This document shows, piece after piece, positions 1-64,000 of a stretch of 64,000 nucleotides of DNA. The notes below the pieces were generated by a model. It was given only the letters and a program-made list of their open reading frames with translations, did not search any database and had not been told where the DNA came from. This stretch comes from Magnetospirillum sp. GTDB taxonomy: Bacteria > Pseudomonadota > Alphaproteobacteria > CACIAM-22H2. Position 1 is the first letter of the stretch. Each line of letters begins with the position of its first letter. The position numbers were made by a program, and so were the translations under genes. Location: assembly GCA_027532905.1 (NCBI GenBank), contig JAPZUA010000002.1, forward strand, positions 558,001 through 622,000, in the 5' to 3' direction.

Positions 1-1368
1 TTCACGCTGACAGACAGCTCGGTGCGATATCGCACCAGCAGCGGCCATTGGCTCGTCGTGGCGCTGGACGATTTGCATCTGCGGGCAGAGGGATCTGCTG
101 GACCCATCGCGGTCAAGCTTGCGGGCCGCTATCAAGGTCACGCGGCCACACTCTCGGCCTCGGGTGCTTCGTTCGACGCCTTGCGCGAAGCGACACTTCC
201 CTATGCCGTGTCACTGCAGCTTTCCGCACCGCAGCTTCATCTCGCGTTCGACGGCACGTTTGCCGACCCGCTGGATGTGGACGGCGCGGTCGGGAAGCTC
301 GAATTCTCCGCCGCGCGCCTGGGCGCCTTGCAGGCGTTCTTAGATGCTGATGCGACGATCGCAGCCGCCTTGCAGCTCGCGGGACAAGCCAGTCGTCACG
401 GCGACCTCTGGAGCCTTGAAGCGGCACAAGGCCAGTTTGCGGGCCGTCGTGTCCAGGCGAAATACCTGACGCTCCTCGAAGGCCCGCGCGACGGTAGCGA
501 TACGGTGACGGCGGATGTCGCGTTCGACGAGCTCGATTTGAACACGGTGCTAGCACGGACGGACCGCGACGGTGGGAACTTTCGGCCCGATCCGTCGGAC
601 GACGCGCTTCGAACCGATCTTCGCGTTGCCGTCGCCTTGCTGCGTTACGACGGTGCCGCGATCCTGCGGGACATGCGCCTTGGGGCAACGAGCGGCCCCG
701 GTGTTTTCGCTCTTCGCGAAGGAATTGCGCATCTCGCCGGCGGCGTCTTGGTGTTCAATGCGCGGCTGCAGACCGAAGGCGCGAACGACGGCGGCTTTCG
801 GATGCAAGTGGGGCTGAAAGGGGCGCAAGTCGAATTGCTGACGCCTCTTGCCACCGGCGACCGGGATGGCCAACCGCCGGTCAGCGGCTTGCTCGATGCG
901 GCGTTCGATCTGCGGATGCCGGGTACCGACATCGCGGCATCTTTGCAGCGTGGCCAAATGTCGCTGGCGGTCGCGATACGGAGCGGAACTGTCGATCGGG
1001 CTCTTGTCGAAGCGGCATCGACCGATCTGCGCGCTTTATTTCGCCGCCCGGGCGCTAAGATGGCGCTCGAATGCCTGTTCGGCGTTGCTACGTTGAAGGA
1101 CGGCATCGGCAATGTCGGTCCCGTTCGGGTGTGGGCGGCAGATGGACGCTTTTTGGCGAGCGGCTCGTTCGATCCTTTACGTCGTTCGATCGACATTCTT
1201 GTTTTGTCGGACGCCGCCGCGAGCGGCACTTTGGCGCTCGATGTGCCGCTGCGACTCCAGGGCGCATTCGGTCAGATGACGATCACGCCCGCACCCGGCG
1301 GAGGAATCGCGACGACTGCCGTACCACAATTCGTGCCGGAGTTCGCAGCCGGGAACCCGTGTCGGTAG
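1..1368 (+). CDS. AsmA-family protein, C-terminal part (5' end outside window)
   Basis: The frame is open from the first base, so the N-terminus lies upstream; at least 455 residues are visible. The repetitive beta-strand-rich sequence and the ending (a Leu-x-Cys-Leu-Phe-Gly-Val-Ala segment, an Ala-Asp-Gly-Arg strand, then a Pro-rich tail ending Asn-Pro-Cys-Arg) resemble the C-terminal domain of AsmA-like proteins. In Gram-negative bacteria these are envelope proteins linked to outer-membrane assembly or lipid transport. The N-terminal membrane anchor expected of the family is not in the window. No terminator is obvious in the 201 bp that follow. The family call is moderately secure; the specific role is unknown. 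Confidence 0.6.
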   Translation, partial: FTLTDSSVRYRTSSGHWLVVALDDLHLRAEGSAGPIAVKLAGRYQGHAATLSASGASFDALREATLPYAVSLQLSAPQLHLAFDGTFADPLDVDGAVGKLEFSAARLGALQAFLDADATIAAALQLAGQASRHGDLWSLEAAQGQFAGRRVQAKYLTLLEGPRDGSDTVTADVAFDELDLNTVLARTDRDGGNFRPDPSDDALRTDLRVAVALLRYDGAAILRDMRLGATSGPGVFALREGIAHLAGGVLVFNARLQTEGANDGGFRMQVGLKGAQVELLTPLATGDRDGQPPVSGLLDAAFDLRMPGTDIAASLQRGQMSLAVAIRSGTVDRALVEAASTDLRALFRRPGAKMALECLFGVATLKDGIGNVGPVRVWAADGRFLASGSFDPLRRSIDILVLSDAAASGTLALDVPLRLQGAFGQMTITPAPGGGIATTAVPQFVPEFAAGNPCR

Positions 1369-1569
1369 TTGTGTTTGCAGCTGTTGGGCGATGGACAAGC
1401 CGTCATGCGAACGATTCGCGTTGCTCGGTCTATGGACAAGGTCGCTGTATTCAAATATACGGATTCCACTCTGCGCCTGCGAATTTCAGGGGCGCTCCGA
1501 ATGGTTCCAAGCTGCGGCTTCCTTGGACTTCGCCGCCCGCTTTGAGGACGACGACGAGAGAATTCCCGT

Positions 1570-2298
1570 ATGACGACGGCGCGCGTGCAGGTCCAAGACG
1601 CTTTCGACGATTTCCCGCTACCGCAACGCGCGTCGCTTGCGACCGCGATCGCCGACTCGGTGGCCGAGGCAATCGCGACCGGCCATCTCGAGCCCGGCGA
1701 ACGCGTGATCGAAACTGCACTCGCCGAACGTTTCGGCGTGAGCCGCGTGCCGATCCGCGAAGCGCTCAAAGTGCTGCATGCGCAAGGCATCCTTTCGGGC
1801 GGCGGGCATCGCGGCTATCGCGTGGCGGCCTTCGATCTCAAGACCATCGACAAGGTCTTTGAAGTGCGGTTGGCGTTGGAAGCGTTTCTGCTGCGCGACG
1901 CAGTTGAGCGTTGGCGCAGCGGCGAAGCCAACATTGCCGAGCTCGACGCTGCGATCAAGCACATGGATGCGGCCGCGCGCGCCGACGACCGGCGCGCCTC
2001 GTTGCGCGCCGACGTCGAGTTTCACCGGACGATCTGCCGGGCTTCGGGCAATCTGATTTCCTCGACGCTGTGGGAGGCCATCGCGCGCCACGTGCTGATC
2101 ATTTTCAGTCTTGAGGCCTATCGCGACAGCAATCTTTTCGCGATCGCTGACCAGCATCGTGCGTTCCGCGATTTCATCGCCTCGACCTTGACCATGCGCA
2201 AGGCGTTGACGGTCGAGGATTGCCGCCTGGCGCTCGAAGATCACATTCTGCTCGTGGCGCGCGCCAAGCGGCTCAAGAAGAGCGGATCGAAGGCCTGA
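1570..2298 (+). CDS. GntR-family transcriptional regulator, FCD (FadR) subfamily
   Basis: This 242-residue protein has an N-terminal winged helix-turn-helix (about residues 22-85; recognition region around FGVSRVPIREALKVL) and a C-terminal all-helical FCD domain (about 95-225). The FCD metal-site residues are visible: Asp148 and His152 (DVEFH), His196 and His225. FCD regulators usually bind small carboxylate effectors and palindromes of the type TNGTNNNACNA. Two perfect copies of such a site lie downstream at 6899 and 10240, so this gene is the best local candidate regulator for the 6.9-12.5 kb block; that link is inference. The next gene, an EamA exporter, starts about 20 bp after the stop. 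Confidence 0.9.
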   Translation: MTTARVQVQDAFDDFPLPQRASLATAIADSVAEAIATGHLEPGERVIETALAERFGVSRVPIREALKVLHAQGILSGGGHRGYRVAAFDLKTIDKVFEVRLALEAFLLRDAVERWRSGEANIAELDAAIKHMDAAARADDRRASLRADVEFHRTICRASGNLISSTLWEAIARHVLIIFSLEAYRDSNLFAIADQHRAFRDFIASTLTMRKALTVEDCRLALEDHILLVARAKRLKKSGSKA

Positions 2299-2318
2299 GC
2301 GAAAACGATGCCAGCGGC

Positions 2319-3188
2319 GTGGGCTCGGGCACGCGTCCAAAGGCCTACTTCCTGGCGTTCGGTGCGATAACGCTGTTTTCACTCGAGGCAGCTTTCGCGC
2401 GCGCGATCGGGCCGGGTATCGATCTGGCACAGGTCGGCGTCGTGCGCGCGATTGTCCAACTCGCGTTTCTTTGGCTGTGGCTGGGCCCGCGCCTCGGCAC
2501 TGCCTTTGCGACGCAACGTGCCGCCATGCATGTCGGGCGCGGGCTGCTCAGCGTTGCGGGCCTAGCGGCTTATTTTTACGTCTTTGCCAACATGCCGATG
2601 GCGAACGCGACCGTGCTGTCCTTCGCGGGCGTGTTGGTCACGACGGTCGCGGCACAGCTCGTGCTGCGCGAGGCGGTCGGGTGGCGGCGCTGGACGGCAA
2701 CGATCGTCGGATTCGCGGGCGTCTTGGTCGTATTGCGCGCGGGTGCGACGCCGTTCGACGGTGTTTTGCTCGCCGGCATCTATATGGCCGCGAACGGTGC
2801 GGCTATCAACCTTGCGACGAAGGGCCTCACGCGCACCGAGCCAACGCAGACGATCATGGCGTGGATATCCCTGACGACACTTGCCGTCGCGTTGCCGGTC
2901 GCGGTTGCAACGTCCGCACTTCCTACGATGCAAGATATGGCGCTTATGCTCGGGATCGGCCTTGCCGGGACGCTCGGTCAATACGGCGTGATTTCCGCCT
3001 ATCGCCTCGCTGATGTTTCGGCCATCGCCCCTGTCCTCTACATGCGCATCGTCGTGGCGAGCGCCATCGGCTACGTGGCGTTCACGGAAATCGTCGACAT
3101 GCCGACCGTTTTCGGTGCGGCGGTGGTGACGGCGAGTGCGCTCTATATCACCCGATACGAAGCCAAGCTCGCGCGCGGCCGCATTTAG
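2319..3188 (+). CDS. EamA/DMT-family inner-membrane transporter
   Basis: From the chosen GTG the protein is 289 residues, the usual size for a drug/metabolite transporter with two EamA repeats and about ten hydrophobic helices. The glycine-rich helix pairs are visible throughout, for example VLSFAGVLVTTVAAQLVL near the middle of the first repeat. The reading frame extends upstream into the GntR gene, but that part is not hydrophobic and looks like out-of-frame GntR sequence, so the GTG just after the regulator stop is preferred even though no clear Shine-Dalgarno precedes it. It probably exports a metabolite under control of, or coupled to, the regulator. It is convergent with the DegT gene and their stop codons overlap by a few bases. 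Confidence 0.85.
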   Translation: MGSGTRPKAYFLAFGAITLFSLEAAFARAIGPGIDLAQVGVVRAIVQLAFLWLWLGPRLGTAFATQRAAMHVGRGLLSVAGLAAYFYVFANMPMANATVLSFAGVLVTTVAAQLVLREAVGWRRWTATIVGFAGVLVVLRAGATPFDGVLLAGIYMAANGAAINLATKGLTRTEPTQTIMAWISLTTLAVALPVAVATSALPTMQDMALMLGIGLAGTLGQYGVISAYRLADVSAIAPVLYMRIVVASAIGYVAFTEIVDMPTVFGAAVVTASALYITRYEAKLARGRI

Positions 3189-4324
3189 CGCAGCATCGAG
3201 GCTTCGGCGCGCACGGCATCCGCGACCTCGGCGATCTGGCCGTCGTCGAGATGCGGCCCGATTGGCAGCCCGAGCAGGCGTCGGCAGGAGCGTTCCGTCG
3301 CCGGGAACGCCCCTTCGCGGAAGCCCTTGCCGGCAAAGATCGGCTGCAGATGCATCGGCGGCGCGTAAGACAAAGCCGTTCCGATGCCGCGGCGCTTCAG
3401 GCCCTCGCGCAAGGCGTCGCGCGAATCGTGGTGGATCACGTAGTTGCGGAAGGCGTGGCGCACATTCGGGCGCGTTGTCGGCACCTCCGCCGCGTCGCCG
3501 ATCGCCACCGCATACAGGGCCGCTTGCCGATTGCGGGCGTCGAGGCTTGCGGGCACGTCGGCAAGCTTCACGCGCAGCACGGCGGCTTGGATTTCATCCA
3601 TGCGCTCGTTGAGCCCTTCGGTTTCGTGGTGGAGCGGGGGCGGCGTGGCGCCGATGGCGCGGTGCCGTGCGCGATCCTGCCCGTAGGACGAGATTTTGCG
3701 GATGCGCTCGGCCAGGGTTGCATCGGCGACGACGCAAGCCCCGCCCGATCCGATCGAGCCCAGATGTTTGGTCGGTGCGAAGCTGAAACAGGTCACGTCG
3801 GCGAAGGTGCCGACCTTGCGGCCGTCGATCTCCGCCCCCAAAGCGAGACACGCGTCTTCGACGACCGCGAGACCTTTGGCGCGCGCAAGTGCTGCCAACT
3901 CGACCAATGCCGCTGGGTGTCCGAACATGTCGACCGGCAAGAGTGCTCGCGTGTGCTGTGTGATCGCAGCCTCGGCTTGGCCTACGTCCATGCACAGCGT
4001 ATGCGGATCGACATCGACCCAAACGCATTTAGCACCGACGAAATGGATTGCCGAAATCGTGCCGATGTCGGTGTTCGAGACTGTGATTACCTCGTCGCCG
4101 GGGCCGATGCCGAGCGCCAGCAGCGCGATCTTGATCGCCGCCGTGCCCGAATTGACGGTGACGGCATGCGCGCCGCCGACAAAGGCTGCGAACTCAGCTT
4201 CGAACGCCGGCACATGGTCGCCCCAATCGAGCCGACCGCTTTCCAGCACGCCGAGAATTGCCGCATCGATCTCAGCCTTACGCCGCTTGTATATGCGCGC
4301 GTGGTCGTAGAACGCGACGGCCAT
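3185..4324 (-). CDS. DegT/DnrJ/EryC1/StrS-family PLP-dependent aminotransferase
   Basis: The 379-residue protein is a fold-type I PLP enzyme of the DegT family. The Schiff-base lysine is Lys186 in SFAPTKHLGSIGSGG, and Asp157 (VVEDACLALGA) is the residue expected to contact the pyridine nitrogen. These enzymes usually transfer an amino group to keto-sugars or keto-cyclitols. No nucleotide-sugar genes are nearby, so the substrate is unknown. The start codon overlaps the stop of the Rid-family gene by one base (TGATG), showing translational coupling. The frame runs far upstream of this ATG, but that extension carries no family similarity. Confidence 0.88.
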   Translation of the reverse strand: MAVAFYDHARIYKRRKAEIDAAILGVLESGRLDWGDHVPAFEAEFAAFVGGAHAVTVNSGTAAIKIALLALGIGPGDEVITVSNTDIGTISAIHFVGAKCVWVDVDPHTLCMDVGQAEAAITQHTRALLPVDMFGHPAALVELAALARAKGLAVVEDACLALGAEIDGRKVGTFADVTCFSFAPTKHLGSIGSGGACVVADATLAERIRKISSYGQDRARHRAIGATPPPLHHETEGLNERMDEIQAAVLRVKLADVPASLDARNRQAALYAVAIGDAAEVPTTRPNVRHAFRNYVIHHDSRDALREGLKRRGIGTALSYAPPMHLQPIFAGKGFREGAFPATERSCRRLLGLPIGPHLDDGQIAEVADAVRAEASMLR

Positions 4325-4734
4325 CAGACGGATCTCTTCGGGCGATAGGCGATGACCTCGACTTCGACCCGGACCTCGGGCGAGCCGAGGCCCGCGATGA
4401 TGATGCCGGTATGCGGCGGCCGGTGGTCGCCGAAAAAGGCGAGGCGCGCTTCCTGGACGGCGTCGCGATCGGCGCGATCGACGAGGATCGTGTTGATTTT
4501 GACGACGTCGCGTGCGGTCGCCCCTACGCTGGCGAGGCATTTGCCGATATTGAGGTAGACTTGCCTTGCTTGGGCACCCGCGTCGCCAAGTCCGACCCAG
4601 ACGCCCGCCGCGTCCTTGGCGATCTGGCCCGCGACGAAAACGAAGTCGCCCGCACGACTGACATGGCTGTAGCTCGTCGACGGCGCCACGCCGGCGGGGT
4701 CCACCAATTCGAGGGCGCTGCTTTTGTCGGCCAT
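4324..4734 (-). CDS. Rid (YjgF/YER057c/UK114) family protein
   Basis: This 136-residue protein has the trimeric Rid-family layout, with the hallmark GDFVFVAGQIAKDAAGVWVG near residue 30 and a C-terminal VRVEVEVIAYRP strand. RidA proteins hydrolyse reactive imines and enamines released by PLP enzymes, which fits coupling to the DegT aminotransferase. The catalytic arginine of RidA (PAR[ST] motif) appears to be histidine here (PPHTGIII), as in Rid subfamilies that lack deaminase activity. The ATG is chosen because a strong AGAAGGAG-type ribosome site lies just upstream; the frame is open further but not similar to the family. It sits 2 bp after the preceding gene. Confidence 0.85.
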   Translation of the reverse strand: MADKSSALELVDPAGVAPSTSYSHVSRAGDFVFVAGQIAKDAAGVWVGLGDAGAQARQVYLNIGKCLASVGATARDVVKINTILVDRADRDAVQEARLAFFGDHRPPHTGIIIAGLGSPEVRVEVEVIAYRPKRSV

Positions 4735-4736
4735 TG

Positions 4737-5135
4737 CTAGAGTCTCCTTCTGCCTGCGCTTTTCGCGACCACTTGCGCGACGAGTGTGGGATCGAATTGC
4801 GGCGATGTCTCGCGGGGCCCTGCATCGGCCAATGCCGCGATGGAGGCGAGCACGCGCGGTGCCGTGTAGTAGGAGCGGTGCGCTGTCCGCAGCAACTGTG
4901 CGAAGGCCTGCGGCTCCGCTGTTTCCCAAGCCGCGATCGCAGGCGCGCGCTCCGCCGGCGCAAGACCCTTCATCTGCTGCTCAAGTGTCGCCAACGAATG
5001 TCTTATGTCGGGTGCGCAATTCTCGGCAAAACAGGCGACGTCCATGGCGGCTGAGAAGGCGGGCCAACGCCCGTCGTCGCCCGGGATCAAGGCGTCGAGC
5101 ACGGCAGCAAATTGCAAGGCAGCGTCACTCGACAT
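4737..5135 (-). CDS. Small protein resembling gluconate 2-dehydrogenase subunit 3
   Basis: The 132-residue product begins with LDALIPGDD and has a later SYYTAPRV-FDPTLV pattern, both reminiscent of the small subunit 3 family that partners GMC-type membrane dehydrogenases. No Tat signal is visible, unlike many subunit 3 proteins. Its start codon lies 29 bp from, and divergent to, the start of a GMC flavoprotein, which supports a subunit relationship. It leads a three-gene minus-strand operon with the Rid and DegT genes (2-bp gap and 1-bp overlap). The family assignment is by pattern only. Confidence 0.55.
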   Translation of the reverse strand: MSSDAALQFAAVLDALIPGDDGRWPAFSAAMDVACFAENCAPDIRHSLATLEQQMKGLAPAERAPAIAAWETAEPQAFAQLLRTAHRSYYTAPRVLASIAALADAGPRETSPQFDPTLVAQVVAKSAGRRRL

Positions 5136-5163
5136 GGCGTTTGCGTCCGATATAGGTTTCGGA

Positions 5164-6765
5164 ATGGCTCAACGCGATCTTGAGACCGATGTGGCGATTG
5201 TGGGTGCGGGCCCCACGGGAAGTGCGGCCGCGTGGCGCCTTTCGGCGGCAGGTGTCCGTGTCGTCGTAATCGACAAGGGCAAGGCGTTCGACGCTGCCGC
5301 TCTCGAGCGCGGCGGTGCGGATTGGGAACTGCGTCGCGCAAGCGTGCTGTCCTCCAATCCCAACATCCGCAACGCACCCGACGACGATCCGGTCGACGAT
5401 GCCGAGAGCGAGATCAAGCCGATGTTCGCGTTCGGCACGGGCGGCACGTCCACGCATTGGTCGGCGCACGTGCCGCGTTTCCGACCCGAAGATTTTCGCG
5501 TGAAGACGCTGGACGGTGTCGCCAGCGACTGGCCGATCGGCTACGACGATCTCGAGCCCTATTATTCGCTTGCCGAAGCGCGCTGGGGAACGGCTTTCGT
5601 TCCGGGCGATCCGTCGGCCGCCGCGCGCCAAGGGCGACCGCAGAAGCTGCCGACGATCGGCGCGCACGGGCGGCGCTTTGCGCGCGCTTTCGACGCACTC
5701 GGCTGGCATTGGTGGCCGGTCGATCTTGTGGTCGGGCGCGATGCAGCCAAACCGGAGACGCAGCATTGCACGCATATCGGGCCTTGCGATTTGGGGTGCC
5801 CGAGCCGTGTGCGCTCGAGTGCCGAGCCGGCGTTCCTTGATGCCGCACGCGCGCACGGGGCACGGGTTCTGACCGGCACGCGCGCGCTCTCGGTGGAGAC
5901 GGGGGCCGACGGTTTTGCGCAGGCCCTTGTGTGTCGCGACGAAAGCGGCACCTTCCGCATTCGTGCGAAGCATGTGGCGCTCGCCGGCAATGCGTCGGCG
6001 ACGGCACGGCTGCTGTTGCTGTCGCAGACGGGTCGGGCACCCAACGGTCTTGCGAACAGGTCGGGCCTGGTCGGGCGCGGCCTCATGCTGCACCCGTACG
6101 CCAAGATGGATGCGCTGTTCGATGAGCCGCTCGGCGCTTGGGTCTCGGGCGAGAAGGCGGGGCTTGTTTCCTTCGAGTTCCTGCAGACCAAACAAGAGCG
6201 CGGCTTCGTACGAGGCGTGAAACTGCAACTCGTCGCCGGACCGCCGCCCGTCGCCCTCGCCGAAGGGGCCGTCGTCGGCTCCCGCTTGCCCTGGGGGGCT
6301 GGCCACCACGCCGCCTTCGAAGCGCGCTTCGACCGCATTTGCGGCTTCACGGTGTGCGCCGAAGATCTGCCGGAGGACGCAAACCGCATCGTATTGTCGA
6401 ACAGCGTCGTGGATCGCGACGGCTTGCCAGCGGCGAAATGGATCTACCGCGTCGCGCCGAATGCGCGGCGTGCGCTCGATTTCGGCCTTGCGCGCGCGCA
6501 AGAAGTGCTGCGCGAAGCCGGCGGACGCACGTTCTTCCGCACCGAGCTGCGCGACCAGGCGGGTTTCCACATCATGGGCACGACGCGCATGGGCAGCGAT
6601 CCGGCGCACTCGGTCGTCGATTCGTTCGGGCGCTGCCACGACGTGCCGAATTTGTGGATACTCGACGCCAGTGTGTTCGTGACGGCGTCCGTCGCCAATC
6701 CGACCCTGACCGCACAGGCCCTGGCGCTGCGGGCCGCAGACCATATGCTCGCCCGCCGCCAGTAG
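5164..6765 (+). CDS. GMC-family FAD-dependent oxidoreductase (dehydrogenase large subunit)
   Basis: The 533-residue protein has the N-terminal FAD-binding GAGPTG motif (residues 14-19), the GMC N-domain with FGTGGTSTHWSAH, and the C-terminal domain with active-site His469 (HIMGTTRMG) and Asn512 (VANPTLT). The cysteine-bearing HCTHIGPCDLGC segment in the middle is typical of gluconate/fructose dehydrogenase-like GMC large subunits. It probably oxidises an alcohol or sugar and passes electrons to a partner. There is no signal sequence. An in-frame ATG at 5134 would overlap the start codon of the divergent small gene (shared CATG); the later ATG, with AGG nine bases upstream, is preferred. Confidence 0.88.
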   Translation: MAQRDLETDVAIVGAGPTGSAAAWRLSAAGVRVVVIDKGKAFDAAALERGGADWELRRASVLSSNPNIRNAPDDDPVDDAESEIKPMFAFGTGGTSTHWSAHVPRFRPEDFRVKTLDGVASDWPIGYDDLEPYYSLAEARWGTAFVPGDPSAAARQGRPQKLPTIGAHGRRFARAFDALGWHWWPVDLVVGRDAAKPETQHCTHIGPCDLGCPSRVRSSAEPAFLDAARAHGARVLTGTRALSVETGADGFAQALVCRDESGTFRIRAKHVALAGNASATARLLLLSQTGRAPNGLANRSGLVGRGLMLHPYAKMDALFDEPLGAWVSGEKAGLVSFEFLQTKQERGFVRGVKLQLVAGPPPVALAEGAVVGSRLPWGAGHHAAFEARFDRICGFTVCAEDLPEDANRIVLSNSVVDRDGLPAAKWIYRVAPNARRALDFGLARAQEVLREAGGRTFFRTELRDQAGFHIMGTTRMGSDPAHSVVDSFGRCHDVPNLWILDASVFVTASVANPTLTAQALALRAADHMLARRQ

Positions 6766-6872
6766 CATTGGGTGAGCCTCGGCGCAGGTCGACGTAGGGC
6801 AAGGCTGCAAACCGGATGCGGACAAATCGGTATCTTCGGGCATGGCCCATCGTGCTCCCGTCGCGGCGAACC

Positions 6873-6902
6873 TTGCCGACATCCTGACGACAGCAATATT
6901 GT
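6873..6902 (+). promoter_or_regulatory. Candidate sigma-70 promoter for the SDR-VOC-PuuE-like operon
   Basis: TTGCCG (6873-6878) and TATTGT (6897-6902) are separated by 18 bp and could serve as -35 and -10. The -10 overlaps the GntR-type palindrome, the arrangement expected for a repressor blocking RNA polymerase. Matches to consensus are moderate. Confidence 0.4.
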
Positions 6903-6909
6903 AATACAA
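6899..6909. promoter_or_regulatory. GntR/FCD-type operator TTGTAATACAA
   Basis: This 11-bp sequence fits the TNGTNNNACNA operator pattern known for FadR-subfamily regulators. The identical 11-mer occurs at 10240-10250, in the next promoter region of the same gene block. It lies 57 bp upstream of the SDR start codon. Confidence 0.6.
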
Positions 6910-6965
6910 GTAGACAATGGCTAGCATTTGCGTGGCGGTAGGAATTTCGGGATCGCGGAGGGGCT

Positions 6966-7733
6966 GTGCCTCGGTTGTTCGGCAAAGTTGCTATCATCAC
7001 GGGCGGCGCCAATGGCATGGGTCGCACGACGGCACTTCTCTTTGCCCGCGAAGGCGCCAAAGTTGTCGTCGGCGATATCGATGCGCAAGCTGGCGCTTCG
7101 CTTGTTGCGGAAGCCAAGGCGGCGGGCGGGGAACTCCTGTACCTTCGTTGTGACGTGTCCAAGGAAGCCGATGTGGCGCACCTCGTTGCGCATGCCGAGA
7201 CAAGTTTTGGCAAGCTCGATACGATCTTCAACAATGCCGGCATCGAACAGTCCGCGACGCCGTCCGCGGAATTGAGCGAGGAGATTTTCGACCGCGTGAT
7301 AGGCATCAATCTCAAGGGCACGTTTTTCGGCTGTAAGCACGCCATTCCCGCCCTGATGCGCAACGGTGGTGGGACGATCGTGAACAACTCCTCGGTCGCC
7401 GCTTTCGCCAATGTCGGCGGCAATCTTTCGTACGCCGCATCGAAGGGCGCCGTCATGTCGCTGACGCGCGTACTGGCGATCGAATATGCGGCGCACGGCA
7501 TTCGCGCGAATGCGATCAATCCGGGCGTCATCGACACTGCCATGAACATGCGGAACAGGGCGCGCGCGGCCGATGCCGACGGCTGGACGACGCGCGCGCT
7601 CGCCGCAATTCCGATGGGGCGAATGGGGACCGGGCTTGAGATCGCCGAGACGGTGCTTTATCTCGCCTCCGACCAGTCTTCGTTCGTCACGGGCATTGGC
7701 CTCGTCATCGATGGCGGCAGGGTCGCCACGTGA
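6966..7733 (+). CDS. Short-chain dehydrogenase/reductase (classical SDR)
   Basis: The 255-residue protein is a classical SDR. The nucleotide-binding TGGANGMG spans residues 12-19, the NNAG motif is at 89-92, and the catalytic Ser143, Tyr156 and Lys160 (YAASK) are all present. Asp37 after the second strand suggests NAD(H) preference. The GTG start follows a GGAGGGG ribosome site at a short distance. It is first in a plus-strand run with the VOC and PuuE-like genes, downstream of a GntR-type palindrome. Substrate unknown. Confidence 0.9.
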   Translation: MPRLFGKVAIITGGANGMGRTTALLFAREGAKVVVGDIDAQAGASLVAEAKAAGGELLYLRCDVSKEADVAHLVAHAETSFGKLDTIFNNAGIEQSATPSAELSEEIFDRVIGINLKGTFFGCKHAIPALMRNGGGTIVNNSSVAAFANVGGNLSYAASKGAVMSLTRVLAIEYAAHGIRANAINPGVIDTAMNMRNRARAADADGWTTRALAAIPMGRMGTGLEIAETVLYLASDQSSFVTGIGLVIDGGRVAT

Positions 7734-7756
7734 GCGGGCGGTCGGCCTCGGGCGCC

Positions 7757-7772
7757 CGTCGCGAAAGCGACG
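7757..7772 (+). other. mRNA hairpin with GAAA tetraloop between SDR and VOC genes
   Basis: CGTCGC and GCGACG form a 6-bp stem closed by a GAAA tetraloop, directly after a CGGGCGCCCG palindrome. There is no T-tract, so it is more likely a processing or stability element than a terminator. Confidence 0.35.
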
Positions 7773-7815
7773 AGGTCCGTAAAAGCAGCCGCGCTATTCA
7801 TTTTAGGAGACCGAG

Positions 7816-8322
7816 ATGAACATCCATGCCCCGAATTCGGCGCCGTCCGACAACCCGAACATTCTCGGCCTCAAGCACATGGCTTTTGCAGTAAGGGATG
7901 CGGATGCAGCGCTCCGCGCCTACGCGCGGTTCCTGTGTGTGCCGGGCGACACGAAGATCGTTGAGTACCAAAAGTCGCGCAATCGCGTGGCGCTGTTCAA
8001 TCTCGGCGGCGTGGAATACCAGCTTTGCCAATCGATGGATCCGGGCGGCCGTTTCGACGCGTGGATCGACGCGCGCGGCGGTGAGGGGCTCCACCATATC
8101 TGCTACGCGGTCGACGACATCGGAAAGGCGCTCGCGCACGCGCAGGCGAACGGCGCCCAGCTGCGCGGCTGCAAAGGCTGCGGCGGCGTGACGGGTTCGC
8201 ATCCGCATCCCGAAGGCTACGTGGCGTTCCTCGACAACGACGCAGGCGGGATCGAAATCGAGTTCATGCAAGTCTACACAGCCGACGAACTCAAGCAGTA
8301 CGAGTCGGTGAAGGGAATCTGA
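7816..8322 (+). CDS. VOC-superfamily protein, methylmalonyl-CoA epimerase/glyoxalase-like
   Basis: The 168-residue protein contains paired beta-alpha-beta-beta-beta modules of the vicinal oxygen chelate fold. Candidate metal ligands sit at His21 (LKHMAF), Gln69 (VEYQLC), His94 (LHHICYAV) and Glu149 (IEIEFMQ), matching the pattern of methylmalonyl-CoA epimerase. An AGGAG ribosome site precedes the ATG by 6 bp. The operon setting with an SDR and a deacetylase-like hydrolase suggests a dedicated catabolic step rather than propionate metabolism. The substrate cannot be read from sequence. Confidence 0.8.
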   Translation: MNIHAPNSAPSDNPNILGLKHMAFAVRDADAALRAYARFLCVPGDTKIVEYQKSRNRVALFNLGGVEYQLCQSMDPGGRFDAWIDARGGEGLHHICYAVDDIGKALAHAQANGAQLRGCKGCGGVTGSHPHPEGYVAFLDNDAGGIEIEFMQVYTADELKQYESVKGI

Positions 8323-8404
8323 ACATGCGCATCGGCGATCGGTGCGGCTTCATCAACAAGGTGCAGGGGCCGCGTACGTAACGCCGACGCGAGGAGACAG
8401 GCGC

Positions 8405-9325
8405 ATGGGCAATTCGAGCGACCGCGATCTGATCGGCTATGGCGAGAACCCGCCGCATGCCGACTGGCCGGGCGGTGCGCGTATCGCGCTCAATTTCGTG
8501 CTCAATGTCGAGGAGGGGGCCGAATACGCCGTCGGCGACGGCGACGGCCGTTCGGAAACGGCCTTGACCGAAATCGCGTCGCCGCGCGTACCGGTGGGCG
8601 AACGCGATCTGGCAGCCGAAAGCATGTACGAATACGGTGCGCGCGCCGGCTTCTGGCGGCTCGCGCGTCTTTTCCGCGATCGGTCGTTGCCGCTCACGGC
8701 GTTCGCCTGCGCGCTCGCACTCGAGCGCAATCCCGAGATTGCCGCCGTGATACGGCGGCAGGATTGGGACGTGTGCTGCCACGGCTATCGCTGGATCGAG
8801 CATTATCGCCTCTCGCGCGACGAAGAGCAGGCGCAGATCGTCAAGGCCGTGGCGTCGCTCGAACAGTCGCTGGGGCAGCGGCCCTTCGGCTGGTATTCGC
8901 GCTATGCGCCCAGCGTGAACACGCGCGCCCTGCTCGCGGAGGAGGGCGGCTTCGTCTACGATTCAGACTCGTACGCCGACGATCTGCCCTATTGGGTGAA
9001 GACGGGCGAGCGCGACCATCTGGTGATCCCATATTCGCTCGTCACCAACGACGCGAAGCTGGTCAACGCCTTCACCGCCGCCGACACGTTCTTCCACATA
9101 TTGCGCGACGCGTTTGATACGCTCCATGCAGAAGGGCAGGAGCGCCCGAAAATGATGAGTGTGGGCATGCATCCGCGCATTCTCGGCCATCCCGCGCGCA
9201 CGGCCGGGCTCGTGCGCTTTCTCGACCATGTGCAGGCGAAAGAAGGCGTGTGGATCTGCCGGCGCATCGACATCGCGAAGCACTGGACCGAGCGCTTCGG
9301 TCGCGTCGCCTCGAAGGCGGCGTGA
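8405..9325 (+). CDS. Polysaccharide deacetylase-family hydrolase, PuuE allantoinase-like
   Basis: The 306-residue protein begins with DLIGYGENPPHADWPGGARI and FVLNVEEGAE, a signature of the NodB-fold PuuE/allantoinase-like group. It has the CCHGYRW segment in the middle and a SVGMHPRILGHPAR metal/active-site loop near the end. PuuE-type enzymes hydrolyse the cyclic amide of allantoin; relatives act on other cyclic or linear amides. No other purine genes occur here, so another ring amide is possible. The ATG is preceded by GGAG at 8 bp. It ends four bases before the convergent NHL gene. Confidence 0.75.
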   Translation: MGNSSDRDLIGYGENPPHADWPGGARIALNFVLNVEEGAEYAVGDGDGRSETALTEIASPRVPVGERDLAAESMYEYGARAGFWRLARLFRDRSLPLTAFACALALERNPEIAAVIRRQDWDVCCHGYRWIEHYRLSRDEEQAQIVKAVASLEQSLGQRPFGWYSRYAPSVNTRALLAEEGGFVYDSDSYADDLPYWVKTGERDHLVIPYSLVTNDAKLVNAFTAADTFFHILRDAFDTLHAEGQERPKMMSVGMHPRILGHPARTAGLVRFLDHVQAKEGVWICRRIDIAKHWTERFGRVASKAA

Positions 9326-9329
9326 AGAT

Positions 9330-10178
9330 TCAGGCGACCGGCACCAAGCGTGTGATGCGGCTCGGCGTGCCTTCGGCCAGATAAAGCGTACCGTCGGCGG
9401 CCCCGGTGAGGCCGTGCGCCCCGTTCAGCACCGGCCGACAGCGGCCGATGCGCGTGCCGTCGGGTGCGATGCAGGTCAGCGTCGGAATGCCGTCGCTCAC
9501 ATACAAGCGCCCCGCGGCATCGCCCCAGATGCCGGACGGCCGGCTGAATCCGGTCCAAATCGCGACGAGGCTGCCGTCCGCGTCGAAAACCTGGAGCCGG
9601 TTGTTCTCGCGGTCGACGACGACGATGCGGCCGTCGTTGCACAGCCAGATTCCGTGCACGGTGAGGAACTGTCCGGGCCCGGCTCCGACTTCGCCGAACG
9701 TGCGGCGATGCGCGTAGTTGGGGCCGAACAGATGCACATGGCCGTTGGCATAGCCGTCGGCCACCGCGATTGTTCCGTCGGCGCCGAAGGCGATGTCGGT
9801 CGGATGGCTGAAGGGGCGGCCGGGGCCGTTGCGCGTGCCGAGCCGCGCGAAGGGCCGGCCGTCGAGGTCGAAGCCGACGATCTCGTGGGCGTCGCGATCG
9901 ACAACCCACAGCCGACCCATCGGATCAGTGGCGATTTTATGGGCATCGGCGATGTCTTCGGCGCCGAAACTGCCCACGCTTTCGCCCGTGACCGACATCA
10001 GGCGCACGGGATCGACAAGCGCCTCGCAGTAGGGATCGGTGCGCGCCAGGATCGCCACGCGGCCGCGCCCGTCGATCGCCACGTCCGTGACTTTTCCGGG
10101 CGTCGTTGCGATGCCCCAGGGCCGATCGATGCGGTAGACTTGGCCGCCGAGGGAGACCTTGAAAGGGTTGTGAACCAT
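9330..10178 (-). CDS. NHL-repeat beta-propeller protein
   Basis: The 282-residue protein is built of repeated NHL/SMP-30-like blades; clear ones include DAHKIATDPMGRLWVVDRD, HPTDIAFGADGTIAVADGY, VHGIWLCNDGRIVVVDREN and PSGIWGDAAGRLYVSDG. There is no signal peptide, so it is probably cytoplasmic. Such propellers are often lactonase-like hydrolases or peptidyl-amide lyases, but no catalytic assignment can be made. It is transcribed divergently from the dimethylformamidase-like gene across the 10238-10252 operator, so the two are probably co-regulated. The antisense frame extends much further upstream but is only a shadow of the neighbouring gene. Confidence 0.8.
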   Translation of the reverse strand: MVHNPFKVSLGGQVYRIDRPWGIATTPGKVTDVAIDGRGRVAILARTDPYCEALVDPVRLMSVTGESVGSFGAEDIADAHKIATDPMGRLWVVDRDAHEIVGFDLDGRPFARLGTRNGPGRPFSHPTDIAFGADGTIAVADGYANGHVHLFGPNYAHRRTFGEVGAGPGQFLTVHGIWLCNDGRIVVVDRENNRLQVFDADGSLVAIWTGFSRPSGIWGDAAGRLYVSDGIPTLTCIAPDGTRIGRCRPVLNGAHGLTGAADGTLYLAEGTPSRITRLVPVA

Positions 10179-10237
10179 TTGCTCAGAGCCCCGGCCCGTG
10201 CGTTTGCATGACGATCGATCCCCGAACGGCTTTGTCT

Positions 10238-10252
10238 GTTTGTAATACAAAC
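10238..10252. promoter_or_regulatory. GntR/FCD-type operator in the divergent promoter region
   Basis: GTTTGTAATACAAAC is an inverted repeat with arms GTTTGTA and TACAAAC around a central A/T. It contains the same TTGTAATACAA core found at 6899-6909. It lies between the divergent NHL and dimethylformamidase-like start codons, 60 and 68 bp from them, so one bound regulator could control both. Confidence 0.65.
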
Positions 10253-10319
10253 TTCGGCGGAAATGAACCATTCTGGCACATGCGCCCAATGCGGCCGGGC
10301 GGCGCAAGGAGGGGGAGGC

Positions 10320-12488
10320 ATGTATCGCATTGTCGGCTACTGCGACCGCTGGAGTGCACGGCCCGGTGAGGCGGTGCGCTTTATGGTGTCCAGCGTCGGC
10401 GATGCGCCGTTCGATCTGCGCTTCGTGCGTCTGCTGTGCCCAGATCCCAATCCGGACGGGCCGGGCTACAGCGAAGTTGCGATGCCGACTGGTCTCGACG
10501 GGAAGCAGCCGGGCTTCGAACGTCCGGCCTATCTCGGAAGCTACGGCCATGCGGCAGGCCTGAAACTCGGCAGCGATACGATCCGCCTGTCGGCGACGGT
10601 TTGGCCGACGACGCCCGGCAAAGGGCTGCAGGGAATCCTGGCCCTTGAGGGCAAGGGCGGATCGTTCGCGTTGGCGATCGGGCCAGGCGGCGGTGCAGCA
10701 GCGATCGTCGCGCGTGCGAATGCAGCGCCGACGATCGTCGAAGTAAAGCTGCCGCTGCAGCAGCAGGGCTGGGCCGACATCGTCGCGACGTATGCGCCGG
10801 ACGGCACGGTGGCGGTCGAACAGCGCGCCCATCGGCCGCAACGCGATGTGGGCGAAGCGCGTGGTACTGCACCTGCTGTTGCGTTCGGCGGTGCGGCCAA
10901 TGTCTTCGTCGCGGCATTGCCGCCCGACGGGGCCGGGGCACCGGCGTGCGCGCACTACAACGGCAAGATCGAGCGGCCGACCGTTGAATGCCGTGTCGCC
11001 GCTTCGGATGCATGGCAAACGGCTGCGCAATGGGATTTCGCGGCCGACATTCCCATGCAGACGGCGCCCGATGCGCGCGGCGCGGTACCGCCGCTCGAAC
11101 TCGTCAACTTCCCGGCGCGCGCCATGACGGGTTCGAACTGGACCGGGACGATCCATGATTGGCGCCGCAATCCTGCACAATACGGTGCGATCCATTTCCA
11201 CGACGACGACCATGGCGATACCGGCTGGCCGACGAGTTTCGAACTGCGCGTGCCCGACGATTGGCCGACCGGTTTCTACGCCGCACATGTACGCAGCGAA
11301 GTTGCCGAAGACATGATCCCGTTTTTCGTGCGGCCGCGTGCGCCGCAGGCCGATGTGGCGTTCCTCGTTCCCACCTTCACCTACCAGGTCTACGGCAACC
11401 ATTTTCGTCCCGGGCGCGGGGCCGAGATCGCCGCGCGCGCCGCTGCGTGGGGAGCACTGCCTCAAACGCCCGACATGAATCCGCAATTCGGCATGTCGAC
11501 CTACCAGCGCCATGCCGACGGTTCGGGCATTTCGGTCGCCTCGCTGCTGCGCCCGATGTTCGACACGCGCCCCAAACAGATCAGCGTGATGGATCCGGCA
11601 CCCGGCGCTTCGGGGGCGGGCCGCATCTGCGCCGATGCCTACGTGTCGCAATGGATGCGCGAAGAGGGCGTCGCGCACGACGTCGTGACCGACCATGATC
11701 TGCATGCCGAAGGGCTCACCGCCATCGCACCCTATCGCGTGCTGATAGCGGGCCAGCATCCGGAGTATCTGTCCGAACGCATGATGCAGGCGATCGAAGC
11801 GTTTCTCGAAGCGGGCGGCCGGCTCATGTATCTCGGCGGCAACGGCTTCTACTGGCGCGCCGAGCCGAGTGCGACGCATCCGCATGCGCTCGAAGTGCGC
11901 CGCGCCGAAGGCGGCATTCGCACCTGGGAGACGCAGCCCGGCGAGAGCTACCATGCGTTCGCGGACGGTTACGGCGGCCTGTGGCGCCGCATCGGGCGGC
12001 CGAGCCACAGGCTCGTCGGGATCGGATTCTCGACGCAAGGCCGCTATTCGGGCTTTCCCTATCGCTTCACCGCCGCAGTCGCAGATCCGCGCGTAGCGTT
12101 CATGTTCGACCGCGTCGATGCCGAGCCGGGGGCCGAGTTCGGCGCGTTCGGCTATATGGGCGGCGGGGCGGCAGGTTTCGAACTCGACAGCGTCAATGCG
12201 CGCTACGGTTCGCCCGCCCATGCCCTCGTCGTCGCCAAGGGTGTGGTGCTGCGCCCCGACTATTCGTGGGTCAACGAAGACATGCTGACCGAAATTCACC
12301 CGCGCCCGCGCGAGGCTTGGTCGTGCGCCGACATGACGTTCTTCGAAACGCCGGCGGGCGGTGCGGTCTTCTCGGTGGGGTCGATGACGTTTGTGGGCGC
12401 GTTGCCGATTGCCGGTCAATTGCGGCAGCTTACCACAAACGTCTTGGCGCGGTTCCGCGATCCCGCACCGTTTGACATGCCGCGTTAG
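10320..12488 (+). CDS. N,N-dimethylformamidase large (beta) subunit-like protein
   Basis: The 722-residue protein resembles the large subunit of dimethylformamidase, a mononuclear-iron amidohydrolase that splits dimethylformamide to dimethylamine and formate. The N-terminal half is lectin-like and beta-rich; the C-terminal half carries the GQHPEYLSERM segment (His480, Glu482) and GFELDS (Glu621). With Tyr395 (MSTYQRH) these are at about the spacing of the Tyr/Glu/Glu iron site described for the enzyme; the residue match is my inference. A GGAGGGGGAGG ribosome site precedes the ATG, and an in-frame upstream ATG lacks one. No small-subunit gene is adjacent, so it may act on a different amide. 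Confidence 0.75.
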   Translation: MYRIVGYCDRWSARPGEAVRFMVSSVGDAPFDLRFVRLLCPDPNPDGPGYSEVAMPTGLDGKQPGFERPAYLGSYGHAAGLKLGSDTIRLSATVWPTTPGKGLQGILALEGKGGSFALAIGPGGGAAAIVARANAAPTIVEVKLPLQQQGWADIVATYAPDGTVAVEQRAHRPQRDVGEARGTAPAVAFGGAANVFVAALPPDGAGAPACAHYNGKIERPTVECRVAASDAWQTAAQWDFAADIPMQTAPDARGAVPPLELVNFPARAMTGSNWTGTIHDWRRNPAQYGAIHFHDDDHGDTGWPTSFELRVPDDWPTGFYAAHVRSEVAEDMIPFFVRPRAPQADVAFLVPTFTYQVYGNHFRPGRGAEIAARAAAWGALPQTPDMNPQFGMSTYQRHADGSGISVASLLRPMFDTRPKQISVMDPAPGASGAGRICADAYVSQWMREEGVAHDVVTDHDLHAEGLTAIAPYRVLIAGQHPEYLSERMMQAIEAFLEAGGRLMYLGGNGFYWRAEPSATHPHALEVRRAEGGIRTWETQPGESYHAFADGYGGLWRRIGRPSHRLVGIGFSTQGRYSGFPYRFTAAVADPRVAFMFDRVDAEPGAEFGAFGYMGGGAAGFELDSVNARYGSPAHALVVAKGVVLRPDYSWVNEDMLTEIHPRPREAWSCADMTFFETPAGGAVFSVGSMTFVGALPIAGQLRQLTTNVLARFRDPAPFDMPR

Positions 12489-12504
12489 GCGCGGTTTGGT
12501 TTGC

Positions 12505-12834
12505 TCAGCGCGTTGCGCGGGCAAGTCCGGCTTGGATCGCCTCTTGAACTGCCGCCGGCTGTTCGGCCAGAACCTGACCGAACCCGTCGACCAAACAGCG
12601 CAGCTCGTAAATCTGGTCGAGCAGCGACAGCACGATCGGCATCGTCTCCTCGGGCGTCGCCATCTCGCGACGCAGATCGTAGATCAACCGGGTTCGCGCA
12701 ATGTCGATGTCGCGAAACGACCAGCCGCCGGAAGCGTCGGGCTCGGGCTGGATCCAGCGTTGTGCCACCCATCCGGCGAGCTCGCCCGTCGCCAGATCCT
12801 CGAAAAGCAGGGCCACCGTCTCGAGCGAGTTCAT
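12505..12834 (-). CDS. CbpM-like chaperone modulator (MerR-like), orphan
   Basis: The 109-residue protein has the CbpM layout: an N-terminal acidic helix pair (MNSLETVALLFEDL), a MerR-like recognition stretch (WSFRDIDIARTRLIYDLRRE), then PIVLSLLDQIYELRCLVDGF and a C-terminal helix. CbpM binds the J domain of the DnaJ-like CbpA and inhibits it. The ATG is preceded by AAAGGTG. In other genomes the gene normally follows cbpA; here its upstream side holds an antiparallel GH130 remnant and no J-domain gene, so it is an orphan. A stand-alone MerR-type regulator is the alternative. Confidence 0.65.
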   Translation of the reverse strand: MNSLETVALLFEDLATGELAGWVAQRWIQPEPDASGGWSFRDIDIARTRLIYDLRREMATPEETMPIVLSLLDQIYELRCLVDGFGQVLAEQPAAVQEAIQAGLARATR

Positions 12835-12837
12835 GGC

Positions 12838-13041
12838 GTCACCTTTGTTGCGCGTTCGCGCGAACCATAGATCCGGCCCGAGCCGTTCGAGCGCGAAGGT
12901 TATGTGCCGAACGTCGTCTATACGTGCGGCCTCATCAAACACGGTGCGGATCTCGTGATTCCGTATGCGGTATCGGACACGTTTACGAACTTCGCGACGA
13001 TTCCCATTCTGCAGCTGTTGAAAACGCTCGAGCCAGTTTGA
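12838..13041 (+). pseudogene. Remnant of a GH130 mannoside phosphorylase-like gene (C-terminus)
   Basis: One plus-strand frame reads VTFVARSREP, an in-frame TAG (12868-12870), then IRPEPFEREGYVPNVVYTCG, a Leu-Ile-Lys-His-Gly segment, IPYAVSDTFTNFATIPILQL and a natural TGA. This matches the C-terminal end of GH130 family glycoside phosphorylases, where a leucine normally stands at the stop position. The rest of the gene is missing; upstream sequence belongs to the antisense CbpM gene. The fragment keeps family-like residues, so the loss looks fairly recent. The call rests on recognition of the conserved end motif. Confidence 0.65.
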
Positions 13042-13059
13042 TTGCTTGGGGCAACCCAC

Positions 13060-13075
13060 ATTGTCGATGTACAAT
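13060..13075. repeat. Inverted repeat ATTGT-N6-ACAAT
   Basis: Perfect 5-bp arms flank CGATGT in an AT-richer stretch between the GH130 remnant and the ABC binding-protein gene. It may be a regulator site for that operon, but nothing ties it to a given protein. Confidence 0.35.
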
Positions 13076-13222
13076 TCGAAATTGCCGCCTATTTCGGCGC
13101 GAATCGCCCAATCCCAGGGCAGGTTGCCTATACCATAAACTACATAATTCTTGTGTTGCGGCGTCCGCCGAATTTTCGAGCGCTTCCTCTTGTTTGTCTG
13201 GGCGCTAAGGGCCATTTGCGAT

Positions 13223-13242
13223 GACGAAATTGTGATTTCGTC
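13223..13242 (+). repeat. Perfect hairpin GACGAAAT-TGTG-ATTTCGTC in the 5' leader
   Basis: Eight-bp perfect arms with a 4-base loop lie 28 bp upstream of the binding-protein ATG and 15 bp before its AGGAG ribosome site. It could be an operator or an mRNA leader stem; there is no T-tract. Confidence 0.45.
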
Positions 13243-13270
13243 CTACCCGCCAATCCCAGGAGTTCCCCCC

Positions 13271-14365
13271 ATGCTCAACAATGTGTCGCGTCGCGGCTTC
13301 CTCGCGGGCTCGGCTTCGCTGACCGCTCTCGGCGCCACCGGCCTTGCTGCCCCCGCGATCGCACAAGGTGCGATGACGCCGGTCAAGTTCACGCTGCCCT
13401 TCGTGGCGCAAGGCGCGACGGCTTTTGCCTTCGTTGCGCGCGAGCGCGGCTTCTTCCGCGCGCGCGGTCTCGATGTCGATATCGCCCTCGGCACCGGCTC
13501 GCCGCCGGCAGCCCAAGCGATCGCCGCCGGGCAGTTCGATATCGGTCTCGTCTCGGCCGCCGCGACGATCCAGCAGGCCGCGCGCGGCCTCAGCCTCACG
13601 GCCGTCGGCACGATGATGTACGACGCGACGATGGCGATCGCCGTACCCGCCGACAGCCCGATCCGCACGCCCAAGGATCTCGAAGGCAAGCGGCTGGGCG
13701 CTAATCCGCGCGGCCTCGACTTCGCGTTTTGGCCGGCCTATGCGCGCCTTGCCAACATCAATACGACCGGCATCACGGTCCAGCAGCTCGATCCCAACGT
13801 GCTCGAGCGCACGCTTTCGCAGCGCCAGGTCGATGCGGTCACGTGCGTTGCAGCTTCGTCGCTGCCGACGTTCCAGTCGCTCAATCTGCCTGTGCGTTTC
13901 ATGATGTGGAAGGATGCGGGCCTCAATTTCTATCACAACACCGTCGTCACGCGGCCCGACGTGGTGGCACAGCGCCCGCAGCTCGTGCAGGGCGTGGTCG
14001 ATGCGCTCGGCGAGGCGATGGCGCTCACCTTGCGCGATCCGGATGCAGCCCTCGAAGCCTTCGTGCGCCAGCGCCCGGAAATCGGCATGTCCGACCAGTC
14101 GCGCGGCTCGGCGCGTTTGGGTCAGGGGCTGATGGGCGTTACGGTCGCTCAGGAAGAGGCGATCCGCAACGGCATCGGTTTCGCCGACATGGCCAAGGTT
14201 GACAAGATGATCGATACGGTCATGGAGTTCTCGGTGCAGGACGGCCGCCGCCCGGTCACCGACCAGCTCTACACGAACCGCTTTGCCGGCAACATCAAGC
14301 TCACGGCCGCCGAGTGGGAAGCCGTGCGCGTGCGCAAGGCGCCGTTCGCGCAGTTCCTGGCCTAG
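13271..14365 (+). CDS. NitT/TauT-family (SsuA/NMT1-like) ABC substrate-binding protein
   Basis: The 364-residue protein has a Tat-type signal (SRRGFLAGSAS followed by a hydrophobic run, cleavage near APAIAQG) and the periplasmic binding fold of the NMT1/SsuA type: FVARERGFFRARGLDVDIALG, AAGQFDIGLVSAA and a KDLEGKRLGANPRG hinge. It would capture a small nitrogenous, sulfonate or pyrimidine-like solute. AGGAG lies 8 bp before the ATG. It is the first gene of the operon with an ATPase and a permease, but a strong terminator separates it from them. Confidence 0.88.
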   Translation: MLNNVSRRGFLAGSASLTALGATGLAAPAIAQGAMTPVKFTLPFVAQGATAFAFVARERGFFRARGLDVDIALGTGSPPAAQAIAAGQFDIGLVSAAATIQQAARGLSLTAVGTMMYDATMAIAVPADSPIRTPKDLEGKRLGANPRGLDFAFWPAYARLANINTTGITVQQLDPNVLERTLSQRQVDAVTCVAASSLPTFQSLNLPVRFMMWKDAGLNFYHNTVVTRPDVVAQRPQLVQGVVDALGEAMALTLRDPDAALEAFVRQRPEIGMSDQSRGSARLGQGLMGVTVAQEEAIRNGIGFADMAKVDKMIDTVMEFSVQDGRRPVTDQLYTNRFAGNIKLTAAEWEAVRVRKAPFAQFLA

Positions 14366-14374
14366 TCCGGAAAA

Positions 14375-14415
14375 GGCGGCGGCCTCTCCGCTAGGGAGAG
14401 GCCGCCGCCGTTTTT
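14375..14415 (+). terminator. Strong Rho-independent terminator inside the ABC operon
   Basis: GGCGGCGGCCTCTCC pairs perfectly with GGAGAGGCCGCCGCC (15 bp) around the loop GCTAG, followed by GTTTTT. The T-tract ends 3 bases before the ATG of the ATPase gene. It should limit read-through so that the binding protein is made in excess. It also leaves the ATPase without a normal ribosome site outside the stem. Confidence 0.9.
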
Positions 14416-14418
14416 GCC

Positions 14419-15210
14419 ATGTCCGATCCGCGTTTCATTCGCGTGCGCGACGTCGCGAAGACCTACGTTGCAGGTGCAACGGAGGTCGAAGCGGTCGCAC
14501 GCGTCGCGTTCGATGTCGCCGAAGGCCAGTTCGTCTCGATCCTCGGGCCCTCGGGCTGCGGCAAATCCACGTTGCTGATGATGTGCGCAGGTCTTGAGGC
14601 CGCGTCGGACGGTACGATCGAAATCGCCGGGCGGCCTGTCGTTGGCCCGCGGCGCGAGTTCGGCCTCATCTTCCAGGATGCGACGTTGTTGCCCTGGAAG
14701 ACGTCGCTCGAAAACGTGCTGTTCCCGATCCGCATGATGAAACGCGATCCCGCCCAGTATCGCGACCGCGCGGAGGCTTTGCTGCGCCAGGTCGGGCTTG
14801 GCGATTTTCTGCACAAGCGCCCGTCCGAATTGTCGGGCGGCATGCGCCAGCGCGTGGCGATCTGCCGCGCCCTGATCCACGATCCCGAATTGCTGATGAT
14901 GGACGAGCCGTTCAGCGCGCTCGATGCGATCACGCGCGACGAGATGAACGAAGCGCTCGCGCGCATCTGGGAAACGCAGCGCAAGACCGGCCTGTTCGTG
15001 ACCCATTCGATCCGCGAGGCGGTGTTTTTGGCCGACCGCGTGCTCGTGATGAGCGGCCGACCCTCGACGATAGCACTCGATTTCCAAGTGCCGTTCGCGC
15101 GGCCGCGCGATCCGGCCCTTGTCGAAACGCCGGAATTTGCCAAAATCTGCGCGATGCTCAAACGCACGATCGAAGCGGGCTATGCGCGCAGTGGCCGGAG
15201 TGCGGCATGA
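14419..15210 (+). CDS. NitT/TauT-family ABC transporter ATP-binding protein
   Basis: The 263-residue ATPase has Walker A GPSGCGKST near residue 49, a Q-loop (FQDATLLPW), the signature LSGGMRQR and Walker B LLMMDEPFSALD. It energises import with the following permease. The start codon sits directly after the terminator T-tract and has no Shine-Dalgarno apart from the GGGAGAG held in the terminator stem. The stop overlaps the permease start by 4 bp (ATGA). Confidence 0.92.
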   Translation: MSDPRFIRVRDVAKTYVAGATEVEAVARVAFDVAEGQFVSILGPSGCGKSTLLMMCAGLEAASDGTIEIAGRPVVGPRREFGLIFQDATLLPWKTSLENVLFPIRMMKRDPAQYRDRAEALLRQVGLGDFLHKRPSELSGGMRQRVAICRALIHDPELLMMDEPFSALDAITRDEMNEALARIWETQRKTGLFVTHSIREAVFLADRVLVMSGRPSTIALDFQVPFARPRDPALVETPEFAKICAMLKRTIEAGYARSGRSAA

Positions 15211-16055
15211 CCGATATCGGTTTGACCGCCCTTGCCGAGGACCCGGCCGAGGAGCGCCGCCGGGCGCGCCTTGCGCGCGCGCGCAAAGCCAAGCTCGTGC
15301 AGGCCTTCAAGCACATTGTGCTGCCGGTGTTGACGGCGCTTGCCGTGCTGCTTGCCTGGGAAGCGGCCGTCGATCTCAACGGCATCCCGAAAGTGATATT
15401 GCCGGCGCCGTCGGACATTGCCGAGCGCATCTGGTCGATTCGCAAGCTGCTCTACGCCAATGCAATCTCGACCACGACCGAAGCGGTCGCGGGCTTTGCG
15501 ATCGCCACCTCGCTCGGCATCGCGCTTGCCGCCAGCCTCGTCTATTCGAGCTGGCTGCGCGCGGCCCTCTATCCGAATATCGTGTTCTTCCAGCTCATTC
15601 CGAAGATCGCACTCGCCCCCTTGTTCATCGTGTGGCTCGGCATCGGGGCCGAGAGCCGTTTGACCTTCGCCGTGTTCATCTCGTTCTTCCCGGTCGTGAT
15701 CGCGACGATCACGGGCCTCACCAACGTGCCCGGCGATATGCTGCGCCTGTGCCGCGGCCTCACTGCATCGAACTGGCAGATTTTTTGGGCGGTGCGCTTT
15801 CCTTATGCGCTGCCGCATCTCTTCTCGGGCATGAAGATCGCGATCACCTTCGCGATCATCGGCGTCGTGGTCGGCGAGTTCATCACCGCAAATAAGGGCC
15901 TCGGCTATCTCATCATGTTCGCCTCGTCGATGGCCGAGACGACCACGATCCTTGCCGCAATTGCGGTTCTGTGCGCGATCGGGCTCACATTGTTCGGCTT
16001 CGTGACGCTGGCCGAAAAGATCGTGCTCAAAGCCTACGGCCACAAGGCTGCCTGA
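15207..16055 (+). CDS. NitT/TauT-family ABC transporter permease
   Basis: The 282-residue inner-membrane protein has about six hydrophobic helices after a basic N-terminal tail (EERRRARLARARKAK). It carries the BPD-type coupling loop around CRGLTASNWQIFWAVRFPYALP. It completes an SsuABC/TauABC-type importer with the two preceding genes. The ATG is translationally coupled to the ATPase gene. Confidence 0.9.
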   Translation: MTDIGLTALAEDPAEERRRARLARARKAKLVQAFKHIVLPVLTALAVLLAWEAAVDLNGIPKVILPAPSDIAERIWSIRKLLYANAISTTTEAVAGFAIATSLGIALAASLVYSSWLRAALYPNIVFFQLIPKIALAPLFIVWLGIGAESRLTFAVFISFFPVVIATITGLTNVPGDMLRLCRGLTASNWQIFWAVRFPYALPHLFSGMKIAITFAIIGVVVGEFITANKGLGYLIMFASSMAETTTILAAIAVLCAIGLTLFGFVTLAEKIVLKAYGHKAA

Positions 16056-16148
16056 AGCAGGGCATTCGCACCGAACCCGCCTGTCGATTTCCCGAACATT
16101 CGATGCTAAAAGCCGAATGCATTCGGGTTCGAGGGGCAGGGGGCGGAA

Positions 16149-17192
16149 CTGGGCGAGATCGGCAATCGGGATATCGGCAGCCTCAAGATCGGCTGCACGG
16201 GCGGCGGGGCCACGCATAGCGACGCCGCGATCCCCGACATCACAACGAAAGTGCGCATGGTCAAGGATGCGGGCGTGTTCGACTATATCGACCGCACGCC
16301 GCCCGACGACGAGTTTCGCGCGCTTTTGAAAGCAAGCGAATCCTGCGATCTGCCGGTGCTTGCGGGCGGCTGGTTCTATGTGCGCGGCCGCGACGAAGCT
16401 CTGTTCGAGCAGAACATCGTCAAAGCCCGGCTGCTCGGCAGCGTCGTGCACAATGTGCAGCTTCTGACCTGCCACGAAGGCGGGCATGTGCTGAGCGACC
16501 GCGAGGTCGCCGATTTTTATCTTTGGGCCCACGATTTCGCTATGCGCCACGGCGTAGTGCCGTGCTTCGAGGTGCATGTGAATATGTGGTCCGAGCATTT
16601 CGGCCGCGTGGCGGAGGTGGCGTCGCTCGTCGAAGCGCAGGGTGTTGCGTTCCGCATGACGCTCGACCACAGCCATGTCGTGTTCAAGATCGACAATTCG
16701 GCCGAACAGGACGTGCAGAACATGCGCGCCGACGTGGAGAGCGGTGCGCTCGTGCTCGAGCCCGGCCGCGAGGGCAACGTGGCGCAGAGCTGGATCGAAG
16801 CGGGTTGGGTGCACCACGCGCATGCGCGCGCGGCTATCCCGGCGAACCCGAAGAATATTCGTGCGCGCCATCCCGACGGTAGTTTCGGGCGCGGCATCCA
16901 GTATCCGTTCGTCGAGCCCGCTCCGGGCGCGTACCACGCGGAATGGGACGGCGAAAAACTCGAGCCATGGAAGCGCACGATGCGCGATCTGCTGCGCCAT
17001 CGCGCGCGCGATCCCAATTCCGTGCTCGGCCAGATTTCGTGCGAGCACATCCCGAACATCGACTACGGTGCGGGCCAGGGCTATTCGATTTTCGACGACA
17101 ATGTCGCGTGCGCCCGTTGGCTGCGCGCGGAATGGATCGCTGCGTGCGCTGACGCCGCGCGGGACGAAACGACAGGGGAGAAAAGCACATGA
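16149..17192 (+). CDS. Uncharacterised protein, probable xylose isomerase-like TIM barrel
   Basis: The product is 347 residues from a proposed CTG, or 313 from the first standard codon (GTG at 16251). The stretch before that GTG encodes IGSLKIGCTGGGATHSDAAI in frame, with no stop, and it reads as an authentic protein start; no ATG, GTG or TTG exists between an upstream TAA and 16251. AGGGGG lies 5 bp before the CTG. The body (VRMVKDAGVFDYID, CFEVHVNMWSEHF, MTLDHSHVVFKIDN, VHHAHARAAIP) suggests a metal-dependent TIM barrel. I do not recognise a characterised member. Its stop overlaps the formaldehyde dehydrogenase start (ATGA), so the two are co-translated. Confidence 0.65.
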   Translation: MGEIGNRDIGSLKIGCTGGGATHSDAAIPDITTKVRMVKDAGVFDYIDRTPPDDEFRALLKASESCDLPVLAGGWFYVRGRDEALFEQNIVKARLLGSVVHNVQLLTCHEGGHVLSDREVADFYLWAHDFAMRHGVVPCFEVHVNMWSEHFGRVAEVASLVEAQGVAFRMTLDHSHVVFKIDNSAEQDVQNMRADVESGALVLEPGREGNVAQSWIEAGWVHHAHARAAIPANPKNIRARHPDGSFGRGIQYPFVEPAPGAYHAEWDGEKLEPWKRTMRDLLRHRARDPNSVLGQISCEHIPNIDYGAGQGYSIFDDNVACARWLRAEWIAACADAARDETTGEKST

Positions 17193-18298
17193 AAGTTCGC
17201 GCCGCTGTGGCCTACAAAGCAAAATCGCCGCTCGTCCTCGAGACGATCGATCTCGAAGGCCCGAAGGAAGGCGAAGTACTGGTCGAAATCAAAGCGACCG
17301 GCATTTGCCATACCGACGAATACACGCTTTCAGGTGCCGACCCCGAAGGGCTGTTTCCTGTCGTGCTCGGCCACGAGGGGGCGGGGATCGTCGTCGATGT
17401 CGGCAAGGGGGTTACGACCTTGCAGAAGGGCGACCATGTGATCCCGCTCTACACGCCTGAATGCCGCCAGTGCAAAACCTGCCTCAGCCAGAAATCCAAT
17501 CTGTGCACCGCGATCCGCGCCACGCAAGGCAAGGGCGTGATGCCGGACGGCACCAGCCGCTTTTCGTGCAGCGGTTCCTCGGTGCTGCATTACATGGGCT
17601 GCTCGACCTTCGCGAATTTCACGGTGCTGCCCGAGATCGCATTGGCGAAGATCCGCAAGGACGCGCCGTTCGACAAGGTCTGCTACATCGGCTGCGGGGT
17701 CACGACCGGCATCGGGGCCGTGCTGCACACAGCTAAGGTCGAGCCGGGCGCCAACGTCGTTGTGTTCGGGCTCGGCGGCATCGGGCTCAACGTGCTGCAG
17801 GGCGCGCGCATGGCGGGGGCCGACATGATCGTCGGCGTCGACATCAACCCCGCGCGCGAGGCGATCGCGCGCAAATTCGGCATGACGCATTTCGTCAACC
17901 CGAAGGATCTCAAAGGCGATCTCGTCGCCCATCTGGTCGAACTCACCAAAGGCGGGGCCGATTACAGCTTCGAATGCGTGGGCAACACCACGCTGATGCG
18001 CCAAGCGCTCGAATGCTGCCATCGCGGCTGGGGCGTTTCGGTCGTCGTCGGCGTTGCAGGGGCGGGACAAGAGATTTCGACGCGGCCCTTCCAGCTTGTG
18101 ACCGGGCGCGTGTGGAAGGGGACCGCCTTCGGCGGCGTGCGCGGCCGCACCCAAGTGCCGCATATCGTCGATTGGTACATGGACGGCAAGATCAATATCG
18201 ACGATCTGATCACCCATGTGCTGCCGCACGAGAAGATCAACGAAGGTTTCGATCTGATGCGCAGCGGCAATTCCATCCGCACCGTTCTGACGTATTGA
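17189..18298 (+). CDS. frmA: S-(hydroxymethyl)glutathione dehydrogenase / class III alcohol dehydrogenase
   Basis: The 369-residue zinc enzyme oxidises S-hydroxymethylglutathione, the spontaneous adduct of formaldehyde and glutathione, to S-formylglutathione with NAD. Catalytic zinc ligands Cys40, His62 and Cys169 and the structural zinc cysteines 92, 95, 98 and 106 are present. The coenzyme motif GLGGIG lies near residue 193. The following gene encodes the next enzyme of the pathway, and the preceding TIM-barrel gene is translationally coupled. This is one of the most certain calls in the window. Confidence 0.95.
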   Translation: MKVRAAVAYKAKSPLVLETIDLEGPKEGEVLVEIKATGICHTDEYTLSGADPEGLFPVVLGHEGAGIVVDVGKGVTTLQKGDHVIPLYTPECRQCKTCLSQKSNLCTAIRATQGKGVMPDGTSRFSCSGSSVLHYMGCSTFANFTVLPEIALAKIRKDAPFDKVCYIGCGVTTGIGAVLHTAKVEPGANVVVFGLGGIGLNVLQGARMAGADMIVGVDINPAREAIARKFGMTHFVNPKDLKGDLVAHLVELTKGGADYSFECVGNTTLMRQALECCHRGWGVSVVVGVAGAGQEISTRPFQLVTGRVWKGTAFGGVRGRTQVPHIVDWYMDGKINIDDLITHVLPHEKINEGFDLMRSGNSIRTVLTY

Positions 18299-18304
18299 GG
18301 CAAG

Positions 18305-19135
18305 ATGGAAACGCTCGCAACGCACGCCTGCTTCGGCGGCACGCAAGGTTTCTACCGCCATGTCTCAACCGCATGTGCGGGCCCGATGCGCTTTGCCGTA
18401 TACTTGCCGCCGCATGCGGTGGGGGCCAAGCTCCCGGCCGTGCTGGCGCTGGCTGGCCTCACATGTACCGAAGAAACTTTCGCGATCAAGGCGGGTGCGC
18501 AGCGCGTCGCGTCGGAACTCGGGCTCATTCTTGTGATGCCCGACACGAGCCCGCGCGAACCCGTCTTGCCCGGCGATCGCGAAGCCTGGGATTTCGGCCA
18601 AGGGGCGGGTTTCTATGTCGACGCGACGCAAGCGCCGTGGAAGGCGCACTACGGCATGTTCAGCTACGTGGTGGACGAATTGCCTGACCTTGTTGCGGCC
18701 GAGTTCCCGGTCGATCCCGCGCGCATCGGCGTGATGGGCCATTCGATGGGCGGGCATGGGGCGCTTGTAGCAGCGCTGCGCCGTCCCGATCGCTTTCGCA
18801 GCTGCTCCGCCTTCGCGCCCATTGCAGCACCCACGCAATGTCCGTGGGGCCACAAAGCGTTCGCTGGATATCTCGGCCCCGACCGCACGGCATGGGCTGC
18901 CTACGATGCATGCGAATTGATGCGCGCCAAGCCGTTTGCGCGCGAGATCCTTGTCGATCAAGGCCTCGCCGACAAATTCTTGGCCGAGCAATTGCGCCCG
19001 GACCTGCTCGAAGAAGCAGCGAAAGTTAGTGGCCAACAGATGACGCTGCGCCGCCATGCGGGCTACGACCACGGCTACTTCTTCATCCAGAGTTTTGTGG
19101 CCGACCATCTGGCGCATCACAAGGGCCAGCTCTAA
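18305..19135 (+). CDS. fghA: S-formylglutathione hydrolase
   Basis: The 276-residue esterase D-type alpha/beta hydrolase splits S-formylglutathione to formate and glutathione. The nucleophile is Ser147 in GHSMGGHGA, the oxyanion region is LAGLTCTEETF, and the catalytic histidine lies in YDHGYFFIQSF near the C-terminus. It starts 6 bp after the dehydrogenase stop and completes the glutathione-dependent formaldehyde pathway. No formate dehydrogenase is in the window. Confidence 0.95.
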   Translation: METLATHACFGGTQGFYRHVSTACAGPMRFAVYLPPHAVGAKLPAVLALAGLTCTEETFAIKAGAQRVASELGLILVMPDTSPREPVLPGDREAWDFGQGAGFYVDATQAPWKAHYGMFSYVVDELPDLVAAEFPVDPARIGVMGHSMGGHGALVAALRRPDRFRSCSAFAPIAAPTQCPWGHKAFAGYLGPDRTAWAAYDACELMRAKPFAREILVDQGLADKFLAEQLRPDLLEEAAKVSGQQMTLRRHAGYDHGYFFIQSFVADHLAHHKGQL

Positions 19136-19160
19136 TTCAGGCAGTTTCTGCTGCGGCATC

Positions 19161-19190
19161 TTGACAGGAGCGCACCCCAATCCCCACAAT
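19161..19190 (+). promoter_or_regulatory. Candidate sigma-70 promoter upstream of the DUF2848-Dpp operon
   Basis: TTGACA (19161-19166) is a perfect -35; CACAAT (19185-19190), 18 bp downstream, is a weaker -10. It lies in the only sizeable gap between the formaldehyde genes and the following long operon. Confidence 0.5.
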
Positions 19191-19246
19191 GAGATATCAA
19201 TAGGTCAAATGAGCGGCGCAGCTGCCGCGACCGAAGAGGGGGAAAT

Positions 19247-19972
19247 GTGGCGCGACTGAAGCTGGAGCTTGCCGAGCGTGCCGGGACGCGAACCGCCGAT
19301 GTCGAGGTTCAGCGCCTCTACAATCTCGGCTCTGCCACGCGCAATCCGGAAAGTGCGCGCGCCCACCAGGAAGAAGTGGCGCATATCGGCGTCAAGATCG
19401 CTTTCGACATTCCGGCACCCCGCATCTATCCGCTTTCTCCCGAAGTGATCACCACATCCGACGCTATTGCCGTGCAGGGCGACCGCACCTCGGGCGAAGT
19501 CGAAATCGTGCTGCTGATGGCCGACACGCTCTATGTCGGCGTCGGCTCGGACCATACCGACCGCACGCTCGAAAAGATTTCGATCTTATGGTCGAAGCAG
19601 GCCTGCGCCAACGTGCTGGCGCCGACGCTTTGGCGGTTCGACGAAATCGCCGCGCATTGGGATTCCTGCCGTCTGCGCAGCTGGGTCGACGGGCGCCTCT
19701 ACCAGGATTGTGGCGTTGACATGTTCAAGCGCCCCGAAGAGCTGCTCGACATCGTGCGCACGCGTACGGGCTCGCTGCCCGCGCGCGATTTCGCGATCTT
19801 CTGCGGCACTTACGTTAGCGTCGACAAATCGGTCGGTTTCGGCAGCGACTGGCGCATCGAACTTGCCGATCCCAAGCTCGGCCGCACGCTCGGCCACAGC
19901 TATCGCGTCCAGAATTTGCTCGACGAAATACGCCCGGAATTCCGGGTTCCGCTCGCTGCCAAACCGCTTTGA
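19247..19972 (+). CDS. DUF2848 family protein
   Basis: The 241-residue protein shows the pattern of DUF2848 proteins: a central SGEVEIVLLMADTLYVGVGSD block followed by HTDRTLEK and SKQACANVLAPTLWRFDEI, and a C-terminal WRIELADPKLGRTL segment. Family members are distantly like fumarylacetoacetate hydrolases but have no assigned reaction that I know of. It starts at GTG after AGAGGGGG and is 31 bp ahead of a Dpp-type binding protein, suggesting that it processes the imported compound. Confidence 0.75.
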   Translation: MARLKLELAERAGTRTADVEVQRLYNLGSATRNPESARAHQEEVAHIGVKIAFDIPAPRIYPLSPEVITTSDAIAVQGDRTSGEVEIVLLMADTLYVGVGSDHTDRTLEKISILWSKQACANVLAPTLWRFDEIAAHWDSCRLRSWVDGRLYQDCGVDMFKRPEELLDIVRTRTGSLPARDFAIFCGTYVSVDKSVGFGSDWRIELADPKLGRTLGHSYRVQNLLDEIRPEFRVPLAAKPL

Positions 19973-20003
19973 TCCGTTCTCTCGAACCCTTGGAGACCGC
20001 CCC

Positions 20004-21593
20004 ATGACCAAGATCGCACGTCGCCAATTCGCTTTGGGCTCGCTTGGTGCGTTGGGGGCGGCGACAATCTGGCGCCGCGCCGAAGCGCAGGCCGTGCCGA
20101 CGTTGGTGCTTGCCGCCACGCGCACGCCGGGCGGCTTCGACGGCGACGCGCTGCGGCCCAACACGCAGAATGTGGTGGTGCAGACCTACGAAGGCCTCAC
20201 GCGCTACGCGGTCGCAAGCGGTGCGGACGGCCGCATCCGCATCGACGGAAGCAAGGTCGAGCCGCATCTAGCCGAATCCTGGCGCGTTTCGGAAGACGGC
20301 AAGACCTGGATCTTTAAGCTGCGCGAGGGCGTGAAGAGCTATTTCGGCAACGAGCTGACGTCGGAAGACGTCGTCTGGGGCTGGCGCAAATCGATCGCCC
20401 AAAACCGCACGGGCGCTTTCATCGCGCGCGTATCGTCCGTCACGAGCGTCGAAGCTGTGTCGCGCTATGAGGTGCGCTTCAATCTCTCGGGGCCGAACAC
20501 GATCTTCCTGCGCGCGCTCACGCTCTACACGCCGTCGATCTACGATTCGACCGTGATGAAGCAGAATGCGACCGCCGAAGATCCGTGGGCGCTGCGCTTC
20601 CTCGAGAGCAATACGGCGGGCTTCGGCCCCTACCATCTGCAGGCACTGCGGCCGAACCAGGAGGCCGTCTACGTCGCCAATCCCAACTATTTCCGCGGCA
20701 AGCCGCATTTCGAGCGCGTTATCTACCGCGAAGTGCCGTCGGCCGCCAACCGCGTGGCGCTGATGCGCGCAGGCCAAGCGCAGTGGACCGAGGAACTGAC
20801 GCAGCGCCAGATCGTCGAACTGCAGCGCGACCGGCGCGTGCGCGTCGAAGGCGAAGAGGGGACGGGCCACGCCTCGGTGCGCATGACGCCGCGCTTCGAA
20901 CCGTTCGGCGACCGACGCATTCGCCAGGCGATGCTCTATGCCGCCGACTACGACGCGATCAACAAGGCCGTGTTCGAGGGGCTGGGCACGCAAGCTAAGT
21001 CGATCGTGCCGCCAGCCATCGAAGGCCACGACGCGTCGGCTTGGGTGTTCTCCACCAATGTCGATCGCGCCAAGGCACTTCTCGCCGAAGCGGGCAAGGC
21101 CGGCGGCGTCACCTCCACGCTCGAATTCTCCGAAATCTTCTGGTGGGAGGAGGCGGTCGCCGTTCAGCTGCGCAGCCAGCTTGCGCGCGCCGGCATCACG
21201 CTCGAGCTCAAGAAGATCTCGGATTCCGACATGCGTGCGCGCACGGCCCCCAACCGGCGCGACCTGCCGTTCTTCACTTTCATGGACAATCCGATCGTGA
21301 TGGACCCGGTCTACACGCTCTATCTCAATGCGCACAGCGACGGCGCTTCGAACCGCAACGACTACCGCAATCCCGCGTTCGATTCGATCGTCGAGCAGGC
21401 GCTCGTCGAACAGAACAACGCCAAGCGGCTCGAACTCGTGCGCGAGGCGCAGCGCATCCACACGACCGACGCGACATGGCTCATGACCATGTATCCCGGC
21501 ACGTTTGAGGCGATGGCGCCGAATATCCGCGGCTGGATCTGGCAGCCCGACCTGCACGAGCGGTGGGTCGATCTGCAAGCCGTGCGCACCTGA
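20004..21593 (+). CDS. Family 5 extracellular solute-binding protein (DppA/OppA-like)
   Basis: The 529-residue protein begins with a Tat-like signal (ARRQFALGSLGALGAATIW, cleavage near AEAQA). It has the SBP_bac_5 pattern: LAESWRVSEDGKTWIFKLREG, then LTSEDVVWGWRKSI, and the FGDRRIRQAMLYAADYDAI hinge. It delivers a peptide or other small nitrogenous ligand to the following permeases. GGAG lies 8 bp before the ATG; the frame extends upstream but only as a shadow of the DUF2848 gene. Confidence 0.9.
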   Translation: MTKIARRQFALGSLGALGAATIWRRAEAQAVPTLVLAATRTPGGFDGDALRPNTQNVVVQTYEGLTRYAVASGADGRIRIDGSKVEPHLAESWRVSEDGKTWIFKLREGVKSYFGNELTSEDVVWGWRKSIAQNRTGAFIARVSSVTSVEAVSRYEVRFNLSGPNTIFLRALTLYTPSIYDSTVMKQNATAEDPWALRFLESNTAGFGPYHLQALRPNQEAVYVANPNYFRGKPHFERVIYREVPSAANRVALMRAGQAQWTEELTQRQIVELQRDRRVRVEGEEGTGHASVRMTPRFEPFGDRRIRQAMLYAADYDAINKAVFEGLGTQAKSIVPPAIEGHDASAWVFSTNVDRAKALLAEAGKAGGVTSTLEFSEIFWWEEAVAVQLRSQLARAGITLELKKISDSDMRARTAPNRRDLPFFTFMDNPIVMDPVYTLYLNAHSDGASNRNDYRNPAFDSIVEQALVEQNNAKRLELVREAQRIHTTDATWLMTMYPGTFEAMAPNIRGWIWQPDLHERWVDLQAVRT

Positions 21594-21597
21594 TGCG

Positions 21598-22617
21598 ATG
21601 ACGGACCAGCTTCGTCGCTTTCTCTATCGCCGCGTTCTGCTGATCGGGCCGATTTTGTTCGGCGTGCTGCTGGTCACTTTTCTGCTGGTCCGCATCGGCG
21701 ACCAGGATCCGGTGGCGATGCTGGCGGGCCCGACGGCGTCGGCCGCGCAGATCGCCGAAGTGCGCGCCGAACTTGGCCTCGACCGGCCGGTTCTCGAGCA
21801 GTTTGCGATCTACATTGCCAAGGTCGCGACCGGCGATCTCGGCCGCTCGTGGCTCAACAGTCGTCCGGTGCTCGACGATCTGTGGCGCCGGGTGCCGGTC
21901 ACGCTCGAATTGCTGCTGCTGGGCGTCGGGCTTGCGGCCGCGATCGGCATCCCGGCCGGCATTGCGGCCGCTTTCCGGCCCGACGGGCGCTTCGACCAGA
22001 TCAGCCGGCTCGTCTCGTTGCTCGGCTTTTCGATTCCGACCTACTGGCTCGGGCTGCTCGCGATCTTTGTATTCTTCTATTTGCTGGGTTGGGCGCCGCC
22101 GCCGATGGGCAGACTCAGCCTGATGATCGATGCGCCGCCGCACGTCACGGGCAGCTACGTGATCGATGCGTTGCTTGCAGCCGATCCCGACGCGCTGGGC
22201 TCCGCCGTGGCGCAGCTCGTACTGCCGGTCGCGTGCATCACGATCATTGCGGCAGCGCCCATGCTCAAACAGGCGCGCGCCATCGCGATCGACGTGTTGG
22301 CGTCGGATTATGTGCGCTATGCACGCGCCTCGGGCTTGCCCGCGCGCGACATTCGCGCCATCGTGCGGCGCAACAGTGCCGTACCGCTGCTCACGTTCGC
22401 GGGCACCGAGCTCACGGGCCTCGTCGGCACTTCGTCTTTGATCGAGCTCGTGTTCGCGTGGGGCGGCATGGGCCAGTATGGCTTGAGTGCCATCCTCGAG
22501 GGCGATTTCACGGCCGTGCAAGGCTATGTGCTGTTCGTGGCTTGCTTCTCGCTGCTGGTCTTCGTCGTCGTCGATCTACTTGTGATGCTGCTTGAACCGC
22601 GGGCGCAAACCGCATGA
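21598..22617 (+). CDS. Dipeptide/oligopeptide-type ABC permease (DppB-like)
   Basis: The 339-residue integral membrane protein has the DppB layout: an N-terminal helix, the conserved DPVAMLAGPTAS and LGLDRPVLEQFAIY segments in the first periplasmic loop, and a C-terminal domain with the coupling loop ASDYVRYARASGLPARDIRAIVRRN. It starts 4 bp after the binding-protein stop and overlaps the next permease by 4 bp. Confidence 0.9.
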   Translation: MTDQLRRFLYRRVLLIGPILFGVLLVTFLLVRIGDQDPVAMLAGPTASAAQIAEVRAELGLDRPVLEQFAIYIAKVATGDLGRSWLNSRPVLDDLWRRVPVTLELLLLGVGLAAAIGIPAGIAAAFRPDGRFDQISRLVSLLGFSIPTYWLGLLAIFVFFYLLGWAPPPMGRLSLMIDAPPHVTGSYVIDALLAADPDALGSAVAQLVLPVACITIIAAAPMLKQARAIAIDVLASDYVRYARASGLPARDIRAIVRRNSAVPLLTFAGTELTGLVGTSSLIELVFAWGGMGQYGLSAILEGDFTAVQGYVLFVACFSLLVFVVVDLLVMLLEPRAQTA

Positions 22618-23492
22618 CCGACATGGCGGGCTATCGCGACGGATCGGCCTTCGCGCGCCTTTCGGCGGTCGCACGGCGCGCACCTACGGCCTTTGCCGGC
22701 GGCACGATCGTGCTGTTCTTCGTTGTGGTCGCCGTATTTGCACCGCTTCTGTCGCCGCACGACCCGCTGCACGCCTATTCCTACGATGTGCTGCGTCCGC
22801 CTTCGGCCGTGCATTGGCTCGGCACCGACGGCAACGGCATGGATATCTTCAGCCGCATCGTCTACGGCGCGCGGCTCGCGTTCGGCATTGCATTGCCAGC
22901 CGTTGCGGTTGCTGCTCTCATCGGCGTGCCGCTCGGGCTGTTCGCAGGCTATCGCGGCGGGTTCGTCGACGAGCTACTGCTGCGGCTCATGGATGTGCTG
23001 CGCGTGTTTCCGTCGATTATCCTTGCACTTGCCGTCGTCGCGGCGACGGGCCAGTCGCTTCTGAACATCGTGCTTGTGATCGGCCTTATCGACGCGCCGA
23101 TTTTCGCGCGCGTGGTGCGCGCTGAAGTGCTGGCGCTGCGCGGCAGCAATTTCGTCGAAGCGGCGGTCGCGGCCGGCAATCCGTTGCGCCGCGTGCTGTT
23201 CGTGCATCTGCTGCCCAATGCCATCAAGGGGGCGATGGCGCAAGGGGCCGTGCGCTTTGCCTGGGCGATCCGTGTCAGCGCCACGCTTGCTTTTGTCGGT
23301 GTGGGCGTGCAGCCGCCCACGCCCGAATGGGGCGCTATGATCCGCCAGGGGGCGGAATTCATGGTCACCGGCGAATGGTGGGTGGCGCTGTTCCCGGGGG
23401 TCGCACTCGTGCTGTTGGTTTTCGGCTTCAACATGCTCGGCGACGGGGTGCAGGATTGGCTCGACCCGCGCCGCAGGACGGCCGCGCGGTGA
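22614..23492 (+). CDS. Dipeptide/oligopeptide-type ABC permease (DppC-like)
   Basis: The 292-residue membrane protein contains the DppC signature HWLGTDGNGMDIFSRIVYGAR and the coupling loop LRGSNFVEAAVAAGNPLRRVLFVHLLPN. Six hydrophobic segments are visible. It is coupled on both sides by 4-bp overlaps (ATGA and GTGA), so it belongs to one transport operon. Confidence 0.9.
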   Translation: MTDMAGYRDGSAFARLSAVARRAPTAFAGGTIVLFFVVVAVFAPLLSPHDPLHAYSYDVLRPPSAVHWLGTDGNGMDIFSRIVYGARLAFGIALPAVAVAALIGVPLGLFAGYRGGFVDELLLRLMDVLRVFPSIILALAVVAATGQSLLNIVLVIGLIDAPIFARVVRAEVLALRGSNFVEAAVAAGNPLRRVLFVHLLPNAIKGAMAQGAVRFAWAIRVSATLAFVGVGVQPPTPEWGAMIRQGAEFMVTGEWWVALFPGVALVLLVFGFNMLGDGVQDWLDPRRRTAAR

Positions 23493-24469
23493 GCCTGCTG
23501 ACGGTCGAAAATCTGCACGTCCATTTCGTCGCGCGCGACGCGTTCGACCGCGTGAAGATCGCAAAGGCGCTAAACGGCGTGTCGCTGTCGCTGGAACGCG
23601 GCGAGATGCTGGGACTCGTCGGCGAAACGGGGGCGGGCAAGTCGCTGACGGCGCTAGCCCTGATGGGCCTCTTGAGAGCCCCTGCGCGCATCGTTGAAGG
23701 GGGCGCGCACTTCGAAGGCGAAAGCTTGTTCGAAATGTCGCCCGAGCGGCTCAACGCGCTGCGCGGCGGGCGCTTGGCGCTTGTGGTGCAAAGCCCGAAG
23801 ACGTCGCTCGATCCGTTGGCGCGCGTGGGCGACCAGATCGCGCGCGTGATGCGCGCGCACGGCTTGAAGAGTGCCGCGAAGGCGCGCGCCCGCGCGATCG
23901 AACTCATGGCAGCCGTCGGCATCCCCGATCCGGCGTCGCGCGCGCGGGCTTGGCCGCACGAATTGTCCGGCGGTATGGCGCAGCGCGTGCTGATCGCGAT
24001 GGCGCTTGCCAACGATCCCGCCTTGCTGATCGCCGACGAGCCCACGACCGGACTCGACGTGACGGTGCAGGCGCAGATCCTCGATCTGCTGCAGGCGGCC
24101 GCGGCCGCGCGCGGCCTCGGCGTGATCGTCATCACGCACGATCTCGGCGTCGTCGCGCAATACTGCACCCGCGTCTGCGTGATGTTTGCGGGCACCATCG
24201 TCGAGCAGGGGCGCGTCGATCGCGTGCTCGTCGATCCGGCACACCCCTATACGCGCGCGTTGCTCGCGGCCTCACCCGAGCGTTTGCGCCCCGGGGCCGC
24301 GATCCCGGCTGGGCCGCCGCCGGATCTCTACGATCTGCCCACGGGCTGCGTCTACTCGCGTCGCTGCGCGCGCGCGGATGCGGCCTGCACGCAGAGCCCG
24401 CCCGAACGGCGTTTAGCCGACGGGCACGATGTGCGTTGCCACCATGCGGCGGAGGCAGCACATGGCTGA
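23489..24469 (+). CDS. Dipeptide/oligopeptide-type ABC ATPase (DppD-like)
   Basis: The 326-residue ATPase starts with GTG inside the permease stop (GTGA). Walker A GETGAGKS is at 45-52, the signature is LSGGMAQR and Walker B is LLIADEPTTGLD. The C-terminal CVYSRRCARADAAC segment is the cysteine-rich oligopeptide transporter extension, a probable Fe-S or zinc site in DppD/F proteins. It forms a heterodimer with the next gene product. Confidence 0.9.
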   Translation: MSLLTVENLHVHFVARDAFDRVKIAKALNGVSLSLERGEMLGLVGETGAGKSLTALALMGLLRAPARIVEGGAHFEGESLFEMSPERLNALRGGRLALVVQSPKTSLDPLARVGDQIARVMRAHGLKSAAKARARAIELMAAVGIPDPASRARAWPHELSGGMAQRVLIAMALANDPALLIADEPTTGLDVTVQAQILDLLQAAAAARGLGVIVITHDLGVVAQYCTRVCVMFAGTIVEQGRVDRVLVDPAHPYTRALLAASPERLRPGAAIPAGPPPDLYDLPTGCVYSRRCARADAACTQSPPERRLADGHDVRCHHAAEAAHG

Positions 24470-25454
24470 GAACGTCCTTGAAGTCGAAGGTTTGACGCGC
24501 CAGTTCGGCGACGGGCGCCGTAGCGTGCATGCGGTGAACGGCGTCGATCTTGCCGTTGCCGCAGGCGAGACGTTGGGGCTCGTCGGCGAGTCCGGCTCCG
24601 GCAAATCGACGATCGGGCGCTGCCTTTTGCGGCTCATCGAGCCGACGGCAGGACGCATCGTGTTTGCCGGGCGCGATCTGCGCGCACTCGGGCCCGAAGA
24701 TCTCCGCCGTGCGCGCGCCGACATGCAGATGGTGTTCCAGGATCCGTGGGGCTCGCTCAATCCGCGCCTCACCGTGGGCGATCTCGTCGAGGAGCCGCTG
24801 CGCCTGCACACGACATTGAATGGCGTTGCGCGAAGAGCGCGCGTGGCCGAGCTTGCGCGGCGCGTGAGCCTCACCGAGGCGTTGTTGTCGCGTTATCCCG
24901 CCGACCTCTCGGGCGGGCAGCTGCAGCGCATATGCATTGCGCGCGCGATCGCGACCAACCCGAAGCTCGTGGTGCTCGATGAGCCGACGAGCTCGCTCGA
25001 CGTGTCGGTGCGCGCGGGCATTCTGCAATTGCTGGCCGAGCTCAAGCGCGATCTCGGCATTGCGATGATTTTCATCAGCCACGATCTTGCGACGGTGCGG
25101 CTGGTCAGCGACCGGGTGGCGGTGCTCTATCTCGGCAGCGTCGTCGAAACCGGGCCGACGCAGTCCGTGTTCGAAACGCCGCAGCATCCCTATACGGCCG
25201 CGTTGATCTCGGCCGATCTGTCGAGCGATCCGCGCGAGCGGCGGCGGCGCGTGGTGCTGGCGGGCGAGGTGCCGAGCCCGATCGACCTGCCGCCCGGCTG
25301 CTATTTCGCCTCGCGCTGTCCGATCGTGCGCGACGAATGCCGCGCGCAGCGTCCGCGCCTTGAAGCGCTCGGCGATGTCCGCGCCGCATGTCTGCGCGTG
25401 GCGGACGGCACCAATCGACTTGTTTCGATCTCTCCGGCGGAGCCCGCACAATGA
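24462..25454 (+). CDS. Dipeptide/oligopeptide-type ABC ATPase (DppF-like)
   Basis: The 330-residue ATPase has Walker A GESGSGKS at 42-49, signature LSGGQLQR, Walker B LVVLDEPTSSLD and the C-terminal CYFASRCPIVRDEC extension. The ATG is 6 bp after GGAGG and inside the end of the DppD-like gene (8-bp overlap). It is the only complete Dpp ATPase pair in the window and could also serve the ATPase-less permeases at 40.9-42.8 kb. Confidence 0.9.
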   Translation: MAENVLEVEGLTRQFGDGRRSVHAVNGVDLAVAAGETLGLVGESGSGKSTIGRCLLRLIEPTAGRIVFAGRDLRALGPEDLRRARADMQMVFQDPWGSLNPRLTVGDLVEEPLRLHTTLNGVARRARVAELARRVSLTEALLSRYPADLSGGQLQRICIARAIATNPKLVVLDEPTSSLDVSVRAGILQLLAELKRDLGIAMIFISHDLATVRLVSDRVAVLYLGSVVETGPTQSVFETPQHPYTAALISADLSSDPRERRRRVVLAGEVPSPIDLPPGCYFASRCPIVRDECRAQRPRLEALGDVRAACLRVADGTNRLVSISPAEPAQ

Positions 25455-27451
25455 ATTTTACGCGCCTTTTCGAACCGATGCGCCTCGGCAAGCAGGAAGC
25501 CAAGAACCGCATCTGGATGACCGCGCACGCGACGCTGCTGGTCAAAGACCATCTCTTCACCGATGCGCACATCGCTTACTATGTGGAGCGCGCCAAAGGC
25601 GGCGTCGGCGTCATCACGATGGAAGCGATGGCGGCTCACCCCACGACGCAGCCCTACAAGGGCAAGGCGTTTGCATTCGACCGGCGCATGGTCGAGCAGT
25701 ATCGCAAGATCGCCGAGGCCGTGCATGCGCACGGCGCCAAGATCCTCGCGCAGCCGTGGCATCGCGGCCGCCAGACCAATTCGGTGTCGAACGGACTGCC
25801 CGTGTGGGCGCCGTCGGCGGTACCTTGTGCCGTCTATCGCGAGATGCCGCACGTGATGGACGAGGGCGAGATCGCCGAACTCGTGCATGGCTATCGGCTG
25901 TCGGCGCGCTACGCGCGCGAAGGCGGGCTCGACGGCATCGAGATGCACGGCATGGCGCATGGCTACATGCTGGGCCAGTTCCTGTCGCCCGCCACCAACC
26001 ACCGTACCGACCGCTACGGCGGCTCGATCGAAAATCGCCTGCGCATCGTCATGGAGATTCTCGAGGCAACGCGCGAGGAGGCGGGGCCCGATCTCATCGT
26101 CGGCGTGCGCCTCAATTCCGACGACGGCATGGAAGGCGGGCTGGGGCCCGACGAATGGGCCGACATCGCAAGGCGCATCGAGGCGACGGGGCTCATCGAC
26201 TACGTGTCGTGCAGCCAGGGCACATATCTCAACCGCATGCTGATCTATCCCACGTCCCCCGAAACGCACGGCTACCAGCTGCCGGCCACGCGCATCGTCA
26301 AGCAGGCGATCGGCCTGCCGGTGGTCGGCGTGGGGCGCATCGTCACGCCGGAAGAAGGCGAACGTTTTCTCGCAGAGGGCGATTGCGACTTCATTGGCGT
26401 GTCGCGCGCGTTGATCGCCGATCCGATGTGGGGCGAGAAGGCGCGCACGGGCCGCAGCCATCAGGTGCGGCGTTGCGTGGGCGCCAACTGGTGTATGGAA
26501 TCAATCTTTGCGCAAGCGCCCATCGCTTGCATCCACAATCCGGCCGCCGGTAACGAACGCGAGCTCGGCGAAGGCACGCTCGTACCAGCACCTGGTCGCC
26601 GTCGCGTTGCGGTGGTGGGCGGCGGGCCTGCAGGCTTGCAAGCGGCCGTCACGGCCGCCCGCCGCGGCTTCGACGTGACCTTGTTCGAGAAACGCGCCGC
26701 ACTCGGCGGCCAGATCGCGTGGTGGGGCCGCACTTCCATCCGCAAGGAACTCAATTTCGTCGTAGAATTCCTGATCGCACGTCTGGGCGAAACCGATGCG
26801 CGCGTCGAACTTGGTCGCGCACCCACGCCGGACGAGCTTGACGCGTTCGACGCCGTCGTCGTCGCGACCGGATCGACGCCGCTGCGCCATGGCTGGACGC
26901 CATTGCGCCCGCAGCGCTGGAACGGCCCGTCGGTTCCGGGGGCCGATCGTGCGAATGTATTCGCGCTCGACGACGTGCTCGCGACCGAAACGCTGCCAGC
27001 CCTCGGCGAAACCGTAACGCTGTACGACAGCCTTGGCGGACGCCAAGGCGCAGTCGTCGCCGACCATCTCGCCGACAAAGGCTGCAAGGTCACGTTCGTA
27101 ACGCCGCTCGGCCAGGCGATGCCCAACCTGGCCGCGAGCCGCGATTGGGGCAAGGTCTATGGCCGCCTGCGCCGCATGGGGGTCGGCTTCGTCACGGACC
27201 ACGAACTCGTGTCGATCGGGCCGGACGGCGCCACGCTGCGCGATCTCTACACCAAATCCGAGCAGGTTTTGGCCAGCGACAGCGTGGTGCTCGTGCTCGG
27301 CTCGAAGGCCGAGGATGGCCTGTTCCAGACGCTTAAGGCGCGCGCCAAGCCGGGCCGTCCCGTGACGATGATCGGTGATTGCGTGGCGCCGAGGCGCGCG
27401 TCCGATGCCATTCGCGAGGGCGAACTTGCCGCCCGCGCCCTGTTCGCCTAA
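25451..27451 (+). CDS. NADH:flavin oxidoreductase, di/trimethylamine dehydrogenase or dienoyl-CoA reductase type
   Basis: The 666-residue protein joins an Old Yellow Enzyme FMN barrel (about 1-365; HGYMLGQFLSPATNHRTDRY and RYGGSIENR) to a Rossmann FAD/NAD half starting with VAVVGGGPAGLQAA. Relatives demethylate di- or trimethylamine or N-methyl amino acids, or reduce dienoyl-CoA. The 4Fe-4S motif is altered: Cys342, Ala345, Cys348 and Cys360 occupy positions where four cysteines are usual. Coupling to the Dpp importer (ATGA) implies action on the imported ligand. If it is a demethylase, the formaldehyde produced would feed the frmA/fghA pair upstream. Confidence 0.85.
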   Translation: MNFTRLFEPMRLGKQEAKNRIWMTAHATLLVKDHLFTDAHIAYYVERAKGGVGVITMEAMAAHPTTQPYKGKAFAFDRRMVEQYRKIAEAVHAHGAKILAQPWHRGRQTNSVSNGLPVWAPSAVPCAVYREMPHVMDEGEIAELVHGYRLSARYAREGGLDGIEMHGMAHGYMLGQFLSPATNHRTDRYGGSIENRLRIVMEILEATREEAGPDLIVGVRLNSDDGMEGGLGPDEWADIARRIEATGLIDYVSCSQGTYLNRMLIYPTSPETHGYQLPATRIVKQAIGLPVVGVGRIVTPEEGERFLAEGDCDFIGVSRALIADPMWGEKARTGRSHQVRRCVGANWCMESIFAQAPIACIHNPAAGNERELGEGTLVPAPGRRRVAVVGGGPAGLQAAVTAARRGFDVTLFEKRAALGGQIAWWGRTSIRKELNFVVEFLIARLGETDARVELGRAPTPDELDAFDAVVVATGSTPLRHGWTPLRPQRWNGPSVPGADRANVFALDDVLATETLPALGETVTLYDSLGGRQGAVVADHLADKGCKVTFVTPLGQAMPNLAASRDWGKVYGRLRRMGVGFVTDHELVSIGPDGATLRDLYTKSEQVLASDSVVLVLGSKAEDGLFQTLKARAKPGRPVTMIGDCVAPRRASDAIREGELAARALFA

Positions 27452-27476
27452 TCCGCTTTACTCAAGGAGACGAAAA

Positions 27477-27920
27477 ATGACACCCGCAGGCCGTAAAGAA
27501 CTCGACAAGATCCGCGCCGTGCGCGGCTATACGCTGCCGCTGCACGAAACGCTTGCCGATCTCAATCCGGAGTTTCTTCGCCGCTACGGCGACCTCGCGT
27601 CGTTCGTGATCTTCGGGCCGAAAGAAGGCCGCGCACTCGATCTCAAGACGCGTTTCCTCGTGCTTGTCGGCATCACCACGGCCGCCAAGGGCGACCGCGA
27701 AGGCATTGAATGGAGTGCGATGCGTGCCATGCAGTACGGCGCCACCTGGGACGAGGTGCGCGAGGCGGCGTTTCTAGCCGCACTGCCGTGCGGCATGCCG
27801 GCCTTCGAGGGGGCGTGCCGCATCTTCAAGGAACTCGAGAAGAACAAAGGTTGGGTTCCGCAAAAGCGCAAGATTGTGCGCAAGGCTGGTCGCAAGACTG
27901 GGCGCAAAGCCTCGAAATGA
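27477..27920 (+). CDS. Carboxymuconolactone decarboxylase (CMD/AhpD)-family protein
   Basis: The 147-residue helical protein matches the CMD fold (LDLKTRFLVLVGITTAAKGD, ATWDEVREAAFLAALPCGMPAF). The Cys-x-x-Cys peroxidatic pair of AhpD-type members is absent, so a decarboxylase, isomerase or binding role is more likely. The last 20 residues are rich in Lys and Arg. AAGGAGA precedes the ATG. The stop overlaps the next SDR gene (ATGA). Confidence 0.82.
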   Translation: MTPAGRKELDKIRAVRGYTLPLHETLADLNPEFLRRYGDLASFVIFGPKEGRALDLKTRFLVLVGITTAAKGDREGIEWSAMRAMQYGATWDEVREAAFLAALPCGMPAFEGACRIFKELEKNKGWVPQKRKIVRKAGRKTGRKASK

Positions 27921-28660
27921 CCGGGTGGTGGAATCCCGCGATGGCGGCGCAAGGCATTTGCGTCGTCGGAGCCGCGGGTGGCATTGGCATGGCGACGGCG
28001 CGTCTGCTGGCCTCGCAAGGCGTGAAGTTGATGCTGATGGATAGGGGCTCGCCCGAACTTGCTTCCCTGGCGGGGGAGCTTGGTGCCGCCTTTGAAACGC
28101 TCGACTATCGCGCGCCAGCGAGCATTGCGGCCGCCATGGTGCGCGCGCGCGCCAAATTCCCCGCGATCGGCGGGCTCGCTTTGCTAGGCGGCATCGTCGA
28201 CACCGCCAAGCTTGCCGATCTCACGCTCGAGCGGTGGGACGACGTGCTGCGCGTCAATCTCACCGGCACGTTCCTGGCGATCCAGGCCGCGCGCGAATGG
28301 CTGTGCGACGGCGCTGCGATCGTCACGACCAGTTCGCTTGCCGCTTCGACCGGCGGCGTGATCACGGGCACGGCCTATGCCGCATCGAAGGCCGGCATCG
28401 AGGCGATGACCAAGTCGGTCGCGCAAGAGCTCGCACCGCGCCGCATCCGTGCCAACTGCGTGTCGCCGGGTGCCATCGACACGCCGATGACGGCGGGCCA
28501 TCCGCCCGAGCGCAAGCGCGCTTTCGATGCGGCCGTGCCGCTCAAGCGCCACGGCCATGCCGACGAAGTCGCGGCGACGATCTGCTTTTTGCTGTCGGCG
28601 GGGGCGGGCTACATCACCGGGGCCGTCGTGCCGGTGAATGGCGGCTTCCGGATGGAGTAG
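27917..28660 (+). CDS. Short-chain dehydrogenase/reductase
   Basis: The 247-residue SDR has a VGAAGGIG nucleotide loop at residues 17-24 and catalytic Ser140, Tyr154 and Lys158 (YAASK). The usual NNAG motif is LLGGIV here, a small departure from the classical pattern. The C-terminal GYITGAVVPVNGGF is typical of 3-oxoacyl-ACP-reductase-like SDRs. It is coupled to the CMD gene upstream and followed after 5 bp by an alpha/beta hydrolase-like gene. Substrate unknown. Confidence 0.88.
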   Translation: MTGWWNPAMAAQGICVVGAAGGIGMATARLLASQGVKLMLMDRGSPELASLAGELGAAFETLDYRAPASIAAAMVRARAKFPAIGGLALLGGIVDTAKLADLTLERWDDVLRVNLTGTFLAIQAAREWLCDGAAIVTTSSLAASTGGVITGTAYAASKAGIEAMTKSVAQELAPRRIRANCVSPGAIDTPMTAGHPPERKRAFDAAVPLKRHGHADEVAATICFLLSAGAGYITGAVVPVNGGFRME

Positions 28661-28665
28661 GGGCG

Positions 28666-29469
28666 ATGCGCGTGCAACGGATACTCTTCGAGGCACCGTG
28701 GGGCCAGATCCAGGCGCGTACTGTCGCGGCATCGGCCGAGCTGCCCGTTCTGGTGTTGCTGCACCAATCGCCTTTGTCGGCGCGCAACTACGATGCGCTG
28801 CTGCCGCATCTTGCGTCTTTCTGCCGACCCTACGCAATCGACACGCCGGGTTATGGCGGCTCCGATGCGCCGCCGGCGGCGTGGGAAGTGCGCGACTATG
28901 CGGCCGTCGTGTGGCGCGTGGCCGATGCGTTGGCGGCCTCAAGGATCGCACTTTTTGGGCGCGCGACCGGGGCGGTCTTTGCGCTCGACGCGGCCTTGCA
29001 AACGCCGCAGCGCGTCTCGTCGCTCGTGCTGCACGGTTTGCCCGTCTACACGCCCGAAGAACGCGCGCAGCGTCTCGCGAATTTCGCACCTTCCTATGTG
29101 CTGGATGGTGCCGGCGCGCATCTCGCCTGGATATGGGCGCGCATTCGCGGCGAGTATCCGCATCTCGAACCCGAACTCGCCACGCGTTTTGTGGCCGACT
29201 ATCTGGCGGCCGGGCCCGATTTTGCGCAATCCTATCGCGCGATCTTTCGGCACGATTTGCCGGCGCGCGTTCTCGGACGAAAATTGCCGCCGACCGTGCT
29301 GATCGGCGGTACGGCCGACCGCATCGGCTTCATGCATCCGCGCGCGTGTGCGCTGTTTGCGGATGCGCGCGCCGAACTGATCGCTGGCGCCGACGATTTT
29401 GTCGCCGAGCGCGCTCCGGCCGATTTTGCGGCACTGCTGGCGCGCGTATTGGCATCGGCGTCCGCGTAG
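28666..29469 (+). CDS. Alpha/beta hydrolase-fold protein with degenerate catalytic triad
   Basis: The 267-residue protein has a full alpha/beta hydrolase core (VLVLLHQSPLSARNYDAL, then AIDTPGYGGSDAP). The nucleophile elbow reads GRATG, with Ala100 where Ser, Cys or Asp is required. The C-terminal catalytic histidine position holds Asp (GADDFVAERAP, about residue 244). The fold is intact and the frame is clean, so this is probably a non-hydrolytic or differently acting member rather than a decaying gene. It ends the plus-strand run that began at 19.2 kb, just before a convergent dehydrogenase. Confidence 0.78.
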   Translation: MRVQRILFEAPWGQIQARTVAASAELPVLVLLHQSPLSARNYDALLPHLASFCRPYAIDTPGYGGSDAPPAAWEVRDYAAVVWRVADALAASRIALFGRATGAVFALDAALQTPQRVSSLVLHGLPVYTPEERAQRLANFAPSYVLDGAGAHLAWIWARIRGEYPHLEPELATRFVADYLAAGPDFAQSYRAIFRHDLPARVLGRKLPPTVLIGGTADRIGFMHPRACALFADARAELIAGADDFVAERAPADFAALLARVLASASA

Positions 29470-29471
29470 CG

Positions 29472-30488
29472 TCAGCGCCGGTGCTTGAGCAATGCGAGAT
29501 TGACGCAGTCGCGCAGCTCGTTTTTGGCCAAATAAAGATAGGCCGTCTCGCACGCGATACGCCGCAGATCGTCGAGCCCGGGCGGCGAGAAAAACGCCGC
29601 ATGCGGCGTCACGATCATGCGCCCTTCGAGCCACGGCGCCTTGTCCGTCCATTCGCGCAGCAGCGGATGGGTGCGTTGCATCGGCTCGTCGGGCAAGACG
29701 TCGAGCCCAACGGCATGCAGCTGACCGCTCTTGAGGCCGTCGTAGAGCGCGTCGAGATCCTGCGTTCGCCCGCGCGAGGTGTTGACGTAGATCGCCCCGG
29801 GCTTCAGTGCTGCCACAAAGCGCCGATCGACGAGCCTTTCGGTTTCGCGCGTGAGGGGCGTGTGGACGCTAACGATGTCGGCATCGCCGAGCAGCGCTTC
29901 GAGCGAGGGCGCACGGGCGTAGCCGGTGGCGAGATCCGTCCCGCTCGGCAGATAGGGATCGTAGAACGCGACCTTCATGTCGAAGGCTGCCGCACGCCTT
30001 GCGGCGGCAAGGCCGATGCGCCCGAGGCCGACGACGGCGAAGGTTTTGCCGCGTAAGCGCCGCACGCTGCCAAGGCCGATTGCGTGCCACGCATCGTCGT
30101 GGCTGCGCAGACGGTCGTTGTAGGCGACCACGCCGCGCGCAAGGGCGAGCGTCAGTGCCAGCGCATGATCGGCAACCTCGGACGTGCCGTAATTGGGTAC
30201 GTTGCAGACGGGGATGCCCAGTTCGGCGGCAGCTTCGATGTCGACCGTGTTGAAACCCACGCCGCCTTGCACGACGATCCGGCAGCGGCTCGATCGTTGC
30301 AGCACCTCGCGCGAGACGGCATGACGGCCGCGATAGTTGATGAGCGCGTCGGCACTTGCCAGAACCCCAGGATCGACGGGCCGGGAAGGGTCGTAATGCT
30401 GCACAAAAAGCTCGACCTCGCTGCCCACGGCTTGGCGCTCGGCGGCAGGTTCGCCGTCGAACTGGGGATCGACGATCACAAAACGCAT
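29472..30488 (-). CDS. D-isomer-specific 2-hydroxyacid dehydrogenase
   Basis: The 338-residue NAD-dependent enzyme has the nucleotide motif GLGRIG (154-159) and the catalytic triad Arg239 (NTSRG), Glu268 and His296 (VTPHAAF). Family members reduce 2-keto acids to D-2-hydroxyacids, for example glyoxylate/hydroxypyruvate, phosphoglycerate or formate-type reactions. GGAG precedes the chosen ATG; the upstream open frame is not conserved in character. It is the only minus-strand gene inside the 19-36 kb catabolic run and diverges from the epimerase gene. Confidence 0.88.
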   Translation of the reverse strand: MRFVIVDPQFDGEPAAERQAVGSEVELFVQHYDPSRPVDPGVLASADALINYRGRHAVSREVLQRSSRCRIVVQGGVGFNTVDIEAAAELGIPVCNVPNYGTSEVADHALALTLALARGVVAYNDRLRSHDDAWHAIGLGSVRRLRGKTFAVVGLGRIGLAAARRAAAFDMKVAFYDPYLPSGTDLATGYARAPSLEALLGDADIVSVHTPLTRETERLVDRRFVAALKPGAIYVNTSRGRTQDLDALYDGLKSGQLHAVGLDVLPDEPMQRTHPLLREWTDKAPWLEGRMIVTPHAAFFSPPGLDDLRRIACETAYLYLAKNELRDCVNLALLKHRR

Positions 30489-30571
30489 GGACAACTCCGA
30501 CATACGATGGTGGGATCGAGTGTCGAGTTTAGGCGCGCTTCCTGCAAGGAAATTGTCTATACGGAGTTTGT

Positions 30572-31564
30572 ATGATGAAGACGACATTGATCTTCGGCGG
30601 GGCCGGCTTCGTCGGGCTCAACATTGCAGAGGCGCTGCTAACGGCCGGCCGCAAGGTCGTGTCGTTCGACCGACGCCCCCCCTTGGCCTCGGCGCAGAAG
30701 CATTTCGCGTCGCTGCCGGGCGCGTTTTCGCATCTGGTCGGCGACATTCGCGATGCAGCTGCGGTCGAAGCGGCGTTTGCGTGCAAGCCCGATACGGTCG
30801 TCTACGGGGCAGCCCTAACGCCGGGGTCCGTGCGCGAGGCGGCCGATCCGCTGGCGGTGATGGAGGTCAATCTCACCGGTTTCGTGCGCGTGCTCGAATT
30901 CGCGCATAAACACAATGTCGCGCGCACGGTCAATCTGAGTTCGGCCGGCGCCTACGGGGCTGCGGCTTTCCGGCCCGGCACGCTCGACGAGACCGACGCT
31001 GTCGATCCGCGCTCGCTCTATTCGGTCACCAAATTCGCGTCGGAGCGCGCGGCGACGCGCCTTGCCGAATTGTGGAAGATGGATTTTCGCTCGGTGCGTC
31101 TGTCGGCCGTGTTCGGGCCCTGGGAGCACGACAGCGGCGTACGCGACACGCTGAGCCCGCCTTACCAAGTGGCGCGCATGGCGCTCGGCGGCGAAGCGAT
31201 CGTGCTCGCACGCCCGACCGCGCGCGACTGGGTCTACGGGCCGGACGTGGCTGCGGCCATCATTGCGTTGCTCGATGCGCCCAAGCTCAATCACGAGGTC
31301 TACAATGTCGGGCCCGGCATCAGCTGGACCTTGCTCGAATGGGCGCAGCTCTTTGCGGCCAAACGCCCGGGCCTCGTCGTGCGGTTGGCCGCACCGGGCG
31401 AAACGCCGACGGTCGATCCGCATTCGGCCAGCGACCGCGCGCGCCTCGTGAATGCGCGCATTCTCGCCGACACGGGCATGAAATTCCAATTCGGCCTGCA
31501 CGAATCGTTCGCCCATCTGGAAGCCTGGATCGCGCGGCATCCAGATGGATGGGCAGGCGCATGA
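30572..31564 (+). CDS. NAD-dependent epimerase/dehydratase (extended SDR)
   Basis: The 330-residue protein starts with IFGGAGFVGLNIAEAL (NAD-binding GxxGxxG) and has VNLSSAGAYG and SLYSVTKFASE (catalytic Tyr and Lys) of the extended SDR family. Such enzymes act on nucleotide sugars or on small lactone and uronate substrates. GGAG lies just before twin ATG codons; either could start. The stop overlaps the following SDR (ATGA). Confidence 0.87.
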   Translation: MMKTTLIFGGAGFVGLNIAEALLTAGRKVVSFDRRPPLASAQKHFASLPGAFSHLVGDIRDAAAVEAAFACKPDTVVYGAALTPGSVREAADPLAVMEVNLTGFVRVLEFAHKHNVARTVNLSSAGAYGAAAFRPGTLDETDAVDPRSLYSVTKFASERAATRLAELWKMDFRSVRLSAVFGPWEHDSGVRDTLSPPYQVARMALGGEAIVLARPTARDWVYGPDVAAAIIALLDAPKLNHEVYNVGPGISWTLLEWAQLFAAKRPGLVVRLAAPGETPTVDPHSASDRARLVNARILADTGMKFQFGLHESFAHLEAWIARHPDGWAGA

Positions 31565-32322
31565 AACTCGCCGGCAAGACCGCGATCGTCACGGGGGCAG
31601 GCTCGGGCATCGGGCGCGCGAGCGCGATGCTTTTCGCAGCCGAAGGCGCCAAGCTCGCGGTCGTCGATCGCGATGCGGGGGGTGCCGACGCAACGGTCGC
31701 TTCGATCGTGGCGGCAGGCGGTGTCGCCAAAGCGTTTGTCGCCGACGTTGCGGTGGCGGGTGCGGCGACGCCGGTCGTCGCGTTTGCGCGCGCCACTTGG
31801 GGCCGCGTCGACATCTTGATGTGCGCGGCCGGTTTCTCGTGCGGCGGGACGGTCGAAACGACGTCGATCGAGGATTGGAACGCCGTATTCGCCGCCAATG
31901 TCGGCGGCACGTGGCTGTGGGCCAAAGAAGCGATCCCGGCGATGCGCGAAAGCGGCGGCGGGGCCATTCTGACCGTGAGTTCGCAACTCGCACTGGCAGG
32001 CGGGCGCGGCAACAGCGCCTACATCGCCGCCAAGGGCGCGTTGCTGTCGCTCACGCGCACAATGGCGCTCGATTTTGCGGCCGACCGCATCCGTGTGAAT
32101 GCGCTCGTCCCCGGTGCGATCGACACGCCGCTCTTGGCGCGCGGGATGGCGCGCAACGCGGACCCGGCGGCGATGCTTGAACGCGTGCGCCAGCGCCATG
32201 CGCTGGCACGCATCGGCACGGTCGACGAGGTCGCGCGCGCAGCGCTCTTTCTCGCGAGCGACGATTCGAGTTTCACCACCGGTACCGCTTTGGCCGTCGA
32301 CGGCGGCTGGCTTGCGGGCTGA
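31561..32322 (+). CDS. Short-chain dehydrogenase/reductase
   Basis: The 253-residue classical SDR has TGAGSGIG at 11-18, Asp36 for NAD preference, and catalytic Ser141, Tyr154 and Lys158 (YIAAK). It is translationally coupled to the epimerase and precedes the hyuA-like gene by 31 bp. It is a separate protein from the SDRs at 7 and 28 kb, without obvious recent duplication. Confidence 0.9.
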   Translation: MKLAGKTAIVTGAGSGIGRASAMLFAAEGAKLAVVDRDAGGADATVASIVAAGGVAKAFVADVAVAGAATPVVAFARATWGRVDILMCAAGFSCGGTVETTSIEDWNAVFAANVGGTWLWAKEAIPAMRESGGGAILTVSSQLALAGGRGNSAYIAAKGALLSLTRTMALDFAADRIRVNALVPGAIDTPLLARGMARNADPAAMLERVRQRHALARIGTVDEVARAALFLASDDSSFTTGTALAVDGGWLAG

Positions 32323-32353
32323 TGGACCATTTATTCAACACGAAGGACGGAAC

Positions 32354-34423
32354 GTGACGATGCAAGCGCGCTGCAGGATCGGGATCGATGTCGGGGGCAC
32401 CTTCACGGATTTCGTGATGGCCGATCTCGCGAACGGCAAGTTCTACTACCACAAAGAACCGAGCGTGCCGAAGGACCCGTCGCGCGCGGTCGAACTCGGC
32501 ATTGCGGCGTTGGTCGCGTCGGCCGGTTTGCCTTATTCGGCGGTCGAACTCGTCGTGCACGGCACCACGATCGGCCTCAACGCGATCATCCAGCGGCGTG
32601 GTGCCCGCGTTGCGCTCGTCGTGTCGCCGGGCAACCGCGACGTGATGGACCTTGCGCGCAGCCGCATGCCCAATTCCTACGATTTCACGGCCCCGCGCGA
32701 AGCCCCGCTGATCGCGCGCGATCTCGTGTTCGAAGTGCCCGCGCGCATGCGCGCAAGCGGCGAGATCGTGCGCCGGCCGTCGGCGGCCGAATACGAGAGC
32801 CTCGTCGCCTCGCTGCGCGCTGCCAAGGTCGATGCGGTCGCAGTGATGCTGCTCAACTCCTATCGCGACCGCACGCTCGAGGCGGGGCTTGCGGCGGATC
32901 TGCGCAAGTCGCTGCCCGGCACGCTCGTCACGGAATCGGCCGAGTTGTGGCCTGAAGTGCGCGAATACGAGCGTGCCCTCGTGGCGGCGCTCAACGCCTA
33001 CATCCATCCGCTGATGGAATCCTATTTCGAGCGGCTCAAGACGCGGCTTGCAGCCCTGGGCTTGGCGGCCCCCATCTACATCACCGCCAACAACGGCGGC
33101 TCGTTGGGCCTCGAGACGGCGCGCGAACGGCCCATCGACACGATTCTGTCGGGGCCGGCCTCGGGCGTGGTGGCGGCGGCCCGCGTGGCGGCCCCTGGGA
33201 ACCGGTCGAAACTTATCACGATCGACATGGGCGGCACCTCGACCGATATCGCCGTATGTGTGGCGGGCGAGCCCGAATTCACGACCGCCACCAATGTCGG
33301 CGATTTTCCGCTGATGCTGCCGGTCGTCAATGTCGGCGCCATCGGTGCCGGTGGCGGTTCTATCCTGTGGGTCGATGCGCAGGGCGTGCTGAAGGTCGGC
33401 CCCGAGAGTGCCGGTGCCGATCCGGGCCCGGCCTGCTACGGGCGCGGCGCCACGCGCCCTGCGATCACCGACTGCTATCTTGTGACCGGCATTCTCGATC
33501 CCACGCGCTTTTTGGGCGGGCGCATGACGCTCGACAAGGCGGCGGCCGAAAAAGCGCTCGATGCGATCGGCGAAAAGATCGGCCTTACGGGCCCCGATCG
33601 TGCGCTGCGTGCGGCGGCCTCTGCCTTGCGCGTCGCGACGTCGAAAATGGCAACCGAAACCTCGAAGCTGATGGCGCGTCGCGGCCTCGATCCGCGCGAG
33701 TTTGCGTTGCTCGCCTATGGCGGTGCTGGGCCGACGCAGGCCAATCTTTTGGCCGAAGAAGCCTTGCTGTCCGAAGTCGTGGTGCCGTTGGCCCCCGGCA
33801 CGTTCTGCGCTTTGGGTGCGATCCTTGCCGATGTGCGGCGCGACTATCTGCGCGCCACGCGCACGACGATCGGGCGCGATGCGGCGGAGATGGCGGCGTT
33901 GATGAAATCGGTCGCCGAGGTTGAGCAGGAAGCGCTTGTCTGGGTTGCGGCCGAGGGCGAACTCATCGGCGAGCATCAGCTCGAGATCGCCTTCGATATG
34001 CGCTATCCGGGCCAGGCCTACGATCTGCGCGTCTCCGTACCGCCGGCCGAGCGGGCCGCTATCGACCAGGACAAGCTGGTCGCACTTTTCCATGCCGAAC
34101 ATGAACGGCATTACGGTTTTGCCGATGCGGCAAGCCCGGTGCAGGTCAAAAATCTGCGTGTGCGCGTCACGGGCCGCGTCGCACCGCTGAAGCTCGCTGC
34201 AGCCGAAGCCAAAGAAGCACCCGTGCCCATCGCACGTCGGCGCGTCTACGACCGCACGGGCTGGGTCGAGGCTTCGGTCTATACGCGTGGGCAATTGGGG
34301 GCTGGGGCGAAGATCGCGGGGCCGGCGATCGTCGAACAGGCCGACACGACCGTCTGGATCCTCGCCGGCTGGGTTGCGGCCGTCGATCCGGTGGGCAATC
34401 TCATTCTGACGAGGGCCGCATGA
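32354..34423 (+). CDS. hyuA: Hydantoinase/oxoprolinase family protein, subunit A (HyuA-like)
   Basis: The 689-residue protein has the two ATP-handling motifs of the family, GIDVGGTFTDF at the N-terminus and TIDMGGTSTDIAV near residue 295, with GAGGGSILW further on. Subunit A proteins of N-methylhydantoinase, 5-oxoprolinase and acetone carboxylase use ATP to activate a cyclic amide or ketone. GTG (after AAGGA at 6 bp) is chosen; an ATG two codons later is possible. It overlaps the subunit B gene by 4 bp. Confidence 0.9.
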   Translation: MTMQARCRIGIDVGGTFTDFVMADLANGKFYYHKEPSVPKDPSRAVELGIAALVASAGLPYSAVELVVHGTTIGLNAIIQRRGARVALVVSPGNRDVMDLARSRMPNSYDFTAPREAPLIARDLVFEVPARMRASGEIVRRPSAAEYESLVASLRAAKVDAVAVMLLNSYRDRTLEAGLAADLRKSLPGTLVTESAELWPEVREYERALVAALNAYIHPLMESYFERLKTRLAALGLAAPIYITANNGGSLGLETARERPIDTILSGPASGVVAAARVAAPGNRSKLITIDMGGTSTDIAVCVAGEPEFTTATNVGDFPLMLPVVNVGAIGAGGGSILWVDAQGVLKVGPESAGADPGPACYGRGATRPAITDCYLVTGILDPTRFLGGRMTLDKAAAEKALDAIGEKIGLTGPDRALRAAASALRVATSKMATETSKLMARRGLDPREFALLAYGGAGPTQANLLAEEALLSEVVVPLAPGTFCALGAILADVRRDYLRATRTTIGRDAAEMAALMKSVAEVEQEALVWVAAEGELIGEHQLEIAFDMRYPGQAYDLRVSVPPAERAAIDQDKLVALFHAEHERHYGFADAASPVQVKNLRVRVTGRVAPLKLAAAEAKEAPVPIARRRVYDRTGWVEASVYTRGQLGAGAKIAGPAIVEQADTTVWILAGWVAAVDPVGNLILTRAA

Positions 34424-36441
34424 AACTCGATCCGATCCTGCTCGAGATCCTCTACCACAAGGTCAAAGCCGCGACCGAGGAGATGTCGATCACGCTCGCG
34501 CGCACTGCGCGCACGACCTACGTGAAGGAGGCGTCCGATTTCGGCACCGCCCTTGCGACACTCGGCGGCAAGTTCTTCGCCTATCCCGAAACGCTCGGCG
34601 TGTCGGGCTTCCTCGATCTCGATTGCAGCGTGTCGATCGCCGCCGTCCCCGATCTCGAGCCCGGCGACGTCATCATCACGAACCACCCGTACGACAGCGG
34701 CGGCCTCTCGACGCACATGCCCGATTTGCAGCTGATCCGCCCCTATTTCCACGGCGGCAAGATCGTCTGCTACGGCTGGGACTTTGTGCATTCGTCGGAC
34801 ATAGGCGGCGGCGTGCCGTCGTCGATCTCGCCGAGTTTTTCGGAGCTCTTCCAGGAAGGCTTGCAGATCCCGCCGATGAAGCTCGCCCGCAAGGGCGAGC
34901 TCAACCGCGATTTCCTGGCCTTCTACCGCGCCAATTGCCGCATCCCCGAAACCAACATGGGCGACATTCGCGCGATGCTGGCGGCCCTCGAAATCGGCGA
35001 GCGGCGCGTGGCCGAAATCGTCGCCGCCCACGGCATCGACACCTTCATGCAGGCGCAGATCGATTTGGCTGAATATGCCAAAGCCAAAGCGCGCGAAGTG
35101 CAGCGCATGCTGCCCGACGGCGTGTACGAATTCTGGGATCTGATGGACGACGATTTTGCGACCAAGATCCCGATCCGCATCCGCCTGCGCATGACCGTGA
35201 AGGACGGCCTCATCCATCTCGATTTCGACGGCACCGATCCCCAGGTGCTGGCCGCCTACAACATCCCGACCGGCGGCATCCGCCACCCGTGGCTCACTTT
35301 GAAGCTCATGCATTTCATCGCGAGCTACGATCGCACGGTGCCGCTCAATTACGGCCTGTTCGAAAACATCACCGTGAACGTGCCCAAGGGCACGGTCATC
35401 AATCCCGAATATCCGGCTGCCGTCGGCGTGCGGCATGCGACCGCCATCCGCGTCAACGATGCGCTGGTGGGTGCGATCGCCAAGGCGATGCCGGGCCTCG
35501 TTCCGGCCCCGTCGGGCGGCACGGTCGTGCCGACGGTGCTGGCCGAGCAGAACCCGACGACGGGCACGCGCAACGTGATGGTGCTGCAGTCGCTCGTTGG
35601 CGGTACGGGTGCGCGCAAAGGCGGCGACGGTGTGGACGGGCGCGACAGCGGCCTTGCCAATCTGCACAACACGCCTATCGAGCGCAGCGAAGAAGATGCG
35701 GCCGTGCAGATCGAGGTTTACGGGCTGCGCCCCGATTCAGGCGGCCCCGGTCAATGGCGCGGCGGCACGGGGCTCTTGTTCGGCTTCAAGATTCTGCAGG
35801 AGGGCAGTGCCGTTTTGGGCCGCGGGCTGGAGCGCATGGTGTTCCGCCCGTGGGGGCTCGGCGGCGGCAAGCCGGGGGCCACCGCGCGTGTCGTGTTGAA
35901 TTGGGGCTCGCCCGAGGAACGCGATCTCGGCAAGCTCGATATGTATCTCGCCAAGAAGGGCGACGTGGTCACGTTCCTCACCGCAGGCGGCGGCGGCTTC
36001 GGCGATCCATTCGCGCGCGACATCGATCTCGTCGTGCGCGACGTGGCGCTTGGCTATGTCAGCGAAGAAGGTGCCAAGCGCGATTACGGCGTAGTCGTGC
36101 GCGGCGGCGTGTTCGACAAGGCGGCGACGGCGGCTTTGCGGGGCGCCCCGCGCGCGGTCGCCAAAGAAAGCGATTTCGATTTCGGTCCCGAAAGGCCGAT
36201 TTGGGAACAGGTGTTCGACGATCCGGCGATGACGCGCCTCAACAAGGCGCTGCTCGCGTTGCCGGTGGCGGCCCGCCACCAGCAGCGCCGGGCACTGTTC
36301 GCCGACGTGTGCCCGCGCCTGCCGGAGATTTTCACGATCGGCATGCAGGCCGTGATCGACGATCCCAAGGCCCAGCGCCAGCGTCTGCTGGCCGCGATCG
36401 AAAGGCTCGAAATGCGCGTGGCGGCGGTCGCCGCCGAGTAG
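34420..36441 (+). CDS. hyuB: Hydantoinase family protein, subunit B (HyuB-like)
   Basis: The 673-residue protein shows the HyuB pattern: early SITLARTARTTYVKEASDFGTA, then TNHPYDSGGLSTHMPDLQL, a central PTGGIRHPW and a late GPGQWRGGTG segment. At this length it extends beyond typical B subunits (about 520-600 residues) with a basic C-terminal tail region (RGAPRAVAKESDFDFGPERP). It forms the heteromeric ATP-dependent hydrolase with the preceding gene. An N-methylhydantoin-like or oxoproline-like ligand would suit the local theme but is not shown. Confidence 0.9.
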   Translation: MKLDPILLEILYHKVKAATEEMSITLARTARTTYVKEASDFGTALATLGGKFFAYPETLGVSGFLDLDCSVSIAAVPDLEPGDVIITNHPYDSGGLSTHMPDLQLIRPYFHGGKIVCYGWDFVHSSDIGGGVPSSISPSFSELFQEGLQIPPMKLARKGELNRDFLAFYRANCRIPETNMGDIRAMLAALEIGERRVAEIVAAHGIDTFMQAQIDLAEYAKAKAREVQRMLPDGVYEFWDLMDDDFATKIPIRIRLRMTVKDGLIHLDFDGTDPQVLAAYNIPTGGIRHPWLTLKLMHFIASYDRTVPLNYGLFENITVNVPKGTVINPEYPAAVGVRHATAIRVNDALVGAIAKAMPGLVPAPSGGTVVPTVLAEQNPTTGTRNVMVLQSLVGGTGARKGGDGVDGRDSGLANLHNTPIERSEEDAAVQIEVYGLRPDSGGPGQWRGGTGLLFGFKILQEGSAVLGRGLERMVFRPWGLGGGKPGATARVVLNWGSPEERDLGKLDMYLAKKGDVVTFLTAGGGGFGDPFARDIDLVVRDVALGYVSEEGAKRDYGVVVRGGVFDKAATAALRGAPRAVAKESDFDFGPERPIWEQVFDDPAMTRLNKALLALPVAARHQQRRALFADVCPRLPEIFTIGMQAVIDDPKAQRQRLLAAIERLEMRVAAVAAE

Positions 36442-36444
36442 CGC

Positions 36445-37857
36445 TCAGCCCGGCAGATCGGCGTTGTCGAGATCGACGAACGCCATGGGATGCGGACGCA
36501 CGCCGCTCACACCGGGCCGCCAGCCGACCATCATGTCGGTCGCGTAGAGCGGCACGAACGGCATGTCGGCGCGGATCTGGCGCTGCGCTTGCGCATAGAT
36601 CTGCTCGGCTGCCGCCGGATCGACTGTGCGGCGCGCTTGCGCCCACAAAGCATCGAGTTCGGGGCTCGTATAACCCGTCGGGTTGAAGGCCCCGCCGCCG
36701 ACGAAATCGCGCCCGAGCAGCAGGTCGGGATGCGGGCGCGGCCCCATATTGTGGAACGCGATCTGCCAGAAAGAGCGCAGATACATGAACGGCCACCAGG
36801 GTGGATCGTCGTAGGCGGCAAGATCGACGACGATGCCGACGGCGCGCAGCATCTCGACGATGCGTGCCGCTACCCGCGACGTGGGGTAGACCGCCGACGT
36901 CACGCCGCGCAAAGGCGAACCGTCGTAGCCGCTCGCCTTCACAAGGCGGCCGGCGGCCTCCGGATCGAAAGCGATCGGATCGACTTCGACGCCCCATGGA
37001 TCGGTTGCGGCGAGCACGCCGTCGAGCGGGCGCGCGTTGTCGCCATAGAACTCGGCGCGCAACGCTGTCCTGTCGATCGCCAAGGCGGCGGCGTGCCGCA
37101 GTGCCGGCACCGAGAAGGGGGCCGCCGCACAATTGAACACCACGACCGATTTACGGCCCGAGGCGACCGTGCCGGTTTCGAGCAGCCCGCGCGCGCTGAG
37201 ATCGGCTGCCATGGTGGCGGGTACGTTTTCGACGATATCGACCGCCCCACGTTCGATGAGCGCAAGCCGGGCAGGGGCGTCGGGTGCGAAAACGACTTTG
37301 ACGCGGTCGCAATGCGGTTTGCCGGCGTCCCAATAGCCGTCGTGCCGTTCGAGCAGCAGATGGCTGCCGCGCGCCCATTCGACGAGCCGGAACGCACCCG
37401 CACCGACCGGCTGGTCGAGCGTGTCGTCGGCCACATGCGTGCGCCAGGCGAGATGATGCAGCAGCCACGGAAACGGCTGGTCGAACGCGAATTCGACTTC
37501 GCCGGCCGAAACGGCCGCCACGCTTTCGAGGCCTGCATAATCCTTGGCCAGGACCGAGCCCACACGCCCATCGAACAGGCGGCGATAGTTCCAGGCCACG
37601 ATTTCGGCCGTCACAGACCTGCCGGTGTGGAAGCGGGCATTTTGCTGCAGCGCGAAACGCCAGCGCCGACGGTCGTCGCTGGCGGACCAGCTTGCCGCCA
37701 AAGCGGGCTGGATCGCCATTTTATGGTCGAAGCGCACAAGGCCGGGGCAGATCGTCTTCAGCAGCAGGGTCGCACTGCTCGAATCCGACAGGGCGCCGTT
37801 TGGCTCCAGCGAGGCCATTTCGTGGTTTGCGAGCAAGACGATTTGTTTCGGTGCCAT
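36445..37857 (-). CDS. Family 5 solute-binding protein without signal peptide
   Basis: The 470-residue protein has the SBP_bac_5 fold pattern (ALAASWSASDDRRRWRFALQ, GAFRLVEWARGSHLLLERHD, ALRHAAALAIDRTALRAEF). It begins directly with MAPKQIVLLANHEMASLEP and has no hydrophobic signal, lipobox or Tat motif. Upstream of the ATG the frame meets a TGA after seven codons without another start, so a missed signal peptide is unlikely. It may be a cytoplasmic ligand-binding or sensing protein, or a binding protein that has lost export. It diverges from a normally exported relative across a 138-bp regulatory region. Confidence 0.8.
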   Translation of the reverse strand: MAPKQIVLLANHEMASLEPNGALSDSSSATLLLKTICPGLVRFDHKMAIQPALAASWSASDDRRRWRFALQQNARFHTGRSVTAEIVAWNYRRLFDGRVGSVLAKDYAGLESVAAVSAGEVEFAFDQPFPWLLHHLAWRTHVADDTLDQPVGAGAFRLVEWARGSHLLLERHDGYWDAGKPHCDRVKVVFAPDAPARLALIERGAVDIVENVPATMAADLSARGLLETGTVASGRKSVVVFNCAAAPFSVPALRHAAALAIDRTALRAEFYGDNARPLDGVLAATDPWGVEVDPIAFDPEAAGRLVKASGYDGSPLRGVTSAVYPTSRVAARIVEMLRAVGIVVDLAAYDDPPWWPFMYLRSFWQIAFHNMGPRPHPDLLLGRDFVGGGAFNPTGYTSPELDALWAQARRTVDPAAAEQIYAQAQRQIRADMPFVPLYATDMMVGWRPGVSGVRPHPMAFVDLDNADLPG

Positions 37858-37867
37858 TTTGCAAGTA

Positions 37868-37937
37868 TTGTATGGCCATCAGGACCAAGCAAGCGGGGGA
37901 TTGGCGTTTGTATGGTCCGTTTCTTGCTTTGTATACA
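37868..37937. promoter_or_regulatory. Divergent promoter region with three TTGTAT direct repeats
   Basis: TTGTAT occurs at 37868, 37908 and 37929, offsets of 40 and 21 bp, about four and two helical turns. The first two are parts of longer copies (TTGTATGG followed by CC). The last is within TTGTATACA. A plausible promoter for the rightward gene uses TTGTAT (37908-37913) and TATACA (37932-37937) with an 18-bp spacer. The repeats may be a regulator array between the two divergent binding-protein genes. Confidence 0.45.
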
Positions 37938-37995
37938 TTCGTTGATTTCGGTTTCCGCGACCTGTCCCTTGCCCGTTCCCTGAAGGAGCACGACG

Positions 37996-39609
37996 ATGCG
38001 TACCAAAACCGTTGATCTGGCCGCAATTGTGCGCCGGACGGCCGCCGCCACCCTGGTGGCAGCCGGCTTGATGCTGGCGGCCCAGGCGGCCCGCGCCCAG
38101 GACCTCACGATCGGCGTGCGCGCCGTCGCGGAAGGGCTCGATCCGCATTTCTCAGGCCTCGGCTCGCATCTGTCGGCCGTGCGCAACATCTACGACTCTC
38201 TGGCCGATGTCGGGCCCAACATGGAGCTGATCCCGGGGCTTGCCGAAAGCTGGCGCACGGTCGATCCGCTGACCTGGGAACTCAAGCTACGCCGCGGCGT
38301 CAAATTCCACGACGGTGGGGACTTCACGGCCAAGGACGTCAAATTCTCGTTCGAGCGCATCCCGACGGTCGGCGGCGGCACGGGCGGCGTCGTCGCGTTT
38401 GCGCGCCGCGTGGCGAGCGTGGAGATCGTGGACGACCACACGGTCCGCCTCAAGACCGCGTCGCCGGCCCCGGGCTTGATGCTCGACCTCGCGCGCGTGT
38501 TCATGGCGTCCGAGCGTGCGTCCAAAGACGCGAGCCAGCAGGATTTCAACTCGGCCAAGGCCGCGATCGGCACGGGCCCGTACCGCGCCGTCTCGTTCGC
38601 CTCGCGCAACGAAATGATCCTCGAGCGTTTCGACGGCTATTGGGGCACCGAAAAAGCCGCTTGGCGGCGCGTGTCGCTGATTGAAATCTCGAACGACAGT
38701 GCGCGCGTTGCCGCGCTCCTGTCGCGCCGCGTGGACATGATCAACTACGCGCCGCCGTCGGATGTCGGTCGCCTCAAGAGCGAGCGCGGCATTGCGGTCA
38801 CGCAAGCGCCGTCCTTGTTCAATTTCATCCTGTGGCCCGATGTGCGCCCCCGCACGCCGACCGTGACCAACAATGCCGGCCAGCCGATCGACAACCCGTT
38901 GCGCGACGTGCGCGTGCGCCAGGCTTTGTCGCTCGCCATCGACCGCAACTTGATCGCGCGCCAGACGATGGAAGGGACGGCAACGCCGGTCAACCAGCTC
39001 GTGCCCAGCAGCGTGTTCGGCTACAACAAGCAGCTGCCCGCAATCCCCTACAATGTCGAACGCGCGCGCGCGCTGATGACGGAAGCGGGCTTCCCCGACG
39101 GGTTCCGCGTGCAGCTGCATTGCACGAACGACCGCCTCCCGAACGACGGGCGCGTATGCACGGCGCTCGGCCAGATGCTGGCACGCATCAACATCAAGGC
39201 CGACGTGCAGGCCGTGTCGCGCACGGTGTTCTTCCCGGCCCAGGGGCGCGGCGAGTACAGCCTGCAAATGCAGGGTTGGGGTACTGTCACCGGCGAAGCT
39301 GGCTACACGCTGGCAGCACAGATCCATACGCGCGATGCCGACAAGCGCACGGGCACGTTCAACTGGACTTTCTGGTCCGATCCCGAGCTCGATGCGCAGA
39401 TTGCCACGGCAACGTCCGAACTCGACGACGCCAAGCGCGAGCAGCTTTTCGCGGGCGCCATCGCGTCCGTGGCGCAGAAGCTGCCCGTGATCCCGATCGT
39501 CAATCTGCAGGCGATTTGGGCGGGCCGTGCGGACCGCGTGCTGTACGAAGCGCGCGCCGACGAAGACACGCTGGCGATCAAGGCCAAACCAGGCCCTGCC
39601 GTTCGCTGA
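37996..39609 (+). CDS. Family 5 extracellular solute-binding protein (DppA/OppA-like)
   Basis: The 537-residue protein has a Sec signal (basic N-terminus, TLVAAGLMLAAQ core, cleavage after ARA) and the family pattern ESWRTVDPLTWELKLRRGV, DFTAKDVKFSFERIP and DVRVRQALSLAIDRNLI. AAGGAG is 7 bp before the ATG. It probably works with the DppB/DppC-like permeases encoded on the other strand beyond the aminotransferase gene. A terminator follows it. Confidence 0.9.
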   Translation: MRTKTVDLAAIVRRTAAATLVAAGLMLAAQAARAQDLTIGVRAVAEGLDPHFSGLGSHLSAVRNIYDSLADVGPNMELIPGLAESWRTVDPLTWELKLRRGVKFHDGGDFTAKDVKFSFERIPTVGGGTGGVVAFARRVASVEIVDDHTVRLKTASPAPGLMLDLARVFMASERASKDASQQDFNSAKAAIGTGPYRAVSFASRNEMILERFDGYWGTEKAAWRRVSLIEISNDSARVAALLSRRVDMINYAPPSDVGRLKSERGIAVTQAPSLFNFILWPDVRPRTPTVTNNAGQPIDNPLRDVRVRQALSLAIDRNLIARQTMEGTATPVNQLVPSSVFGYNKQLPAIPYNVERARALMTEAGFPDGFRVQLHCTNDRLPNDGRVCTALGQMLARINIKADVQAVSRTVFFPAQGRGEYSLQMQGWGTVTGEAGYTLAAQIHTRDADKRTGTFNWTFWSDPELDAQIATATSELDDAKREQLFAGAIASVAQKLPVIPIVNLQAIWAGRADRVLYEARADEDTLAIKAKPGPAVR

Positions 39610-39632
39610 TCCGGTACGTTATCGACGACGAA

Positions 39633-39667
39633 ACAACGCTCCCGATTGCGATCGGGGGCGTTGTCTT
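39633..39667 (+). terminator. Rho-independent terminator after the binding-protein gene
   Basis: ACAACGCTCCCGAT (39633-39646) pairs with ATCGGGGGCGTTGT (39651-39664), with one G-U pair and a TGCG loop, followed by CTTT. The T-tract is short. It separates the binding-protein gene from the aminotransferase gene. Confidence 0.7.
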
Positions 39668-39727
39668 TGCCAAGAGCCGAAAAGGCGGGGTAGAGTCCGC
39701 CGACTTTGAAAATTCTGGGAGAACGCG

Positions 39728-40879
39728 ATGTCGACCGATTTCACGCACAATATTCTGCTCACGCCCGGCCCGATCACGACGACGCGCGCGACCAAAGAAG
39801 CGATGCTTGTCGATCTTTCGCCGAACGCCGAAGAGATCGTCGGCATGACGGCGACGGCCCGGCGCTATCTGCTCGAAATCGCGAACGGGACGGCGACGCA
39901 CGAATGCGTGCCGCTGCAAGGCAGCGCCACATACGCCTGCGAAGCGCTTTTCCATGCCTGCACGGCCCCGGGGGCCAAGGTGCTGGTGATCGTCAACGGT
40001 TTCTACGGCTTGCGTCTCGGCGAAATTCTCGAGGCGATCGGCCGGCGCGTGGTGAAGCTCGAAAAGCCGATCCTGCCGCTGCCGACAGGGGCGGAAGTGG
40101 GGGCGGCCCTCGATGCCGATCCCGAAATCACGCATGTGGCGATCTGCCATGTCGAGACGGGTACGGGCGTTCTCAACCGCATCGAAGAGATCGCCAAAGC
40201 CACGCGTGCGCGCGGGCGCAACATCTTCATCGACACGGTCGCCTCGTTCGGCGCGTTCCCGCTCGACGTGGCGGCTCTCGATGTCGAAGCCGTCGCGATC
40301 TCGCCCAACAAATGCATGGAAGGTTTGCCCGGCATCGGCTTTGCGGTCATCCGGCGGGATTCGCTGATTGCGGCCGAGGGCAAGTCGCCGTCGATCAGCC
40401 TCGATTTGTTCAAGCAATGGTCCTTCATGGAGAGCACGAAGGGCCAGTGGCGCTTCACCCCGCCGACGCATGTGGTCGCGGCCTTTGCCAACGCAGTCGC
40501 GCGCCACAAGGCCGAGGGCGGGCGCGAAGCGCGGCTCGAGAAGTACAAGCGCAACTGGAAGCGTCTCGTCGATGCGATGCGCCAGAACGGGTTCCGCACG
40601 ATGCTGCCCGACGAAGTCTCGGCCCCCATCGTCACCACGTGGCTCGATCCGGCCGATCCCGCCTACAATTTCAAGGATTTCTACGAAGCGATGCGCCGCC
40701 GCGGCTTCACGATCTTTCCGGGCCGTTTGACGGCGGCGGGCACGTTCCGCATCGGCTGCATGGGCGACATCGATCCCGAGACGATGGCGGCCGTGGCACG
40801 CGCGGTCGCGGAATCCATGGACGAGATCGGCGTCAAGCATCGCGGACCGGCGGCCGACCGCATCCTCGCGACCGCGTAG
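39728..40879 (+). CDS. PhnW-like class V aminotransferase (2-aminoethylphosphonate--pyruvate type)
   Basis: The 383-residue PLP enzyme matches the PhnW group: NILLTPGPITTTRATKEAM at the start, HECVPLQGSATYACEA, PLP lysine Lys195 in SPNKCMEGLPGIGF, Asp169, and WRFTPPTHVVAAF. PhnW transfers the amino group of 2-aminoethylphosphonate to pyruvate, giving phosphonoacetaldehyde. No phosphonatase or other phn gene is in the window, so serine/alanine-glyoxylate-type transamination remains possible. GGGAG precedes the ATG. It is flanked by a terminator upstream and a convergent permease gene downstream. Confidence 0.7.
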   Translation: MSTDFTHNILLTPGPITTTRATKEAMLVDLSPNAEEIVGMTATARRYLLEIANGTATHECVPLQGSATYACEALFHACTAPGAKVLVIVNGFYGLRLGEILEAIGRRVVKLEKPILPLPTGAEVGAALDADPEITHVAICHVETGTGVLNRIEEIAKATRARGRNIFIDTVASFGAFPLDVAALDVEAVAISPNKCMEGLPGIGFAVIRRDSLIAAEGKSPSISLDLFKQWSFMESTKGQWRFTPPTHVVAAFANAVARHKAEGGREARLEKYKRNWKRLVDAMRQNGFRTMLPDEVSAPIVTTWLDPADPAYNFKDFYEAMRRRGFTIFPGRLTAAGTFRIGCMGDIDPETMAAVARAVAESMDEIGVKHRGPAADRILATA

Positions 40880-40891
40880 GTCTGGGCCCGG

Positions 40892-41788
40892 CTATTTCTG
40901 CAGGCGCACGTTCAGGAGATCGCGCAGCCGGTCGCCGATGAGGTTGATCGCAACGATCATTAGCAGCAGCGCGATGCCCGGGAAAAGGCTCATCCAGTAG
41001 CGGCCGCTCAGCATGTATTGGAAGCCGTTGGCGAGCAGCAGGCCCAGCGACGGTTCGCTGATCGGCAGGCCCAAGCCCAGGAACGACAAGGTCGCTTCGA
41101 GGGCGATCGCGGCGGCGATCTGGATCGTGACGACGACCAGCAGCGGCGGCAGGCAATTGGGCAGCAGATGCGAGAATAGGATGCGCATCGGCCCCAGGCA
41201 CAGGCCGCGCGCGGCCGCGACGTAGTCGGCCTGCATCTCGACGATCGCGATGCCGCGCACCGTGCGCGCGTAGTAGGCCCATTGCGCCACGACGAGGGCG
41301 AAGAAGATTTTGTCGATGCCCGAGCCGACGAGAGCGACCATCATCAGGGCCAGCAGCACAGCCGGGATCGACAGCTGGAAATCGACGATGCGCATGATCG
41401 TATCGCCGAGCCAACCGCCGATATAGGCCGAGGCGAGCCCGACTGTCGTGCCGATCGCCATCGCCGCAAGGCTCGATGCCGCCCCGATGCCGAGGCTCAC
41501 GCGGAACCCGTACATGATCGCCGCAATCAGATCGCGGCCCTGGTCGTCGGTACCGAGCCAGTAGAATACGCCTTCGCTGCCCGTACTCCCCGGCGGCAAG
41601 CGGCCGTCGGAAAGATTGAGGTTCGCTAGATCGTAGGGATCCTGCGGCGCCAGCCACGGGGCGAAGAGAGCCAGGATCGCGATCGCGACGAACAGCACGA
41701 AGCCGAAGGCCGCGAGCCGGTCAGCGAAAAACCCCGCCGCCAGATCGCGCCACGGGGCGCGGCCCTCTTGGATGGCGGCGGCACTCAT
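40892..41788 (-). CDS. Dipeptide/oligopeptide-type ABC permease (DppC-like)
   Basis: The 298-residue membrane protein has the DppC motif YWLGTDDQGRDLIAAIMYGFR and the coupling loop MQADYVAAARGLCLGPMRILFSHLLPN. The ATG overlaps the stop of the DppB-like gene (ATGA); the longer upstream frame is not hydrophobic and is discarded. No ATPase gene follows on this strand. Confidence 0.9.
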   Translation of the reverse strand: MSAAAIQEGRAPWRDLAAGFFADRLAAFGFVLFVAIAILALFAPWLAPQDPYDLANLNLSDGRLPPGSTGSEGVFYWLGTDDQGRDLIAAIMYGFRVSLGIGAASSLAAMAIGTTVGLASAYIGGWLGDTIMRIVDFQLSIPAVLLALMMVALVGSGIDKIFFALVVAQWAYYARTVRGIAIVEMQADYVAAARGLCLGPMRILFSHLLPNCLPPLLVVVTIQIAAAIALEATLSFLGLGLPISEPSLGLLLANGFQYMLSGRYWMSLFPGIALLLMIVAINLIGDRLRDLLNVRLQK

Positions 41789-42759
41789 GCGGCCCGCCTG
41801 TGGCGCAAGCGCGGGTCGAGGATCAGGTATCCCAAATCGACCAGCAGATTGATGGCCACGAAAAGGCACGCCATGATCATTAGGTACGCGACGATCACGG
41901 GCCGGTCGAGCGCGAAGATCGAATCAATCACGAGCTTGCCCATGCCGGGCCACGAGAAGATGGTTTCGGTCACGACCGCATAGGCGATCGTCGAGGACAA
42001 TTCCATGCCGGTGACCGTGACCACCGGGATCAGGATATTGGGCAGCACGTGCACAATGAGAATGCGACGCATCGTGAGCCCTTTGGCGCGCGCGAAGCGC
42101 ACATAGTCTTGCGCAAGCGCCTCGCGCACGCCCGCCCGCGTGAGGCGGATCACGAGCGATATCTTGAACAATGCGAGATTGGCCGCGGGCAGCAGCAGAT
42201 GCGACCAGCCGTCGAGCGTGAAGATCGACAGCTTCATGCCGAGCCAGTCGCGCGTTTCGCCGCGCCCGCCTGAGTCGAGCCAGCCAAGTTCGATCGCGAA
42301 GATCATGATCAGCATGAGCCCGACCCAGAAGGTCGGCAGCGAAAACCCCAGGATCGAGCCGGTCATGATCGTCTTGGACGTCCAATGCTCGGGCCGGTAG
42401 CCGGCCCACAGCCCGAGCGGAATGCCGACGACGAGGCCGACGAGTACCGCCGTCACGGCCAATTCGAGTGTGGCCGGCATGCGCTCCAGGATGAGGCCGA
42501 TGGCCGGCGTGTTCGACACGAAGGAATTGCCGAGATCGCCGCGCATGAGGTTGGCGAGAAAATGCAGATATTGGCGCCAAAGCGGCATGTCGAGCCCGAG
42601 CCGTTCGGCGACCACGGCGATTTCGGCCTGGTTCAGCGTCGGGTTCACAAGCAGGGAAAGGGGATCGCCGATCGCGAAAACGCCGAGAAAAACGGCGAGC
42701 GACATCGCGAAGACCACCCCGATCCCCTGCAGCACGCGCTGGAGTACCAACAGCGTCAC
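41785..42759 (-). CDS. Dipeptide/oligopeptide-type ABC permease (DppB-like)
   Basis: The 324-residue membrane protein has the DppB pattern: GDPLSLLVNPTLNQAEIAVV, RLGLDMPLWRQYLHFL and the loop AQDYVRFARAKGLTMRRILIVHVLPN. Translation appears to start at GTG after GAGGG. It is co-translated with the DppC-like gene. The probable partners are the binding protein at 38 kb and shared ATPases elsewhere, perhaps the Dpp pair at 23.5-25.5 kb. Confidence 0.9.
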   Translation of the reverse strand: MTLLVLQRVLQGIGVVFAMSLAVFLGVFAIGDPLSLLVNPTLNQAEIAVVAERLGLDMPLWRQYLHFLANLMRGDLGNSFVSNTPAIGLILERMPATLELAVTAVLVGLVVGIPLGLWAGYRPEHWTSKTIMTGSILGFSLPTFWVGLMLIMIFAIELGWLDSGGRGETRDWLGMKLSIFTLDGWSHLLLPAANLALFKISLVIRLTRAGVREALAQDYVRFARAKGLTMRRILIVHVLPNILIPVVTVTGMELSSTIAYAVVTETIFSWPGMGKLVIDSIFALDRPVIVAYLMIMACLFVAINLLVDLGYLILDPRLRHRRAA

Positions 42760-42822
42760 ATCGCCCTCGCTTGAAGCTTCATAGCACGCTCCTGCCCAGC
42801 AACGCGCGTGCCATGGCCGTTT

Positions 42823-43791
42823 TCAGAGAGGCGGGGGCGGGCCGTCGTAGGGCGTGCCGCTGGTGCCGAGCCACAGGCGCATCAGATGGCGCCGTTGCTT
42901 CGTCGCAGCCCAATCGACATGCTGCGAGCGGCCATGGGTGATGAGATCGTTGTCGAGGATCTCGAACTCGCCCGGCTCCATCGGAAAATCGAGCGCAAAG
43001 CGTTCGAGGATCGCTTCGAAGCGCTCGATGGCTTCGGCGCCTGCCGCGTCGAGCGGGCGATCCCAGCGTTTGGCCCCGCCCATGATGTAGTCGCGCGCAA
43101 ACTGGCAGCGCACATGGTCGCCGTCGCGCCGGAACACCGGATGCCAATGCACCGCATTGGGATCGACCGGGCGGAAAGGGTGGAACAGGAAGGGCTCGTA
43201 CAGGCGGGCGAGCAGATCGGGCCGCTCGTCGTGCAGCAGATCGTGCGCAAAAGCGCAGGACGATACGCGGCTGTTGCCGCCCGCGCGCGCTTTGGCGGCC
43301 CACAGGAGGCCGGTATAGCGCGGGCCGACGTCTTTGAGGCTCTCGTCGGTGTGGGCTTTGATTTCGGCGTCGCGCAGGCGCCGTGCCTGTTCGTCGTCGG
43401 CGTCCCAGTCGCCGAGCCAGCGCACGTCGTAGAGCCAGAAGCCTTCGATGTACTGCGGCTGCGGCCGATCGACAAGGCTGCCCAGCAGCCACCATGCATA
43501 GCGAATGCCGTCCACACCCCAATCTTCGACCGGCAGGCGCGAGACGACGACGAAGCCGGGGCCGGTTTCGAGGCGTTGTTTCATCGTGGCTGCAAAATCG
43601 GCGCAAAGCCCGAGATCGAAATCCGTCGGCTTCGGTACCGGCAGTTTGGCGTCGGCGGCCTTGAGGGCGGCGACCGCCCGGCCCAATTCGCTCGCCGCAG
43701 CCGCCGGAATGCGCAAGCGCCAATCGTCGGGCCGCAAATCGCCGGGCGCCCATGCTTTTGGGTAACCAATTTTTGGGTAAGCTTGCGCCAT
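42823..43791 (-). CDS. TauD/TfdA-family Fe(II)/2-oxoglutarate-dependent dioxygenase
   Basis: The 322-residue protein has the facial triad His147-x-Asp149 (KAHTDES) and His286 (DNDLITHGRSQH), with Arg301 and Arg305 as candidates for binding 2-oxoglutarate. The family hydroxylates sulfonates, betaines, carnitine precursors and herbicide-like ethers, often releasing an aldehyde. AAGGACAGGA lies before the ATG; the upstream frame extension overlaps the GH2 gene and is rejected. Its position next to the permease pair suggests it acts on the transported ligand. Confidence 0.85.
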   Translation of the reverse strand: MAQAYPKIGYPKAWAPGDLRPDDWRLRIPAAAASELGRAVAALKAADAKLPVPKPTDFDLGLCADFAATMKQRLETGPGFVVVSRLPVEDWGVDGIRYAWWLLGSLVDRPQPQYIEGFWLYDVRWLGDWDADDEQARRLRDAEIKAHTDESLKDVGPRYTGLLWAAKARAGGNSRVSSCAFAHDLLHDERPDLLARLYEPFLFHPFRPVDPNAVHWHPVFRRDGDHVRCQFARDYIMGGAKRWDRPLDAAGAEAIERFEAILERFALDFPMEPGEFEILDNDLITHGRSQHVDWAATKQRRHLMRLWLGTSGTPYDGPPPPL

Positions 43792-43867
43792 TGCCGATCC
43801 TGTCCTTGGCCTCGTAAGGCGGAAAGGATATCGGCAGTTCGCGTCGTTGGAAACCCTGGAAAGCGTC

Positions 43868-45631
43868 CTACCAGTTGGCCCAAGCGTCGCGCAGCGCCGC
43901 GAACGCGGCTTTGCGCGTCGTCTTGTCTTCGGCGATGAGGCCCTTGCGGTTCCAGCCGCGCTGGAAGCGCGTCTGGCGGCGCTCGGAGCGGAAATCGTAG
44001 AGCAGCCACACCGCCATGCCTTGCACGTACGGGAACAGGCGCAGAATATCGAGTTGGTTGCGGTAGAACGCCGCCTGGCGCTCTTCGCCGAACAGCAGTG
44101 TTTCGGCCCCGTGCAGGCCCGCGACCGCATCGGCCCCTGTTTCGCTGATCAGCAGCGGCTTGCCCGGATCGGAATTGGCGAGCAGGCGGGCGAGGTCTTT
44201 GGGATCGGGCTCGTACCAGCCGAAATATTCGTTGAGGCCGATCACGTCGAGCTTGGCGGCGAGTCGGTCTTCGATGCGGAACTTCTCGCGGTTCACAAGG
44301 CATGCCGCCGACACAAGCCGCGTGGGATCGGCGCGGCGTGCGGCGTCCGCGAGGGCGGCCATGAAGCGGTAGCGCGCGTCCGTGTCGGCGTTTTCGTTGC
44401 CGACCCCCCACAGAATCACGCTGGCGCGGTTGCGGTCGCGCGCCACAAGTTCCAAGAGCTGGTTCTCGGCATCGGCGTATGTATCGGGGTTGGCGAAATC
44501 AATCGCCCAATAGACCGGGATTTCGGCCCACAGCAGCACGCCCGCTTCGTCGGCCATTCGCGCCACCAGCGGGTCGTGCGGATAATGCGATAGGCGCAGG
44601 AAATTGCCGCCGAGCGCTTTGATGTCGGCAAGACGGCGCGCAATGTCGGCGGCGTCCGTGCAGCGGCCACGCACGACATCGTCTTCGTGCACGCACGCCC
44701 CTTTGAGACGAAGGGGCGATCCGTTCAGCAGTATGTCGGTGCCGCGCGTCGCAATGCGCCGGAAGCCGACGCGCTCGCGCATGCGGTCGCTGCCGCAGAC
44801 GATCTCGACATCGTAGAGGCGCGGGCGTTCGGGCGACCAAAGTTCGGGCATTGCGGCAATACGCGCAGTACCCACACCGCCCGCGATCTCGAGCGGTGCT
44901 TCGAGCCCGAGCTCGGACACAACCACGTGTGCCGCCGCATCGACCTGCGCCGAGAGTTCGACCCGTACCTCGATCGCCTTGTCGCTGTCGGCGGCAAGGT
45001 GCATGGCGAAGCTTTTGACGTGCAGGGCAGGGACCTGCATCAAGCCGACGCCGCGATGCAAGCCGCCATAGTTGAACCAGTCGAAATGCGACATCGGCAC
45101 GCGGTCGTCGCGGCGCCGGTTCTCGACATGGACCATGAGGCGATTTTTGCCTGCGACGAGTGCCTGCGTGGCATCAAGCGTGAACGGCGTCGAGCCGCCG
45201 CGATGCGCACCCAGAAAGCGGCCGTTCAGGAACACGCGCGCGGCGTAGTTCGCCGCCCCGAACTGCAGCAGTTGGCGCATGCCGGGGGCAGGGGCCGCAT
45301 CGAAGCTGCGCACATACCAGACCGCCCCCTCGTAGTGTTTGAGTTCGGGGCGCAGCAGGTTCCAGCACGACGGCACGGGGACGATGTCGGCCCCGCCGGG
45401 ATCGTAGTCGCGCGGCACGCGCCAACTTTCGGGCGGGGCGTCGTCGAGCGCGTACCAGCGCTGGCGCAAGCCTTCGTCGAATGGATCGAGCGTCATCTCC
45501 CAATCGCCGTCGAGCGATTGGACGGCACGCCCGCCCGGATCGACGAGGCTGCTTGCCCCCGCCCAATCGCGCGAGAAGGCGGCGGCGTAGTCCTCGTCGT
45601 GCAAATGCGCAAACGGATCTTCGACGGTCAT
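43868..45631 (-). CDS. Glycoside hydrolase family 2 (beta-galactosidase/beta-glucuronidase-like)
   Basis: The 587-residue protein has the GH2 domain order: sugar-binding jelly roll (about 40-210; QSLDGDWEMTLDPFDEGL, HRGGSTPFTLDATQAL), immunoglobulin-like domain (210-300) and TIM barrel (300-587). Acid/base Glu413 (LWGVGNENA) and nucleophile Glu497 (LLISETGA) are present. It lacks a signal peptide, so it should cleave an imported oligosaccharide or glycoside in the cytoplasm. It overlaps the toroid gene by 4 bp and is last in the LacI-controlled operon. The length matches glucuronidase-like rather than LacZ-type members. Confidence 0.88.
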   Translation of the reverse strand: MTVEDPFAHLHDEDYAAAFSRDWAGASSLVDPGGRAVQSLDGDWEMTLDPFDEGLRQRWYALDDAPPESWRVPRDYDPGGADIVPVPSCWNLLRPELKHYEGAVWYVRSFDAAPAPGMRQLLQFGAANYAARVFLNGRFLGAHRGGSTPFTLDATQALVAGKNRLMVHVENRRRDDRVPMSHFDWFNYGGLHRGVGLMQVPALHVKSFAMHLAADSDKAIEVRVELSAQVDAAAHVVVSELGLEAPLEIAGGVGTARIAAMPELWSPERPRLYDVEIVCGSDRMRERVGFRRIATRGTDILLNGSPLRLKGACVHEDDVVRGRCTDAADIARRLADIKALGGNFLRLSHYPHDPLVARMADEAGVLLWAEIPVYWAIDFANPDTYADAENQLLELVARDRNRASVILWGVGNENADTDARYRFMAALADAARRADPTRLVSAACLVNREKFRIEDRLAAKLDVIGLNEYFGWYEPDPKDLARLLANSDPGKPLLISETGADAVAGLHGAETLLFGEERQAAFYRNQLDILRLFPYVQGMAVWLLYDFRSERRQTRFQRGWNRKGLIAEDKTTRKAAFAALRDAWANW

Positions 45632-46782
45632 GGTTTGAGGCCGCGATACCCGATGCCGATCGAGCGCCGGAAGCGCCAGTCGAAGCGGCCGGGGAACAGC
45701 ACGTCCGAGGCCATCGCGATCGCGATCCAGCGGAACCACGTCGCAAACGTGTTCGACAGGCCCTGCGGCTCCTCATAGCCGCGCACCCAGCCGTCCTGGC
45801 GGCGGGTGCCGGTGCGCACGTCCGCAAAGCCGCCGTCGTTGTTCTGCTCGTCGAGAATGGCTTCGAGGATCGCGGCAAGCCAGCCGAGCGCTTTGGGCGT
45901 GGGCGCTTTGCTGGCTGCAAGCCCGTGCACGAGCACGTCGACAATGTCGACGTCGATGCACGCACTGTCGACGCGCGGCGGCAGCGTGAGGCAATACTCG
46001 ACCGCGCGCTCGAAGAAGGGCGGCGTGCGGCCCATCGCGTACCAGATGTGATAATTGTGCATCGAGCCTGCCATCGCGTGCAGCAGGCGCGTGGGGTCGC
46101 TGGCTTGGCCTACACCCCAGAAGCCCGTGCTCGGCTCCTGCAGCCGATCGTGCCACGCGAACAGAATGTCGAGGCATACGGCGACCGCCGCATTGTCGGC
46201 CGCGTTGCCGTGGCGGGCGAGCGCAAACAGGAAGCCCGCGAGATTGACGATGTTGTTGCCCTCTTGCCAGGGATCGCGAAGGTCGCGCTCGGCAAGCCAC
46301 GCTTTGAGGTGCGTTGGCTCGAGATAGGGCCGCACGAAATCGAGCACGGGCGCGCGCGCCGGGTCGAGAGCTTCGATGGCGCCCAAGGTGTAGTTGGTCA
46401 CGTGGAAATCGATGTAGCGCCACGTCTCGTCGCGGTCGGGTTTCTTGAATACCGCGTCGTCGCGCATTTCGGGGATGCGGAACACGCCGTCGCCTCGCCG
46501 GAAGCCTTCGAGCCAAGCCACGAGTTGGCTGCGCGCGGCCGCATCGCCGAGTCCGAGGGCCGAAAAACCGCCGATCAGATCGGCGCACATGATGCCGTTG
46601 TAGGTGCCCGGCAGTGCCACGCCCGGCCATTTTGTGGCGTCGTGCGCGGGCGATATGCGCAGCACGCCCGCTGGCGCTTGCGTCACCTGCATCGATGCAA
46701 GCCAAGCGATCGAGCGCCCGCGCGCCGCTTCTATGCGGCTTGCAAGTCCGACCCGTTCGTCGTGTCCGCCCAAATCGTTCAT
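45628..46782 (-). CDS. Alpha/alpha-toroid (prenyltransferase/squalene cyclase-like) protein of unknown function
   Basis: The 384-residue soluble protein appears helical, with repeats resembling terpenoid cyclase or protein prenyltransferase toroids. Examples are WPGVALPGTYNGIMCADLIG, then DPWQEGNNIVNLAGFLFALA, and LDEQNNDGGFADV. I do not recognise a characterised homologue. Its place between the sugar permeases and the GH2 enzyme, with 4-bp overlaps on both sides, implies a role in using the same glycoside, for example as a lyase or hydrolase of the six-hairpin type. It has no signal peptide. Confidence 0.7.
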   Translation of the reverse strand: MNDLGGHDERVGLASRIEAARGRSIAWLASMQVTQAPAGVLRISPAHDATKWPGVALPGTYNGIMCADLIGGFSALGLGDAAARSQLVAWLEGFRRGDGVFRIPEMRDDAVFKKPDRDETWRYIDFHVTNYTLGAIEALDPARAPVLDFVRPYLEPTHLKAWLAERDLRDPWQEGNNIVNLAGFLFALARHGNAADNAAVAVCLDILFAWHDRLQEPSTGFWGVGQASDPTRLLHAMAGSMHNYHIWYAMGRTPPFFERAVEYCLTLPPRVDSACIDVDIVDVLVHGLAASKAPTPKALGWLAAILEAILDEQNNDGGFADVRTGTRRQDGWVRGYEEPQGLSNTFATWFRWIAIAMASDVLFPGRFDWRFRRSIGIGYRGLKP

Positions 46783-47630
46783 CCCTTGACCGCTCCCGCC
46801 GCCATGCCTTCCATCACCCGCCGCTGCGCCAGCACGAACAGAACCGCGACCGGCAAGGTCGTGACGAAGGCCAATGCCATGATGCCGCGGAAATTGGAGC
46901 CGAGTTCGCCGTTCATCGCAAGCAACGCGACTGGCAGCGTGAAGGTGTCGGGCGAGCGCGAAATCACGAGGATCGGAAACCATTGCGACCAGTTGATCAG
47001 GAACGTGATCAGCGCCACGGTCGCCAGGATCGGTTTTGCCATCGGCAGGATGATCTTGAACAGGATCTGCGCTTCGCTGGCGCCGTCGCAAATGCCGGCC
47101 TCGATCACTTCGCGCGGCAGCGTGCGGAAGAACTGGTCGAACAGGAAAAACTGGATCGGCCCCAGCGCCAAGAACAGCACGATGCCAGCGTAGGAGCCGA
47201 GCAGGCCGAGCTTGAAGACCACGATATAGACCGGGATCACGAGCAGCATGTAGGGATACATGATCGTGAGGAGAAAGCCGTAGCGCAGCCAGCGGAAGCC
47301 CGGCAGCTCGGGCTTGCGCGTGAGCGCGTAGGCCCCCGCCGCCGTCACGACTACGCCGAGCACGGTCGAGGCACCCGTAATCGCGAACGAGTTCGCCACA
47401 TACTGCCAGAACGACACGCCGCCGATGCGCTGGATTTCGGCGAAGATCGAAAAATCGAACTGCTCGGGCCACAGCCGTAGCGGATCGCCCGTCACCTGGC
47501 GCGCATTGCGGAACATGCCGAGGCACATCCACCAATAAGGATAGAGGAAGAGAAGGCTCAGCGACGTGGCGAACGCGTAGAGCGCTGCCGTCGTTGCATT
47601 GCTTTGCCAGCCGCGCCGTTGCGCCATCAT
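46779..47630 (-). CDS. CUT1 sugar ABC transporter permease (MalG/UgpE-like)
   Basis: The 283-residue membrane protein has six hydrophobic segments and the coupling motif EAGICDGASEAQILFKIILPMAKP. The start is the first of two adjacent ATG codons, overlapping the stop of the other permease. The open frame beyond is a shadow. It pairs with the MalF-like gene. Confidence 0.9.
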   Translation of the reverse strand: MMAQRRGWQSNATTAALYAFATSLSLLFLYPYWWMCLGMFRNARQVTGDPLRLWPEQFDFSIFAEIQRIGGVSFWQYVANSFAITGASTVLGVVVTAAGAYALTRKPELPGFRWLRYGFLLTIMYPYMLLVIPVYIVVFKLGLLGSYAGIVLFLALGPIQFFLFDQFFRTLPREVIEAGICDGASEAQILFKIILPMAKPILATVALITFLINWSQWFPILVISRSPDTFTLPVALLAMNGELGSNFRGIMALAFVTTLPVAVLFVLAQRRVMEGMAAGAVKG

Positions 47631-48553
47631 TTGGGACCGCGCCCTTCCGAGAGTTTGAAAGCGCCGAGCGACAAGGCGATCACGATCGCGAAGAGCAGGC
47701 TCGCCATTGCGGTTGCCTCGCCGTAACGGCCTTGGTCGAACAGCTGGTAGGCGTAGTAGCTCACGAAATTTGTGCGCTCGGCAGGCCCGCCCTTCGTCAT
47801 CACCACGACGACGGTGAAGGTCTTGAGGAACTGCACCGTCGCGTAGACGAGATTGATGATGATGGCCGGGCGCAGCTGCGGCAGAATGATGAAGCGCCAT
47901 TTCTGCCAGACGGTCGCACCGTCGATGGATGCTGCCTCCTCGAGTGCGCGGTCGCGCATCGCAAGATTGGCCAAGAAGATCGTCATGTAGAAGCCGGCAT
48001 GGTGCCAGAGTTCGGCGATCAGCACGGCGATCGTGACCGTATCGACGCTCGAGAGACCGCCGAAAGCAGGCAGGCCGAGCTGCTCGGCCGCCGCATTGAT
48101 CGCACCGAAACTGCGGTCGTAGAGCCAGCGCCACACCACATAGCCCGCCACGTCGGGTGTCACGACGGGCAGGAAGATCGCAAGGCGGAAGAACATCGAG
48201 CCTGCGCGAAGACGCGGACTGTCGATCAGGATCGCGACGCCGAGCGCGAAGGCGAGATTGGCCGCGACCGCGAGCGCCGCGTACCAAAGCGTGCGCCACA
48301 GCGACGTGAGGAAAATCGGGTCGGCCAGCACGGTCGCGTAGTTGGCGAAGCCCACATAGGTTGGGTTCGGCGATAGGGCCGAGGCCGAGGCGGTCAGCGA
48401 AACTTGGATCGAAAGGGCGATCGGCCACAGGCCGAACACGATGGTCAGCGCCGCAAAGGGTGCGACGAACAGATAGAACACCCGATTGCGCCAGGCGAGA
48501 TCGAGCGCTTCGGCGGCCGATTGCAGGCGGGAGGGTGCGGCGGCAAGGGGCAT
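47627..48553 (-). CDS. CUT1 sugar ABC transporter permease (MalF/UgpA-like)
   Basis: The 308-residue membrane protein carries the coupling loop EEAASIDGATVWQKWRFIILPQL and the typical C-terminal FVVVVMTKGGP-like segment. It follows the binding-protein gene after a 49-bp gap that contains a stable hairpin, and no clear ribosome site precedes its ATG. Expression may therefore be lower than that of the binding protein. Confidence 0.9.
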   Translation of the reverse strand: MPLAAAPSRLQSAAEALDLAWRNRVFYLFVAPFAALTIVFGLWPIALSIQVSLTASASALSPNPTYVGFANYATVLADPIFLTSLWRTLWYAALAVAANLAFALGVAILIDSPRLRAGSMFFRLAIFLPVVTPDVAGYVVWRWLYDRSFGAINAAAEQLGLPAFGGLSSVDTVTIAVLIAELWHHAGFYMTIFLANLAMRDRALEEAASIDGATVWQKWRFIILPQLRPAIIINLVYATVQFLKTFTVVVVMTKGGPAERTNFVSYYAYQLFDQGRYGEATAMASLLFAIVIALSLGAFKLSEGRGPK

Positions 48554-48565
48554 CGTGAATCGAAA

Positions 48566-48592
48566 CGGCCGACGGGGTGTGCCCGTCGGCCG
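48566..48592 (-). terminator. Intergenic hairpin (attenuator or mRNA stabiliser) after the CUT1 binding protein
   Basis: CGGCCGACGGG and CCCGTCGGCCG form a perfect 11-bp stem around a 5-base loop. On the minus strand it is followed only by TTTCG, so termination would be partial. It sits between the binding-protein stop and the permease start, as the intergenic repeat does between malE and malF in enteric bacteria. Confidence 0.6.
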
Positions 48593-48602
48593 CTCTTGGT
48601 CC

Positions 48603-49898
48603 TCAGTTGCTGGCTTTGAGTTTGGCCGCGAGTTCGCGCATTTCCTTCGCGGTTTCGGCAATGAAGGGCTTCCAGTCGGCCGGCGGAGCCGCGATGCCGG
48701 CGAGCAGTTTGCGATGGAAGGCCGCTTCCAGCTCCGGATAGAACGTATGGATCGATTCCGGGAAATCGTACGCGACCAGGCGATGCTGGGCGCGCGCGAA
48801 ATACTGCTGGCGTGGCGAGAGCGCGTCGACATTGAGGTCCTTGCGCACGCCCGCACCGACGAGCTCGAGCGATGCCTGCTGGGCCTCCTTGCCGAGCAGG
48901 AATTTGGCGAACTCGACGGCGAGCGCGCGGTTCGGCGAGTTCTCGGGCACGGCCACGCCGCGCATGCCGCCGATCACGACCGCGTTGTCGCGGTTGGCCG
49001 CGAATTTCGGCCACGGACCCGACACGAAATCGCCGCCCAACGCGTTGGCGTTGTCCCAGCCGCGCACGTTCCAGTCGCCGACGCGGAACATGCCCGCCCG
49101 GCTGCCGAGGATCACCTGGTACATTTCGGTGAAGGAATGGTTGATCGTGTCGGGGGCGACGAAGCGGTAGCTCGAATAGGTCTTGAGGAATTCTTCGAGC
49201 ACCTGGGCATGCGCCGGTTGGTCGATCATGATCTTGCCGTCGGGATCGATCAGCGTGTGGCGCAGGCCCGAGCCGAAGGTGAACAGGTCGAGCATGTGGA
49301 TGAGGTCGCGGGGTTTGGCGGCCTGCAGCGCCATGCCGAACGTGTCGGCGCGGCCGTTGCCGTCGGGATCGGATTCGCGGAACTTGGCCGAGATGCGCTT
49401 CACGTCGTCCCAGGTCTGCGGGAACTGTTCGCCCGTCTTGTCGAGCCAGGATTTGCGCACGCCGAAGGCCATCTGCACGCGCTGCACGGGCAGGATGATC
49501 ATCTTGTTCTTGAACGTGGCCACGCGCAGATCGTCTTCGCCGAGGAATCCCTTGTCGGCGATGCTTGCGAGCGTCGCGCGCAGATCCATGATCTTGCCGG
49601 TCTGCTGCTCGATGCGGATCACGCGCTCGTAGTTGTTGAAGATGAGGTCCGGGGCGGTGTTCGTGTTGATCGAGCTGATGACGCGGCCGAACCATTGGTC
49701 GGTCGGGTAGCTGATCGAGCGCACGGAAACGCCGGGGCGCGTCTTGGCGAACTCCGCACCCGCACGTTCGAACATCGCAACGCCATTGTCGCCGAGATCG
49801 TGCCAGATCACCAGTTGCTGGGCCTTTAGGCCGGTCGGGCTCGCCATGGCGGCTGCAGCCGCAACGAAGACGCCGCCCAGAAGTCGCGCGATGCGCAT
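48603..49898 (-). CDS. Family 1 extracellular sugar-binding protein (CUT1)
   Basis: The 431-residue protein has a Sec signal (MRIARLLGGVFVAAAAAMAS, cleavage near LKAQQ) and the SBP_bac_1 pattern (QQLVIWHDLGDNGVAMFERA, APDLIFNNYERV, GGMRGVAVPENSPN). It captures an oligosaccharide or glycoside for the two following permeases. AGGGAGGA precedes the ATG. It is the first gene of the operon, with an operator and promoter just upstream. No ATPase gene is in the operon. Confidence 0.9.
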   Translation of the reverse strand: MRIARLLGGVFVAAAAAMASPTGLKAQQLVIWHDLGDNGVAMFERAGAEFAKTRPGVSVRSISYPTDQWFGRVISSINTNTAPDLIFNNYERVIRIEQQTGKIMDLRATLASIADKGFLGEDDLRVATFKNKMIILPVQRVQMAFGVRKSWLDKTGEQFPQTWDDVKRISAKFRESDPDGNGRADTFGMALQAAKPRDLIHMLDLFTFGSGLRHTLIDPDGKIMIDQPAHAQVLEEFLKTYSSYRFVAPDTINHSFTEMYQVILGSRAGMFRVGDWNVRGWDNANALGGDFVSGPWPKFAANRDNAVVIGGMRGVAVPENSPNRALAVEFAKFLLGKEAQQASLELVGAGVRKDLNVDALSPRQQYFARAQHRLVAYDFPESIHTFYPELEAAFHRKLLAGIAAPPADWKPFIAETAKEMRELAAKLKASN

Positions 49899-49932
49899 CG
49901 GTTCCTCCCTTTTTTGCTTCCCTGGTTTTTAG

Positions 49933-49946
49933 GGAAATCGTTTACC
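49933..49946. promoter_or_regulatory. LacI-type operator GGAAATCGTTTACC
   Basis: This 14-bp inverted repeat with central CG fits the LacI/GalR-family operator pattern. It lies between the divergent lacI-like and binding-protein genes, close to the expected transcription start of the minus-strand promoter. Binding of the adjacent regulator is strongly suggested. Confidence 0.75.
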
Positions 49947-49952
49947 TAACGC

Positions 49953-49981
49953 AGTATAGTCGTCCCGTTTCGGATTCGCAA
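49953..49981 (-). promoter_or_regulatory. Sigma-70 promoter of the glycoside transport operon
   Basis: On the minus strand TTGCGA (49981-49976) and TATACT (49958-49953) are spaced by 17 bp. The predicted start site falls on the operator, so the LacI-type protein would repress by blocking initiation. Confidence 0.6.
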
Positions 49982-49989
49982 GGAGCCTG

Positions 49990-51030
49990 ATGGCCGAGAG
50001 ATCCAAACCCCCAGTGCAAGCGCGTGGGGCCAAGCCCGCCTCGATCGCGGACGTGGCGCGGGCCGCCGGCGTTTCGATCGCGACGGTTTCGCGCATCGTC
50101 AACGGCACCACCGGCAAGGCGTCGGCGGCAACGGTCGCGCGCGTGCAGGCAACGATCGCGCAAGTCGGCTATCGGCCGACCGGGGCGGGGCAGGCCTTGC
50201 GCAAGGGGCAGAGCCGCCTTGTGGCCGTACTCGCCGCCAATCTCGCGAACCCCGCAATGGCGGCGATCGCGGCCTCGATCGAAACGGCGCTTCGCGACGT
50301 GGGCCTTGCGATGGTGCTGTGCGACACGCACGACAATCCCGATCTGCAAGACGAGTATTTGAGCGAGATGCGCGCCCAAGCCGTGCGTGCAACCGTGCTG
50401 CTGGGGGCCGTGCGCAGCAAGCAGCTTTCCAACGCGATGGCGGGGGCGGCACCGCTGCTGTTCGTCAATCGCCGCTGCCCCATCGACAAGGCGGCAGCGT
50501 TTGTCGGTATCGACAACCAAGCTGCCGGGGCTGCCGTTGCGAAGGCTTTGCACGCTCGCGTGCCGAAGGGGGCGCTGGCGGTGATCCACGGCTCGCTCGA
50601 ATCCTCGGCGACTTCCGACCGCATCGCCGGGTTTCGCCGCCAGCTGCAGGCACTCGGCCGCACCTTGCTCGATATCGATGTGCCGGCGGCACTCGGCGCG
50701 GACCATTTGGCGCTGGGCCACGCGGCAACGGCACTGCTGCTGGCGCAGCCTGTGCGGCCCGCCGCGATCTTCTGCGCGTCCGACCTCATTGCGTACGGCA
50801 CGCATCGTCGTTTGCGCGAAGCTGGCCTGCGCGTGCCGCAGGACATGCTGCTGATCGGCTTCGACGATAATCCGCTCAACGACTGGATCGCGCCCTGGCT
50901 CGCCTCGGTGCGCGTGCCCTATGCTGCCTTCGGCCCCGCCATCGTCGCGATGCTGGGCGAAATGTGGCGCGGCGAAAGACCGGCGGCACGCTTGCTCGAC
51001 TATACGCTCGTGGATCGGCCGCAGGCTTGA
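49990..51030 (+). CDS. LacI/GalR-family transcriptional regulator
   Basis: The 346-residue protein has the N-terminal helix-turn-helix ASIADVARAAGVSIATVSRI, with the hinge at GYRPTGAGQALRKG. A periplasmic-binding-like effector domain follows (LVAVLAANLANPAMAAIA, AIFCASDLIAYGTHRRLR, LIGFDDNPLNDWI). AGGAG lies 4 bp before the ATG. It is divergent from the CUT1 sugar operon and very probably represses it until an imported sugar binds. Confidence 0.92.
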   Translation: MAERSKPPVQARGAKPASIADVARAAGVSIATVSRIVNGTTGKASAATVARVQATIAQVGYRPTGAGQALRKGQSRLVAVLAANLANPAMAAIAASIETALRDVGLAMVLCDTHDNPDLQDEYLSEMRAQAVRATVLLGAVRSKQLSNAMAGAAPLLFVNRRCPIDKAAAFVGIDNQAAGAAVAKALHARVPKGALAVIHGSLESSATSDRIAGFRRQLQALGRTLLDIDVPAALGADHLALGHAATALLLAQPVRPAAIFCASDLIAYGTHRRLREAGLRVPQDMLLIGFDDNPLNDWIAPWLASVRVPYAAFGPAIVAMLGEMWRGERPAARLLDYTLVDRPQA

Positions 51031-51081
51031 TTATGGCCGTGTTCGTCGGCACGCTGTAGCGTTCTTGCGAAGGAGAAGCTG

Positions 51082-51270
51082 GTGCGCGACGAAATACTCG
51101 AGATCTGTGCCGAAACGCTGCGCAAGGAAGGCCATGCGGCGGCGACGGGCGCCAAGCTGTTCGAAGACCGCATGCTGGCGGCGGCGGCGGTAGCACTGCT
51201 GCGCGATTGCCGTCCCATGCCCGTGATCGTCGAACTCATCGCCGAGCTCGATGCGGTCGCCAAAAAGTAA
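51082..51270 (+). CDS. Small hypothetical protein (62 residues)
   Basis: The frame starts at GTG with AGGAG 6 bp upstream and ends TAA. The product is a helical, soluble-looking peptide: an acidic N-terminal helix (MRDEILEICAETLRKEG), a middle part with KLFEDRMLAAAAVALLRDC and a C-terminal helix (VIVELIAELDAVAKK). I recognise no family. It lies between the lacI gene and the iron-type alcohol dehydrogenase, 51 and 78 bp from each. The good ribosome site is the main support. Confidence 0.55.
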   Translation: MRDEILEICAETLRKEGHAAATGAKLFEDRMLAAAAVALLRDCRPMPVIVELIAELDAVAKK

Positions 51271-51348
51271 AGAGCGGCGTTGCGCGCGGGCGTCCGCCCC
51301 GATACGGTTTCGCATCGTTCATAAGCTGTACGCCGGAGCCGTCGCCCC

Positions 51349-52524
51349 ATGAAAGAACCTGCCGCCGATTTCGTGTTTTTTCACTCCACGCGCCGGGTCG
51401 TGCATGCCAGCGGTGCGCTCGAGCGGCTCGACGGACTCGCCAAGGAATTCGGCTGCGCGCGGCCGGCACTCGTGATCGACGGGTTCTTCGTCGGCGGCCC
51501 GATCGAGGCGCGCGCTGTGGCAGCCCTCAAGGCCGGCACTGGCACGGCACCCGTAGTGGCGCCGGTGCCCACGCACGAGCCCACGACCGACACGATCGCG
51601 GCGGCGGCGGCCTCCCTTGCGGTGGCTGATCCGGATTTGATCGTCGCGGTCGGCGGCGGCTCGGCCATGGATACGGCCAAAGTCGCCCGCATGCTTCTAT
51701 CCAATCCGGGGCCGGTCGAAGCGATCTCGGGCTTCGGCAAAAGCTTGCGTCCGCATCGCTCGCTGTTTGTATGCGCACCAACCACGGCCGGGACGGGGTC
51801 GGAAGTGTCGGAATCGGCGATCGCGGCCAAGGTCGGTTCGGAGGTAAAGCTCATCTTCCGTTCGCCCGAAATGACGGCCGCCATCGCCTTGCTCGATCCG
51901 ACGCTGACCGCGAGCTGCCCGGCGGTCGTGACCGCACAATCGGGCTATGATGCGGTCACGCATGCGGTCGAAGCCTACGTCTCGAACGCTTCTTCGCTCA
52001 TGACCGATCCGTTTGCGCTCGAGGCGATGCGCCTGCTGGCGAAGTGGCTGCCCGTCGCCTATGCCGAGCCCGGCAATATGGTCGCGCGCAGTGCGTGCCT
52101 CATCGGCTCGTGCCAAGCCGCGATTGCGTTCAACAGCGCCAATCTGGGCCTCGCCCACGCGTTTGCGGCACCCTTGGGTGCCTTGCACGGGGTGGCGCAC
52201 GGTCTTGGCAATGCACTCGCATTGCCGGTCGTCACGGCCTTCAACGCGCCGATGCTGGGAGCCAAGGGCGAGGCGATCGCGGCTGCGTTTGGCGCGTCTT
52301 CGGCGGCGGCGGCCATGTCGAAGCTGCGCCATACGCTGGGTCTCGATCTGTCGCTCGACCGCTACGTGCCGGACGACGCGGCGCGCGAGAAAGTGGCGCA
52401 GGCCGCGATGCGCTCGGGCCAGGTCAAAATGAATCCGCGCCTGGCCACCATCGACCATGCACGCGCAATGCTGGCCGCCATGCGCACGCCCACGGGCGGG
52501 GCGGCGCCGGTGTTCGCCGAATGA
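51349..52524 (+). CDS. Iron-containing (group III) alcohol dehydrogenase
   Basis: The 391-residue NAD(P)-dependent enzyme has the GGGSAMDTAK nucleotide site near residue 102 and metal ligands Asp201, His205, His270 and His284. Their spacing matches that of FucO-type enzymes. It would oxidise an alcohol or reduce an aldehyde or keto acid, for example maleylacetate-like substrates. The stop overlaps the GGT-like gene (ATGA), so the two are co-translated. Confidence 0.88.
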   Translation: MKEPAADFVFFHSTRRVVHASGALERLDGLAKEFGCARPALVIDGFFVGGPIEARAVAALKAGTGTAPVVAPVPTHEPTTDTIAAAAASLAVADPDLIVAVGGGSAMDTAKVARMLLSNPGPVEAISGFGKSLRPHRSLFVCAPTTAGTGSEVSESAIAAKVGSEVKLIFRSPEMTAAIALLDPTLTASCPAVVTAQSGYDAVTHAVEAYVSNASSLMTDPFALEAMRLLAKWLPVAYAEPGNMVARSACLIGSCQAAIAFNSANLGLAHAFAAPLGALHGVAHGLGNALALPVVTAFNAPMLGAKGEAIAAAFGASSAAAAMSKLRHTLGLDLSLDRYVPDDAAREKVAQAAMRSGQVKMNPRLATIDHARAMLAAMRTPTGGAAPVFAE

Positions 52525-54038
52525 GCAGCGCACCGTCCTACGGCAGCGGGCGTCTCGCGCAAGGATTGGGCGGGGCGGCCGTTGCGGGCCATCCGATTTC
52601 TGCACTTGCCGGCATTGCGGCACTCGAAGCCGGCGGCAACGCGGTCGATGCGTGCCTTGCAATGGCGGCAAGCGATTGGGCCGCGATGCCCGACATGTGC
52701 GGACCCGGCGGCGATCTGTTTGCGCTATGGACCGACGCAAACGGCACCGTGCACGCGGTTAACGGGGCGGGGCCTGCACCGGCGGCCTATGTGCATCCCA
52801 CGTCCGACGCCGAGCGCGCGGGCCTTTGCCTGATCCCAGGTGCACCCGCTGCGTTCGAATATCTTGCGGGCCACGCTGGGCGCTTGGGGCGTGCGGCGGC
52901 CTTGGCGCCGGCGGTCGCGTTGGCAACGCGCGGCGTTGCCGTGTCCGCGCGCTTCGATCGCCAACTGCAGGCCCTGCGCGATGGACCCTTGCGCCAAAAG
53001 CTTGCGGCGGCCCATGGCGGTGCTTTGCCGAAGCCCGGCGAGCGCTTTGTGCTTCCGGGCCTTGCCGCAAGCCTTGCCGATTGGTCGCAGCGCGGTCCGT
53101 CGGCTTCGCTCGCTGCCGCGTGCGCCGATTGGGCCACACAAGGAACACGCGTGACAGCCGACGAGGCATGCGCCTTCAAGGTCGCGGCCGAAACGCCTTT
53201 GGCACTGCCTTTTGGCGCCTGGACGATCTACGGCCAGCCGCCGATGAGCCAGAGCGTTGCGACGCTCGCCTCGCTCGGCATTGCGGGTGCCGATACGGTA
53301 CGCGAAAACGATGCGGCCCATCGCACGCATATGCTGATCGAGGCCTACAAGCGCGCTTTTGCCGAACTCGACGGTCTTGGCGATGGGCATGGCCCAGCCG
53401 CGCGCGCAAACGAAATGCTCGCCGCCGCAAACATGCGCGCCAAACGCGAGAGTATCGGCCATCGCGCATCGCAAGGACCCGCCATGGTGCGAAATTACGG
53501 CGAGACGACGCAGGTCGCCGCCGTCGATGCGTCGGGTGGGGTTTGTACGCTGATCCATTCGCTTTATCGCCCGTTCGGCGGACGGTGCTTGGCCGCAAAC
53601 GGGTGGCTCTCGAACGACCGTGGTGCGTCGTTCTCCACGGGTGCGAACGCGCCGGCACCCGGCAAACGGCCGCGCCATACGCTGGTCGGCATTCTGATGC
53701 GCCATCCGGAAGACGGCATTTGGGCCTGCGGCACGCCGGGTGCGCAAGCCCAGACCCAGACCAATCTGCAGATCGCCGTCGGCCTCATGCGCGATGCAAG
53801 CAACCCCGCTGCGGCGGTTGCGGCCCCGCGCTGGAGCTTTCTGGGCGACGACCAGATCGCGGTCGAAGCCGCGATGCCGCGCGAAACGCTCGACGCGCTC
53901 GTGGATAAGGGCCATCGCCTGGCGTTGCGTCCGCCGGCCGATTGGCTAATGGGCTCGATCGGGCTCGCCGGCGTGCGAAACGGCCTCAAGATCGCCGTCG
54001 CCGACCATCGGCGCGAGGCGCTTGCGCTCGCCTTCTAG
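52521..54038 (+). CDS. Gamma-glutamyltransferase-family protein, probably cytoplasmic
   Basis: The 505-residue protein has the GGT pattern: GHPISALAGIAALEAGGNAVDA near the N-terminus, MCGPGGDLFALW, and the autoprocessing region YGETTQVAAVDASG, with Thr329 as the likely nucleophile. Cleavage there would leave a C-terminal subunit of about 177 residues. There is no signal peptide, unlike periplasmic GGT. Relatives without signals include enzymes of other gamma-glutamyl or acyl amides. It ends exactly where the convergent TctC-like gene ends. Confidence 0.82.
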   Translation: MSSAPSYGSGRLAQGLGGAAVAGHPISALAGIAALEAGGNAVDACLAMAASDWAAMPDMCGPGGDLFALWTDANGTVHAVNGAGPAPAAYVHPTSDAERAGLCLIPGAPAAFEYLAGHAGRLGRAAALAPAVALATRGVAVSARFDRQLQALRDGPLRQKLAAAHGGALPKPGERFVLPGLAASLADWSQRGPSASLAAACADWATQGTRVTADEACAFKVAAETPLALPFGAWTIYGQPPMSQSVATLASLGIAGADTVRENDAAHRTHMLIEAYKRAFAELDGLGDGHGPAARANEMLAAANMRAKRESIGHRASQGPAMVRNYGETTQVAAVDASGGVCTLIHSLYRPFGGRCLAANGWLSNDRGASFSTGANAPAPGKRPRHTLVGILMRHPEDGIWACGTPGAQAQTQTNLQIAVGLMRDASNPAAAVAAPRWSFLGDDQIAVEAAMPRETLDALVDKGHRLALRPPADWLMGSIGLAGVRNGLKIAVADHRREALALAF

Positions 54039-55013
54039 TTAGCCGTCGGCCTGGATCTTCGCGTCGCGCACGACGCCCGACCAGCGCGCAAGTTCGGCAC
54101 GCACGAACGTCGAGAATGCCGCTGGCCCCATGCGCATCGGCTCGGCCCCTTGTTGCGCGAGGCGTTCGGCGATGGCCGCATCGCCAAGGGCCGCGTCGAT
54201 CTCGGCTGCGAGCCGGGCCACGATCGGTTCGGGCGTGCGCGCAGGTGCGAAAATGCCGAACCACGCACTTGCCTCGAAGCCGGGCACGGCTTCGGCGACC
54301 GTCGCCACGTTCGGCGTTAAAGGCGAGCGCGCGACACTCGCAACCGCGATCGCGCGTACCGCACCCGCTTGGATCTGCGGCATCGCCGTGATCGACAGGT
54401 CGAACATCAATTGGCATTCGCCCGCAACGACGGCCGCCAAAGCAGGGGCCGAGCCGCGATAGGGAATGTGCGCAATGTCCGTGCCCGTCGAGAGTTTGAA
54501 AAGCTCGCCCGCTAGATGGTTCGACGTGCCATTGCCGGCCGAGGCGTAGTTGAGTTTGCCCGGCTCGCGCTTTGCGAGTGCGACAAGTTCGGCGGGGCTG
54601 CGCGCAGCCACGCTCGGATGTGCCACCAAGAAAAACGGCAGCGTGGCGAAGGCCGCAACCGGCGAGAAATCCGCGATCGGATCGTAGCCGACCTTCGGAT
54701 TGAGCGCCGGATTGATCGCGTGCGAACTTACCGTACCGATCATGATCGTGTAGCCGTCGGCAGCACTTTGCGCGGTTGCCGCCGTGCCGATGGCGGTTCC
54801 CGCACCGGGGCGGTTGTCGATGACAAAGCTTTGGCCAAGCTTGTCGCCGAGCCGTTGGCCGAGGCTGCGCGCAAGCAGATCGGCTGCCCCGCCGGGCGGG
54901 AAGGGCACCACGAAGCGCACCGGCTTGTTGGGCCACGCCGCTTGCGCCTTGCCCAACGAGGGTGCCGCGAGGGCCGCACCGGCAACGGTCAACAAACGGC
55001 GACGGTCGAGCAT
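54039..55013 (-). CDS. Tripartite tricarboxylate transporter binding protein (TctC/Bug family)
   Basis: The 324-residue protein has a twin-arginine-like signal (DRRRLLTVAGAALAAPSLGKAQA) and the Bug pattern: WPNKPVRFVVPFPPGGAADLLAR, DNRPGAGTAIGTAATAQSAADGYT, and LAHIPYRG-like IAHIPYRGSAPAL. It binds a carboxylate in the periplasm. No TctA or TctB membrane gene is in the window. It is the last gene of the TRAP/diiron operon, two bases after the diiron gene. Confidence 0.9.
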   Translation of the reverse strand: MLDRRRLLTVAGAALAAPSLGKAQAAWPNKPVRFVVPFPPGGAADLLARSLGQRLGDKLGQSFVIDNRPGAGTAIGTAATAQSAADGYTIMIGTVSSHAINPALNPKVGYDPIADFSPVAAFATLPFFLVAHPSVAARSPAELVALAKREPGKLNYASAGNGTSNHLAGELFKLSTGTDIAHIPYRGSAPALAAVVAGECQLMFDLSITAMPQIQAGAVRAIAVASVARSPLTPNVATVAEAVPGFEASAWFGIFAPARTPEPIVARLAAEIDAALGDAAIAERLAQQGAEPMRMGPAAFSTFVRAELARWSGVVRDAKIQADG

Positions 55014-55015
55014 GG

Positions 55016-55942
55016 TCACGCTGCCTTTGCCGACGGGCCCGTTGCCGGGCCTTCGACTTCCGGGATCGGCGGGATCGGCACGTTGTACGGGGCGACGTCG
55101 GCGCGGATCTTCTTGAGCGCGTCGGCGATGATTGCGACCTCGTGGTCGGGATGCGTGGCGCCGAGGCCGTGTTCGGCCGCCAACTGGCGCGCGCGCGCCG
55201 AGCGCTTGCGCTCGTCGGCCGGCAGATTGACGACCGCATAGACGCCATTCAGCAGGGAGCCGCGCAGTTTCTTCGCGAACTTCTTGCCGAGTTGCTCCTT
55301 GTCGAAGTCGGACAGCGTGCCGAAGAAGCGACGCATCACGATGCGGCCGAACTGGATGTGCCGCGCTTCGTCGCGCAGGATCAGGCGGCAGGCTTCGCGG
55401 ATGGATTCGTAGCGCGCGTTTTCGTAGCGTGCTTGCAGCAATTCGCCCGACAGCTGCTCGAACAGCGTGTTCACGGCAAGACCGGCGAAGAAGCTCATCT
55501 GCTTCTCCTCCTTCTCGTCGTGGAATTTCGGGATGATCTTCATGAAATAGTCGGACTGCGGCGACGGCTGGTATTTGGCCAGCGCGTTGGCGATGCGGAA
55601 GCTTGCCTCGTGGTGGCGCAGCTCTTCGGCGATGAAATTGACGACGTGCTGCTTCACCTCGAAAGGCTGGTGGCCGAAGATCGCGTCGCGCAGGCGTTCG
55701 GCCCCGTAGGGCGTTGCCCCATGCTCCATCCATGCGCGCAAGGACCACCATTCGGCCCCGGCCTTGCGCACTTCCTCGGGCAGGTCGGCCTTCTGCATAT
55801 CTGAGAAATCAAGTTTGGCCGGGTCCCACGCAAGATCGCGTGCCTGCTCGCACAGTTTCCAGATGTCGTCGTAGGCCATCTCGGCCACGATCGGATAGGG
55901 GTTGGGGTTCTGGACGACCTCTTCCAGCATCGAAGCTTCCAT
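55016..55942 (-). CDS. Ferritin-like diiron-carboxylate protein
   Basis: The 308-residue helical protein has two Glu-x-x-His motifs, EELRHHEASF (about residue 107) and RDEARHIQFG (about 193), with acidic helices between (KEEKQMSFFAGLAVNTLFEQL). This is the arrangement of ferritin-like diiron oxygenases or N-oxygenases. There is no signal peptide. GGGAG precedes the ATG. Lying between a TRAP binding protein (27 bp upstream) and a TctC-like protein (2 bp downstream), it may oxidise an imported carboxylate or amine. No electron-donor gene is adjacent. The reaction is unknown. Confidence 0.75.
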   Translation of the reverse strand: MEASMLEEVVQNPNPYPIVAEMAYDDIWKLCEQARDLAWDPAKLDFSDMQKADLPEEVRKAGAEWWSLRAWMEHGATPYGAERLRDAIFGHQPFEVKQHVVNFIAEELRHHEASFRIANALAKYQPSPQSDYFMKIIPKFHDEKEEKQMSFFAGLAVNTLFEQLSGELLQARYENARYESIREACRLILRDEARHIQFGRIVMRRFFGTLSDFDKEQLGKKFAKKLRGSLLNGVYAVVNLPADERKRSARARQLAAEHGLGATHPDHEVAIIADALKKIRADVAPYNVPIPPIPEVEGPATGPSAKAA

Positions 55943-55969
55943 CGTACGTCTCCCTTTTTCCCGAATGCC

Positions 55970-56968
55970 TTAGCGCGTCTCGACGATCGCGGTGATCGCA
56001 CCCATGCCGCCGAATTTGGGCGCTTCCTGCTCCCAAATCGGGCGCAGCGCGTCGCGCCACGGCGCCTGGTCGACCTTGTGCACGCGCGCCCCGCGCTGGG
56101 TGATGCGGCCCATCGCCGCATCTTCCTGCTCGAGATGCAGCTTGTTGATATAGGCGGCCATCTCGAGGGCCGTGCGCGTCATGATCGCCTGGTTGGCCGG
56201 CGACAGGCGCTGCCAATATTGCTGCGAGAACACGATGGCGCCGACGGCCCAGATATGGCCGGTCTCGGTGATGTTGGGCGCCACTTCGAACAGGCGCAGC
56301 GTCTCGATCGGGCCCTTGGTGATGTCCATCAAGTCGGCAACGCCGGTCGAAAGCGCGTTGTACGTTTCGGTGATCGGGATCGGCGTCGGGTTCGCCCCCA
56401 GCGTGCGCCAGATCGAGATGTGCAGCGGGCTCTGCAGCACGCGCATCGTCTTGCCGCGAATGTCCGACACTTGCAGGATCGGCGTGCGGCTCACGAGATG
56501 GCGCGCGCCGTAGGTGAAGAAGGCCGGCACTTCGAACCCTTGCGCGCGGTAGAGGCCCTTGTAGCGCTCGCCGATCGGGCCGTTCACTACTTTGTCGACA
56601 TGGTCCCAGTCGCGGAAGATGAAGGGCATGTCAAAGATCTGGCCCTCGGGCACCCATTGCGACAGGGCCGCCAGCGTGGAATCGGCACCCTGGATCGAGC
56701 CCAGACGCATGCCTTCGGCATTTTCGCGCTCGCCGCCGAGCTGGCCAGCCGGGAAGATCTGCAGATCGACCGCCCCGCCGGTGCGTTCGCGCGCAAGCTC
56801 CGAGAAGCGCCGCCACATGACCGTGTTGGGGGCTGTTTCGGGCTGCACCACGCCGATGCGCGCGGGCTGGGCGCGCGTCTGGGCGAACGTGTCCGGAGCG
56901 TTGGCGGCGAGGGCGCAAAGGCCCAGGGCGGCGACGGCAGCTAGGCGAAGCGTAAGGGACATGGGCAT
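55970..56968 (-). CDS. TRAP transporter substrate-binding protein (DctP family)
   Basis: The 332-residue protein has a Sec signal (MPMSLTLRLAAVAALGLCALA, cleavage near TFAQ) and the DctP pattern: TGGAVDLQIFPAGQLGGERENAE, IRGKTMRVLQSPLHISIWRTL with the carboxylate-binding arginine, and a central FSQQYWQRLSP. GGAGAC precedes the first of two in-frame ATGs. It serves the fused TRAP permease encoded 28 bp upstream. Confidence 0.9.
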   Translation of the reverse strand: MPMSLTLRLAAVAALGLCALAANAPDTFAQTRAQPARIGVVQPETAPNTVMWRRFSELARERTGGAVDLQIFPAGQLGGERENAEGMRLGSIQGADSTLAALSQWVPEGQIFDMPFIFRDWDHVDKVVNGPIGERYKGLYRAQGFEVPAFFTYGARHLVSRTPILQVSDIRGKTMRVLQSPLHISIWRTLGANPTPIPITETYNALSTGVADLMDITKGPIETLRLFEVAPNITETGHIWAVGAIVFSQQYWQRLSPANQAIMTRTALEMAAYINKLHLEQEDAAMGRITQRGARVHKVDQAPWRDALRPIWEQEAPKFGGMGAITAIVETR

Positions 56969-56996
56969 CGTCTCCTCGAGATTGGTTTTAGGATTG

Positions 56997-58871
56997 TTAC
57001 AAACCGAGCCACAACAGTCCCATCGAGATTGCCGGGACATAGGTGATGAGCGCAAGGGCGATCAGCAGCGCGACCAGGAACGGCGTGAGGGCGCTGAACA
57101 CCTCGACGACCGGCAACCGCGCGACCGTCGAGACGATGTAGGCGAGGATGCCGACCGGCGGGGTCAAGCCGCCGATCATCAGATTGCAGATCACGATGAG
57201 CCCGAAATGCACGGGCTCGATGCCGAAGCGCTCGATGAGCGGCAGGAACAAGGGGGCGAGGATCAGGATCGACGCGCCAATGTCGAGGAACATGCCGGCG
57301 ATCAGCAGCACGAAATTCAAGAACAGCAGCACGATCCAGCCGTCGGTGAGCCAGGCGGCCCCGAACTCGACGATCGCCTGGGGTACACGCTCGGTCGTGA
57401 GCACGAAGCCAAAGGGCACGGCAGCGCCGATCAGCAATCCGATCATCGCGGAATCGACGGCCGTCTGCGACAGGATCTGCCACAGGCCCTTCAGCGTGTA
57501 GCTGCGCATCCACAGCGCACCGACGAGAAACGAATAGGCGACCGCGATCGCACCCGTTTCGGTCGGTGTGGCGATGCCGAAGCGCAGCGAGCCCAGGATG
57601 AACATGGCGAGCAGCATCACCGGGATTGCGGATTTGGCGGCCACTCCGCGTTCGCGCCACGTCGCACGCGCCATGGCGGGCTTGTAGCCGTCGCGCTTGG
57701 CAACGAACGCGACCGCCAGCATCAAAGCCGCGGCGTAGAGCAGGCCCGGCACGATGCCCGCGATGAACATCTGCCCGACCGATATGCCGGTTGCGGCCGC
57801 GATGATCAGCATGCCGACGGACGGCGGGATGATGTTCGGCAGCACGGCCGAGGCGGCACATGCAGCGGCCGAGAAGCCCGGCTTGTAGCCGTCGCGCAGC
57901 ATGGCCGGGTGCAGCATTTTGGCGTTGAGGGCGGCATCGGCATTGGACGAGCCCGAAATGCCGCCATAGAGCGTTGCCGATACGACCGTGACTTGGGCAA
58001 GGCCTGCGCGCAAATGGCGCACGAGCGTGTGGGCGAAGTCGATGAGGCGCTGGGTGAGGCCGCCCACATTCATGAGGGCCCCCGCCAGCAGGAACAGCGG
58101 GATCGCGAGCAGCAGGAACTGCCCGGACCCACGCACGACATTCTGCACGATCGCGGCGACGGGCAGAATATCGACCGACAAATTGGCGAGGAACACGCCG
58201 AGCAGCATCGAAAACGCAACCGGAATGCCGAGGGCGAGCCCTACCGCGAACGTGCCGGACATCAGCCACACCGGATCCATCTCCGGGAATGTCAGCACGC
58301 GCGCAACGTCGAACAGCCAGTAGAAGGCCGCACCCAACGCAACGCCCAACGCGCCGAGATAGCGGTCGCTCGGCCGCTCGAAATCGCGCAGCGCGATATA
58401 GACGAGGCCTGCCGCACAGCTCGCCGGAATGCCCGCATATTGCAGCCACGCGGGCAATGCCAAGGCCGTCGACAGGCCGCCGATCAGGCCGATCAGCTTG
58501 TTGGCGCCGAACATCAGCAGGATCGTCGTATAGGCCACGGCCGCATCGACCAGCACTTGGTGCGCGCGTTTGAACCCCGGCGACAGCAGCGCATCCACGC
58601 CAACGATGGCGATATGCAGCCGCTCGCGATGGGCAAGCGGGATGCCAAGGAAGATGAGATAAATGAAAAGCCACTGGCCCGCTTCGGCGGTCCAAGTCAG
58701 CGAGGCCGCAAAAACGTAGCGCGACACGACGCCCGCAAGCGTGACGGCGGCGATCGAAACCAGGCAAAAGACCGCCAAGGCCCCGACCGTCGCGTCGAGC
58801 GCATCGAGCGTACGGGCCGACAAGGGCCGCTTACCGGGGCGGGTTTCGAGGACGGCGGCGGCTTCGCGCAT
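56997..58871 (-). CDS. Fused TRAP transporter permease (DctQ-DctM)
   Basis: The 624-residue membrane protein joins a DctQ-like four-helix domain (about 20-190; SRYVFAASLTWTAEAGQWLFI) to a DctM-like domain of about twelve helices (200-624; ATLYGGISGSSNADAALNAKML, LPNIIPPSVGMLIIAAATG, GGLTPPVGILAYI). It is a sodium-coupled carboxylate importer with the DctP protein downstream. It diverges from soxY across a 159-bp region with a 17-bp tandem repeat. Confidence 0.92.
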   Translation of the reverse strand: MREAAAVLETRPGKRPLSARTLDALDATVGALAVFCLVSIAAVTLAGVVSRYVFAASLTWTAEAGQWLFIYLIFLGIPLAHRERLHIAIVGVDALLSPGFKRAHQVLVDAAVAYTTILLMFGANKLIGLIGGLSTALALPAWLQYAGIPASCAAGLVYIALRDFERPSDRYLGALGVALGAAFYWLFDVARVLTFPEMDPVWLMSGTFAVGLALGIPVAFSMLLGVFLANLSVDILPVAAIVQNVVRGSGQFLLLAIPLFLLAGALMNVGGLTQRLIDFAHTLVRHLRAGLAQVTVVSATLYGGISGSSNADAALNAKMLHPAMLRDGYKPGFSAAACAASAVLPNIIPPSVGMLIIAAATGISVGQMFIAGIVPGLLYAAALMLAVAFVAKRDGYKPAMARATWRERGVAAKSAIPVMLLAMFILGSLRFGIATPTETGAIAVAYSFLVGALWMRSYTLKGLWQILSQTAVDSAMIGLLIGAAVPFGFVLTTERVPQAIVEFGAAWLTDGWIVLLFLNFVLLIAGMFLDIGASILILAPLFLPLIERFGIEPVHFGLIVICNLMIGGLTPPVGILAYIVSTVARLPVVEVFSALTPFLVALLIALALITYVPAISMGLLWLGL

Positions 58872-58950
58872 CTTGCTTCCGGGTGGACGTTTGTATGTTC
58901 AGTTGACACGCGGATTTGCGCGCCGTCAATCGCCGTGCCGCTAAAGCCCC

Positions 58951-58984
58951 CTGTTACAAAAGCTCGGCTGTTACAAAAGCTCGG
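58951..58984. repeat. Perfect 17-bp tandem repeat between the TRAP and soxYZ genes
   Basis: CTGTTACAAAAGCTCGG occurs twice with no gap. Each copy contains the small palindrome TGTTACA. The repeat lies 80 bp upstream of the TRAP permease start and 47 bp upstream of soxY, a good position for paired regulator binding. It may instead be a recent slippage duplication. Confidence 0.8.
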
Positions 58985-59030
58985 CGCTGGGCTATGATAG
59001 TCTGCATCTACTGAAGCTTGGGAGCATGCG

Positions 59031-59507
59031 GTGGTGCCACACGACGAAGACAGGCGGAATTTTCTGAAAGCGGGCGGCGGCTGGTCGCTGGTCGCCGTTC
59101 TTGCGGCTGCAGGAATGCTGCCAAGCCAGGCCGCCTTGGCCGACTGGAACAAGAGCGCGTTCGACGGCAAAACCGTCGCCGAGACGCTGAAGGCCCTGGG
59201 CATCGAGCCTGCGACCGCTTCGGCTTCGCTGGTGCTGACGGTACCGGACATTGCCGATAACGGGGCGGTGGTGCCGGTGCAGATCGCCAGCCGCCTTGCC
59301 GGCACCACGCGCCTTGCTTTGATGGTCGAGAAGAACCCCAACACGCTGACGGCCGTGTTCGAGATTCTGCCCGATGCGGTCCCCGAAGTTTCGACCCGGA
59401 TCAAGATGGCGCAGACGTCGAACGTGGTCGCGATCGCGATTGCCGAGGGCAAGGTCTATTCGGCGACCAAAGAAGTTAAAGTCACGCTCGGCGGGTGCGG
59501 CACATGA
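59031..59507 (+). CDS. soxY: Thiosulfate oxidation carrier protein SoxY
   Basis: The 158-residue protein has a Tat signal (DRRNFLKAGGGWSLVAVLAA) and ends in GGCGT, with Cys156 as the sulfur-carrying residue. The usual end is GGCGG. SoxYZ holds sulfur intermediates covalently on this cysteine in the periplasm. GTG after GGAG at 6 bp is taken as the start. The stop overlaps soxZ (ATGA). No soxAX, soxB or soxCD genes are in the window. Confidence 0.9.
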   Translation: MVPHDEDRRNFLKAGGGWSLVAVLAAAGMLPSQAALADWNKSAFDGKTVAETLKALGIEPATASASLVLTVPDIADNGAVVPVQIASRLAGTTRLALMVEKNPNTLTAVFEILPDAVPEVSTRIKMAQTSNVVAIAIAEGKVYSATKEVKVTLGGCGT

Positions 59508-59815
59508 GCGGCCCCATGCGCATTCGTGCGGCCGTTGGCCGCGACGGCATTGTCGAAGTCCGCGTGCTGATGAGCCACGAAATGGAGAGCGGCCAGCGCG
59601 TCGAAGCGGGCGCCGTGGTGCCCGCCTGGTTCATCAGCCAAGTGACGGCCACGCACAATGGCCGCACGGTGATGACAGCGCAGTGGGGGCCGTCGGTTTC
59701 GAAGAACCCCTATTTCGCATTCAAGTTCCGCGGCGGCAAAGCGGGCGACAAGATCGCCCTCAGCTGGATCGACAACCGCAACGAAACGCGCAGCGACGAA
59801 ACGACGATCGCGTAG
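59504..59815 (+). CDS. soxZ: Thiosulfate oxidation carrier complex protein SoxZ
   Basis: The 103-residue immunoglobulin-like protein matches SoxZ (VRVLMSHEMESGQR, WFISQVTATHNG, WGPSVSKNPYFAFKFRGGKAGD and WIDNRNE). It lacks a signal and would be exported bound to SoxY by the Tat pathway. It is co-translated with soxY. A creatininase-family gene follows after 17 bp. Confidence 0.92.
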   Translation: MSGPMRIRAAVGRDGIVEVRVLMSHEMESGQRVEAGAVVPAWFISQVTATHNGRTVMTAQWGPSVSKNPYFAFKFRGGKAGDKIALSWIDNRNETRSDETTIA

Positions 59816-59832
59816 GGGCGCAAGGACATAAA

Positions 59833-60642
59833 ATGGCTTTCGAGAACGACTGGACCAGACACACGCGCGACACGCTGGCGGCAGCGCGTGATGCAGGCGC
59901 GCTGCCGGTATTGACCGTGGGCGCCGTCGAACAGCATGCCGAGCATTTGCCGGTCGATATGGACAGTGCTTCGGCCTATGCGATCGCGATGGCGGCGGCC
60001 CGCCGCTGCGGCGAAGTGCCCGTCGTGGTGATGCCCGCCCCGATGTACGGTTTTTCGCCGCACCATGCGAGTTGGGCCGGCACGCTCACGGTCAAGCTCG
60101 CGACCTTCATGGCGCTGGTCGAAGACCTCGTACGCTGTGTGGCGCATCAGGGTTTCAAGCGCATGCTGATCGTGAACGGCCATGGCGGCAACAAGGCGCC
60201 TTTGGCCGCTAAGATCGGCGAGCTTGCGACCGACGGATTCGAGATCGCGGCAGTCGACTACTGGACGCCGGGCGAGGCGGCGTGGCGCAAGATGCTGGTC
60301 GGGCGCTTCGAGGGCGTCGGCCATGCCTGCGAATACGAAACAGCGCTGCTGATGGCGCTGCGGCCCGAACTGGCGCCTGAGATCGCGCGAAAGGTGCGCA
60401 ATCTGCCGCCGCGTTTGGACCAACCCTATCTGCGCGGCTCGAACGCCGATGCCCTGCTCGAAGCGCGCGGCACCTATGCGGCGATTTTCGGCAATGAAGA
60501 TTGCGGCTATCGCGGGGACCCGGCCGCGGCCACGCCCGAGAACGGCGCCAAGATGCTCGACGCGACGGTCGAAGCGCTCGCCGCCTTCTACGGCGCGTAT
60601 GCCCGCATGGGCCTCAAATCCGGCACCGACCGACCGCGCTAG
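59833..60642 (+). CDS. Creatininase-family (MftE/FAPy deformylase-like) metal-dependent amidohydrolase
   Basis: The 269-residue protein has the family metal site: GAVEQHAEHLPVDMDS (Glu33, His35 and an Asp), NGHGGNKAPL and the late HACEYETALL glutamate. Family members hydrolyse creatinine or other cyclic or formyl amides, and some process redox-cofactor peptides. AAGGA lies 6 bp before the ATG. Its place behind soxYZ is unusual and gives no clear substrate. Confidence 0.85.
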   Translation: MAFENDWTRHTRDTLAAARDAGALPVLTVGAVEQHAEHLPVDMDSASAYAIAMAAARRCGEVPVVVMPAPMYGFSPHHASWAGTLTVKLATFMALVEDLVRCVAHQGFKRMLIVNGHGGNKAPLAAKIGELATDGFEIAAVDYWTPGEAAWRKMLVGRFEGVGHACEYETALLMALRPELAPEIARKVRNLPPRLDQPYLRGSNADALLEARGTYAAIFGNEDCGYRGDPAAATPENGAKMLDATVEALAAFYGAYARMGLKSGTDRPR

Positions 60643-60697
60643 GCGCGTTTGCAAGATCCGCACGCTGCACACGTCGCGGCGCATGGTCGGCGTTACG

Positions 60698-62188
60698 TTA
60701 CGCGATCGCGCCGATCTGGCCGAGAAACGTCCGCGCCCGTTCGCTCTTCGGGGCGGCAAAAAACGCGGTCGGCGAGGCTTCTTCGACGATGCGGCCGCGA
60801 TCGAGAAAGACGATCCGGCTCGCGGCTTCGCGCGCAAAGCCCATCTCGTGGGTTACGACGACCATCGTGGTTCCCTCCGCAGCGAGGGCGCGCATGACGT
60901 CGAGCACCTCGCGGATCGTTTCGGGATCGAGGGCCGAAGTCGGTTCGTCGAACAGCAGCAGGTCCGGTTCCATCGCGAGTGCGCGTGCGATCGCCACACG
61001 CTGCTGCTGTCCGCCCGACAGCATTGCGGGATACGCATCGGCGCGGTCGGCGAGGCCCACTTTGGCGAGAAGCTTTCGCGCGGTCGCTTGCGCCTGTACG
61101 CGCGGCTGGTCCAAAACGAGGCGCGGGCCCGAAGCCACGTTTTCGAGTGCCGTCAGATGGCCGAACAGATTGAAGCGCTGGAACACGAAGCCGATGCGCC
61201 GGCGCTGGCGGTCAAGCAGGCGCGCATCGAAGCGCTTGCTCGCCGGATCCCGGCCGAGCGGCGTGCCGTCGAATTCGACTGTGCCGCTTTGCGGACGCAC
61301 AAGGCCGTTCAACACGCGCAGCAAGGTCGTTTTGCCCGAGCCGCTGGGGCCAACGAGGGCCACGACCTCGCCGCGCCGTACGGCGAAGTCGATACCGTCC
61401 AACGCGCGATGCGTGCCAAGCTCGACGCGAATGTCGGAAAGGCGCACGAGGGCAGGGCCGGTCGCGACAGCAGGCCGTTCGACGTGGCTTTCGGAAGGTC
61501 GCGTGTTCTGGGGCAACTGGACGGGGCGTTGGCTGCGCGCAAGCCGGCGCTCGATGTGGCGCTGCACGATGTCCCAACTCGTGGTGACCACGAGATAGGC
61601 GCAGGCAGCCACCGCGTAGATCTCGAGCGGGCGCGTCGTCGCCTGCGCCATCTGCTGGCTCATGCGCAGCAGCTCGACGATACCGATGACCGACAGCAGC
61701 GAGGTGGCTTTGAGCATGTAGTTGAAGTTGTTGCCGAGCGGCGGCACGATCACGCGGATCGCCTGCGGCACTACGACGAGCACGAAAATCTGCAGGCGCT
61801 TGAGGCCGAGGCTGCGCGCAGCTTCGATCTGGCCTGCGGGCACCGAGATCAGCCCTGCGCGCACGATCTCGGCCATGCGCGCACCCTCGTTCAGCGAAAG
61901 GGCGATAAGGCCCGTCGTGAGGATGCCGAGTTTGAGCCCGAGTTGCGGGATCACGGCGAAGAAGAACAGGATCTGCACGAGCAGCGGCGTGCCGCGGAAG
62001 ATCCAGCCATAGAGCCACGCAAACGCGCGCAGCGGCCGCGCATTTGCAAGCGAAGCCGGACCCAGCGCAAATCCGATCGCGGTGCCGAAAGTTTGGGCGA
62101 GGATGGCCGTCCAGACCGTCGTCAGCAGGGCCGCCGGCAGCATCGGCGATGCCAGCATCTGCCAGACGACGGCCCAGTTCCACGTCAC
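60698..62188 (-). CDS. Polar amino-acid ABC transporter, fused permease and ATPase
   Basis: This 496-residue protein combines a HisM/GlnP-type permease (1-215; LARPLRAF-type start region, coupling loop EAARSLGLKRLQIFVLVVVPQAIR) with a GlnQ-type ATPase (about 246-496; Walker A GPSGSGKT at 280-287, signature LSGGQQQR, Walker B LLLFDEPTSALD). The hydrophilic linker at about 215-245 is continuous, so it is a real fusion rather than a misread stop. The GTG start overlaps the stop of the preceding dehydrogenase gene (GTGA). Confidence 0.9.
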   Translation of the reverse strand: MTWNWAVVWQMLASPMLPAALLTTVWTAILAQTFGTAIGFALGPASLANARPLRAFAWLYGWIFRGTPLLVQILFFFAVIPQLGLKLGILTTGLIALSLNEGARMAEIVRAGLISVPAGQIEAARSLGLKRLQIFVLVVVPQAIRVIVPPLGNNFNYMLKATSLLSVIGIVELLRMSQQMAQATTRPLEIYAVAACAYLVVTTSWDIVQRHIERRLARSQRPVQLPQNTRPSESHVERPAVATGPALVRLSDIRVELGTHRALDGIDFAVRRGEVVALVGPSGSGKTTLLRVLNGLVRPQSGTVEFDGTPLGRDPASKRFDARLLDRQRRRIGFVFQRFNLFGHLTALENVASGPRLVLDQPRVQAQATARKLLAKVGLADRADAYPAMLSGGQQQRVAIARALAMEPDLLLFDEPTSALDPETIREVLDVMRALAAEGTTMVVVTHEMGFAREAASRIVFLDRGRIVEEASPTAFFAAPKSERARTFLGQIGAIA

Positions 62189-63339
62189 GTCGCGATTTTC
62201 CCGAGCGGCGTTTTGGCGAGCCACACTTTGCCGGGTTTCGGCGGGTTGGCGGGATCGCAGACATAGCTGAACAAACCGCGCGGCCGCCCGCCCATCGCGA
62301 AGTCGAGCACGTTGGCAAGGCCGGGCGGGGCGGTTGCGACGTCGTGGGTCGTGTTCACGATGTGGAGTGCCGCACCCTGCAGCGAGATGGCCGCCGGTGT
62401 GAGCGCGCAATGGATGCGCTGCGCACCCTCGATGACGATGTCGTCGCTTTCTTCGAGGCCGAATTTGGCGGGCTGGTAGTACATCGCCAGGCGCATATGG
62501 ATGCGCTCCACGTCGCCCTCGTAGGCCCGCCCGTGCTGCGTGATGCCGATCACGCGGCCCGGCGGCAGGATGCCGAGCGCATCGGTGCCGGAATCGACGG
62601 GAAAGTTGGCGGTTTCGATGTCCCAGCTTTCCTCGACGCGTTCGATGCCCATCCCCAAGCGCTCGGCCACCAATGCGATCGATTCCGGCATGCCCATGTG
62701 GCCGACGATGCGCCCCGAGGCGATTTTGGCGCGGAAATCTTCGGGCGTGAGGCCGTAGCCGACATGGTCGATGTCGTGCGCACCGGTGCCCGTCACGTCG
62801 ATGCAGCGTTTGATGTCCACCTTCGTGGCCGCCGTCGTGATGCGCGCCAAGGTCAGCACAAGCGCATCGAACACGAAGCCCGGATTGATGCCGCAGCCCA
62901 CGAGCGCAACACCGTTGCGTTTGGCGGCGGCATCGAGGCGGGCGGCGATCGCGGGATAGCGCAAGGCCGGATAGAACATCGCCTCGGAGGCCGAAATTAC
63001 GTCGAGCCCGGCATCGAGGGCGGCCACAAGCTGGCCTTCGATCGCCTCGAGCACGGACTCGGTCATGTGGTAGACGACGTCGGCGGGCTCTTTGAGCGTC
63101 GCGAGGCACGCCTCGAGGGTCGGGCTCACGACGATGTCGAGGCCGAGCTGTTTGGCTTCCGCGCTGAGGTCGCTTGCACGCTTGCCGACGAGATGCGGCG
63201 CATGGTCGACAATGCCGACGATGCGGATGTCGGTCACGCCGGCCGCAAACGCTTTGACCATGAGCATGCCGAGCGAGCCGAAGCCCCAGATGATGGCGCG
63301 CAGTTTGCCGTCTTTGGCGGCCGGTCGGTGTTTTCTCAA
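62185..63339 (-). CDS. Dihydrodipicolinate reductase-like NAD(P)-dependent oxidoreductase
   Basis: The 384-residue protein has an N-terminal Rossmann motif (IIWGFGSLGMLMVKAF). The body resembles DapB-like amine dehydrogenases such as 2,4-diaminopentanoate dehydrogenase: VVYHMTESVLEAIEGQLVAALDAG, then GCGINPGFVFDALVLTLARI, and GMPESIALVAERLG. It probably oxidises or reduces an amino or imino acid. The start is taken as TTG because AAGGAG lies 5-6 bp upstream; the longer frame has no ribosome site. It sits between two amino-acid permease genes and is coupled to the fused transporter. Confidence 0.78.
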   Translation of the reverse strand: MRKHRPAAKDGKLRAIIWGFGSLGMLMVKAFAAGVTDIRIVGIVDHAPHLVGKRASDLSAEAKQLGLDIVVSPTLEACLATLKEPADVVYHMTESVLEAIEGQLVAALDAGLDVISASEAMFYPALRYPAIAARLDAAAKRNGVALVGCGINPGFVFDALVLTLARITTAATKVDIKRCIDVTGTGAHDIDHVGYGLTPEDFRAKIASGRIVGHMGMPESIALVAERLGMGIERVEESWDIETANFPVDSGTDALGILPPGRVIGITQHGRAYEGDVERIHMRLAMYYQPAKFGLEESDDIVIEGAQRIHCALTPAAISLQGAALHIVNTTHDVATAPPGLANVLDFAMGGRPRGLFSYVCDPANPPKPGKVWLAKTPLGKIAT

Positions 63340-63361
63340 AATACGTCTCCTTGGGATTTCG

Positions 63362-64000
63362 TCACGCGCCCGTGGCACTTGGGCGCAAGGTTCGGATGCC
63401 GACGGCATAGCGACGTTCGAGCCGGACCTGGACGAAGGTCCAGACCGTCGTCATCGCCAAATAATAGAGTGCTGCGACCGCATAGAGTTCGACCGAACGG
63501 AAGGTTTCGTTGATCGCCATGCTCGTCACGCGCAGCAGTTCCTCGACCGAGATGACTGATAGCAGCGAGGTCGTGCGCAGCATGCTGTTGAATTCGTTGC
63601 CGACGGGCGGCAGCATTAGGCGGATCGCTTGCGGCAGCAGAATGGCGCGCAGCGACGTGCCCGTCGGCATGCCGAGCGCGCGGGCCGCTTCATCCTGGCC
63701 CGGATCGATTGCGGCGAAGGCAGCCCGTGCGATCTCGGCCATGTAGGCGCCGGCGTAGAGCGAAAGGCCGATCAGGCCCGCCTCCCATACGCCGAGGCGC
63801 AGCCCGAATTGCGGCAGGCCGAAATAGATCAGCAGCAGTTGTGCCAACAAAGGCGTGCCGCGCCACACAAGCACGTAAAGGCGGGCAAGTGCCGCGAGCG
63901 GGGCGGGCCCGCGGTCGCGGGCGAGGGCCGCCCCAAGGCCGATCGCCGTTCCTGCCAGCTGGGCAAGAACGGCGATCCACACCGTGGTGAGAGCCGCGTT
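63362..64000 (-). CDS. Polar amino-acid ABC transporter permease (5' end outside window)
   Basis: The visible 212 residues include most of a HisQ/GlnP-type permease: LARLYVLVWRGTPLLAQLLL, YAGAYMAEIARAAFAAI and EAARALGMPTGTSLRAILLPQAIR as the coupling loop. The frame is open to the last base, and only a short N-terminal part is missing. It probably forms a heterodimer with the permease half of the fused protein. The binding protein is expected just beyond the window. Confidence 0.88.
   Translation of the reverse strand, partial: NAALTTVWIAVLAQLAGTAIGLGAALARDRGPAPLAALARLYVLVWRGTPLLAQLLLIYFGLPQFGLRLGVWEAGLIGLSLYAGAYMAEIARAAFAAIDPGQDEAARALGMPTGTSLRAILLPQAIRLMLPPVGNEFNSMLRTTSLLSVISVEELLRVTSMAINETFRSVELYAVAALYYLAMTTVWTFVQVRLERRYAVGIRTLRPSATGA

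Follow-up and report, generated by a model that had tools for sequence, protein, structure and literature searches.

The gene for a substrate-binding protein (SBP) and the ABC transporter ATPase gene that follows it are separated by a strong hairpin in one operon of this Magnetospirillum sp. genome (G000), which raises the question of what such a structure does between two parts of the same importer. Coordinates are those of the window, i.e., the whole 64,000-nucleotide stretch of DNA analysed. The operon lies on the plus strand and opens with an NMT1/SsuA-like SBP gene of 364 aa (13271..14365; Pfam NMT1, 5e-37; TIGR01728 SsuA_fam below its cut-off), which has an SD-like AGGAG upstream and ends in a TAG stop codon at 14363-14365. 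After a gap of 9 nt, the stem opens at 14375: GGCGGCGGCCTCTCC (14375-14389) pairs with GGAGAGGCCGCCGCC (14395-14409), giving a perfect stem of 15 pairs, 13 of them GC, closed by the 5-nt loop GCTAG (14390-14394). This intercistronic hairpin (14375..14409, plus strand) is followed by G, the five-T tract (14411..14415, plus strand), which partly pairs with AAAA at 14371-14374, then GCC and the ATG at 14419. The ATPase gene (14419..15210, plus strand; Pfam ABC_tran, 4e-34), which has no SD at the usual spacing, and the permease gene (15207..16055, plus strand; Pfam BPD_transp_1, 3e-24), which overlaps it by 4 nt, continue on the same strand downstream of the hairpin. The original prediction of a 15-bp stem and T-tract between binding-protein and ATPase genes, with the tract ending three bases from the ATG, is confirmed at 14375-14415, and the gene identities that it proposed hold by Pfam.

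With respect to the substrate, no NCBIfam model listed for the SBP, ATPase or permease reached its cut-off (25 of 186 matches were listed for the ATPase). Genes for S-(hydroxymethyl)glutathione dehydrogenase and S-formylglutathione hydrolase, which serve formaldehyde detoxification, lie downstream of the importer (17189-19135, plus strand), a possible hint at a substrate that releases C1 units. Between the permease and dehydrogenase genes lies an ORF of 313 aa (16251-17192, plus strand) that matched neither Pfam nor NCBIfam at E 0.001; its chosen start is GTG, and the real start may be further upstream.

The fold energy of positions 14340-14460 is -64 kcal/mol (z -4.8), a value equalled in 1 of 200 shuffles; when the junction alone was shuffled 1000 times with dinucleotides preserved, the energy of the focal hairpin was never reached. 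The AAAA and TTTT flanks can lengthen the stem to 19 nt at 95% complementarity, and the hairpin amounts to -41 kcal/mol when these extended arms are included. It had the top stem score in a 464-kb genome sample, in which hairpins inside and between genes were compared, and it was listed first among the 15 matches of a terminator scan of 5000-24900, a region that has no overall excess of matches (shuffle mean 17.6). With a long GC stem below -10 kcal/mol and an SBP-to-ATPase gap of 53 nt, i.e., over 50 bp, it has the structural features of the class of internal stem-loops found downstream of SBP genes. The order of a canonical terminator, a GC stem and then a T-tract, is present in G000, with TTTTT one base past the stem, and missing from the congener G010; the focal site is terminator-like in the former and not in the latter. 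A riboswitch or other known RNA family was rejected, as no Rfam family matched within the window at its gathering score. By itself, the focal site is unexceptional, being an internal stem-loop of a known type.

A broader view was obtained from 108 SBPs of G000. Hits to four Pfam families supplied 103 of these (a 104th, the short PF00496 hit at C2:469786 covering 39 of 368 positions, was dropped), and five more emerged when control genes were scanned against Pfam. Gene calling relied on a home-made hexamer script, and start codons are approximate. ABC components were taken from the 150 PF00005 and 150 PF00528 matches listed, and all SBP-to-ABC counts hold among these matches. A same-strand permease or ATPase hit follows 66 of the 108 SBPs, at a gap of less than 15 nt in 22 cases, 15-39 nt in 10 and 40-150 nt in 34. 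Hairpins of -20 kcal/mol or stronger were found in 27 of these 34 longer gaps compared with 3 of 53 control tandem junctions of the same gap range behind non-SBP genes (Fisher p 6.5e-13); at -15 kcal/mol, the counts were 27/34 and 10/53 (p 2e-8). The controls were drawn from ABC-rich stretches, with all 51 of their upstream genes annotated. When the 464-kb sample was considered alone, 9 of 14 SBP-to-ABC gaps reached -20 kcal/mol against 3 of 53 controls, and shuffled versions of the 34 gaps did so in 9 of 680 cases. The three control hairpins (L039 4996-5074, L050 14653-14742 and L040 6232-6363) have upstream genes encoding a DEAD-box helicase, a PRC-barrel protein and a protein without Pfam match. 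Among the 56 ABC-to-ABC pairs in the matches listed, three gaps measured 40-150 nt, and none of the three held a hairpin of -20 kcal/mol or stronger. The hairpin device is optional, since 32 of the 66 SBP-to-ABC junctions have gaps below 40 nt; the ten gaps of 15-39 nt contain none except one of -12 kcal/mol. In addition, 7 of the 34 longer gaps are without a hairpin of -15 kcal/mol. Two of the 27 hairpins (C1:286042 and C2:633041) are near-identical in orthologues (1.00 and 0.96), and one of them abuts the assigned start; both may lie inside the true downstream gene, and excluding them leaves 25 of 32.

The position of the hairpins, measured from the GC core of the stems, points to the gene with which they are associated. 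Across the 27 hairpins, the distance from SBP stop to stem start has a median of 10 nt (IQR 8-14.5), and that from stem end to the next start a median of 25 nt (IQR 16.5-33.5, range 1 to 100). Because the former is tighter than the latter, the hairpin belongs with the upstream message, and the three-base spacing to the ATG, which the original prediction stressed, does not stand as the key feature. The 8 nt past the stems contain 3.4 T on average versus 1.7 expected (p 3e-5), with an uneven distribution: five or more T at 9 of the 27 and two or fewer at 12. Orthologous hairpins (n=31) are similarly mixed, with five or more T at 8 and two or fewer at 13. With no more than two T behind 12 of the stems and none behind the focal stem of G010, termination cannot be the sole conserved function.

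The window itself contains five SBP genes, and hairpins follow those ending at 14365, 48603 (minus strand) and 39609. The second instance is an 11-bp hairpin (48566..48592, minus strand) after an SBP_bac_1/SBP_bac_8 gene (48603-49898) and before a permease gene (47627-48553). It is retained in the relatives G002 and G004 and lost in G010, where the orthologue of 48553-48603 has shrunk to a gap of 19 nt; this sole lost hairpin is a natural change from hairpin to short gap. Beyond the permeases of this operon, where an ATPase might be expected, a gene of 384 aa (45628-46782, minus strand) has no Pfam match at E 0.001. The third, a 14-bp hairpin (39633..39664, plus strand) lying 23 nt past an SBP_bac_5 gene, is outside the set of 27, as the next gene is an aminotransferase-V gene. 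The SBP gene at 20004-21593 has no hairpin, with a permease beginning 4 nt past its stop, and the one at 36445-37857 (minus strand) ends 3 nt from an opposite-strand gene. Elsewhere in the window, ARAGORN reported a 94-nt tRNA-Glu(ctc) (1653-1746, plus strand) within a called gene (1570-2298), which is probably a false positive.

Comparison with related genomes provides information on how the fold has evolved. When 61 genomes were searched as relatives, the focal operon was found at an SBP identity of at least 91% in five of the 11 genomes of the genus, its own included. In each of the other four (G002, G003, G010 and G004, 91-98% identity), a stem lies in the interval from the SBP stop codon to the start of the ATPase gene, and the ATG stands at the aligned position in all five. 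When 385 genomes of the class were searched, three (G000, G002 and G012) gave a match to the SBP with an E-value of 1e-60 or lower, and a pattern search of genome contigs matched 13 stretches, 5 of which encode relatives. No comparable stem was found beside the G012 homologue (42%) or in an Acetobacteraceae MAG (L031) whose operon is 75% identical. The focal stems of G002 and G003 have their outer part in common; one position reads T-A, A-T and G-C across G000, G002 and G003, and two other positions are mismatched. Pair covariation in this three-row alignment was not significant (101 of 500 shuffles), with 3 of 45 cells unpaired; a five-row MAFFT alignment misaligns the replaced stems and was left out of the pair counts. 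G010 carries an unrelated 13-bp stem without a T-tract, and G004 a third distinct stem followed by TTTTCT. Thus, a run of four or more T past the focal stem is present in G000, G002 and G004, with a weak tract in G003 and none in G010. The stem base lies 7-11 nt from the ATPase ATG in all of these genomes except G004, where the distance is 18 nt.

The same trend was observed at other junctions. The orthologue search was limited to the focal SBP and the families PF13416 and PF00496. Of 93 orthologues, 12 were dropped for lack of synteny, and 6 of 166 hits in relatives were left out; syntenic counterparts in G002, G010 or G004 could thus be compared for 16 of the 27 hairpins. A hairpin of -15 kcal/mol or stronger is retained at 32 of 33 syntenic orthologous junctions (13/13 in G002, 7/8 in G010 and 12/12 in G004); 31 of those retained reach -20 kcal/mol, and one just -15.8. 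Short-gap junctions likewise remain without such a hairpin in 45 of 46 cases, and long gaps without hairpin are unchanged (2/2). Median identity of the hairpin segment to G000 is 0.90 in G002, 0.65 in G010 and 0.75 in G004, and that of the coding flanks is 0.96, 0.84 and 0.90 upstream and 0.92, 0.79 and 0.87 downstream, respectively. Stem turnover is unremarkable alone, as noncoding DNA is expected to outpace coding DNA; what is notable is the survival of the fold through this turnover. Since 12 of the 27 stems lack a U-rich tail, a U-independent device was also considered. In the genus, the hairpin behind SBP genes could be kept as a position and a fold rather than as a sequence, with every junction remaining either a hairpin or a short gap even as close species replace their stems and T-tracts. 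Selection may then act on an RNA device, such as an exonuclease block or a ribosome or polymerase barrier, in which the strength of the stem determines the stoichiometry of the importer and the palindromes themselves turn over quickly, a proposal that we regard as tentative and on balance doubtful.

Several known systems are similar to the one described here. According to the passages of Wu et al. (2022; PMC9045158) concerned, stem-loops directly after SBP genes in Clostridia cause partial termination, measured at 21-96%, and yield SBP in excess over the translocator; stem energy was linked to SBP transcript stability, and at least 15 such stem-loops were predicted in E. coli. Like those of the Clostridia in these passages, the hairpins studied here sit in long intergenic regions directly downstream of a 5' SBP gene and have a long GC stem, often with a low-U tail that pairs with upstream bases; unlike them, they belong to an alphaproteobacterial genome, are known from sequence, and are replaced between congeneric species. 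The malE-malF intercistronic region of E. coli (Newbury et al. 1987, as told in part of PMC5927463) also favours the upstream SBP message over those of the membrane components; unlike it, the focal site has no repeated element. An intercistronic hairpin of another alphaproteobacterium, in the puf operon of Rhodobacter capsulatus, is reported, in work cited by PMC6238624 and PMC5927463, to act on mRNA stability, there in photosynthesis genes rather than a transporter. In the cip-cel operon, as outlined in part of PMC4423207, selective RNA processing and stabilisation likewise lets stem-loops set subunit ratios within an operon, defined there by mapped processing sites and here by sequence. A literature search restricted to open-licence papers found no report of the SBP-hairpin pattern in Alphaproteobacteria. 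The kind of device is already known; the present case adds an example from Alphaproteobacteria and the finding that the fold is maintained while its sequence turns over.

Different functions can be proposed for the focal hairpin, one of which concerns translation. It had been suggested that the only SD-like sequence is buried in the stem, so that readthrough transcripts would hide the ribosome site and a short or leaderless transcript starting nearby could be translated. The SD-like GGGAGAGG (14394-14401) does lie at the loop end and in the 3' arm, but 17 nt separate its last base from the ATG, too far given that SD spacing is usually 5-10 nt. Moreover, the run is exact in G000 only: the corresponding letters are GGGTGGGG and GGGCGGGG in G002 and G003, and nothing SD-like occurs in the 3' arms of G010 and G004, whose G-rich runs are more distant from the ATG, either within the 5' arm or ahead of it. 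On grounds of both distance and conservation, hiding of a ribosome site is not supported. SD-less starts are ordinary in this genome, as 161 of 397 genes have an SD by our own motif test, and SD absence is not tied to the hairpin, as an SD precedes 5 of 27 ABC genes behind an SBP and hairpin and 4 of 32 behind a short gap. A leaderless transcript from a nearby promoter fares no better: the -10 region for a start site 0-11 nt before the ATG falls in the stem or T-tract, where at most 2 of 6 positions agree with TATAAT, although the test is mild, with about 26% of window positions scoring 3 or more and 2 being the commonest value. A very short leader left by RNase processing (processed leaderless RNA) is possible. 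An initiation switch, with the stem masking the ribosome site or with a short or leaderless RNA as the template for the ATPase, would fit the absence of an SD at the usual spacing and the stem-to-ATG distance of 7-11 nt in four of the five genomes (9 nt from the stem base in G000, so that the 30S subunit would meet the stem). Against these points stand the distant, unconserved SD-like run, the poor -10 match, the frequency of SD-less starts even at short-gap junctions, and a stem-to-start distance spanning 1 to 100 nt across the 27 hairpins, which together make the switch improbable; SD hiding and a leaderless start were rejected as the main function on spacing, non-conservation and poor -10 match.

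The remaining possibilities concern the mRNA end or the DNA itself. The perfect stem and five T in G000 would suit a complete operon terminator, with ATPase and permease expressed from their own promoter; such an arrangement is very unlikely, as the T-tract is weak in G003 and absent in G010 though gene order is retained, and a sigma-70 scan of 5000-24900, itself a weak test (shuffle mean 3.2), gives two sites only, 7207 and 19161. REP sequences occur at malE, and the malE-malF region of Newbury et al. 1987 reportedly contains REP; intergenic GC-rich palindromes after SBP genes resemble these, so a repeated mobile palindrome (REP/BIME-like) might lie at the junction by chance. However, a whole-genome search with the junction matched only itself and its own reverse strand, and shared stem sequence is scarce (of the 351 pairings among the 27 stems, only 4 gave a match at E 0.01, in each case of 10-13 nt). 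The many copies of a REP/BIME element are thus lacking, and this explanation was rejected as extremely improbable. A pure 3'-protecting stem, i.e., selective RNA processing and stabilisation with readthrough, an RNase E cut downstream, exonucleases halting at the stem and no termination, is a sub-case of the main reading. It draws on the 12 of 27 stems with two or fewer T, on the focal T-tract being absent in G010 and weak in G003, and on precedents as partly reported for E. coli malE and Rhodobacter puf; in view of the enrichment of T past stems (five or more of 8 at 9/27) and the focal T-runs of at least four in G000, G002 and G004, it is considered a doubtful account when taken alone.

Because T-tracts are mixed across stems and orthologues, both activities are retained in the preferred reading, with partial termination where T's exist and 3' protection everywhere. 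The focal hairpin is probably a leaky internal terminator combined with a 3'-end protector that raises SBP over the translocator. RNA polymerase leaving the SBP gene would stop in part at the GC stem and T-tract; the stem would block 3'-5' exonucleases, whether the SBP mRNA terminates there or is trimmed back to it; the SBP mRNA would accumulate through this protection of its 3' end, and the readthrough fraction would yield ATPase and permease at a lower level. Besides the observed structure, its enrichment after SBP genes, its nearness to the SBP stop and its upkeep through turnover, we infer partial termination, stabilisation and the protein ratio. The original prediction that the site could strictly limit the membrane components relative to the binding protein can be kept as regards a probable limitation, which is consistent with the hairpin lying by the SBP stop, with its enrichment after SBP genes and with the clostridial precedent as described in parts of PMC9045158; "strictly" does not stand, as a T-run of four or more is present in three of the five genomes.

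Thus, a layout known from work on Clostridia recurs across the genome in one alphaproteobacterial genus as well. Moreover, the orthologous stems, which occupy one place with differing sequences and with or without a T-tract, provide a natural series for separating termination from mRNA protection.
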